Shown: positions 1 through 39,012 of the stretch, in pieces
Layout of the letters: the number at the start of each line of letters is the position of its first letter
Numbering within the stretch: position 1 is the stretch's first letter
DNA from: Bacteroidia bacterium
GTDB lineage: Bacteria; Bacteroidota; Bacteroidia; B-17B0; Aurantibacillaceae
Length of the DNA: 39,012 bases
Reading direction: 5' to 3'
Assembly: GCA_026414605.1 (NCBI GenBank)
Contig: JAOAIP010000057.1
Location: 1-39,012, forward strand
Position numbers and translations under genes: made by a program
Notes under the pieces: generated by a model
What the model was told of the DNA's origin: nothing
Database searches by the model: none
Seen by the model: only the letters and a program-made list of their open reading frames with translations

Positions 1-183
1 TCCCTCACCATCATTTTCTTCCTCATTATACTCTAATTCAATTTGTTTAATACTATAATTCAACTCATTTAATAAAAAGTCATTCATTTCATCAAATACA
101 ATATTTACAAATACCTTAAATTTTTCTATGTAATTTGAATAATTCGATAATACAAACTCGTCTTTCCTAAAATTTTGTTCCAT
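1..183 (-). CDS. Partial gene of unknown function (N-terminal 61 residues)
   Basis: An ATG on the minus strand at 183 opens a frame that runs without a stop for 61 codons to the left edge of the window, so only the N-terminus is visible. It begins MEQNFRKDEFVLSNYSNYI and ends in an acidic stretch (EYNEEENDGEG). There is no signal peptide or membrane segment, so a cytoplasmic protein is likely. I do not recognise the family. The downstream end lies outside the window. The 174 bases between it and the acs stop codon hold no gene; they include a short inverted repeat, GTAATG/CATTAC, at 232-246. Because the frame is short and cut off, the call rests on the uninterrupted frame and the natural-looking composition. 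Confidence 0.5.
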   Translation of the reverse strand, partial: MEQNFRKDEFVLSNYSNYIEKFKVFVNIVFDEMNDFLLNELNYSIKQIELEYNEEENDGEG

Positions 184-357
184 ATTTTAATATTTACTTC
201 TGAACTTTTAACTAAGAAATGCAATTTTTAGGTAATGAATCATTACAGAAAGATACGAAAAACTTAAAGTAAATTAGTTAAAATAAATTGATTAAACCCT
301 TTTCATCACGCATTAAATATTCCACACATTCAATCCCAATACAATTAACCACTAAAA

Positions 358-2259
358 TTACATTTGGCTTTTAAACTTGCCTTGTTTAATTTCTTCTACT
401 ATTGAAGGGTCTAAAAGCGTAGTAGTATCACCTAAATTAGAGGTCTCGCCTTCAGCAATTTTTCTCAAAATACGACGCATTATTTTTCCACTTCTGGTTT
501 TAGGTAAACCCGAAACAACTTGAATCACATCGGCTTTGGCAATAGGACCAATAATTTTGGTGATTAACCCATTAATTTCTTTATGTAGTTTTTTGACATC
601 GTCAATAGGTCTTACAGGTACAACATAAGCATAAATCCCTTGTCCTTTGATTGGATGCGGATATCCTACCATTGCACTTTCTACAATATCAGGATGTTGA
701 TTGATAGCATCTTCTACTTCGGCTGTTCCTATTCTGTGACCAGATACATTAATTACATCATCTACTCTTCCCGTTATTCTATAATAGCCATCGGCATCTC
801 TTTTGCATCCATCTCCAGTAAAATAAAGATTTGGGTAAGTAGAAAAATAAGTTTGACGGCATCTTTCGTGATTGCCATAAGTTGTTCGGATTATGGAAGG
901 CCAAGGAAATTTTATACATAAATTCCCTTCTACGTTATTACCTTTTAATTCATTTCCTTTTTCATCTACTATGATAGGTTGAATACCTGGTAGTGGTAAA
1001 GTAGCATACGAAGGTTTTAAGGGTGTAATGTGTGCTAAAGGTGATATTAAAATACCCCCTGTTTCTGTTTGCCACCAAGTATCTACAATAGGACATTTTC
1101 CTTTGCCAATGTTTTTGTGATACCATTCCCACGCTTCTTCATTGATGGGCTCACCCACACTGCCAAGCACTTTTAAACTTTCTAAAGAGTATTGCTTAAT
1201 AATATCTGTTCCGAATGCTTCTAATGAACGAATAGCGGTAGGTGCAGTATAAAAATGCGTTACTTTGTATTTATCTACTATTGCCCAAAATCTTCCTGCA
1301 TCCGGATAAGTAGGAATACCTTCAAAAATAACAGATGTAGCACCATTGATTAGAGGACCATAAACAATATACGAATGTCCTGTTATCCAACCTACATCAG
1401 CGGTGCACCAATAAATATCTTCTGGGTCGTATTGAAATACATTCAAAAAGGTATAAGCAGTATATACCATATAACCGCCCGTTGTATGCACTACGCCCTT
1501 AGGTTTTCCTGTACTTCCCGAAGTGTATAAGATAAACAACATATCTTCACTATCCATTATTTCTGGTTCACAATAAGTAGATTGCTTAGAAACAATATCA
1601 TCCCACCAAATATCACGGGGCTGCTGTATGTTTATTTCAATACCAATGTGTTTTAGTACAAGAACATGTTCTATAGAATGTGTTTGTTGGAGTGCTTCAT
1701 CAGCAGTTTGTTTAAGATGTACAATTTTGTTGCCCCTTTTTCCACCATCAGCAGTGATTAGAACCTTACACTCTGCATCATTGATTCTATCTGCCAAAGA
1801 TTGTGCAGAAAATCCGCCAAATACCACCGAATGTATAGCCCCAATTCTTGCACATGCCAACATTGCTATCACGGCTTCGGGAATCATAGGCATATAAATA
1901 GCCACTCTATCGCCTTTTTGGACGCCTATTTCCTTTAAGGCATTCGATAATTGACAAACTTTTTCTAATAATTCTTTGTAGGTTATTGAATAAGATAAAT
2001 CATTTGGGTCATTGGGTTCAAAATAAAAAGCAATTTTATCGGGATGCTTTTGGGCAGGGATATCCAAGCAGTTTTCAGTGATATTTAATTTCCCATTGAT
2101 AAACCATTTTACTCTTGGTTCTGTGAAATTCCATTCTAACACTTTATCCCATTTTTTTCTCCAATGAAAATGTTGAGCAATTTCATTCCAAAAATCTTCG
2201 GGATGTTCAATAGAATATTGATACACTTTTTGATATTCTTCAAAATTGTGAATTCTCAT
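358..2259 (-). CDS. acs: Acetyl-CoA synthetase (AMP-forming)
   Basis: Activates acetate with ATP to acetyl-AMP and then transfers it to CoA, giving acetyl-CoA in the cytoplasm. The 633-residue length is the normal full length of bacterial Acs. The adenylate-forming P-loop YTSGSTGKPKG is at about residues 245-255, the WWQTETGG acyl-adenylate motif is present in mid-protein, and the C-terminal PKTRSGKIMRR motif places the catalytic, acetylation-regulated lysine at about K592. The ATG at 2259 is right for the family, because the N-terminus starts with the usual helix leading to FHW and W..V.EWN. A TATTTTTG -7 box sits just upstream (2280-2287). The gene is divergent from rpsT and probably transcribed alone. 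No disabling change is visible. Confidence 0.97.
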   Translation of the reverse strand: MRIHNFEEYQKVYQYSIEHPEDFWNEIAQHFHWRKKWDKVLEWNFTEPRVKWFINGKLNITENCLDIPAQKHPDKIAFYFEPNDPNDLSYSITYKELLEKVCQLSNALKEIGVQKGDRVAIYMPMIPEAVIAMLACARIGAIHSVVFGGFSAQSLADRINDAECKVLITADGGKRGNKIVHLKQTADEALQQTHSIEHVLVLKHIGIEINIQQPRDIWWDDIVSKQSTYCEPEIMDSEDMLFILYTSGSTGKPKGVVHTTGGYMVYTAYTFLNVFQYDPEDIYWCTADVGWITGHSYIVYGPLINGATSVIFEGIPTYPDAGRFWAIVDKYKVTHFYTAPTAIRSLEAFGTDIIKQYSLESLKVLGSVGEPINEEAWEWYHKNIGKGKCPIVDTWWQTETGGILISPLAHITPLKPSYATLPLPGIQPIIVDEKGNELKGNNVEGNLCIKFPWPSIIRTTYGNHERCRQTYFSTYPNLYFTGDGCKRDADGYYRITGRVDDVINVSGHRIGTAEVEDAINQHPDIVESAMVGYPHPIKGQGIYAYVVPVRPIDDVKKLHKEINGLITKIIGPIAKADVIQVVSGLPKTRSGKIMRRILRKIAEGETSNLGDTTTLLDPSIVEEIKQGKFKSQM

Positions 2260-2279
2260 AAAAATTAATTTTTATGGGA

Positions 2280-2287
2280 CAAAAATA
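2280..2287 (-). promoter_or_regulatory. Bacteroidota -7 box for acs
   Basis: Reading the minus strand, TATTTTTG matches the TAnnTTTG -7 consensus exactly and lies 20 bases before the acs ATG. No convincing TTTG -33 box is visible at the usual distance, so only the -7 element is called. Confidence 0.5.
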
Positions 2288-2316
2288 GGTGAAATTAAAA
2301 AACCAGAGAAAAAAAT

Positions 2317-2345
2317 TTTGTGTAGTAAAAAATTTATTACATTTG
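2317..2345 (+). promoter_or_regulatory. Promoter of rpsT
   Basis: TTTG (2317-2320) and TACATTTG (2338-2345) are separated by 17 bases, a good match to the Bacteroidota -33/-7 pattern. The -7 box ends 20 bases before the rpsT ATG. This also shows that the in-frame ATG at 2318 lies inside the promoter and is not the start codon. Confidence 0.65.
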
Positions 2346-2365
2346 CCCCGAAAAATAAAATTACT

Positions 2366-2620
2366 ATGCCAAATTTAAAGTCAGCCATTAAGCGTACAAG
2401 ACAAATTGAAAAAAGAAGATTGCATAATAGATACTATGCAAAAACAACAAGAACTGCCATTAAAAAATTAAAAGCATTAACTTCAAAAGCAGAAGCCATT
2501 AAACAATTACCAGAAGTAATTTCAATGATTGATAAACTGGCTAAAAGAAACATCATTCATAAAAATAAAGCAGCCAGATTAAAATCTCAATTGCAAGTTT
2601 TTGTAAATTCTTTAAGTTAA
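2366..2620 (+). CDS. rpsT: 30S ribosomal protein S20
   Basis: A primary 16S rRNA-binding protein of the small ribosomal subunit. The product is 84 residues, highly basic, and begins MPNLKSAIKRTRQIEKRR, which matches the start of S20 proteins; the helical, Lys/Arg-rich remainder ending in LKSQLQ is also typical. I chose the ATG at 2366 over an in-frame ATG at 2318 because the extra 16 residues (starting MCSKKF) are not part of the family and their codons overlap the promoter. The TPR lipoprotein gene follows 33 bases downstream and may be co-transcribed. Confidence 0.96.
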   Translation: MPNLKSAIKRTRQIEKRRLHNRYYAKTTRTAIKKLKALTSKAEAIKQLPEVISMIDKLAKRNIIHKNKAARLKSQLQVFVNSLS

Positions 2621-2653
2621 TTCCCTATAAATAAAAAATTAAAATTTATCACT

Positions 2654-4393
2654 ATGAAAAACCTTAACAAATTTGGTATTGCATTGACAGTACCTGTTTT
2701 ATTTTTTGGATCTTGCAATCAATTGAAAAAGTTGATTAAAAAACAAAAAGAAATCGTATATAATGTATCCCCTAATCCCATTGAAATGCACGGGGATAGC
2801 ATTCAATTTTCAGTATCTGGAAAATTTAATCCAAAATTATTCCCTACAAAAGTAACAGCCACTGTAATTCCTGTTATAAAATACGAAGGTGGTGAAAAAG
2901 AATTAAAATCTATCACATTGGTTGGCGAAAAAGCCGTAGGTAGCGGACAAAAAATAAGTTATGACAAAGGCGGTTCATTTAGTTACACCTCAGAAAAAAT
3001 TGCTTATGAACCCGGAATGAAAAAAGCAAAAGTGGTTATTAAAGCAATTGGAGGATTTAAATCTAAAACCAAAGCATTAGATCCTGTAGAAATTGGAGAT
3101 GGAACAATTATTACTCCATTATTAGTTCGTCATGATGAAAAACCTCTTTTTGCCAAAGATAATTTTGTAAAAACCGTTCCCGCTAATCAAACAACACATA
3201 TTTATTATGTCATAAATAGATCAGATGTACGCCCTTCTGAAATGAAAAGTGAAGAAATGAAAAACTTCACAACCAATGCACAAAATTACTTAGCAAGTCA
3301 ATGGTATGAATTAAAAGGCATTGAAGTATCTGCCTTTGCATCCCCCGATGGTGAGACATCTAAAAATGAAAATTTAGCAAAAGATAGAGCCAACAGTGCT
3401 ATCAAAGCAATGATTGAAGAATTCAAAAAAATCAACAAAGACAAAAATAACAAATTTGGTAAAGAAAAAGAACAATACAAAATCGTTACAACTCGTGAGG
3501 ACTGGGAAGGATTCAAAGAATTAGTTCAACAATCTAACTTGGCCGACAAAGATATTATTATTCGTGTTTTATCAATGTACGCCGATCCTAACCAAAGAAG
3601 AAAAGAAATTAAAAACCTTTCTAAAACTTATGTAGAATTGGCAGATAAAATTTTACCTCGCTTAAGAAGATCAGAAATTATCTTACAAGCCGATAAAAAA
3701 TCAAGAACAGATGAACAAATTAAAACACTTTGTAAATCAGCACCCGATAGTTTATCTGTCGAAGAATTACTATACGGTGCTAATTTATTTACAGATTTAA
3801 ATACTAAACTCTCTATCTACCAAGCCGCAGAAAAGAAATATGGAAACGATTGGAGAACATCTAATAACCTTGGTGCTGTTCTTTTAATGCTCAACAAAAC
3901 GAATGAAGCAGAAGCAACGCTTAAAAAAGCATTACAAACATCTAATGGCAATCCTATTGTGTACAACAACTTAGGAATCGTTGAAGCTAAAAAGAACAAT
4001 AGAAAAGCAGCAATGGATTATTACAACAAAGCTGCCGGTGCTGGTAAAGAAGTAAATTATAACAAAGGCATCATTTACATTGCCGATGGAAAATACAGCG
4101 ATGCAGTATCTTCGTTTGGTGATTTTAATGGATTTAACAAAGCATTAGCACAATTATTAAGCGGATCAGCAGATGCTGTTAATAATACTATTGATAATAG
4201 CAATGATAAAGATTTAGCCGTTTCTTATTACTTAAAAGCCATTGCTGCTGCAAGAAAAGGCAACACTGCTGATGTTACTAAAAATTTAAAATTAGCATTT
4301 GACAAAGATGCATCACTAAAACAATACGCCAAAGATGATGCTGAATTCTTAAAACTCAAAGGAAACTCAGAGTTTGAAAACTTAGTGAAATAA
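2654..4393 (+). CDS. TPR lipoprotein of unknown function
   Basis: A 579-residue predicted lipoprotein. The N-terminus MKNLNKFGIALTVPVLFFGSC is a signal peptide with a lipobox whose cysteine is C21, so the mature protein should be anchored to a membrane facing the periplasm or surface. Three parts can be seen. Residues about 30-170 look like a beta-rich domain (repeated K-V-T-V strands). Residues about 175-340 contain YYVINRSDVR and a stretch resembling OmpA-like peptidoglycan-binding domains (IEVSAFASPDG, then a run with a LAKDRANSA-type helix). Residues about 370-579 are TPR-like helical repeats (NNLGAVLLMLNKTNEAEATLKKAL, then YNNLGIVEAKKNNRKAAMDYYNKA). From memory, proteins of this architecture are common in Bacteroidota, but I know of no established function. 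A strong terminator follows at 4417-4445. Confidence 0.85.
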   Translation: MKNLNKFGIALTVPVLFFGSCNQLKKLIKKQKEIVYNVSPNPIEMHGDSIQFSVSGKFNPKLFPTKVTATVIPVIKYEGGEKELKSITLVGEKAVGSGQKISYDKGGSFSYTSEKIAYEPGMKKAKVVIKAIGGFKSKTKALDPVEIGDGTIITPLLVRHDEKPLFAKDNFVKTVPANQTTHIYYVINRSDVRPSEMKSEEMKNFTTNAQNYLASQWYELKGIEVSAFASPDGETSKNENLAKDRANSAIKAMIEEFKKINKDKNNKFGKEKEQYKIVTTREDWEGFKELVQQSNLADKDIIIRVLSMYADPNQRRKEIKNLSKTYVELADKILPRLRRSEIILQADKKSRTDEQIKTLCKSAPDSLSVEELLYGANLFTDLNTKLSIYQAAEKKYGNDWRTSNNLGAVLLMLNKTNEAEATLKKALQTSNGNPIVYNNLGIVEAKKNNRKAAMDYYNKAAGAGKEVNYNKGIIYIADGKYSDAVSSFGDFNGFNKALAQLLSGSADAVNNTIDNSNDKDLAVSYYLKAIAAARKGNTADVTKNLKLAFDKDASLKQYAKDDAEFLKLKGNSEFENLVK

Positions 4394-4416
4394 AAAAAAC
4401 AAAAAATACCTGAATG

Positions 4417-4445
4417 AAAAGCCCATCAAATTGATGGGCTTTTTT
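4417..4445. terminator. Bidirectional rho-independent terminator
   Basis: Inverted repeat AAAAGCCCATC / GATGGGCTTTT with a five-base loop, followed by T on the plus strand and preceded by A, so it can work in both directions. It sits between the convergent TPR lipoprotein gene (stop at 4393) and the GT87-like gene (stop at 4524). Confidence 0.85.
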
Positions 4446-4523
4446 GTTGTTTAATCAATACGATAAGTTTTATTTGCATTGAAATTGACTAAAATATTAC
4501 TACAAATCACCCATTTTTTAATA

Positions 4524-5768
4524 TCACTGTTCATTTAATCTTTCTTTATCAACCAATAACATTAGCACTAATGTTATTAATCCTCCATAGGTCAAAATTT
4601 TATAATGATCATAATAATCATTCCACATTCCAAGTAAAATTTTTAAGTTAAAACATAAAAATAAAACTACTAATCCAAACACCTGTATTTTGTTCAATCT
4701 ATGATGAATTGCTACATACAATAGTATTGAAATGGCTGGCATCTGCAATAAAAAAGCATAATGCTGCTGATGTGGAAATATCAAAGGAATAAGTGCTACC
4801 ACATACGACCATTCAAAAAAAAGATAATGTTTACTTTCTATTTTTTGAAAAGGGAATGCACGGATAATCCATAAAACTGAACTTATCAAAATCATCCTAA
4901 CTAACTGAATCAACAATTTTACTTGATGCACATCAAGATCAATAATATAACGTCTTATAGGCAATGCATACATATCTGGCGGATGGGCTAAAAACAAAGT
5001 ACTTATCAATGTTGTAATACTATGAAAACTTCTTTCTTCCACATCTATCAAATGCTTGTCATTATTAGGATTAATATTCATCCACCACTGCTGCATACAT
5101 TCATAATAAAAAGAACTACTCATCCACAATAAAGGCAAAAGATACATTGCTATCACCAATAAAACCACATACACCATAATCTTAAACTGCCCTCTATAAA
5201 AATAATACACCACAACAGGTAATGCTAATAATTTGATATTTACTGCTAATGCTAACAATAATGCAGAAAGCCAAACCTTATTTTCTACCAAATACTTTAG
5301 TGAATAAAGCATCAAAAATAAAATCAAAATTGTAACCTGTGCAGAATGAAAATTCTCACGAATCGTTCGGATATTAAACAATAACAACAACGCATAAAAC
5401 ACAAATGTCTTTCTATTCAACGATTTGAAAATACCCAAAAATTCTGCTATTTGCTGAATAATCTTGTACAACAAATACGCATTGAATAAGAGCCAAAAAA
5501 AGGTACTCCAATAATATCCCAAAAAACTAAATGGATAAATTAAATAAGCAAACAACATTGAATAGTAATAATAGTAACCATCAATATACGAATGACTATA
5601 AGGATTAATGTGCTGAATTAAATCCTTTGATGCCATCAAGTAAATATCAAAATCACTACGCCCTTCTGCTTCTATCAAGCAAACAATAATAGCCACAATA
5701 AAATAAAGGGCTTTCCAATAAAAAACAGAAATAGAATTTAAATACGATGGAATTTTAATTAGATTCAT
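4524..5768 (-). CDS. Membrane glycosyltransferase, GT87/DUF2029-like
   Basis: A 414-residue polytopic membrane protein with roughly ten hydrophobic segments, beginning near residue 17 (YWKALYFIVAIIVCLIEAEG) and ending near residue 403. The first loop carries FDIYLMASKDLIQHINPYS followed by an aromatic-rich Y stretch. A conserved Asp in this first loop, in an FD.Y...... context, and the NPY motif are typical of GT-C-fold polyprenyl-phosphate-sugar-dependent mannosyl- or arabinosyltransferases of the GT87 family. The likely role is sugar transfer on the outer face of the inner membrane; donor and acceptor cannot be told from sequence. The ATG overlaps the end of the upstream TPR gene by 14 bases, so the two are probably translationally coupled. 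I am fairly sure of the superfamily and unsure of the substrate. Confidence 0.75.
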   Translation of the reverse strand: MNLIKIPSYLNSISVFYWKALYFIVAIIVCLIEAEGRSDFDIYLMASKDLIQHINPYSHSYIDGYYYYYSMLFAYLIYPFSFLGYYWSTFFWLLFNAYLLYKIIQQIAEFLGIFKSLNRKTFVFYALLLLFNIRTIRENFHSAQVTILILFLMLYSLKYLVENKVWLSALLLALAVNIKLLALPVVVYYFYRGQFKIMVYVVLLVIAMYLLPLLWMSSSFYYECMQQWWMNINPNNDKHLIDVEERSFHSITTLISTLFLAHPPDMYALPIRRYIIDLDVHQVKLLIQLVRMILISSVLWIIRAFPFQKIESKHYLFFEWSYVVALIPLIFPHQQHYAFLLQMPAISILLYVAIHHRLNKIQVFGLVVLFLCFNLKILLGMWNDYYDHYKILTYGGLITLVLMLLVDKERLNEQ

Positions 5769-7584
5769 CTCCTCTTAATATTCTATACATTTTTCTTGCT
5801 TCTGGCACATAAATACTTCCCGGATAATCAGTAATTAATTTCAAATAATACTCCATTGCTTTTTGCTTATCATTCAGTTGATACTGATATAATTTTGCTA
5901 ATTCAAATACAGCATCATCCGCATACATTTCTTGCGGATAAAAATTCAATATATTCAAATACATTTGTTCCGCTTGTTTCCAATCTTTTTTTTGTTCAAA
6001 AATTTTTGCCTTCTTAAAAAAAATATCGTCTTCCAACGAATGATTAGTAAAAAGTAAATTAATAGAGTCCAAAACTACCAATGCGTCCTCATATTTATTT
6101 TGAAATAATAACAAATCTGCTTTTGCATAATACTTTAATGACAGCCCCGTAGAATCTGCAAACAGAGCATTGGATATAAGCATTGATAAATCCATTGCAT
6201 CGTTTGAAATAAACTTAGATGTGGCACCTTTCAATATATCCGCTTGGGATTTGGCTAACTTAAATTCACCTGAATAAAAACTAATTAAAGCACGTTTAAA
6301 TTGGGCTTCTTGTCCTAACGCTTCGTACTTAAAATCCTTCTCAACCTGCATACACAATAACATTGCTTCCCATAATTTATTTTGTAACACATACACATCT
6401 GCCAATTTTAATTTCATACTTGCCTTAATTTCTGGCTTTACAGAAGATTGATTAATAAACGAATTTAATACACTATCCGCTTTGTTATATTCATTTAAAT
6501 ACTTAGAATAAATATCCACTAAATCAAAAACCAAAGGATAAATGAGAGAAGAATGAGTATTCTCTTGAATGTATTGATACAACTGATTTTTAATTGAATT
6601 CACCTGATCTTTTGGAACATTTATTTGATGAACGATATTTTGATACTTATTTTGAAGATATTCCAATCGTGCACTTTCATAAAAAGGATTTGATTTTCCT
6701 TTTTTCAATATTTCATCAAAGCACTTTTCTGCTACTGCAAATTGCTGATTCTTTGCACATAATTGACAAAACTGAAATAATTTTAAACCTTCATCATTAC
6801 TCCTTTTATCATAAGCACGTGCTTGAATAAATGCCTGTTCATATTCTCCTTGTTGTGTCAAAATATAAATTAGCAACTCTGAATAAACCGAATGATCAGG
6901 ATATTTTTGAATACGCTTAATTAATTCTTGTTTCAAAACAGGTTGTAAAATTTGCGTCGTATCCTCCGGATTAAAAGTCAACAAAGATTGCAATTGATTT
7001 TGAACATTGTAAATTTCTCCAGGATTAGAATACAACACATCCAAATACAAATTAATTAATGACTTAAAATCCCTTGTTTGCTGATAAATCTCTGCACGTT
7101 CATAATAAAAAGGATATCCCGTCAATTCTCTTCCCTTTTCGTATACTTTCAAAGCATCTTCTAATCGTTGATATTTCAAAAATTGCTTCGCAGTCAATGT
7201 AATCACATTGACATCCTTAGGTAATTTACGAATTGCCTTTTCATAATATTGATCCGCTTTTTTAGTATCTTCTTGCAATGCATACAAATAGCCCCAATAC
7301 ACATAATAATCCGTTCTATTAGAAAAACGTTTTAATTGCTTCACAATTAATTTTTCCGCATCGCTATAACGCTTGGTACTCACCAATGCTTGAAAATATG
7401 ATTCAAACCAATAATCAGGGGCTACTTCATAAACCTCTTGCAAAATAGGCAATGCCTTTTCATACTCCCTTTGCAACAAATACGACTGAATCAATTGATA
7501 CTTTTGCTGATAATTCATTTGAGCCCAAAAACTACCTCTCACACTTATCAAACTCACAACAAATAAAAGCCAGATATTTTTCAT
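5755..7584 (-). CDS. Periplasmic TPR-repeat protein
   Basis: A 609-residue protein with a signal peptide (MKNIWLLFVVSLISVRGSFWAQ) followed by tetratricopeptide-like helical repeats along its whole length, for example YEKALPILQEVYEVAPDYWF, TKKADQYYEKAIRKLPKDV and, near the C-terminus, WKQAEQMYLNILNFYPQEMY and KQKAMEYYLKLITDYPGSIY. The last two resemble the YbgF/outer-membrane-lipoprotein (BamD) type of TPR. I chose the ATG at 7584 because it starts directly at the signal peptide; an in-frame ATG at 7638 would add 18 residues ahead of it. It overlaps the GT87-like gene by 14 bases and probably forms a two-gene operon with it. It is likely a scaffold for a cell-envelope complex; the partner is unknown. 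Confidence 0.85.
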   Translation of the reverse strand: MKNIWLLFVVSLISVRGSFWAQMNYQQKYQLIQSYLLQREYEKALPILQEVYEVAPDYWFESYFQALVSTKRYSDAEKLIVKQLKRFSNRTDYYVYWGYLYALQEDTKKADQYYEKAIRKLPKDVNVITLTAKQFLKYQRLEDALKVYEKGRELTGYPFYYERAEIYQQTRDFKSLINLYLDVLYSNPGEIYNVQNQLQSLLTFNPEDTTQILQPVLKQELIKRIQKYPDHSVYSELLIYILTQQGEYEQAFIQARAYDKRSNDEGLKLFQFCQLCAKNQQFAVAEKCFDEILKKGKSNPFYESARLEYLQNKYQNIVHQINVPKDQVNSIKNQLYQYIQENTHSSLIYPLVFDLVDIYSKYLNEYNKADSVLNSFINQSSVKPEIKASMKLKLADVYVLQNKLWEAMLLCMQVEKDFKYEALGQEAQFKRALISFYSGEFKLAKSQADILKGATSKFISNDAMDLSMLISNALFADSTGLSLKYYAKADLLLFQNKYEDALVVLDSINLLFTNHSLEDDIFFKKAKIFEQKKDWKQAEQMYLNILNFYPQEMYADDAVFELAKLYQYQLNDKQKAMEYYLKLITDYPGSIYVPEARKMYRILRGDESN

Positions 7585-7598
7585 AACCAAACTAATAC

Positions 7599-7650
7599 GC
7601 CCAATAATACAAAAAATACTATGCAAATAAATGAACAATCATCATTGGGC
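7599..7650 (-). other. Inverted repeat in the leader of the TPR gene
   Basis: GCCCAAT (7599-7605) and ATTGGGC (7644-7650) are perfect inverted copies 38 bases apart, just upstream of the TPR gene start at 7584. The left copy overlaps a near-match to a -7 box (TATTATTG on the minus strand). It may be an operator or a leader hairpin, or chance. Confidence 0.3.
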
Positions 7651-7680
7651 TTCACTTTAATTTATTTGTTATTTTTATTT

Positions 7681-7960
7681 GGGCGTGCCCCTCACACACC
7701 ACAGCATTTCCGAACTTTGTAAATAATCATATACTATTGTTTCAAAACGACAAAAAATGTCGTTTAAAGAATTTCACATGGCTGTGGTGTGTTCGGGTCG
7801 GGCTGCTACGGGCTTCGCTATCGCTTCGGCAATCCTTGTGGCATCCTTGTTCTTTTGTTATCATTATTTTCAATCGTTTGATGCTACTCTCATAATATCT
7901 ATCTCCTTTATAATGGCCACAAGGCAGTACCGGCATCGCCGCCCTCCGCATCCCTCACGC
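7681..7960 (+). repeat. GC-rich two-armed repeat, copy 1 (280 bp)
   Basis: First of three copies of a GC-rich element in an AT-rich intergenic region. It starts GGGCGTGCCCCTC (7681-7693) and ends CCCTCACGC (7952-7960); GCGTG and CACGC form short terminal inverted repeats. Between constant core blocks lie two variable arms. Arm A is a perfect 12-bp inverted repeat, ACACACCACAGC (7694-7705) with GCTGTGGTGTGT (7781-7792), and its loop holds a further hairpin AAACGAC/GTCGTTT (7745-7765). Arm B is a perfect 9-bp inverted repeat, CCTTGTGGC (7834-7842) with GCCACAAGG (7916-7924). The loops are AT-rich and unrelated to the other copies. No real gene is encoded; open frames on both strands here are by-products of the GC-rich sequence. 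Confidence 0.85.
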
Positions 7961-7965
7961 AAAAT

Positions 7966-8070
7966 TCAGTTAAAAGTAAAAAGTTTTTTGCAATAAAGAG
8001 TTTAACCCACTAAATATCACAAGAATATTCCTTACTCTATTCTCTTTTCACTTTCCACTTTCTACTAATA
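7966..8070 (+). repeat. AAAGT-ended mini-repeat, diverged copy 1
   Basis: Begins with CAGTTAAAAGTAAAAAGT and ends with TTCACTTTCCACTTTCTAC, so the ends are imperfect inverted repeats of AAAGT units. It follows GC-rich element copy 1 in the same order as copy 2 at 11866 follows GC-rich element copy 2. The interior is only weakly like the other two copies. Confidence 0.5.
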
Positions 8071-8161
8071 AAAGAGAGTGAGCGAAAAACAAAAAATCAA
8101 AAGATATGAGAGTAAAATTACGCGACTTCCTATTTTCTAAAAAAATTGTCCCTTACAAACT

Positions 8162-8192
8162 AAAAAAGGTCTGATTCATTGACCAGACCTTT
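8162..8192 (-). terminator. Terminator downstream of tRNA-Asp
   Basis: On the minus strand AAAGGTCTG and CAGACCTTT form a 9-bp stem around a 10-base loop, followed by T residues. It lies about 70 bases beyond the 3' end of tRNA-Asp. The 5' arm contains GGTCTGG, the same seven bases as the tRNA-Asp acceptor 5' strand. Confidence 0.75.
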
Positions 8193-8260
8193 ACACTAAC
8201 TTAAAAAACAAAAACTATGAAAAAAACACCTCTAATCTCTTCTCTCTTCCCACCTTATAG

Positions 8261-8334
8261 CGGTCTGGACGGGACTCGAACCCGCGACCCCGTGCGTGAC
8301 AGGCACGTATTCTAACCAGCTGAACTACCAGACC
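8261..8334 (-). tRNA. tRNA-Asp (anticodon GTC)
   Basis: On the minus strand the gene opens GGTCTGGTAGTTCAGCTGG and closes with CCAGACC plus discriminator G, giving a perfect seven-base-pair acceptor stem. The D stem, the anticodon stem with loop containing GTC, and the T arm GGGTTCGAGTCCC are all present. It is 74 bases long, and CCA is not encoded. Confidence 0.97.
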
Positions 8335-8347
8335 ATCATTGCGGCTG

Positions 8348-8380
8348 CAAATATACATAACATTCCTCCAAATTTCCAAA
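8348..8380 (-). promoter_or_regulatory. Promoter of tRNA-Asp
   Basis: Minus-strand TATATTTG (8355-8348) is an exact TAnnTTTG -7 box, with TTTG (8380-8377) 21 bases upstream as a possible -33 box. It ends 13 bases before the tRNA 5' end. Confidence 0.6.
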
Positions 8381-8516
8381 TGTTTTTTTAATTTTTTTTC
8401 AAAAAACCATGAACTTTCTCATCTCTATTAAAATTTTATCATCATTCCATTCACTACTCCTTTTATAAAAAATCGCACAATACACTTATGTAAACTCCTA
8501 AAACAAATTGTTTCTA

Positions 8517-8544
8517 TTGGATAGTAAAAAATTTCGCACATTTG
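8517..8544 (+). promoter_or_regulatory. Probable promoter of gcvP
   Basis: TTG (8517-8519) and CACATTTG (8537-8544) are spaced by 17 bases, resembling the -33/-7 pair in front of rpsT. The first base of the -7 box departs from consensus. It ends 16 bases before the gcvP ATG. The remaining gap between tRNA-Asp and here shows nothing else, and I see no tandem glycine-riboswitch-like structure. Confidence 0.45.
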
Positions 8545-8560
8545 CAAGCAAAAATTAAAA

Positions 8561-11413
8561 ATGATAGCACATTCCTTCGCACCTCGTCATTTAGGTGTAA
8601 ATGCCGATGAAATCAAAGAAATGATCCAAAAAATTGGCGTTTCCTCTCTCGACCAACTCATTGATGAAACTATCCCATCAGAAATCCGACTTAAAAAATC
8701 TTTACAACTCCCCGACCCCTTAACTGAACCCGAATATCTTGATCACATCCGTACCATTGCACAAAAAAATAAACTCTTCAAATCTTACATTGGATTAGGT
8801 TATTACAACACCTACACACCTTCAGTTATCTTAAGAAATATCTTTGAAAATCCAGGTTGGTATACCGCTTACACCCCTTATCAGGCAGAAATTGCACAAG
8901 GTCGTTTAGAAGCATTATTGAACTATCAAACAATGGTCAGCGATCTTACAGGACTTCCTATTGCCAACGCTTCTTTACTCGACGAAGCCACTGCTGCTGT
9001 AGAAGCCATGATGATGTTTTTTAATGCCCGCGAAAAAAACAAACAATCAGCATTGAAATTTTTTGTAGATAAAAATTGTTTTCCACAAACCATTAATACG
9101 CTTAAAAATCGCGCTATCTCTTTCAACATAGAATTAGTAATTGAAGATTTTGCAAAAGTATCCATTGATGAAAATTTCTTTGGTGCTATTGTCCAATATC
9201 CTAATGTCAATGGTGAATTGATTGATTATACCGACTTCATTCAATATGTCAAAAAATTGGGCGTCAATGTTGCAATGGCTACCGATTTAATGGCACTCTT
9301 GTTAGTAAAAACACCGGCTGAAATGGGCGCTGACTGTGCCTTTGGAAACGCTCAACGCTTTGGTGTACCACTTGGTTATGGTGGTCCTCACGCTGCTTTT
9401 TTTGCTGTAACTGAAAACTTTAAACGCTTCATCCCAGGGAGAATTATCGGTGTATCTGTTGATGCCCAAGGTAAAAAGGCATTGAGAATGGCTTTACAAA
9501 CTCGCGAACAACACATCAAAAGAGAAAAAGCCACCTCTAACATTTGTACCGCACAAGCCCTCTTGGCTATAATGAACAGTATGTATGCCGTTTATCACGG
9601 ACCAAATGGCCTTAAAGAAATCGCTACTCACATTCACGAACATACTTGCTTCTTAAAACAAGAATTAGAAAAATTAGGATTCACTGTTTCTAATAAAATT
9701 TTCTTTGATACCATCACCCTCCAAGCCAATGAAAAAGACATTCGCCCCATTGCAGAAAAAAATAATATCAATTTTAGATACAACAATAACTCTACCATCT
9801 CTATTTCCCTTGATGAAACAACATCCACAAAAGATGTATACAAAATCATCGAAATTTTTGCAGAAGCAAAAAAACAATCTGTTCAATTACAATATCAACC
9901 TAATAATTTAATCAAAAACTCTACATTCAAGAGAACATCTCCTTATCTGCAACATCCCGTATTTAATTCTTATCATACCGAAACAGAAATGATGCGTTAT
10001 ATTAAATCGCTTGAAAACAAAGACATTTCCCTTGTACATTCAATGATTTCTCTTGGATCTTGCACAATGAAGTTAAACGCTGCAACAGAATTAATTCCAC
10101 TAAGTTGGCCCGAATTCTGCAATTTACATCCTTATGTTCCTACTAATCAAGCCGAAGGATATCATTACATTATTGATGAATTAAGCAAATACCTCTGTGA
10201 AATTACAGGATTTACAGGAGTTACATTTCAACCCAATTCAGGTGCCCAAGGCGAATATACAGGACTTTTGATCATCCGTGCTTATCACAAAGATAAAGGC
10301 GAACCACAAAGAAATGTCATTCTCATTCCATCTTCTGCTCACGGCACAAACCCTGCCTCTGCTGCAATGGCGGGATTTAAAATTGTAGTCGTAAAATGCG
10401 ATGTACAAGGAAATATCGATGTAGACGACTTAAAACAAAAAGCCGAACAATACAAACACGAATTAGCAGGATTAATGGTTACCTACCCCAGTACGCACGG
10501 TGTTTTTGAAGAAAGAATAAAAGAAATTACCAATGCTATTCATCAAAACGGCGGATTAGTGTATATGGACGGTGCCAATATGAACGCACAAGTGGGACTT
10601 ACCAATCCCGCAAATATAGGTGCAGACGTTTGCCACTTAAATTTACATAAAACCTTTGCTATTCCTCACGGTGGCGGCGGTCCAGGTATGGGGCCTGTTT
10701 TAGTCAATGACAAATTAAAACCTTATTTACCCAAACATCCCCTTGATGACTCTTCCAATTCAAAAGCCATCCATTCCGTAACAGCAGCCCCTTACGGCAG
10801 TGCATTGATATTACTTATTACTTATGCATACATTAGAATGCTCGGTGCAAAAGGACTAACAGATGCTACAAAAATCGCTATTCTTAACGCCAATTACCTT
10901 AAAGATGTATTAAAAGACCATTACAAAATCCTTTATACCAACCACAATAACCGCTGTGCCCACGAGTTTATTTTAGATTGCTCTACCTTCAAATTACAAA
11001 GCGATGTAGAAGTCGTAGATATTGCTAAACGCTTAATGGACTTTGGTTATCACGCACCAACCGTAGCATTTCCTGTACCTAATACTTTGATGATAGAACC
11101 TACTGAAAGCGAAAGCAAACACGAATTAGATAAATTTGCAGACGCTCTTATTACAATAAAAAAAGAAATTGACGCCATCCTTAATGGACAATACGACAAA
11201 AAAAACAATCCATTGAAAAACGCCCCCCATACCGCAGAACTAATTGCTTCTGATAATTGGAACTATCCTTATTCAAGAGAAACAGCAGTATTTCCAAGAC
11301 CTTGGGTAAAACAATCAAAAGTATGGCCATCTGTTGCTCGCATTGATAACGCCTACGGAGATAGAAACTTAATCTGCACTTGCCCCCCCATTTCCGAATA
11401 CGAAATGGCATAA
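8561..11413 (+). CDS. gcvP: Glycine dehydrogenase (decarboxylating), P-protein
   Basis: The P-protein of the glycine cleavage system: it decarboxylates glycine on pyridoxal phosphate and passes the aminomethyl group to lipoylated H-protein. The 950-residue length is that of the single-chain form, in which the two homologous halves (GcvPA-like and GcvPB-like) are joined. The PLP-binding lysine is K697, in LNLHKTFAIPHGGGGPGMGP. Other family landmarks are SLGSCTMKLNA, PNSGAQGEYTGL and the MYAVYHGPNGL stretch. The N-terminus (FAPRHLGVNADEI) fits the family, so the ATG at 8561 is sound. It stands alone; gcvT and gcvH are not in this window. A GC-rich repeat begins 22 bases after its stop. Confidence 0.98.
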   Translation: MIAHSFAPRHLGVNADEIKEMIQKIGVSSLDQLIDETIPSEIRLKKSLQLPDPLTEPEYLDHIRTIAQKNKLFKSYIGLGYYNTYTPSVILRNIFENPGWYTAYTPYQAEIAQGRLEALLNYQTMVSDLTGLPIANASLLDEATAAVEAMMMFFNAREKNKQSALKFFVDKNCFPQTINTLKNRAISFNIELVIEDFAKVSIDENFFGAIVQYPNVNGELIDYTDFIQYVKKLGVNVAMATDLMALLLVKTPAEMGADCAFGNAQRFGVPLGYGGPHAAFFAVTENFKRFIPGRIIGVSVDAQGKKALRMALQTREQHIKREKATSNICTAQALLAIMNSMYAVYHGPNGLKEIATHIHEHTCFLKQELEKLGFTVSNKIFFDTITLQANEKDIRPIAEKNNINFRYNNNSTISISLDETTSTKDVYKIIEIFAEAKKQSVQLQYQPNNLIKNSTFKRTSPYLQHPVFNSYHTETEMMRYIKSLENKDISLVHSMISLGSCTMKLNAATELIPLSWPEFCNLHPYVPTNQAEGYHYIIDELSKYLCEITGFTGVTFQPNSGAQGEYTGLLIIRAYHKDKGEPQRNVILIPSSAHGTNPASAAMAGFKIVVVKCDVQGNIDVDDLKQKAEQYKHELAGLMVTYPSTHGVFEERIKEITNAIHQNGGLVYMDGANMNAQVGLTNPANIGADVCHLNLHKTFAIPHGGGGPGMGPVLVNDKLKPYLPKHPLDDSSNSKAIHSVTAAPYGSALILLITYAYIRMLGAKGLTDATKIAILNANYLKDVLKDHYKILYTNHNNRCAHEFILDCSTFKLQSDVEVVDIAKRLMDFGYHAPTVAFPVPNTLMIEPTESESKHELDKFADALITIKKEIDAILNGQYDKKNNPLKNAPHTAELIASDNWNYPYSRETAVFPRPWVKQSKVWPSVARIDNAYGDRNLICTCPPISEYEMA

Positions 11414-11434
11414 TTTTCAATTTAAATTTTATTT

Positions 11435-11725
11435 GGGCGTGCCCCTCGCTTCGCTCGGGTCGGGCTGCTACGGGCTTCGCTTTCGCTTCGGCAACCCTCG
11501 CCTTAGCCCCATTCCAAACGCTTTCAAGCACCCGTCATTGCGAACGAACGCAGTGAGTGAAGCAATCTCAAAAGGAATTCCCATTATCCAATACGAGATT
11601 GCTTCGGACTTTGCCCATCGCAATGACGTTGATTGCCTCGCCCCTCTTAAAAAAAGGGCTCGCAATGACGCTCTCAAACGAAGGCGAGGCAGTGCCGGCT
11701 TCGCCGCCCTCCGTATCCCTCACGC
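11435..11725 (+). repeat. GC-rich two-armed repeat, copy 2 (291 bp)
   Basis: Second copy, same orientation as copy 1, starting GGGCGTGCCCCTC 22 bases after the gcvP stop and ending CCCTCACGC. Arm A is minimal: GC-TTC-GC at 11448-11454. Arm B is a perfect 9-bp stem, CCTCGCCTT (11496-11504) with AAGGCGAGG (11681-11689), and its 176-base loop contains another repeat family (11533-11670). The core between the arms is almost identical to copy 1. Its GC hairpins could also terminate gcvP transcription. Open frames across it on both strands are not taken as genes. Confidence 0.85.
11533..11670. repeat. CGTCATTGCGA palindromic repeat, nested in arm B of copy 2
   Basis: CGTCATTGCGA (11533-11543) recurs inverted as TCGCAATGACG at 11618-11628 and again at 11660-11670. 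Inside, GAAGCAATCTC (11559-11569) is inverted as GAGATTGCTTC (11595-11605). Palindromic repeats with a CATTGCGA...GCAATCTC theme are known to me from several unrelated bacterial genomes; I could not check this. Confidence 0.7.
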
Positions 11726-11845
11726 AACTCACCCCCTTCCCCTCTCTTTTGAAAAAGAGAGGGGCGACACGAAAATTTCCGCATACAATTGTTCCCTCTC
11801 TCTAATTCAATTAGAGAGAGGGAAATAAAGTGGGTGAGTAAAAAC
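11726..11845. mobile_element. 120-bp MITE-like element flanked by an 11-bp direct repeat
   Basis: The segment has terminal inverted repeats ACTCACCC (11727-11734) and GGGTGAGT (11832-11839), with two internal hairpins (CCCCTCTCTT/AAGAGAGGGG and CCCTCTCT..AGAGAGGG). It is bounded on both sides by the same 11 bases, ATCCCTCACGC (11715-11725 and 11846-11856), which is the end of the GC-rich repeat. Copy 1 of that repeat runs on without this segment, so this looks like an insertion with duplicated target. It encodes no protein. Confidence 0.65.
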
Positions 11846-11865
11846 ATCCCTCACGCGAATTTCAG

Positions 11866-11977
11866 TGGAAAGTCAAAAGTTGAAAGTAGAAAATAAAAAA
11901 GTTTTATGCCACTATAACCTTAAATCTTTAAATTGCAAAAATATTCTCATTACTTTCCACTTTCAACTTTTAACTAA
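11866..11977 (+). repeat. AAAGT-ended mini-repeat, copy 2
   Basis: AAAGT-rich left end (GGAAAGTCAAAAGTTGAAAGT) and ACTTT-rich right end (ACTTTCCACTTTCAACTTT) are inverted relative to each other. The core, from GTTTTATGCCACTATAACC to TATTCTCATTACTTT, is nearly identical to the reverse complement of 16396-16452. Non-coding. Confidence 0.75.
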
Positions 11978-12098
11978 TAAAAGGAGGTGAGTTATTCCAG
12001 TTGGCTTTAGCCACGTATCATTCCCACTCTTTGACTTGTCTATGTGTAAAAATCAAAGGGGTAAGTAAAAAAGCAAACAACTATAAAATAAATAAACT
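11978..12098 (+). other. Leader region of fumC
   Basis: No gene. It contains a small hairpin, TGGC-TTTA-GCCA (12002-12013), in the phrase TTGGCTTTAGCCACG, and a looser pair CTTTGA/TCAAAG further on. I see no clear -7 box. The A-rich leader just ahead of the fumC ATG is normal for the phylum. Confidence 0.4.
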
Positions 12099-13505
12099 AT
12101 GGAAACTACATTAAAAAACACAGAATTTAGAATAGAACGAGACACTATGGGCGAAGTAAAAGTACCCGCCAATGTCTATTGGGGTGCCCAAACAGAACGT
12201 TCCAGAAATAACTTCAAAATCGGTCCAGAAGCCAGTATGCCCAAAGAAATCATACACGCTTTTGGTTACTTAAAAAAAGCCGCCGCACTTGCTAACTATG
12301 AGTTAGGCGTTTTAAGTAAAGAAAAATGTGACCTTATATGTCGTGTAGCCGACGAAATCATCGAAGGAAAACTGGATGACCAATTCCCACTCGTAATATG
12401 GCAAACAGGATCGGGTACCCAATCCAATATGAATGTCAATGAAGTTATCGCCAATAGAGCCCACGTATTAAGCGGTGGAAAACTCACTGATGAGAAAAAA
12501 ATCTTACACCCTAACGACGATGTCAATAAATCTCAATCTTCTAACGATACTTTTCCAACGGCTATGCATATTGCCGCTTACAAAATGGTAGTAGAAGTAA
12601 CTATCCCAGGCATTGAAAAATTAAGAGACACCCTAAAAGCCAAATCCGAAGCATTTAAAGATATTGTCAAAACAGGACGCACTCACCTAATGGATGCTAC
12701 TCCTCTCACCTTAGGACAAGAATTTAGTGGTTATGTACAACAACTCAATATGGGCATTAGAGCATTGAAAAATGCATTAGAAGCCGTAAGAGAATTAGCC
12801 CTTGGTGGTACCGCTGTAGGTACAGGGTTAAATGCTCCCAAAGGATACGATGTATTAGTAGCCAAAAAAATTGCTGAACTTACAGGTTATCCATTTGTAA
12901 CTGCTCCTAATAAATTTGAAGCATTAGCCGCACACGATGCTATGGTAGAATTAAGTGGTGCATTAAAACGTGTAGCCGTTTCTTTAATGAAAATTGCTAA
13001 TGATATTCGATTGTTAGCATCGGGTCCAAGATGTGGTATTGGAGAAATTATCATCCCTGATAATGAACCCGGTTCTTCCATTATGCCTGGCAAAGTAAAT
13101 CCTACTCAACCCGAAGCAATGACAATGGTTGCTGCCCAAGTGATGGGTAATGATGTGGCCGTATCTGTAGGTGGATCTAATGGACATTTTGAACTTAATG
13201 TATTCAAACCCTTAATTGCTTACAATGTATTGATGTCAGCACGGTTGATTGGCGATGTGTGTGTAAGTTTTAATGATAAATGTGCTGTAGGCATTGAACC
13301 CAACTTAGTAAATATCAAAAAACACCTTGATAATTCTTTAATGCTGGTAACTGCCTTAAATCCTTACATTGGATATGAAAATGCTGCAAAAATTGCCAAA
13401 AAAGCCCACAAAGAAAACAAGACCTTAAAAGAAGCCGCCATTGAATTAGGACTACTCACAGCAGAACAATTTGATGAATGGGTAAGACCAGAAAAAATGG
13501 TATAA
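12099..13505 (+). CDS. fumC: Fumarate hydratase, class II
   Basis: Catalyses reversible hydration of fumarate to L-malate in the TCA cycle; an iron-free cytoplasmic homotetramer in this family. The product is 468 residues, the usual length. The superfamily signature [10 protein letters not shown] is at residues 325-334 and contains the catalytic serine. [12 protein letters not shown] carries H196, the counterpart of the active-site histidine. The substrate-site stretches [11 protein letters not shown] and the [19 protein letters not shown] run are also intact, which separates fumarase from aspartase and argininosuccinate lyase relatives. The ATG at 12099 gives the typical [26 protein letters not shown] start. 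It is a single gene closed by a strong terminator, and works next to the sdhCAB genes 3 kb away. Confidence 0.97.
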
Positions 13506-13526
13506 GCACCTCTCATACTTTAAGTC

Positions 13527-13559
13527 AAAAAAGCCGTTGTGATTTACAACGGCTTTTTT
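13527..13559 (+). terminator. Rho-independent terminator of fumC
   Basis: AAAAAAGCCGTTGT and ACAACGGCTTTTTT pair perfectly around a five-base loop, 22 bases after the fumC stop and ending in a T run. Confidence 0.9.
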
Positions 13560-13811
13560 AATTTTAAATTTGTTCCAATTAAATCGTCATAATAAAAACA
13601 AAGCACTATTGCCTAAAATGCTTTTTGATATTATATGAAAAATAAAAGTAAGAACTATCAATGAAAAAAGAGGAGGGGAGTGTCTTTTCAAATCCTCAAA
13701 AATTAAAAATTTAATTAATTGATATAGCCAATAATTCATTTTTTTAATTAAAACTTATTTTGGATAATAGTGGAAAAAAGTTTTGATAATGTAGATTTTT
13801 TCATTTTAAAT
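13560..13811. other. Intergenic stretch, no gene seen
   Basis: AT-rich sequence between the fumC terminator and the tRNA-Phe promoter. No open frame with coding character, repeat or clear structure was found. Confidence 0.6.
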
Positions 13812-13843
13812 TTTGATGTTTGGAATATTATTTTGTATAATTG
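13812..13843 (+). promoter_or_regulatory. Promoter of tRNA-Phe
   Basis: TTTG (13812-13815) and TATAATTG (13836-13843) are 20 bases apart; the second differs from TAnnTTTG by one base. The tRNA starts 30 bases later. Confidence 0.5.
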
Positions 13844-13873
13844 CAGCCGAAATTTGAAGGTTCTTTTACAAAT

Positions 13874-13946
13874 GGTGCGGTAGCTCAGTCGGTAGAGCAA
13901 AGGACTGAAAATCCTTGTGTCGGGGGTTCGATTCCCTCCCGCACCA
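13874..13946 (+). tRNA. tRNA-Phe (anticodon GAA)
   Basis: GGTGCGG pairs with CCGCACC in the acceptor stem, discriminator A. The anticodon loop CTGAAAA carries GAA, between AAGGA and TCCTT arms. The T arm reads GGGGGTTCGATTCCCTC. It is 73 bases, with no encoded CCA. Confidence 0.97.
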
Positions 13947-13953
13947 CTTCTTA

Positions 13954-13987
13954 TTGTGTTTCACTAAGTATCTATTTCGTATTTTTG
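13954..13987 (+). promoter_or_regulatory. Promoter of coaX, very close to its start codon
   Basis: TTG (13954-13956) and an exact -7 box TATTTTTG (13980-13987) are spaced by 23 bases. The -7 box ends only four bases before the GTG start at 13992, so a transcript from it would have little or no leader. Confidence 0.5.
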
Positions 13988-13991
13988 TCTT

Positions 13992-14930
13992 GTGAATTTA
14001 GCCATTGATATAGGTAATACTCGTATAAAAGCGGGCTTTTTTAATCATCATTCGTTGGATTATTCTTTTGTTTTTAATACTACTGATGAACTTACTCAAA
14101 GCACTGAGTTTCAATCGTTATTGAAAAATGTTGAGTTTGTTATTTTGAGTAATGTAGCCAAGACAGAAGTTGTAGATTATATTAAAAAATTGATTTTGCC
14201 CACTGCTAAAGTGTTTTCTGTAACTGCCCGAGATGAAGTAGCTTTTACGATTGATTATGAAAACAAAGAAAGTTTGGGTACTGACCGAATAGCGGCTGTA
14301 TGGGGGGCTATTGCTGAATTCCTAAACGATACAATGATAATAATAGATGCTGGTACGTGCATTAAGTACAATGTAGTTATTAACAAGACATTTGTAGGCG
14401 GGGCTATATCTCCTGGCTTATTGATGCGTTACAAAGCAATGCATTATTATACGGGGAAGTTACCACTATTAGAACCATTGAAAGAAGGGGAAGTGAATGT
14501 GATAGGTAAAAACACGTATGAAAACATTCATTCGGGTGTAATCAATGGCTGTGTGTATGAAGTAGAACGATTTATTGATGAAATAGAAAATCAATTGAAT
14601 ACGGCACAGTCCCATTTTTATCATTTAAAAATGCGTGAGGGATGCGAAGGGCGGCGAAGCCGGCACTGCCCCGAGGAGCGAAGCGACGAGGGGATTGCCG
14701 AAGCGAAAGCGAAGCCCGAAGCAGCCCGACCCGAGCGAAGTGGCACAGCCACGAGCGAGGGGCACGCCCAAAATATTAAAAATAATGAAATCAAAATTGT
14801 ATTAACAGGTGGGGATGCGATTTTTTTTGCAAATCTATTGGAAAGAAAAGTATTTTTACGCCCTTATTTAATTTTAAATGGACTTAATGAATGGTTGGAA
14901 TATAAAAAGCAGAGTTTATCTGATAGTTAG
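13992..14930 (+). CDS. coaX: Type III pantothenate kinase with an in-frame repeat insertion
   Basis: Phosphorylates pantothenate, the first step of coenzyme A synthesis, in the cytoplasm. Family landmarks are intact: the N-terminal phosphate-binding DIGNTRIKAG (residues 6-15), GTDR (96-99), DAGTC (119-123), GGAISPG (136-142) and a late TGGDA (272-276). The start is GTG, forced by the closeness of the DIGNT motif to the N-terminus. The 312-residue length is about 46 more than expected: residues about 214-259 are encoded by GC-rich repeat copy 3, giving a charged, Ala/Arg/Glu-rich segment (ERSDEGIAEAKAKPEAARPE) just before the strand leading to TGGDA. Without it the protein would be 266 residues, normal for CoaX. 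The frame is kept across both junctions, so it may still work, with the insert as a surface loop. The last 53 bases overlap the next gene. Confidence 0.92.
   Translation: MNLAIDIGNTRIKAGFFNHHSLDYSFVFNTTDELTQSTEFQSLLKNVEFVILSNVAKTEVVDYIKKLILPTAKVFSVTARDEVAFTIDYENKESLGTDRIAAVWGAIAEFLNDTMIIIDAGTCIKYNVVINKTFVGGAISPGLLMRYKAMHYYTGKLPLLEPLKEGEVNVIGKNTYENIHSGVINGCVYEVERFIDEIENQLNTAQSHFYHLKMREGCEGRRSRHCPEERSDEGIAEAKAKPEAARPERSGTATSEGHAQNIKNNEIKIVLTGGDAIFFANLLERKVFLRPYLILNGLNEWLEYKKQSLSDS
14633..14770 (-). repeat. GC-rich two-armed repeat, copy 3, inside coaX (138 bp)
   Basis: Reverse-complement copy of the element at 7681 and 11435: on the minus strand it starts GGGCGTGCCCCTC and ends CCCTCACGC. It is compact. 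Arm A extends the GC..GC base with a perfect GTGGC-TGT-GCCAC hairpin (14740-14752 on the plus strand: GTGGCACAGCCAC). Arm B is a short CCCC/GGGG stem (14669-14672 with 14690-14693). Its length is exactly 46 codons, and it is open in the coaX frame. Confidence 0.88.
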
Positions 14931-16251
14931 TGGGTGGATAGTATTGTATCAATGGGCTTTTGGTCAGTATAATACATTTTCGCCTTTTTCAAGATATGGA
15001 ATAGGCGATGTTCAAGAAAATTCGTTGAGTTATCAAAAAGGAATGAATAATAGTGGCATTGCACTATCGGTAGATACTACTGCTCCTGTGTTTATTAATC
15101 TTTTGAATCCTGCGAGTATAAGTAGATTGAGGTTGACAGTCATAGAAGCAAATGGGTATTATTTTAATACAAAAATTGTGAATAAAGAAAATTATAAGGT
15201 GCAACAACGTTCTACTAATTTTAGTGCATTAGCAATAGGATTTCCAATAAAAAAACATTCAGGATTTTGTTTTGGTCTTATGCCCTACTCTTTTGTGGGT
15301 TATCAAATCAATCAAAGTAATACTGTAAATAATGTAGGCACCGTAAAATATGTGTATGATGGGTCGGGCGGATTGAATAAAGTGTTTATGATGTATGGTT
15401 TTGAAATAAATAGATATTTCAAAAAACAAGATACTGTGCGAAAACATATTCGTGAGTTGATAAAGAATTTATCTTTTGGTATAAATGTTCACTATATTTT
15501 TGGGGAATTGGCACAAATGGGAACTGTCATTTATCCTAATAATTCTTTGTATTACAATTTTGTTAATGATAGAAGATTACGAATAAATGGTGTATCGGCA
15601 GATATTGGAATGCAAACGTATTTATTACTAAATGAGAAAAAAAATAGTCGCTTAAATCTTGGACTTGTATTTTCTTATCCTTCATTTCTTAAAGTTATTA
15701 ATGATTACATTGCATATAATTTTTCTTATACATTTTATGGGGAAAAATACATTGTAGATACTTTGATTTACAAAGAAGAGGAAAGTGGAAAGTTGAAATT
15801 GCCAAGTAGTGTAGGTTTAGGGCTTTCTTATGTAGTGAATAATAAATGGGGAATAAATGGGGATGTGCGATATACTAATTGGAAAGGATTTCAGTTGTTG
15901 AATTCTTATGAAAGCGTAAGGAATAATGTTGAATGTGCGATTGGTGGTTATTACCAACCTGATAGATTTGCAACAGGGAAGGGAACATTTTGGGATAGAG
16001 TAATTTATCGTGCAGGTATTGGATACAATAGTGGATATCAAGAGTATCAAGGGAAAGCCGTGCCATTGTATTCTTTTTCAGGCGGAGTAAGTATTCCTGT
16101 AGGGCTTTATCGGTCCTATTCTGCCGTACATATTTCTGTGCAATATGCTTTGAAGGGGCATAAAGATTTAGTCATTCGTGAAAATATATTTAAACTAAAT
16201 ATCGGCATTACATTAAATGACCGATGGTTTGTGAAATACAAGTATGATTAA
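14878..16251 (+). CDS. Outer-membrane beta-barrel protein of the SPYSRYG type
   Basis: A 457-residue predicted outer-membrane protein. A hydrophobic signal (VYLIVSGWIVLYQWAFGQ) is followed directly by YNTFSPFSRYGIGDVQENS, a start I know from Bacteroidota outer-membrane proteins often encoded next to coaX. The rest is rich in alternating beta strands with aromatic ends (LSFGINVHYIFGELA, YNFSYTFYGEKY) and closes with FKLNIGITLNDRWFVKYKYD, an aromatic final strand as in barrels. Overall it resembles the FadL/TodX transporter fold, but the substrate is unknown. Start: ATG at 14878, or an in-frame ATG at 14887; both overlap the coaX end (by 53 or 44 bases), indicating translational coupling. Confidence 0.75.
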   Translation: MDLMNGWNIKSRVYLIVSGWIVLYQWAFGQYNTFSPFSRYGIGDVQENSLSYQKGMNNSGIALSVDTTAPVFINLLNPASISRLRLTVIEANGYYFNTKIVNKENYKVQQRSTNFSALAIGFPIKKHSGFCFGLMPYSFVGYQINQSNTVNNVGTVKYVYDGSGGLNKVFMMYGFEINRYFKKQDTVRKHIRELIKNLSFGINVHYIFGELAQMGTVIYPNNSLYYNFVNDRRLRINGVSADIGMQTYLLLNEKKNSRLNLGLVFSYPSFLKVINDYIAYNFSYTFYGEKYIVDTLIYKEEESGKLKLPSSVGLGLSYVVNNKWGINGDVRYTNWKGFQLLNSYESVRNNVECAIGGYYQPDRFATGKGTFWDRVIYRAGIGYNSGYQEYQGKAVPLYSFSGGVSIPVGLYRSYSAVHISVQYALKGHKDLVIRENIFKLNIGITLNDRWFVKYKYD

Positions 16252-16368
16252 ATTCAAAGGAATTGTAACGATGATTATTATGTTTTAAGTTTTGTGTAGT
16301 ATTCAAATTTGTGTGTTTTCTGTTTTTTTCGTTATTGCTCAGGTTTTATTTTACCACAAAGAACAAAT

Positions 16369-16484
16369 TAGTAAAAAGTGAAAAGTATAAAGTTTGAAAG
16401 TAATGAGAATATTTTTGCAATTTAGAGATTTAGAGTTATAGCGGCATAAAACTTTCAACTTTTCACTTTCAACTTTCAACTTTC
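16369..16484 (-). repeat. AAAGT-ended mini-repeat, copy 3 (inverted)
   Basis: Reverse complement of the element at 11866-11977. The core 16396-16452 (AAAGTAATGAGAATATTTTT through GCGGCATAAAAC) differs from it at about three positions. The outer ends consist of AAAGT and ACTTT units. Non-coding. Confidence 0.75.
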
Positions 16485-16499
16485 TTTCTCATAAGTATC

Positions 16500-16579
16500 G
16501 CCCTTTCAGGGCTTGAAATGGTATGGATTTATTTTCACAGGGCTTTGCCCTGTGCTATTGTATTTTGCCCCTTCGGGGC
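16500..16579. repeat. Triple-hairpin repeat
   Basis: Three perfect short hairpins in a row: GCCCT-TTC-AGGGC (16500-16512), CACAGGGC-TTT-GCCCTGTG (16536-16554) and GCCCC-TTC-GGGGC (16567-16579). The regular TTC/TTT loops suggest one structured repeat unit. It lies between two other repeats in the 636-base gap between the outer-membrane protein gene and sdhC. Confidence 0.7.
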
Positions 16580-16583
16580 TTAA

Positions 16584-16698
16584 ACTCATCCCAATCCCTT
16601 CTCTTTTTCAAAAGAGAAGGGCGACGAGAGATAATTTCCTTACCTATTGTTCCCCCTCTCTAACAGAGTTGGAGATAGGAAATAAAAAGGGGGTGAGT
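16584..16698. mobile_element. Second copy of the ACTCACCC mini-element
   Basis: About 115 bases with ends ACTCATCCC and GGGTGAGT and the same internal hairpins as 11726-11845 (TTCTCTTTTTC..AAAAGAGAAGGG, then a CCCCTCTCTAAC arm). It is more diverged in its second half. I see no obvious direct repeat at its ends. Non-coding; an open frame across it on the plus strand is incidental. Confidence 0.6.
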
Positions 16699-16859
16699 TA
16701 TTTCTATTTTTGTCTTTGTTCAAAATTTAAAAATTTAAATTCATTCTAAATAACAAAATATCTTATTGTAATTTATCATAATAAATCATTTACAAAATGA
16801 TTGAAGTAAAATAATTATTTGAAACTATTAAACAAAGAGAATGATAATGAAAATGTATG

Positions 16860-16867
16860 TATATTAG
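16860..16867 (+). promoter_or_regulatory. Possible -7 box of the sdh operon
   Basis: TATATTAG, one base off TAnnTTTG, followed by CCCC as in the rpsT promoter, 20 bases ahead of the sdhC ATG. No clear -33 box. Confidence 0.35.
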
Positions 16868-16887
16868 CCCCCTAAAAATAAACACTT

Positions 16888-17553
16888 ATGGCAAAAGGTA
16901 TGTTTAGTTACTCTATCGGCAAAAAACTCATTATGGGATTAACAGGAATGTTTCTCATTTTATTTCTCATTGTTCATTGCGGCATCAATTCCTTGATATT
17001 CTTAAATGATGGAGGGGAAACATTCAATCGTGCAGCAGAATTTATGTCTCACAATTGGCTAATGCGTACATTAGAAGTAGGATTATTTTTAGGTTTTATT
17101 TTACATATCATACAATCGCTTATTTTGACCCTTGAAAACAAGAAAGCAAGAAAAATTGGTTATGCTGTATCTAATGCCAATGCTAATTCAAAATGGTATA
17201 GTCGTTCAATGGGCTTATTAGGGACACTCATATTGATATTCTTGATTTTACATTTAAGACATTTTTGGGTAGTGAGTAGATTTACAGACCACATCAGCAG
17301 CGGTGAAGAAACTTTGTATGATGAAATGAAAGAAGTATTTGCTAATCCAATAGTGGTAATTATTTATGTGCTTGCTCAAATATCTTTGGCTTATCACTTA
17401 ATGCACGGCTTTCAATCTGCTTTTCAAACACTCGGACTAAACCATAAAAAATATACCCCCATTATTAAAAAAATAGGCACTATTTACGCCATCATTATTC
17501 CTTTATTATTTGCATTAATGCCTATTGTTATGTACTTAGGAATTGTAAAATAA
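16888..17553 (+). CDS. sdhC: Succinate dehydrogenase cytochrome b subunit
   Basis: Membrane anchor of complex II, carrying heme b and passing electrons from SdhB to the quinone pool. The 221-residue protein has five hydrophobic helices (about 15-37, 61-83, 107-127, 152-175 and 196-216), the layout of the single-subunit cytochrome b558 family, which needs no SdhD. Candidate heme-ligand histidines in or near helices are H30, H73, H122 and H170/H173. It leads the sdhCAB order normal for Bacteroidota. The gap to sdhA is 214 bases, wider than expected, and holds a gene remnant. Confidence 0.94.
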   Translation: MAKGMFSYSIGKKLIMGLTGMFLILFLIVHCGINSLIFLNDGGETFNRAAEFMSHNWLMRTLEVGLFLGFILHIIQSLILTLENKKARKIGYAVSNANANSKWYSRSMGLLGTLILIFLILHLRHFWVVSRFTDHISSGEETLYDEMKEVFANPIVVIIYVLAQISLAYHLMHGFQSAFQTLGLNHKKYTPIIKKIGTIYAIIIPLLFALMPIVMYLGIVK

Positions 17554-17562
17554 TTTTCAATA

Positions 17563-17691
17563 ATGAGAATTAGCAAAGAGATACAAAACTTTTTTAAGCA
17601 ATCAGTAAAATCTATAGATGCTACTGCCAATGTTTATCTCTTTGGATCTCGCACTGATAAGAATAATGAATATCCGTTTATCCATTCATAA
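17563..17691 (+). pseudogene. Remnant of a minimal nucleotidyltransferase (MNT/NTase) gene
   Basis: An ATG at 17563 opens a 42-codon frame: MRISKEIQNFFKQSVKSID followed by ATANVYLFGSRTDKNNEY and an early stop. The helix followed by A.VYLFGSR is the start of the small nucleotidyltransferase domain used in MNT/HEPN toxin-antitoxin pairs and related proteins. In intact members GSR is followed within about ten residues by a D.DL.. metal-binding strand; here the frame ends before it. I therefore call it a truncated relic, sitting between sdhC and sdhA. It could also be a new small protein, but the catalytic part is absent. Confidence 0.55.
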
Positions 17692-17767
17692 TAATTATTA
17701 ATGGAATAAAACATTTTCTTATACAAAAAAATTGGATTTTATCATAAACAACATAAAAACTACTTCT

Positions 17768-19780
17768 ATGGCTACCTCACCAAAATTAGATGCAAAAATA
17801 CCCGAAGGACCTTTGCAAGAAAAATGGACCCGATATAGATCTACTGTACCTCTCGTTAATCCTGCTAATAAAAGAAATTTAGAAATCATTGTAGTAGGTA
17901 CAGGATTAGCAGGGGCTTCTGCTGCGGCTTCATTAGCCGAATTAGGATACAAAGTCAAAGCATTCTGCTTTCAGGACTCTGCCCGCAGAGCCCATAGTAT
18001 TGCAGCACAAGGAGGTATCAATGCCGCCAAAAACTATCAAAATGACGGAGATAGCGTATATCGCTTGTTTTATGATACTATCAAAGGTGGTGATTATAGG
18101 GCTCGTGAAGCCAATGTTTATCGTTTAGCCGAAGTATCTGCTAATATCATCGACCAATGTGTAGCACAAGGTGTTCCTTTTGCTCGCGAGTATGGCGGAT
18201 ATTTGAGCAACCGATCATTTGGTGGAACACAAGTTCAAAGAACTTTTTATGCCGCAGGTCAAACAGGCCAACAATTATTACTCGGTGCTTATAGCGCATT
18301 GATGCGTCAGGTAGCACTGGGGCAAGTACAAATGTTTGCTCGCCACGAAATGCTGAATATCGTTTTAATTGATGGTAAAGCACGTGGTATCATTGCCCGT
18401 AATCTCATCACTGGCGAATTAGAAAGACATTTTGGACACGCTGTTATATTAGCATCTGGTGGCTACGGAAATGTGTTTTACCTTTCTACAAATGCAATGG
18501 GTAGCAATGCCACCGCAATATGGAAAGCCCATAAAAAAGGGGCATTCTTTGGAAATCCTTGCTTTACTCAAATTCACCCCACTTGTATTCCTGTATCAGG
18601 CGACCATCAGTCAAAACTCACCTTGATGTCCGAATCGCTTAGAAACGACGGTAGAATATGGGTTCCAAAAAAATTAGAAGATGCTAAAGCCATTCGTGAA
18701 GGTAGATTAAATCCCAACGATATCAAAGAAGAAGACAGAGATTATTACTTAGAAAGAAGATATCCTGCTTTTGGAAACCTTGTTCCAAGAGATGTTGCCA
18801 GCCGTGCCGCCAAAGAAAGATGTGATGCTGGCTATGGTGTCAATGCTACGGGAGAAGCCGTGTTTTTGGACTTTGCTTACAACTTGAAATACAAGTACGG
18901 AATGATGGAAGCCAATAGATTAGGCATCAAAAATCCTACTGAACAACAATTAAAAGAATTAGGTCGCCCTATTGTAGAAGAAAAATATGGCAACCTCTTT
19001 GATATGTACAAACAAATTACAGGCGTAGATCCTTATGAAAATCCAATGATGATATACCCTGCGGTGCACTATACAATGGGTGGTCTATGGGTAGATTATA
19101 ATTTAATGACAACAGTACCCGGCTTATATGCTCTTGGTGAAGCCAATTTCTCTGATCACGGTGCCAATCGTCTTGGAGCATCTGCATTAATGCAAGGATT
19201 AGCCGATGGATACTTTATCATTCCTTATACCATAGGTGCTTATTTAAGTAATGAAATTAGAACTAAACCTATATCTACCAATCACGAAGCATTTGTTCAA
19301 GCCGAAAATGAAGTGAAAGACCAAATCAATAGATTGATGAGTATTAAAGGAAAACACACTGTTGATCATTTTCATAAACGACTTGGTAAAATTATGTGGA
19401 ACAAATGTGGTATGTCCAGAAATGCCAAAGGACTTCAAGAAGCAATACAAGAAATCAGATCACTTAGAGAAGAATTTTGGAAAGATGTGAAAGTTCCTGG
19501 AACAGACAAAGAATTTAATCCTGAATTAGAAAAAGCAGGAAGAGTTGCCGATTTTCTTGAATTAGCCGAGTTAATGTGTATTGATGCATTGCATAGAAAT
19601 GAAAGTTGTGGCGGTCACTTCCGTGAAGAATATCAAACCGAAGATGGCGAAGCATTGAGAGACGATGCTAACTTTTCTTACGTAGCCGCTTGGGAATTCA
19701 AAGAATTAGGAAATTGGGAATTACACAAAGAAGAATTAAAATTTGAAAACATTAAAGTAGCACAAAGAAGTTATAAATAA
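17768..19780 (+). CDS. sdhA: Succinate dehydrogenase flavoprotein subunit
   Basis: Oxidises succinate to fumarate with covalently bound FAD on the inner face of the membrane. The 670-residue protein has the FAD-binding [22 protein letters not shown], the flavinylation site [16 protein letters not shown] with H76 as the FAD-linked histidine, the active-site [15 protein letters not shown] and HPTC stretches, and the late [10 protein letters not shown] motif. I chose the ATG at 17768 because the family in this phylum begins with a short lead into [12 protein letters not shown]; an in-frame ATG at 17732 would add 12 unlikely residues. The length is like the longer fumarate-reductase-type SdhA of Bacteroidota. 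It is followed after 14 bases by sdhB. Confidence 0.97.
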
Positions 19781-19794
19781 AAAATCTTAAACCT

Positions 19795-20544
19795 ATGAAA
19801 ATCACATTAAAAGTTTGGAGACAAAAAAACAAACAAGATGCGGGACATTTTGAAACTTATCAATTGGATAATGTTTCCCCAGATATGTCGTTTCTTGAAA
19901 TGTTTGATGTCTTGAATGAAAAACTTATATCCGAAGGTAAAGAACCTGTAGCATTTGACCACGATTGTCGTGAAGGTATTTGTGGAATGTGCAGTATGTA
20001 TATTAACGGAAGACCACACGGTCCTTTACGTGGTGTTACTACTTGCCAATTACATATGCGTTCTTTCAAAGATGGAGATACAATTGTAGTAGAACCATGG
20101 AGATCAACTGCGTTTCCAGTAATTAAAGATTTAACCGTTGATAGAAGTGCATTTGATAGAATTATTCAAGCTGGTGGTTACATTTCTGTAAATACAGGAA
20201 GCGCAAGAGATGCTAATAATATATTAGTTCCCAAAGAAAATGCCGATAAAGCATTTTTAGCGGCTGCTTGTATTGGATGTGGAGCCTGTGTCGCTGCATG
20301 TAAAAATGCCTCTGCTATGCTTTTTGTTGCTGCCAAGGTATCTCAATTTGCCTTATTACCTCAAGGACAAATTGAACGCAAACAAAGAGTATTAAATATG
20401 GTCAAAAAGATGGACGAAGAAGGATTTGGAAACTGTACTAATACTGGTGCCTGTGAAGCAGAATGTCCAAAGGGTATTTCACTTGAAAATATCGCAAGAA
20501 TGAACCGTGAGTATATTTGTGCTGCATTAACCTCAGAAAAATAA
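19795..20544 (+). CDS. sdhB: Succinate dehydrogenase iron-sulfur subunit
   Basis: Relays electrons from SdhA to SdhC through three iron-sulfur clusters. In the 249-residue product the [2Fe-2S] ligands are C58, C63, C66 and C84 ([16 protein letters not shown]...TTC). The second ferredoxin domain has [11 protein letters not shown] (C159, C162, C165, C169) and [15 protein letters not shown] (C214, C220, C224), supplying the [4Fe-4S] and [3Fe-4S] clusters. It is the last gene of sdhCAB, 14 bases after sdhA. A tRNA with its own promoter begins 53 bases downstream, and I see no separate terminator in between. Confidence 0.97.
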
Positions 20545-20552
20545 ATTTTTTC

Positions 20553-20583
20553 TTGCAAAAGTTTATTTACTGCTGTATATTTG
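20553..20583 (+). promoter_or_regulatory. Promoter of the CAU tRNA
   Basis: TTG (20553-20555) and an exact TATATTTG -7 box (20576-20583) with 20 bases between, ending 14 bases before the tRNA. Confidence 0.65.
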
Positions 20584-20597
20584 CACCTCCAAAATTT

Positions 20598-20671
20598 GGT
20601 CCCATAGCTCAGCCGGTTAGAGCATCAGACTCATAATCTGAGGGTCCTTGGTTCGATCCCAAGTGGGACCA
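20598..20671 (+). tRNA. tRNA with CAT anticodon, probably elongator tRNA-Met
   Basis: GGTCCCA pairs with TGGGACC in the acceptor stem, discriminator A. The anticodon loop CTCATAA carries CAT between CAGA and TCTG arms. The T arm reads CTTGGTTCGATCCCAAG. The first pair is G-C, so it is not the initiator tRNA. The alternative is tRNA-Ile2, in which the C is modified to lysidine; sequence alone leaves this open. Confidence 0.93.
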
Positions 20672-20692
20672 CAAAAAAGTGAGTCAAAAAAT

Positions 20693-20720
20693 AAAAACCC
20701 CGATTGTTGTAGGGGTTTTT
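20693..20720. terminator. Terminator after the CAU tRNA
   Basis: AAAACCCC and GGGGTTTT form an 8-bp stem around a ten-base loop, with A on the left and T on the right, so it can also stop transcription coming from the minus-strand gene ending at 20787. Confidence 0.8.
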
Positions 20721-20786
20721 ATTTTTATCAACATTTATTATTGCTGATTTTAGTTACTTTAAAGTCGTTAAATCAATTTTTTTACA

Positions 20787-23700
20787 TTAGTTACTACTTA
20801 TCACATTTATACTTCCTTTGAATATCACATTACTATCTGTGAATTTGATAACATAATAATAGGCACCATCGGGCACTTTATTACCTTGATACGTTCCATC
20901 CCAATACACTTTCTTGTTATCATAATTCTTTCCATTAAATATCATTTGTCCATATCTATTAAATACTAAAACTTCATTATTTGGATATTGTTCTATCATA
21001 CCTATCCAAAAGTAATCGTTGATATTATCTCCATTGGGCGTCATAGTATTAGCAATAATGAGTTTGTAATCTTTTAGGACTAAAATACGAACTGAAGCAG
21101 TATCTATACATCCATAATTATCTTTCACAAAAACAATATAGGAAGTATCTTTGGTAGGCCATACAAATGGGTTATTGATAGTAGTATCAGATATGTTATA
21201 GTTAGGTATCCAAGTATAATTAACACCGCCACTGGCTATAATTTGTACTGAGTACCCTAAACTGATAGTAGTATCTGGAGTAGGTGATACAGCCGCTGCA
21301 TTAAAGTATTTCACATAAACAACAGCAGGGAGAGATGTATCTGGTGGACAAACGCCATTTTGAACAACCGCTTTATAAATCGTAGTATCTAATAGATTAT
21401 TGAAGTTATATATATTTCCCGTAAATCCTAAACTTGACCAGGTAGTACCATTATCATTTGAACTGATCCAATCAAGAACAGTTGTAGAGTATTGAACTAA
21501 TGAAATAGTACCTGAATTTAAACCATAACAGACCACTGTATCTTTCAAAAGTTTGCCTCCTTTTGAAGGTTGATCAATTTGAATAGTAACTATATTAGAA
21601 TACATTTCAGGACATACACCACTTTTTACTTTTACTCTATACTTAGTGGTAGTATTTAAATTTGAAAAAGGTTGTAAAGAAGTCGTATTTGCAATAGGAT
21701 ACCAAGTAAGACCTCCATCAGTAGAAGATTCCCAATTAAGAATAGTAGAAGTATAACCACTCACAGAAATTGTTCCTGAATTGCTTAATGCACAAAGTGT
21801 TTGATCAGACACTGCTGTCCCAGGAACTGTGGATGGAGAAACATTTACTTGTATTACATTAGTTGTATCAGAGGGACAAACACCATTTTTGACAATAGCA
21901 TAGTACCAAGTAGTATTCGTTAAGTTATTAAAAATATAATTCGGATTAGTATTACCAAGCGAAGACCAGGATGATCCACTATTGGTAGAAGAATACCAAT
22001 CTTGAATATTGCCTGTATAATTAACAATCGCCAATGTACCATTATTAGAAGACGCACATACGGCAGTATCTTTTAATAAAACTCCTGCATTAGAAGGTTG
22101 ATCAACAGTAATAGTTGCATTAGGTGAAGTATATGCAGCAGGACATCCTCCACTCTTTACATACGCTCTATAAATAGTTGTAACAGGAAGATTAGAGTAT
22201 GTTTGTGATGTGGTGATATTTGATAAACTGTACCAATTTATACCTCCATCTGGTGAATATTCCCAATATAAAACATTACCATTATTACCAACCACATTAA
22301 GTGTTCCGCTGTTGTTTGTAGCACAAACAGTAGCATTCGATACAATGCTTCCAGGAATAGTCGGTGGGGAAATGTTTACTACTTGATAAAGCGTATCATC
22401 ACAACCATAATCACTTGTAGCAGCAAGCATTACAGTGTAATTTCCGGCAGTTGTATAAATATGTTTAGGTTGAAATAAATTAGAATTGTTACCATCTCCG
22501 AAATCCCAATACCAATTAGCAATCGTTCCACTACCTCCAAGCCAAGAATAATTAGTAAAATATACTGTATCGTTCACACATTTAGGACTTGTAGCACTAA
22601 AAACTAAATTGGGCAATGGTTCTATAAATACAGTTTTACTTACAGAATCTTTACATCCAAAAGAGTTCGTAACTACTAAAGAAACATTTTTTCCACCTCC
22701 ATAAGAATAAACGACATTAGTAGCATTCATAGATGTAGTAGTAGATGGTGTTGCACCTATTCCTAAATACCATTGATAAGTGTATCCACCCCCACTACTT
22801 CCTGTATTGAAATAATTAACAGGTTGTTTATCTACACAGATATGATCGGTATAACTAAAATTAGCTGTTGGTTTAGGATTTACTATTTCTGTTTGCTGAG
22901 CAGAATTAATGGTATTTCCGCACGTAGCTCTTAGTTCTATATTGTATGTACCAGCGGGTAAGGTAACTGTTTGAGTTCCTATACCAGATACACTTAATGG
23001 TGAACCATTAGCAACCCATTCATAACACACAGCGGAGGTTGTACTACTTAAATTACTTAAAGTAATGACTTGTCCTTCGCAACTTACAGTAGGAGTAACA
23101 GATATAGATGGCGTAACAGCTGTACAAGAAATACACAAAAATTGTTCAGATGGCACTGGAGAACCAACGACAGGTGATGGGTAACTAATGGATGGATTTA
23201 TACTTTGATAGTTAGCTGCGGGTATATTATTAACTACAATATTTGCTGTTACATTGAGCGTATTAAACGGAGCATTAACTACATTGCAACCAACATTTCC
23301 TAATGAGTCCGTTTTAATGAACATTGGATCATAGTCGCCTGAACCAGGTGATGATTCTCTATTTGCAGACAGTACAAAATCTTTTCCTACGCTTATTACA
23401 TCAACTCCTCTATCGGCTCCCGCATCACCATAAGATTTTGCCCATTGAAGATTGCCTACACTATCCACTTTCATCAAAAAAGCATCCCTTCCACCATTAG
23501 TATAACTATAGGTATAACCCACCACAATAAATCCACCATCAGGTGTTTTATCAATTCCTTCTGCTATGTCATCTTGTGTACCTCCATATCTTTTTGCCCA
23601 TACTACATTACCTACACTATTTATTTTAATCAACAAAACATCCCATCCTCCCGCTGAAATGCTGCCATTATTAGTACATCCTGCTATAAGATATCCCCCA

Positions 23701-24443
23701 TCATTTGTAGGTATGCCTTCAATATCCCAATCACCTCTTCTTTCATTAGCACTTGTTCCATAAGTTTTTCCAAAAATCAAATTACCTGCCGCATCCAATT
23801 TTAAGACCATTAAATCCCCACTACCAGCACCATACGAGGTAGTTCCACCGCATACCCAAAAATTACCACTAGCAAAGTGAATAGAATTGGGTTGGTCATG
23901 TCCTGCACCTACCAGTTGTTTACTCCACAAATGAGTGCCTGAATTACTATAAAAAGAAACTAACCCCTCATAATTAGAACCTGTAGAATACCATCCACAT
24001 GTGGCTATTCCAAAAGGGACTTCTTCTACCCATACATTATATGCATTAGTACCCATAGGATAAGTTGCCAACCATTGCACACTTCCAGCAGCATTTAGTT
24101 TCATTAATGCATACTTATAAGGTGAATCATTGTATAAACCTGCCACCAAAAATCCACCATCACTGGCTTGTATCACTTTTTTACCCCCATCAGATGACCC
24201 TGATCCAAAAGTTTTATACCATAAGATATTTCCGCAATTGGATACTCTATAAACATAAATATCACAACCACCCGCTGGACCATTTTCGTGTTGTCCAGTT
24301 CCTACAAAACCACCATCACTGCATTTGGATAATCCTAATCCTCCATTCATTCCAGGGAAATTATATGTTCTTACAAATGTTTGTGATACCATTAATAAAC
24401 TGGCACACCAAAAAAATAATATACTAATATACTTTTTTTTCAT
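20787..24443 (-). CDS. Giant secreted propeller/PKD/Ig protein with CHU_C (T9SS type B) tail
   Basis: A 1218-residue secreted protein. After a signal peptide (MKKKYISILFFWCASLLMVS), residues about 40-390 form seven repeats of a blade pattern (DGGF.V.GYT......D.FL.K.D..GN..WAK.YGG), consistent with a seven-bladed beta-propeller. Then come an Ig-like domain (about 440-520), two PKD-like domains (about 525-608 and 610-692, the second with WYWDFGDGNNS), four Ig-like modules in X-Y-X-Y order (about 697-784, 785-871, 872-960, 961-1047), another Ig-like domain (about 1052-1122) and the gliding-motility-associated CHU_C domain (about 1124-1218, starting KDYKLIIANTMTPNGDN). CHU_C is the type B sorting tail of T9SS, so surface display or release is expected. 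A role in adhesion or matrix is inferred. It starts five bases after a small secreted-protein gene and is probably co-transcribed with it. Confidence 0.87.
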   Translation of the reverse strand: MKKKYISILFFWCASLLMVSQTFVRTYNFPGMNGGLGLSKCSDGGFVGTGQHENGPAGGCDIYVYRVSNCGNILWYKTFGSGSSDGGKKVIQASDGGFLVAGLYNDSPYKYALMKLNAAGSVQWLATYPMGTNAYNVWVEEVPFGIATCGWYSTGSNYEGLVSFYSNSGTHLWSKQLVGAGHDQPNSIHFASGNFWVCGGTTSYGAGSGDLMVLKLDAAGNLIFGKTYGTSANERRGDWDIEGIPTNDGGYLIAGCTNNGSISAGGWDVLLIKINSVGNVVWAKRYGGTQDDIAEGIDKTPDGGFIVVGYTYSYTNGGRDAFLMKVDSVGNLQWAKSYGDAGADRGVDVISVGKDFVLSANRESSPGSGDYDPMFIKTDSLGNVGCNVVNAPFNTLNVTANIVVNNIPAANYQSINPSISYPSPVVGSPVPSEQFLCISCTAVTPSISVTPTVSCEGQVITLSNLSSTTSAVCYEWVANGSPLSVSGIGTQTVTLPAGTYNIELRATCGNTINSAQQTEIVNPKPTANFSYTDHICVDKQPVNYFNTGSSGGGYTYQWYLGIGATPSTTTSMNATNVVYSYGGGKNVSLVVTNSFGCKDSVSKTVFIEPLPNLVFSATSPKCVNDTVYFTNYSWLGGSGTIANWYWDFGDGNNSNLFQPKHIYTTAGNYTVMLAATSDYGCDDTLYQVVNISPPTIPGSIVSNATVCATNNSGTLNVVGNNGNVLYWEYSPDGGINWYSLSNITTSQTYSNLPVTTIYRAYVKSGGCPAAYTSPNATITVDQPSNAGVLLKDTAVCASSNNGTLAIVNYTGNIQDWYSSTNSGSSWSSLGNTNPNYIFNNLTNTTWYYAIVKNGVCPSDTTNVIQVNVSPSTVPGTAVSDQTLCALSNSGTISVSGYTSTILNWESSTDGGLTWYPIANTTSLQPFSNLNTTTKYRVKVKSGVCPEMYSNIVTIQIDQPSKGGKLLKDTVVCYGLNSGTISLVQYSTTVLDWISSNDNGTTWSSLGFTGNIYNFNNLLDTTIYKAVVQNGVCPPDTSLPAVVYVKYFNAAAVSPTPDTTISLGYSVQIIASGGVNYTWIPNYNISDTTINNPFVWPTKDTSYIVFVKDNYGCIDTASVRILVLKDYKLIIANTMTPNGDNINDYFWIGMIEQYPNNEVLVFNRYGQMIFNGKNYDNKKVYWDGTYQGNKVPDGAYYYVIKFTDSNVIFKGSINVISSN
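20790..21180 (-). repeat. Shared 3' gene tail, copy A (mosaic)
   Basis: Encodes the CHU_C tail and preceding Ig strand. It matches copy B (24900 on) almost perfectly up to about 21010, then matches copy C almost perfectly from about 21053 to 21176 where B diverges. Confidence 0.8.
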
Positions 24444-24448
24444 AGTTA

Positions 24449-24802
24449 CTAATTTTTATTTGATTTTTCTAAATTATCTGTAAAATAAATTTCCTTGAAG
24501 TAGTTCATAGGAAATTGAAGTTCTCGTAAATAACTCATGTAATAATTTCTTAAACTATCAGGTTGAATAGCATTTGTAAGTTGAAATATCAACTTTGCAT
24601 TCCTCTCATCTTTTTCTAAAAATTTAATATTGAATTTTTGTGCTGCTTCAGTACTCAACTTTTGCCCAAAATGCGGACAATCTAAGATATTTCCTTTCAG
24701 TTGAACAATCATAAATGAATTAGTATTTTGTGCTTGAATTGATTTGTATGCAATCATCAATAAAATGCATACAAATAATGTGTTTAATTGAATTGCTTTC
24801 AT
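24449..24802 (-). CDS. Small secreted protein of unknown function
   Basis: A 117-residue product starting at the ATG at 24802, chosen because MKAIQLNTLFVCILLMIAYK plus SIQAQ is a clean signal peptide; an in-frame ATG at 24823 would add seven residues and lies across the -7 box. The mature part, about 95 residues, begins NTNSFMIVQLKGNILDCPHFG and has alternating strand/helix character that recalls the beta-alpha-beta-beta-alpha-beta heavy-metal-associated fold, but DCPHFG replaces the CxxC metal site, so I do not assign it. It lies between two paralogous propeller proteins, five bases upstream of the one ending at 20787, with a perfect -7 box in front. An accessory role for the large protein is a guess from position. 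Confidence 0.65.
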   Translation of the reverse strand: MKAIQLNTLFVCILLMIAYKSIQAQNTNSFMIVQLKGNILDCPHFGQKLSTEAAQKFNIKFLEKDERNAKLIFQLTNAIQPDSLRNYYMSYLRELQFPMNYFKEIYFTDNLEKSNKN

Positions 24803-24820
24803 AGGTTTTATTTTTGCTTG

Positions 24821-24828
24821 CAAATTTA
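24821..24828 (-). promoter_or_regulatory. -7 box for the small secreted gene and the propeller gene after it
   Basis: Minus-strand TAAATTTG is an exact TAnnTTTG match, 18 bases before the ATG at 24802. No clear -33 box; the region is a run of A on the plus strand. Confidence 0.5.
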
Positions 24829-24840
24829 AGGAATATCTTT

Positions 24841-25170
24841 CAAAAAAAAAACTAAACCAAAGAATTTATCTTTCAGGTTCTTCTTTATTTCTTCTCCTAA
24901 TTACTACTTATCACATTTATACTTCCTTTGAATATCACATTACTATCTGTGAATTTGATGACATAATAATAGGCACCATCGGGCACTTTATTACCTTGAT
25001 ATGTTCCATCCCAATACACTTTCTTGTTATCATAATTCTTTCCATTAAATATCATTTGTCCATATCTATTAAATACTAAAACTTCATTATTTGGATAATA
25101 CTCTATCATACCTATCCAAAAGAAATCATTAAAGTTATCACCGTTTGGCGTCATTGTATTAGCAATAATG
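24841..25170 (-). repeat. Shared 3' gene tail plus downstream flank, copy B
   Basis: Encodes the CHU_C tail of the gene ending at 24897 and includes about 56 bases beyond its stop. That flank is nearly identical to 36455-36507 beyond the stop of copy C, so the duplicated unit extended past the coding region. Confidence 0.8.
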
Positions 25171-28082
25171 AGTTTGTAATCTTTTAATACTTTAAATCTT
25201 ACACTTGCTGTATCCATACAGCCATATTGATTTTTTACAATAACTGTGTATACTGTATCTTTATAAGGCCAAACATACGGATTAAAAATAGTCGAGTCAG
25301 AGATATTATAAGAAGGGAACCATAAATAAGAACTTCCTCCACTTGCCTGAATTTGTATAGAAAATCCTAAACTAATCGTAGTATCAGTTGGAAAAACAAC
25401 AGCTCCCTTATATTTTTGTACATACACGGTTACAAAATTTGAAGTATCTGCTGGACACACACCATTTTTGACAATAACTGCATATTTCGTAGTATCTAAT
25501 AAGTTAGTAAAAGCATAAGTGGATGTTGTTACTCCTAATGATTGATAACCATTAGTTTCATCATAACTTATCCAATCTAGAATAGTTGATAAATAATTTG
25601 ATACTACAAATGTTCCATTATTAATCCCATAACAAACTACTGTATCTTTACTTAAAATACCTGCATTTGATTTCTTATCTACTTGAACCGTTGCAATAGG
25701 AGTAGAAAGGGGTGTGCATGCCCCATTTTGAACAACTGCAGCATAGTAAATTGTAGTATTTAAATTATAATAACCTTGTATAGATGCTGTATTTGAAAGG
25801 ACTGTCCAAGTAGTACCTGTATCAGCACTCATTTTCCAATATAAGATATTGCCATTAAATCCATTTAAGATTAAAGTTCCCAAATTAGCATCTTGGCAAA
25901 CAGTTGTAAAACTTGGTGAGATGTTTCCTGGTATTGTCAAAGCATCTACATTTATCACGTATTGTGCAGTGTCGTCACATCCATAATCAGATGTACCTAC
26001 TAATGTTACAGTATAAACGCCAGAACTTGTGTATTGATGTGTTGGATTTTTTACATTGCTCGTATTTCCATCGCCAAAATCCCAATACCAATTATTGAGT
26101 ACACTTCCACTTCCAATCCAACTATTATTAATAAAATTCACAGTATCCTGAACACATACAGGATTTTTAGAAACAAGAAAATCTACTGATGGGGATGGTT
26201 CAATAGATACTTGATGCAATATAGAGTCCTTGCAACCATAAGGATTTGTAATAACTAAAGCAACATTTTTAATGCCAGGATAGGCATATTGTACATTATT
26301 TGCATTTGGTGTATTCATTGTAGGTGGAATGGCTCCAGATCCTAAATACCATTGATAAATATAACCTATTCCTGATGAACCAACATTTATATAGTTTGTA
26401 GGTAATGACTCAAAACATACATTGTTTGTAAAAGTAAATTGGCTGTATGGTTTAGGATAAACATTCACTGTTTGTTGATAAGTGGCTATAGTATTTCCAC
26501 AAATAGCATTTAATTGAATGTAATAAGAACCTGCATTGGGCTGTAATATCACTGTATCTTTGTAATTGACGATATTGTTATTAATATTCCATTGAAAACA
26601 AGTACCACCAGAAACACCTGTAGATTGATTTTGTAAAATAAGGAAATCTCCTACACACAAACTTGGACTGGAAACCGAAAACGAAGGCGTAGGCACTGAA
26701 CAAGAAAAACAATCAAATTGTTCTGAAATGTTAGGATTTGTTGAAAACGGAACAGGATATTGAATAGACATATTAGCAGTAATATCTTGACTATTAGCAG
26801 AAACATTTATATTATTTGTAATAATGGATGATGAAACATCTGCTGAACTAAAAAAGGCAGATATTGAGTTACAACCCGAATTTCCAATAGAATCTAAACG
26901 AATAATCATGGGATCATATTCATTATTAAAACTACAAGTATTCAAAGTATTATTAAAATTCATTGTCAAAATATATCCATTTCCCATTCCTATAATACCT
27001 GTTCCATAATCACATCCTACTTTTCCATAACTTCTTGCCCAAATTAAATTTCCTGAATTATCTATTCTCATAACAAAAGCATCCCTATCTCCATTTGAAA
27101 ATGAATAAGTGTATCCAGTAATAACATACCCGCCAAAAGGCGATGCAATAATACTTTTTCCTACATCATCTAAACTTCCTCCATATCTTTTTGCCCATAC
27201 TACATTGCCCATTATGTCCACGTTAATTAACAATATATCCTTTCCTCCAGCAGTAATAGAAGTATTATCGGTATAACTCAAAATAAGTAAACCTCCTGGT
27301 GTTCTAATACATTTTACTTCTTTATCATTTCCTTCATTACCAGAAGTGCCATAAGTTTTTATCCAAGATATGTTACCTAAAATATCTGAATTTGCTAACA
27401 TTAAATCAAATTGTCCAGCCCCAAAAGAATTTGTATATCCACATAAGAAAACATCATTTGAATTTCCACTAACTATACTTTCAAATGCATCAATGCCATT
27501 ATTACCAATTACTTTAGAGAAAAGCATAGCCCCTGAATTGCCTGCTATTGAAGAAAAGATTGCATTATGATTAGACCAAGGAAAATTCTTTGTAGAACCA
27601 ACAACAACAAAATTTCCAGAACTTAATTCTAACACATCATTTCCAATGTCCTCATCATTAGCATTTGCATTATTTAATGTAGAATGCCAAATAGTATTGC
27701 CAAAAAAATCCGTTTTTAATATGGATATTTCTTGTTTACTTCCTGTCCCATTTTTGTCATCATAATATCCAGTGAGAATATATCCACCCGAAGAATGCTG
27801 CTTAACTTTATTAGCCCTATCATTAGTGGATGAACCAAAACTTCTAAACCAATCATTATTTCCGCAAGCACTTGCTTTATACACAAACATATCTGATTGA
27901 CCACCTATAGCAGTTTTAAATTCTCCAGCAATTACAAATCCCCCATCTTGTGTAAAAAATACACTATGAGCACCTGTATAATCAGGATAATTAAAACTTT
28001 TTACATAAGTTCCATTGTTTTGAGAATATGCAATTTGCACTAAAGAATTGATAATAATAGTAGCAATAAATATTTTTTTCAT
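24897..28082 (-). CDS. Giant secreted propeller/PKD/Ig protein with CHU_C tail, paralogue
   Basis: A 1061-residue paralogue of the protein encoded at 20787-24443. The signal peptide is MKKIFIATIIINSLVQIAYS. Seven propeller-like blades follow (for example GNVVWAKRYGGSLDDVGK and FGGYVITGYTYSFSNGDRDAF), then an Ig-like domain, two PKD-like domains (WYWDFGDGNTS in the second), one X-Y pair of Ig-like modules rather than two, a last Ig-like domain and the CHU_C type B tail. The shorter length is explained by the missing X-Y pair. Expected to be exported by T9SS to the cell surface; the ligand is unknown. The start lies 15 bases after the stop of the next upstream gene, so it is the last gene of a probable three-gene operon with 28098-31811 and 31816-36090. 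Confidence 0.87.
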   Translation of the reverse strand: MKKIFIATIIINSLVQIAYSQNNGTYVKSFNYPDYTGAHSVFFTQDGGFVIAGEFKTAIGGQSDMFVYKASACGNNDWFRSFGSSTNDRANKVKQHSSGGYILTGYYDDKNGTGSKQEISILKTDFFGNTIWHSTLNNANANDEDIGNDVLELSSGNFVVVGSTKNFPWSNHNAIFSSIAGNSGAMLFSKVIGNNGIDAFESIVSGNSNDVFLCGYTNSFGAGQFDLMLANSDILGNISWIKTYGTSGNEGNDKEVKCIRTPGGLLILSYTDNTSITAGGKDILLINVDIMGNVVWAKRYGGSLDDVGKSIIASPFGGYVITGYTYSFSNGDRDAFVMRIDNSGNLIWARSYGKVGCDYGTGIIGMGNGYILTMNFNNTLNTCSFNNEYDPMIIRLDSIGNSGCNSISAFFSSADVSSSIITNNINVSANSQDITANMSIQYPVPFSTNPNISEQFDCFSCSVPTPSFSVSSPSLCVGDFLILQNQSTGVSGGTCFQWNINNNIVNYKDTVILQPNAGSYYIQLNAICGNTIATYQQTVNVYPKPYSQFTFTNNVCFESLPTNYINVGSSGIGYIYQWYLGSGAIPPTMNTPNANNVQYAYPGIKNVALVITNPYGCKDSILHQVSIEPSPSVDFLVSKNPVCVQDTVNFINNSWIGSGSVLNNWYWDFGDGNTSNVKNPTHQYTSSGVYTVTLVGTSDYGCDDTAQYVINVDALTIPGNISPSFTTVCQDANLGTLILNGFNGNILYWKMSADTGTTWTVLSNTASIQGYYNLNTTIYYAAVVQNGACTPLSTPIATVQVDKKSNAGILSKDTVVCYGINNGTFVVSNYLSTILDWISYDETNGYQSLGVTTSTYAFTNLLDTTKYAVIVKNGVCPADTSNFVTVYVQKYKGAVVFPTDTTISLGFSIQIQASGGSSYLWFPSYNISDSTIFNPYVWPYKDTVYTVIVKNQYGCMDTASVRFKVLKDYKLIIANTMTPNGDNFNDFFWIGMIEYYPNNEVLVFNRYGQMIFNGKNYDNKKVYWDGTYQGNKVPDGAYYYVIKFTDSNVIFKGSINVISSN

Positions 28083-28097
28083 ATCTTAAATATGTTT

Positions 28098-31000
28098 TTA
28101 GTTAGATGATATAACATTAATGTGTCCTTTAAAAATTACATTTGAATTTGTGAATTTAAGAACATAATAATAGGTTCCATCAGGAACTTTATTTCCTTCA
28201 TAAGTTCCATTCCAAAATACATTCTTATTATCATAATTTTTTGCTTGATAAATCATTTGACCATACCTGTTAAAAATATATACTTCATTGTCCATATAAT
28301 TTTCAATATTACCTATCCACCATATATCATTTTTTCCATCGTTATTGGGAGTAATAGTATTAGCAATAATAATCTGATAATCTTTATTCACTATTATTCT
28401 AAATGATAAAGTATCATGGCATCCGTAAATATCTTTTACAATAACTTGATAGGTGGTATCTTGATAGGGCCAAACATAAGGATTAAATGAAAATGGATTG
28501 CTGATATTGTATTTAGGATCCCAATAATAATAATAACCACCTTCTGCAATTAATTGAATACTATCGCCTAAACTAATAGTATTAGTGAAAGACAAAGGTG
28601 TTGTAGCAATTAACTTTTTGACATAGATTGTAATAGAACGAGAAGTATCCACTGAACATACCCCATTTTTTACTGTTACTTTTATAAAAGTTGTATCAGT
28701 CAAATTACTTAAATACAAAGGATTTTGGCCATAAGAACCAGGAATAGTATCCCATACTACTCCATCATTTGAATAAAGCCAATATTGCGGATAGCCAACA
28801 TTATTTTGAATGTATAAATTCAAATTATTTCCTTCAATACAAACAACAGTATCTTTTAAAATCCTTCCTGCCTTTGAAGGAGCATCCACAGTTATGGTTG
28901 CAAAAGGGGTAGTATACATAGGAGGACAATCTCCACTTTTAATCAATGCTCTGTACCATCTTGTTGAACTCACATTACTAAATGGCTGAACCGTAGAAGT
29001 ATTATTGATTAAATACCAATTAACACCATAATTATCGGAATATTCCCATTGATACACTTGCCCCACATTACCAACTATTTGTAATGATCCAGAAGCATTG
29101 TTCGCACATACCGTTTGAGAAGTTATTACAATTCCAGAATTAGTATTAGGAGAAACTTGTATTGTCTTTGTTAAACTTGCTGTACAACCATAATCGGTGG
29201 TAGCAGTTAATGTAACACTATATGTCCCATTAGAAGAATAATGATGATTAACATGTTGTAAATTGCTAAAACTTCCATCCCCAAAATTCCATAACCAACT
29301 AACAATTTGACTCATTCCTCCGACCCAAGATAAATTGGTAAAATAAATACTATCACCTTGACAATTTTTGGTGTTATAGATAAAGTTCAAATCTGGTAAA
29401 GGTTCTACGTGTAAATATTTGGTAATACTATCTTTACACCCACTCGAAAGATTTGTTGCAACTAAGGTTACTGGATAAACGCCTGCCATTGTATATTGAG
29501 CCACTGCTGGATTTGCTATCGATACAGAAGGTGTCGATTGTGGACTTAAATTCCAAGATACACTATAAGATCCTGTTGAAGTGAGGATAGAGGGTGTCAA
29601 AGTAAACTGAGCACTATTTTCACACTTGTACCAATTATCCGGAGTAAAATTAAGTTGCACAAACCCAGGTCGAACAAAAACTGTGGAAGGATTTGAAGTT
29701 TTACATCCATTTGTAGGGCTGATATATTCTAAAGTATATGTAGTAGTAGCAGAGGGAGATACCGCAATAGAGGGACTAATATTTCCACTTGGCCACCAAA
29801 TATAAGTACCACCCGGAGGATTCACTGATGTAGGCGACAACACTATACTATTGACAGGTGACGCACAATAAGTGAAATTACTCATTGTAATTGTAGGACT
29901 TGGCTGAACATTTACCTGAATAGTAGATGATTGTGGACAACCATCAAGTGAAAAATAATTTACAGTATAAGTTGTTGAAGTAGTAGGTGAAACAGCAATA
30001 GAAGATGATGTGATATTTCCTGGCATCCAAGTATAACTTCCCCCTGATGGACTGATAGTTGGATTAAGTATAGCACTCGATAAATAACAAATTGTAGGAT
30101 GGGTAACAGCAATGGTAGGAGTAGGAAATACGGTTATTGTGGTCATTGATTTATCATTACATCCAGCCGAAGTGCTAACTTCCAAAGTATAAATAGTAGT
30201 TACAGACGGACTTACATTGATAGTTGAATTATTAGACCCAGTGGGTATCCAAGTATAACTTAACCCACTTGCAGGATTTACAGTAGAACTAATAATAACA
30301 CTATTACCACTGCATAATGTAGAAGAAGAGAGTGCAATAGTAGGTGTTGGATTAACCGTTAAAGTAAAAGTGCCAGAAGCAGGACAACTATTGGGTGCGG
30401 TATAATTAACCGTATACACTTGTGAAGTCAAAGGGGAAACAACAATACTGGATGAGTTAGCCCCTGTCGGATTCCACGTAAAAGTTCCCCCTGCCATACT
30501 TGGACTTGCAGAAAGAGTAGCACTTTGTCCTGTACATATACTATTTGAATTACTATTAACAGACAAGGTAATGGGTGGTGAAAAATTCAAGGTCATTGTT
30601 TTCACAATAGGATTGCATATTCCGGGAGGACTCATCACTAATGTATAAACCCCTGCAACAGTAGTAGTTATAGATTGATTAGGATTATTAGTGATTCCGC
30701 TTCCAGAAGGACCATTCCAATTATATGGAGCCAAACCAGCTGGTGCAGTTAATGTTGCTGATGTAGCACCGCATGCTGTAACACTTATATTATTATTACC
30801 GGCAGGAAATTGAATGCCATTTACATCTATTGTAATAGGTTTACAAATAGCATCAAAATAGGCATAACCAAAGTGCCCCGTCCAAGTACAATCATAAACA
30901 TCCACAATAATACTTATATTTTGACCCAAAAAACTTGTTAAATCAATAGAACCAATTTGCCAATTTGGATTGTAAACTACCGCACCAGAACTTACCCATC

Positions 31001-31811
31001 CTGCTGGTAAAGGTGGACACCCTCCTTGTGGGACAGATACTTCAACTTGAGGACATCCTAATATATTCCCAGAAGGATCTATTATTCTAATTTTTATTTT
31101 TGGAACTGCACAACAGGGATGTGAATTACCTGGCACATTCAAAACTGCAATATAAGCAAATTGAAATAAAGCATTATTAGGTGTTACATTAATATTTTTC
31201 CGAATTCTTACCGCTCTTGCACCAACTGCGGCATCATTTAGCATTGCTACTTTCGTTCCACCAAATGGAGAAGCGGGTATAGCACCAACATAAGGATCAC
31301 TAAAAGGTGTAGTCATTACGTTAGCTAAACCAAATCCTGACCCACAACAACCCGCCCCTGTACAAGCATCTGACACTATCCCTGTATTCACAATCCACCC
31401 CGTAAAATCACCCGTTTCGAAATCTTCATTATTACAAGCAGCACTAAAAATTTCATTTGATGTAGAATTTCTAAAATAAGAACCTTCATTTCCGTGATAA
31501 TGATTACAAGTCAACTGGTACTTTTGATTGATGAATTCTCTTTTTTTAATGTATAATAGATATTTTTGAGACAATTCATCTTTTGTCTCTGCCTCAATTT
31601 CTTCTTTAACAACTTGCTCATTAAAACCTTCTAATGAATCTTTATCAAATTGATACAACAACAACTTTTCAACAAACTTTCTTTCATTATATTCATCATA
31701 TTCATTATTGACATTTATTTGAGAAAACAAAATATCTTGAAAAAAAATTAAGAATATCAAGAAAAGGGAATGCCTTATCGTTCTTGATAAGACAAATTTA
31801 TTTGTTTTCAT
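28098..31811 (-). CDS. Giant secreted jelly-roll/Ig/PKD protein with CHU_C tail
   Basis: A 1237-residue secreted protein. A signal peptide (HSLFLIFLIFFQDILFSQ) is followed by a charged helical stretch (about 35-100) and a cysteine-bearing region (about 130-335: NNEDFETGDFTGWIVNTG ... GTKVAMLNDAAVGARAVRI ... GHFGYAYFDAICKP) that looks like a jelly-roll or MAM-like fold. Then come four or five Ig-like repeats of about 80 residues (pattern C.G....L......GG.YTW.P....S.I.VSP...T.YTV.Y....GC), two PKD-like domains (WLWNFGDGSFS), one X-Y Ig pair, a final Ig-like domain and a CHU_C tail more diverged than those of its neighbours (KDYQIIIANTITPNNDGKND). Probable surface adhesin by T9SS. Four bases separate it from the upstream gene. 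Confidence 0.85.
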   Translation of the reverse strand: MKTNKFVLSRTIRHSLFLIFLIFFQDILFSQINVNNEYDEYNERKFVEKLLLYQFDKDSLEGFNEQVVKEEIEAETKDELSQKYLLYIKKREFINQKYQLTCNHYHGNEGSYFRNSTSNEIFSAACNNEDFETGDFTGWIVNTGIVSDACTGAGCCGSGFGLANVMTTPFSDPYVGAIPASPFGGTKVAMLNDAAVGARAVRIRKNINVTPNNALFQFAYIAVLNVPGNSHPCCAVPKIKIRIIDPSGNILGCPQVEVSVPQGGCPPLPAGWVSSGAVVYNPNWQIGSIDLTSFLGQNISIIVDVYDCTWTGHFGYAYFDAICKPITIDVNGIQFPAGNNNISVTACGATSATLTAPAGLAPYNWNGPSGSGITNNPNQSITTTVAGVYTLVMSPPGICNPIVKTMTLNFSPPITLSVNSNSNSICTGQSATLSASPSMAGGTFTWNPTGANSSSIVVSPLTSQVYTVNYTAPNSCPASGTFTLTVNPTPTIALSSSTLCSGNSVIISSTVNPASGLSYTWIPTGSNNSTINVSPSVTTIYTLEVSTSAGCNDKSMTTITVFPTPTIAVTHPTICYLSSAILNPTISPSGGSYTWMPGNITSSSIAVSPTTSTTYTVNYFSLDGCPQSSTIQVNVQPSPTITMSNFTYCASPVNSIVLSPTSVNPPGGTYIWWPSGNISPSIAVSPSATTTYTLEYISPTNGCKTSNPSTVFVRPGFVQLNFTPDNWYKCENSAQFTLTPSILTSTGSYSVSWNLSPQSTPSVSIANPAVAQYTMAGVYPVTLVATNLSSGCKDSITKYLHVEPLPDLNFIYNTKNCQGDSIYFTNLSWVGGMSQIVSWLWNFGDGSFSNLQHVNHHYSSNGTYSVTLTATTDYGCTASLTKTIQVSPNTNSGIVITSQTVCANNASGSLQIVGNVGQVYQWEYSDNYGVNWYLINNTSTVQPFSNVSSTRWYRALIKSGDCPPMYTTPFATITVDAPSKAGRILKDTVVCIEGNNLNLYIQNNVGYPQYWLYSNDGVVWDTIPGSYGQNPLYLSNLTDTTFIKVTVKNGVCSVDTSRSITIYVKKLIATTPLSFTNTISLGDSIQLIAEGGYYYYWDPKYNISNPFSFNPYVWPYQDTTYQVIVKDIYGCHDTLSFRIIVNKDYQIIIANTITPNNDGKNDIWWIGNIENYMDNEVYIFNRYGQMIYQAKNYDNKNVFWNGTYEGNKVPDGTYYYVLKFTNSNVIFKGHINVISSN

Positions 31812-31815
31812 AATT

Positions 31816-34800
31816 TTAATTTTTTATAACTTTTGTGTATGTTTGTATTCCTTCTTTTTTAAGTTCAAGAATATATACCCCATTTGGCAAATCCATAATA
31901 TCAATACCAATTAAATCATCTCTTATAAGTTTTTTATCAATACTCATTTTTTGGCCTAATGAATTGTACATATTTACATCTAATTCATTTAATTTGAAAC
32001 TCACGTTATTGCTTTCAATAAGCAACCTGTCTAAAACAGGATTAGGATATATTAGTAATGAACTCAAAAATGTTAATTCTTCAACCCCAGTTACACAATT
32101 TATTTGCACAGTATATTGTTTAATACATCCTGCTTGATCTTTTACATTTACCGTATAGGTTCCACTATACAGAAAATTGACTTGATTGGTTTGATAATTT
32201 CCTGGAGTCCAAGTATAACTATAACTTCCTATACCGCCACTAGGCGTAATTGTTGCTGCACCATTATTACAAATTGGCATTACAGCATCTTGCGATTGAA
32301 TACTTGCTGTTATTTGAGAAACTTTTATTTCAATTGTTTTTGTTGTACTAGAACATACTCCTTGACTTCCTTGGACACTATATGTAGTTGAAACCGAAGG
32401 AGAAACGGTAATTGAAGAACCTGTATAAGTATTCCCAAAAGAACTTGTCCAAGTATAATTTGTTGCACCATTTGCTGTTAAGGTTACCGTTCCTATATCG
32501 CATATTACATTAGAACTTGCAGAAAGATTGATGTTGGGTGTATTTGAAGTATAAATTTGAACGGTTTTTGTATCACTACAATTTCCTGAATATCCCGTAA
32601 CAGTAAAATTTGTATTAGCATTTAATGATGTACTTACTACACTTCCTGCATAATAAGTACCATTACTTCCAACCCACGAATAGGTAATTGCTCCACTAGC
32701 AGACATTGTAAATGTTTGACCAGAACAAACCGTATTTGATGGAAGAGAAATTGAAACTGTAGGTTGGGGCACTACACTTAAATTAAATTGGTTTTCACCC
32801 ATACATCCATAAGAATTGACACCACTTACTGTATACGTTGTAGATACAGAAGGACTCACAACAATAACATTGGTATATGAACTTCCTGAGGGTGAAGTCC
32901 ATGTATAATTATTTGCTCCACTTACTGCTAATGTTGCAGAACTTCCATTACATATAGCATTAGAGGATGCAGATATGTTAAGGTTGGGTACAGGATAAAC
33001 AAAAACTGTTTGTTGATTAATAGATGCACATCCAAACGAATTAGTACCCATTACTGTATACGTTTGAATACCAGGCGATGCTGCAATGGGGATATAGACA
33101 TAAGGATTGGTAGATACAGTTGAAGTAGGAGTTGTCCAAGTATAGTTTATTGCCCCAGATGCAGATAATGTAACTGTTGTTTGAGCACACATAGTACTAC
33201 TGCTTGCAGAAGTTGTAATAGTTGGATTTGGATAAACCGATATATTTGTTATATTTTGACCAAAACATCCATTACTATCATAACCATATACTGTATAAGA
33301 TTGCGTAGCAGTAGGTGTATAAGTAACCGGGTCGTAGGTATATGAAGTACTACCATTCGTCCAAGTAAAATTAGTTAATCCTGTTTGAGATAACATTACA
33401 GAATTTCCTTGACACAAAGTAGAAGATGATACTGTCAATGCAATAGTCGGTTGACTATAGACAGATATTGATACTGTATTACTTCCGTTGCATCCATTAG
33501 TAGTAGATACTTGTACTGAATAGGTTGTGTTTACGGATGGAGAAACAACTATTGAACTTGTGGTAGCACCAGTATTCCAAGAGTAACTATCTCCCCCCGA
33601 AGCAATTAATGTTGTTGTTAATCCTGCACAAAGCGGATTTTGTGTAACAAAAACATAAGGCGTACTAAATGTTCCCACTCTCACACTATCAATATCTATC
33701 CAATAATCACCTGAGCCCCATTTTGCCTCAATCTTAATTCTTACATATTGCCCTGTATAACTTGAACCTATACAAAATTGCGCTTTTTGAAAAGAGGTTG
33801 TTTTATTATGCTTACTTCCATTAATATATCCAATTAAATTCCACGTATTGCCACAATTATTAGAAACATATACCTTAATAGAATCATTATTAGAATAATT
33901 TGTAGCCAATCCACCTGGGTTAATATAATCAATATTATCCGTTATGCGATATAAAAAGGAAACAGCCGCATTACCTCCAATAGGACCAATCACAGGTGTC
34001 TTAAACCAAGTTTTTGTCGCATAGATATACATATTACTACACAACCCTCTTGTTGGCGGATTACCAGCACCATGTTCATAAACAAGATCAGTAACTCTTG
34101 TGTAGAAAGAGTTCGCGTCACTTAATTTATCATTTTGCCAATAGAGTGGAAGCCCAAATGGTGGAGATGCATCAAAAGTTTCCAATGTCGGATACGACAA
34201 CTTTGCACTTGTATAAATGTACTTTATAGTATCATTTCCTATATTCATATCTCCTGGTGTCTTTGCAAATAATTTGATAGTATAAGTTCCCGCTGGGCTC
34301 ATATTAAAACTACCTAAATTCGCAGTGGCTGTATTTAATGATGTAATACTCGGTATAGTGGCCGTTAAAGTCCCCGAATTAGGACCTTGAATAACTACTC
34401 CAACAGTATTACTTGTAACAGTATTACTTCCATAATTTTTTACTTTTACTATAAATGTTTCAGTAAAGAAACAATTGTCATAATTAGTGGGTTGTATAAT
34501 GGAAAGTGCTCCTATATCAGTAGGATACAAATCGTATAAGTTGATATTATCAATGTGTAAATCATAATTATTTGGATCAGCCACTGTTCCATCGGTTGCA
34601 TAGAAAGCAATAATAACAGGCGTATTTGAATAACTCGCTAATGATACAGTAAAATTAGTCAATGTATTAGGCAGATTATTAGATGCACTAATTGTGAAAA
34701 TTGGTGTATAACTTAAACCACAATTTGTAGATATCATAACATATAATCTATCATCACTCCCCATTGTGGCAGGTGCAAAAACATTATTTACATCAGTAAC

Positions 34801-36090
34801 AGCTGCATCAAAACTAAGTATAGTACTATTTGTAGGAACGACAATAGGTCCAATAATCCATTCATTCTTTACAGTAGATAATAAATTCACCTTTGCAGTA
34901 AAGTTGGTAGGACCATCCAAGCCAATAGCATATTCCCATTGACTAACAGTTCCAGTAGGAACAGATCCACCTTGTCCTTCGTACCAACCGTTAAATAAAG
35001 CACTTAAATTGGTTCCATCATAATTAGTAAAATCAACATATTGCGGTAATGGGAAAGTAGGTGGCTTATAATAAGTAGCATACGAAGTATCGTTATTAAA
35101 ATTAATATCTCCTACAATAGATGTATAGGCCTTAAAATAATAAGTTCCTGATGCAGACATATTAGCCACTCCCACATTCATTGTAGCACTACTTCCCGCA
35201 GTAATAGTTCCTGTATATGTTGCAAGTAAATTTTGAGAATTGGCCCCACTAATTTTTACGTTGACTGGAAAATTTGATATATCTACACTTCCATAATTGT
35301 TGATTGAAACGATAACGTTTTCATTATTTGCATAACAACCCGTAGATTGGGGAGATAATATTGCACTTACACCTCCATCTACATTAGCACATTGAGGACC
35401 AAAATTGAATATCAAACCAGATGTAGGTTTATTTTTTATATTCGTTGTCTCAAGTGTTTTAGAAACCGCTGCCGATAGTGCTAAGGTATCAACAGAATAA
35501 AAGTCGCCTCCTATAGGACCGGCTAAACCAATAGAAGCACTACCATTATTGACATTTCCTGCTAAAACATCATAAACAAATTCAATTTTATTAGTACCTT
35601 CATACAACTTCACTTGAAAAGAAACAGCAGATGCTGTCGCACTTTTATCCCATCTTATAGTTTTCCATTCAATTGTCAGAACTCTACTACCAGGAGAACC
35701 CGTTCTTCTGTAAGCCACTCTACCCCCGAATGGTGAGGTCAACAAGTCATCCCACAATGGAGCGATAATAGGCCTATTAGGAACATTCGTCAAATCATTA
35801 TTAGGATACGAATTTGTGATGGTATTGGAGGTTGTCGTTAAATAAATAAATCCATTTGTACTCACTTGCATTGTATCATATTTTACACAACCATACAAAA
35901 ATGGGAAACCAATAGCAATTGGTGGAGAAATAGCATCATCTACGCCTGCACCAAATATAGTTGTTGCCCCTCCTGGCAATGCATTAAATGAACCATTAGA
36001 AGCATTAAATGTATAAGATATTTGTGCAATTGAACTAAAACTAACTAATAACAATACTACCAATATTCTTAAAACTGAAAATCTTTGCAT
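31816..36090 (-). CDS. Giant secreted multidomain protein with T9SS type A tail
   Basis: A 1424-residue secreted protein. The start is the ATG at 36090, giving MQRFSVLRILVVLLLVSFSS and IAQ as signal peptide; an in-frame ATG at 36132 would add 14 residues ahead of it. The N-terminal beta domain (YTFNASNGSFNALPGGATT, with TNGFIYL and PLWDDL) is followed by two CARDB-like segments (INNYGSVDISNFPVNVKISG and VKNYGSNTVTSNTVGVVIQG), each followed by a MAM/jelly-roll-like region (WEYAIGLDGP and WYWI-type strands). Six Ig-like repeats follow (for example CNGSSATLAVSGANNYTW) and one SprB-like repeat. The last about 75 residues, starting LLIYPNPVLDRLLIE and ending VYILELKKEGIQTYTKVIKN, are the T9SS type A sorting domain. 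It is the first gene of the probable operon reaching to 24897. Confidence 0.87.
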   Translation of the reverse strand: MQRFSVLRILVVLLLVSFSSIAQISYTFNASNGSFNALPGGATTIFGAGVDDAISPPIAIGFPFLYGCVKYDTMQVSTNGFIYLTTTSNTITNSYPNNDLTNVPNRPIIAPLWDDLLTSPFGGRVAYRRTGSPGSRVLTIEWKTIRWDKSATASAVSFQVKLYEGTNKIEFVYDVLAGNVNNGSASIGLAGPIGGDFYSVDTLALSAAVSKTLETTNIKNKPTSGLIFNFGPQCANVDGGVSAILSPQSTGCYANNENVIVSINNYGSVDISNFPVNVKISGANSQNLLATYTGTITAGSSATMNVGVANMSASGTYYFKAYTSIVGDINFNNDTSYATYYKPPTFPLPQYVDFTNYDGTNLSALFNGWYEGQGGSVPTGTVSQWEYAIGLDGPTNFTAKVNLLSTVKNEWIIGPIVVPTNSTILSFDAAVTDVNNVFAPATMGSDDRLYVMISTNCGLSYTPIFTISASNNLPNTLTNFTVSLASYSNTPVIIAFYATDGTVADPNNYDLHIDNINLYDLYPTDIGALSIIQPTNYDNCFFTETFIVKVKNYGSNTVTSNTVGVVIQGPNSGTLTATIPSITSLNTATANLGSFNMSPAGTYTIKLFAKTPGDMNIGNDTIKYIYTSAKLSYPTLETFDASPPFGLPLYWQNDKLSDANSFYTRVTDLVYEHGAGNPPTRGLCSNMYIYATKTWFKTPVIGPIGGNAAVSFLYRITDNIDYINPGGLATNYSNNDSIKVYVSNNCGNTWNLIGYINGSKHNKTTSFQKAQFCIGSSYTGQYVRIKIEAKWGSGDYWIDIDSVRVGTFSTPYVFVTQNPLCAGLTTTLIASGGDSYSWNTGATTSSIVVSPSVNTTYSVQVSTTNGCNGSNTVSISVYSQPTIALTVSSSTLCQGNSVMLSQTGLTNFTWTNGSTSYTYDPVTYTPTATQSYTVYGYDSNGCFGQNITNISVYPNPTITTSASSSTMCAQTTVTLSASGAINYTWTTPTSTVSTNPYVYIPIAASPGIQTYTVMGTNSFGCASINQQTVFVYPVPNLNISASSNAICNGSSATLAVSGANNYTWTSPSGSSYTNVIVVSPSVSTTYTVSGVNSYGCMGENQFNLSVVPQPTVSISLPSNTVCSGQTFTMSASGAITYSWVGSNGTYYAGSVVSTSLNANTNFTVTGYSGNCSDTKTVQIYTSNTPNINLSASSNVICDIGTVTLTANGATNYTWTSSFGNTYTGSSITVSPSVSTTYSVQGSQGVCSSTTKTIEIKVSQITASIQSQDAVMPICNNGAATITPSGGIGSYSYTWTPGNYQTNQVNFLYSGTYTVNVKDQAGCIKQYTVQINCVTGVEELTFLSSLLIYPNPVLDRLLIESNNVSFKLNELDVNMYNSLGQKMSIDKKLIRDDLIGIDIMDLPNGVYILELKKEGIQTYTKVIKN

Positions 36091-36105
36091 AATTAAATTT
36101 TTATG

Positions 36106-36133
36106 CAAAATTACAAAATATATCAAATACAAA
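36106..36133 (-). promoter_or_regulatory. Promoter of the giant-protein operon
   Basis: Minus-strand TAATTTTG (36113-36106) is an exact -7 box 15 bases before the ATG at 36090, with TTTG (36133-36130) 16 bases upstream, slightly close for a -33 box. Confidence 0.55.
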
Positions 36134-36507
36134 ATAAATTTTTTTGTAAATTTAACAAAAAATTAAAATCAATGAATTCGAATTAAATGAACAAATGATT
36201 TTTAATGTTTAATATGTTTAAACTTTTTTAGGTAGTATTTTCAAAGAGAAATTACTTTTAAATTATTTTTCCACTTAATTTAAGATACATCTTCAAAAAG
36301 TTTGTCTGTATTAATCAAGCCCTTTTCAGAATTTATCTCTTAATATTTATCAAACGTCACTAAAATTTTTTACCACATTTTAAATTATGAAAACTTTCTC
36401 ATTCATTACTTCAAACTATTTGCGTCAACTTTGTAATTTATTAAATGAATAATGACAAAAAACCAAACCAAACAATTTATCTTTCAAGTTCTTCTTTATT
36501 TTTTCTC
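36134..36507. other. Intergenic stretch without a gene
   Basis: AT-rich region between the promoter at 36106-36133 and the stop of the next minus-strand gene. Its last about 53 bases (36455-36507) are the copied flank also found at 24841-24896. I see no clear terminator and no structure in the rest. Confidence 0.6.
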
Positions 36508-36905
36508 CTAATTACTACTTATCACATTTATACTTCCTTTGAATATCACATTACTATCTGTGAATTTGATAACATAATAATAGGCACCATCGGGCACCTT
36601 ATTACCTTGATACGTTCCATCCCAATACACTTTCTTGTTATCGTAATTATTTCCCTTAAATATCTCCTGTCCGTATCTGTTGAATACTATAACTTCGTTA
36701 TTGGGGTAGTTTTCGATAAAACCAATCCAGAAGAAGTCATTGTAATTATCACCATTGGGCGTCATTGTATTAGCAATAATGAGTTTGTAATCTTTTAGGA
36801 CTAAAATACGAACTGAAGCAGTATCTATACATCCATAATTATCTTTCACAAAAACAATATAGGAAGTATCTTTGGTAGGCCATACAAATGGGTTATTAAT
36901 AGTAG
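36455..36905 (-). repeat. Shared 3' gene tail plus downstream flank, copy C
   Basis: CHU_C-encoding tail of the gene ending at 36508 with its copied downstream flank. It agrees with A and B up to about 36640, is divergent from both from about 36643 to 36745, then is identical or nearly so to copy A from about 36750 to 36895. Confidence 0.8.
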
Positions 36906-39012
36906 TATCTGAGATATTATAACTTGGTGTCCAAGCGTAGTTGATACCTCCACTTGCCACTATCTGAACTGAAAAACCTATGCTTATACTGGTATCAGGT
37001 GATGGTGTAATTTTTGCTCCATTGAAATATCTCACCAATACTTTTGTGATAGATGTAGTTTGAGTAGGACATACTCCACTTTGAACTGTTGCAATATACC
37101 AAGTAGTATCCGTTAAATTAGCAAATGTATAAGTGGGTGAAGTATTAGATAAACTTGTCCACGTAGAACCATTATCGGTTGAACTGTACCAATCTAAAAT
37201 AGTACCCGTGTAATTAGTTAATGTAAGTGTTCCTTGATTAAATGGGAAACAAACAAGTGTGTCTCTGCGAATATAACCAGCTACTGTAGAAGGATCAACG
37301 GTAATAGTAGCGTTAGGCGAAGTAGTAGCCGAAGGACAAGTACCACTTTGCACAACTGCACCAAAAATAGTAGTTTGAGACAAATTAGAATATGTATAAA
37401 CAGTATTTGTATTAGCGATAGGTATCCATGTATTACCATTGTCTGTAGAAAACATCCAAGATACAACATTTCCATTATTTCCACTAATAGATACTGTTCC
37501 TGTATTAGAACCAGCACAAACAGTGGCATTTGATGCTACACTTCCAGGAATAGTTAAAGGAGAAACATTAATCACTTTATACAATGTATCATCACATCCA
37601 TAATCAGAAGTAGCCACTAAATAAACAGTATAAGTTCCACCTGTGCTATATAAGTGAGAAGGTTGATACAAAGTAGAAGTATTACCATCGCCAAAATTCC
37701 ATAACCATGAAGCAATAGTTGCACTTCCTCCAATCCAAGAATAATTTGAGAAATATACAGTATCACTAACGCAATTAGGATTGGTAGCACTAAAATTGAC
37801 AAATGGTAAATCCTCAATAGTTACTTGATGTACTATTGAGTCCTTACAACCAGAAGATAAATTCTGTATAACTAAACTCACATATTTAATTCCACTACAA
37901 CTATAATTTACTGATATAGATGCTGTATTTGCAGTAGAAGGCGAAGAACAGTTTCCTAAATACCATTGATACGCATAAGGTCCACTTCCACTCACAGTAG
38001 CAGAAAATGTATAAGGTTGATTATCTACACAAGGATGGTTGGGATAACTAAAATCAGCAAAACTAAAACCTGGTAATACAGTTACATAAGATACCGCTGA
38101 ATTAGAGCAACCACCAGGTTCCGTATATGTAACAGTATAACTTGTTGATGATGTTGGAGAAACTACCACTATAGGACCACCCCCTCCTATGGGTGTCCAT
38201 GTATAGGTACCACCACTTGGAGAGACCGTAGCAGTTAAAATTACACTCGCACCTGGTGCAGAACACAATGTTGCATTATTAACGGCTACTGTTGGTAAAG
38301 CACTAACATAAACAGTTGCTTGTGTTGTATTTGTACATCCCGCAGGAGAAATATAACTTAACGAGTAGGTTGTTGTAGATGCAGGAGAAACCACAATAGA
38401 TGGAGTAGTCATTCCACCTGGCGACCAAAAGTATAAACCTCCTGTAGGATTAACCGTTGCACTCAAAGTAGCACTGCCTGAACCACAAATTGTAGCATTA
38501 TTAACAGATACCGTGGGTAATGGTTGAACAGTAACATTAGATACAGCTTGCGAAGAACAAGAATTCGCATCGGTATAAGTTACTGTATAAGAAACATTAG
38601 AAGGTGGAGTAATTACAATAGAATTTGTAGTTGATCCTCCGGGTGTCCATACATAAGTACCACCTCCTGGAACACCATTGGCTGTCAAAGTAGTAGATTG
38701 ACCTGCACATAAAGATGGACTATTCACTGTAACATTTGGTGAAGGATTAACAAATACAGTGCCTGAAGCAGATGAGGTACATCCATTAGGATCTGTGTAA
38801 GTAAGGTTATATGCTTGTGTAGAAGGTGGAGAAACAACAATACTTGATGTAGTAAAACCACCAGGTGTCCAATTGTAACTACCACCAACAGGATTAACTA
38901 CACTTGTAAGAGTAGCATTTTGACCTGCACATATAGTAGCATTTGATACAGATACAGAGGGTAATGGATTGACGTTAACACAAATCGTATTAGAATAAGC
39001 AGTACCTCCACA
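36508..39012 (-). CDS. Giant secreted Ig/PKD protein with CHU_C tail, N-terminus outside window
   Basis: The frame is open from the right edge of the window to the TAG at 36508, so 834 residues are visible and the start lies beyond the edge; a GTG at 38727 is internal, because the repeat pattern continues upstream of it for 95 codons. Visible order: part of one and then four full Ig-like repeats (about 80 residues each: ATICAGQNATLTSVVNPVGG and SIVVSPPSTQAYNLTYTDPN type), a PKD-like domain, a second PKD-like domain with WLWNFGDGNTS, one X-Y Ig pair, a last Ig-like domain and the CHU_C type B tail. It belongs to the same family as the genes ending at 20787 and 24897 and shares its last few hundred bases with them. 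Probable surface adhesin exported by T9SS. Confidence 0.85.
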   Translation of the reverse strand, partial: CGGTAYSNTICVNVNPLPSVSVSNATICAGQNATLTSVVNPVGGSYNWTPGGFTTSSIVVSPPSTQAYNLTYTDPNGCTSSASGTVFVNPSPNVTVNSPSLCAGQSTTLTANGVPGGGTYVWTPGGSTTNSIVITPPSNVSYTVTYTDANSCSSQAVSNVTVQPLPTVSVNNATICGSGSATLSATVNPTGGLYFWSPGGMTTPSIVVSPASTTTYSLSYISPAGCTNTTQATVYVSALPTVAVNNATLCSAPGASVILTATVSPSGGTYTWTPIGGGGPIVVVSPTSSTSYTVTYTEPGGCSNSAVSYVTVLPGFSFADFSYPNHPCVDNQPYTFSATVSGSGPYAYQWYLGNCSSPSTANTASISVNYSCSGIKYVSLVIQNLSSGCKDSIVHQVTIEDLPFVNFSATNPNCVSDTVYFSNYSWIGGSATIASWLWNFGDGNTSTLYQPSHLYSTGGTYTVYLVATSDYGCDDTLYKVINVSPLTIPGSVASNATVCAGSNTGTVSISGNNGNVVSWMFSTDNGNTWIPIANTNTVYTYSNLSQTTIFGAVVQSGTCPSATTSPNATITVDPSTVAGYIRRDTLVCFPFNQGTLTLTNYTGTILDWYSSTDNGSTWTSLSNTSPTYTFANLTDTTWYIATVQSGVCPTQTTSITKVLVRYFNGAKITPSPDTSISIGFSVQIVASGGINYAWTPSYNISDTTINNPFVWPTKDTSYIVFVKDNYGCIDTASVRILVLKDYKLIIANTMTPNGDNYNDFFWIGFIENYPNNEVIVFNRYGQEIFKGNNYDNKKVYWDGTYQGNKVPDGAYYYVIKFTDSNVIFKGSINVISSN

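Follow-up and report, generated by a model that had tools for sequence, protein, structure and literature searches.

Mosaic CHU_C sorting tails in neighbouring surface-protein genes of an uncultured Bacteroidota bacterium point to gene conversion

Gene conversion between paralogues, acting over the CHU_C tail (T9SS type B) that they have in common, is strongly supported by sequence comparison as the probable origin of a mosaic in A, B and C, large neighbouring surface-protein genes of an uncultured Bacteroidota bacterium. Such conversion had been proposed in a first-pass annotation, and it is borne out by a mosaic at silent sites and by a conflict between the trees of tails and bodies. The recombination process itself is ordinary and familiar; the point of interest is the converted target, an export-signal tail.

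Partner switches along the tails of A, B and C

The window, that is the whole stretch of DNA analysed, is 39,012 nucleotides long and is carried by contig C70 of the source genome (G000), a draft of 76 contigs. Its relevant features are as follows.

20787..24443, minus strand: gene A, T9SS type B substrate with tail copy A (1218 aa ORF; TIGR04131 63.3 bits, PF13585 77.7 bits)
20790..20921, minus strand: end of the coding tail, near-identical in A, B and C by identity counts
20805..21059, minus strand: CHU_C domain of A (PF13585, residues 1129-1213)
20893..20987, minus strand: longest exact A=B tract, 95 nt (partner 25003..25097 in gene B)
21046..21176, minus strand: A=C identical tract, 131/131 (partner 36767..36897 in gene C)
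24846..24899, minus strand: stop codon and 3' flank of B, common to C (36457..36510) and absent from A
24897..28082, minus strand: gene B, T9SS type B substrate with tail copy B (1061 aa ORF; TIGR04131 62.2 bits)
24915..25169, minus strand: CHU_C domain of B (PF13585, residues 972-1056)
28098..31811, minus strand: gene D, with a fourth tail copy (1237 aa ORF; TIGR04131 71.1 bits)
28116..28370, minus strand: CHU_C domain of D (PF13585, residues 1148-1232)
31816..36132, minus strand: gene E, an ORF lying between C and D; its tail is of type A by profile matches (TIGR04183)
36508..39012, minus strand: gene C, with tail copy C (open ORF, 834 aa visible; TIGR04131 61.9 bits)
36526..36780, minus strand: CHU_C domain of C (PF13585, residues 650-734 of a 739-aa ORF)

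The 5' end of gene C is truncated by the window end, and a search of the genome with the orthologue from a second genome, G002, did not find its N-terminus. Gene E stands outside the homogenised set; its type A tail, unrelated to the CHU_C tails, was overlooked by the first-pass annotation.

Aligning the three tails, as the first-pass annotation had proposed, recovered all three patches that it described, at its coordinates. Near-identity over the first 140 bases or so was confirmed in every pair: over the last 132 nt of coding sequence (20790-20921), matches amount to 129/132 for A-B, 130/132 for A-C and 129/132 for B-C (about 98%). From about 20930 to 21010, A was said to track B with C apart, and the middle stretch (20922-21045) indeed gives 112/124 for A-B versus 97/124 for A-C, the B-C count also being 97/124. 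Finally, A had been read as equal to C but not to B from about 21053 to 21176; the upper patch (21046-21176) is identical between A and C at 131/131 positions, versus 95/131 for both A-B and B-C. Gene A therefore has C as its partner in the upper patch and then switches to B, all within 400 nt. The A=C tract, which excludes B, begins upstream of the CHU_C domain and lies mostly outside it, and 42/43 of its silent codons are identical in a 44-codon stretch. Further upstream (21300-21700), identity drops to 55-61% for all three pairs. The exact tracts now present in the 3' ends of A, B and C measure 68-131 nt, and private differences separate tracts of different partner.

The last 480 nt hold 115 sites variable among A, B and C, 56 of them silent. 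None of 20,000 site shuffles produced a run as long as the longest A-C run, 36 sites, and none matched the longest A-B run, 13 sites. With the 56 silent sites alone, the A-C run was found in none of the shuffles and the A-B run in 0.26% of them. In the gene-body control, runs were short: the A-C run was matched by 155 of 10,000 shuffles when all sites were used, and shuffles of silent sites only showed no unusual run. As to the direction of transfer, 17 sites of the A=C tract resemble the C orthologue of G002 (g2C) versus 12 that resemble g3A, the A orthologue of a genome named G003; in the A=B tract the informative sites divide 11 versus 13.

Genes B and C, without A, are also alike for about 50 nt past the stop codon (counted by eye), a likeness that had been overlooked, and the exact B=C tract at 24892-24959 crosses the stop codon. 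This common flank was considered as a terminator and rejected, with fold z-scores of -0.18 and 0.48 and a terminator scan that did not return it. Copy D, likewise overlooked, is more diverged, with 73% identity over the matched part and silent identities of 46-59% to the A-C tails; gene D thus appears to show no clear recent exchange with A-C.

Bodies and tails in related genomes

We compared one genome per species. In G002, which belongs to the same genus, B, C, D and E are syntenic and in the same order, and their bodies have their own orthologues, among them those of B (L116:5794-8985, 70% aa), C (L115:14073-17378, 82% aa over the part in common) and D (L116:2098-5772, 75% aa). The body orthologue of gene A was found in G003. 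The G002 orthologues of B and C are called B' and C' below (g2B and g2C in trees). In the body tree (codons -330 to -150), wB+g2B and wC+g2C are each supported at 100/99, and the clades wA+wB+wC and g2B+g2C are rejected (AU p 4e-49 and 3e-39). The tail tree (85 codons) rejects wB+g2B (AU p 9e-79) and wC+g2C (p 2e-7). Support for the wA+wB+wC clade is just 80/92 in this tree, which does not reject wA+g3A (p 0.157) and does not resolve g2B+g2C as a clade.

Silent identities give the same picture. Over the last 85 codons they reach 68/77 for A-B, 58/74 for A-C and 56/75 for B-C (75-88%), against 34/70 for B-B' and 32/72 for C-C' (44-49%). Orthologous A, B and C tails are 44-57% identical at silent sites, and all pairs are 46-56% identical in the body. 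Paralogues are more alike than orthologues inside the tract and orthologues more alike than paralogues outside it, the pattern required for concerted evolution. The tails of B' and C' are alike within G002, with a sequence of their own and a silent identity of 70-72%, and their identity is apparently older than that among A-C. Since B' and C' also have a common tail in this second species, homogenisation would have taken place at least twice. The bodies of B, C, D and E keep their place and their orthologues, which indicates that tails were overwritten in place.

We consider it highly likely that A-D are old paralogues, that conversion made the A-C tails mosaic and homogenised those of B' and C', and that a common shuttle perhaps contributes to the upkeep. 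Each of A-D encodes a large T9SS type B substrate in which a distinct body is joined to a CHU_C sorting tail. Recombination between homologous sister copies, assumed to be gene conversion of the RecA type, would have repeatedly overwritten short stretches at the 3' ends of A-C and left a mosaic with differing partners, and independent events would have homogenised B' and C' in the second species. Selection most likely keeps the tail similar enough to recombine, and conversion may then keep A-C addressed to one PorP/SprF-type shuttle.

In a survey of tail pairs, 212 of 2872 were kept; pairs were dropped if their tails had less than 50% aa identity, if sequence was short, or if too few body codons were comparable. 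Silent identity was higher in the tail than in the body by more than 0.2 in 7/29 near pairs versus 13/183 far pairs (Fisher p 0.0095), with equal medians (0.03 and 0.03), several far cases resting on few codons and pairs sharing genes. This is at most a hint of a proximity effect on tail homogenisation. In G010, whose assembly is the best among the three surveyed genomes, no pair like A-C was found, the best tail pair having 80% nt identity.

Alternative explanations

Near-identical tails could have been collapsed, or joined chimerically, during metagenome assembly. The draft state of the genome and the truncation of gene C by the window end would fit this, as would the A=C tract, whose 131 nt come close to the word and read lengths often used in assembly. 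Yet the conflict between tail and body recurs in G002, a separate genome with a tail sequence of its own, both genomes have E after C, and partner switches within 400 nt, with private differences between them, would require several neighbouring errors. We thus regard an artefact as very unlikely. Hardly any credence can be given to the view that recombination played no part and that the tails stay alike through strong purifying selection or through a constraint on codons or RNA. The export tail is, in every copy, the best conserved part of the protein, but silent identity between orthologous tails is as low as in the bodies, which means that silent sites can vary freely, and most of the A=C tract, in which B has no part, is upstream of the CHU_C domain. 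Related genes in tandem might also result from a recent whole-gene duplication followed by rapid divergence of the bodies. However, the one-to-one body orthologues across species, syntenic in G002 for B, C, D and E and present in G003 for A, indicate that the duplications predate the species split, and with the support for the B+B' and C+C' body clades they make this scenario extremely improbable.

The first-pass annotation had further suggested a system in which different surface domains are joined to one constant export tail. At this locus the suggestion finds no support, as the bodies of B, C, D and E keep their order and orthologues in G002. Every copy is a long open gene, the four matches to tail DNA in the draft genome each end such a gene, so that neither a silent store nor the silent partial donor copies of cassette-type antigenic variation (pilE/pilS kind) were found there, and there is no recombinase among the annotated window proteins. 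What speaks for a dedicated variation system is a different tandem array, G002:C18, where bodies are re-paired with tails: gene 4 has its middle in common with gene 2 (328 nt exact) and an upstream stretch in common with gene 3 (518 nt exact), and in place of the tail of gene 2 it ends in that of genes 1 and 3 (exact over 195 and 228 nt). C18 is a 15.8-kb contig, however, and long exact repeats could mislead the assembler. All in all we think such a system very unlikely here, and the re-pairing in C18 means that swapping may still hold elsewhere in the genus. A broader reading, speculative and rather doubtful, is that type B tails are exchangeable address labels: recombination among orphan type B genes would keep sets of surface proteins that differ in other respects on one shuttle, as in the window, and sometimes re-pair body and tail, as in G002:C18, leading to re-routing. 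Re-pairing, if true, would send a body to another PorP/SprF shuttle and surface location with the body itself unchanged.

Export, shuttles and known systems

Genes A, B, C and D match TIGR04131 at 61.9-71.1 bits, above the curated cut-off of 35, and the N-termini of A, B and D are visibly hydrophobic. The T9SS translocon is present in the genome (SprA, TIGR04189, 2429.5 bits). A profile search of G000 gave 11 PorP/SprF matches, none of them on contig C70; as 26/31 type B genes in this genome have no shuttle gene within 1.5 kb, this absence is no argument against A-D as substrates. The type B CTDs of Flavobacterium johnsoniae, to which type the tails of A-D also belong, form pairs with PorP/SprF proteins (PMC12618676, PMC9143113, from the portions consulted), and they are described in part of PMC12618676 as carrying the shuttle address, orphan CTDs being able to use one shuttle in common; the portions consulted do not deal with CTD evolution. 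As no PorP/SprF gene was found on the contig, a common shuttle would be a plausible reason for the A-C tails to stay alike. Across three genomes, the median best-partner identity of orphan tails was not higher than that of PorP-linked tails (Mann-Whitney p 0.29-0.63); best partners of at least 80% identity were found for 27/103 orphan versus 2/27 PorP-linked tails (Fisher p 0.04, with genes not independent).

A secretion address can thus evolve separately from its cargo, with tails kept alike or replaced by copying from a neighbouring gene. Such copying between genes implies that trees of type B tails may mislead about protein history, and tail fusions make the re-pairing of cargo and shuttle testable. 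A literature search covering titles and abstract openings returned no account of homogenised T9SS tails.

Rhs proteins have a constant N-terminal core and a variable C-terminal tip. The polarity here is opposite, with a constant C-terminal tail, and the bodies stay undisplaced; the likeness to Rhs C-terminal displacement, as outlined in part of PMC2935791, is that recombination joins a constant part to a varying one. In Porphyromonas gingivalis, kgp, rgpA and hagA also encode large T9SS-exported Bacteroidota surface proteins, with modules reshuffled by recombination and a conserved C-terminal domain; in contrast to our genes, that study deals with variants of the adhesin domains in different strains, the CTD is of another family, IPR026444, and the portion consulted describes no homogenised tails on older bodies (PMC5266723). 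The concerted evolution of bacterial release factors (PMC4530459) and of methanogen mtrA (PMC4632066), as summarised in those reports, resembles the present case in that paralogues are more alike than orthologues in patches, silent sites included. The difference from these summaries lies in what is converted: in our surface-protein genes, the T9SS sorting tail of type B.

Mosaic tails in the surface-protein cluster

The draft genome (G000) comprises 2.48 Mb in 76 contigs, the window being C70, 1-39012. On its minus strand, in the direction of transcription, lie genes C, E, D and B, a 124-aa open reading frame, and gene A. A T9SS type B (CHU_C) domain, scoring above the curated cut-offs, closes each of genes A, B, C and D, and E bears a type A domain at its C-terminal end. 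Past A are a tRNA-Met and succinate dehydrogenase genes; with the one beside the cluster, the closest relatives found are uncultured Bacteroidota (top: Flavobacteriales MAG SKW189, 84% identity).

36508-39012, minus strand: gene C, truncated by the window end
31816-36132, minus strand: gene E, type A tail, flanked by type B genes
24449-24823, minus strand: ORF of 124 aa separating B from A; its N-terminus is hydrophobic
20787-24443, minus strand: gene A
20598-20672: tRNA-Met

The reading frame of C is still open at position 39012; a search of the rest of G000 for the 266 N-terminal residues it should have did not find them. The 124-aa ORF has no Pfam or NCBIfam match. Relative to B, C and D, gene A contains two additional, paired repeat modules of about 160 aa in all, apparently also present in its orthologue A' in genome G003.

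When the last 480 nt are aligned by codon, 115 sites vary among A, B and C. Read from the 5' side, they are mixed, then form a long A=C run, then an A=B run, after which all three copies are near-identical. Exact tracts are the following:

21046-21176: A=C, 131 nt
20893-20987: A=B, 95 nt
24892-24959: B=C, 68 nt, crossing the stop codon

The resemblance of B and C persists for about 50 nt 3' of the stop, where A is different. Shuffling all sites 20,000 times never reproduced the A-C or the A-B tail run; when silent sites alone were shuffled, these runs were matched in 0% and 0.26% of cases, respectively. In the body, the gene part upstream of the tail, 155 of 10,000 shuffles of all sites matched the A-C run, and silent sites gave no unusual run. 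The patches reported by the first-pass annotation are thus confirmed, and these outcomes show a mosaic that is genuine at the sequence level and is limited to the tail, or much stronger there than in the body.

Histories of tails and bodies

Among 41 genomes searched, close tails were confined to the window's genus, with three copies on one contig of G002 and one in G003, which holds the end of A'. G001, the remaining genome of the four in this genus, lacks such tails. The G002 orthologues C', E', D' and B' are ordered as in the window. The counterpart of E (L115:17724 to L116:2060) seems broken, its final part being a separate 124-aa ORF with 52% identity to the end of E. After B', the place of A is occupied by another type B gene (L116:9210-12704), whose compared body stretch has 95% DNA identity to a gene on another contig (G002:C9:97211). 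The G002 SprA gene (G002:C5:172709-179854) is interrupted by stops or frameshifts, perhaps sequencing errors.

The body tree (codons -330 to -150) sorts by gene, with B+B' and C+C' both at 100/99, and rejects the clades A+B+C (AU p 4e-49) and B'+C' (AU p 3e-39). In the tail (last 85 codons), it is B+B' (p 9e-79) and C+C' (p 2e-7) that are rejected, and the best tree unites A, B and C with support 80/92; A+A' is not rejected (p 0.157) and the B'+C' clade is unresolved. The B' and C' tails differ at 1 of 85 residues; their DNA identity, taken in 45-nt steps along the final 270 nt, is 84-98%.

Silent identity, the share of same-residue positions with the same codon, is 46-56% in the body for all pairs, paralogous and orthologous. 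Over the last 85 codons it reaches 88% for A-B, 78% for A-C and 75% for B-C, as against 49% for B-B', 44% for C-C' and 57% for A-A'; the B'-C' tails stand at 72%. Orthologous tails thus appear as free at silent sites as bodies, whereas paralogous tails are alike.

Selection on protein or RNA does not explain this combination; exchange of DNA between copies does. An artefact of assembly could blend repeated tails. Against it, the tract partner changes within 400 nt with private differences in between, the pattern repeats in another genome whose tail sequence is not the same, and E comes next after C in both genomes.

Tract exchange and its extent

Gene conversion among the paralogous tails, as first proposed, is well supported by the conflict between tail and body trees and by the silent identity of the paralogues. 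Because the bodies are in place and syntenic, the tails were overwritten in short tracts, through homologous recombination by enzymes that we assume. The CHU_C domain takes in little of the A=C tract, most of which is upstream of it; what was converted therefore does not coincide exactly with the sorting domain. Sites informative for donor versus recipient (17 versus 12 in the A=C tract, 11 versus 13 in the A=B tract) do not fix the direction. Exchange in the window's lineage postdates the species split, and B' and C' were joined by a separate, older exchange in the G002 lineage. The further suggestion of a dedicated system swapping surface domains onto a constant tail finds no support at the window locus, where bodies have stayed in place and in synteny.

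We surveyed all 130 TIGR04131 matches (31 in G000, 52 in G002, 47 in G010; 2872 within-genome pairs). Apart from the cluster in the window and the matching one in G002, a single array stood out:

G002:C18 (L205), 2101-10364: four tandem type B genes, mosaic

Genes 1, 3 and 4 have a common tail (exact stretches of 195-246 nt) and gene 2 a different one; gene 4 shares 518 exact nt with an upstream portion of gene 3 and 328 exact nt with gene 2's middle, and it ends in the tail found on genes 1 and 3. As it reads, the array is a re-pairing of bodies and tails, on a 15.8-kb contig whose long repeats could mislead an assembler. Among the G010 pairs, none was comparable to the window cluster.

The tail as a conversion target

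In Flavobacterium johnsoniae, PorP/SprF-like shuttles recognise type B CTDs, one shuttle is common to three orphan CTDs, and the CTD also sets the cargo's final place (PMC12618676, PMC9143113). Conversion would then hold A-C addressed to a single shuttle; the window's contig has no PorP match. A simpler view, compatible with a shared shuttle, is that the tail alone may be similar enough for recombination. In three genomes, a partner tail of at least 80% identity was more frequent for orphans (27/103) than for PorP-linked tails (2/27; Fisher p 0.04, observations not independent), and median partner identity was no different between them (Mann-Whitney p 0.29-0.63). Our searches of open-access literature turned up no description of a T9SS type B address tail as a conversion target; the conversion process itself is of a known kind.
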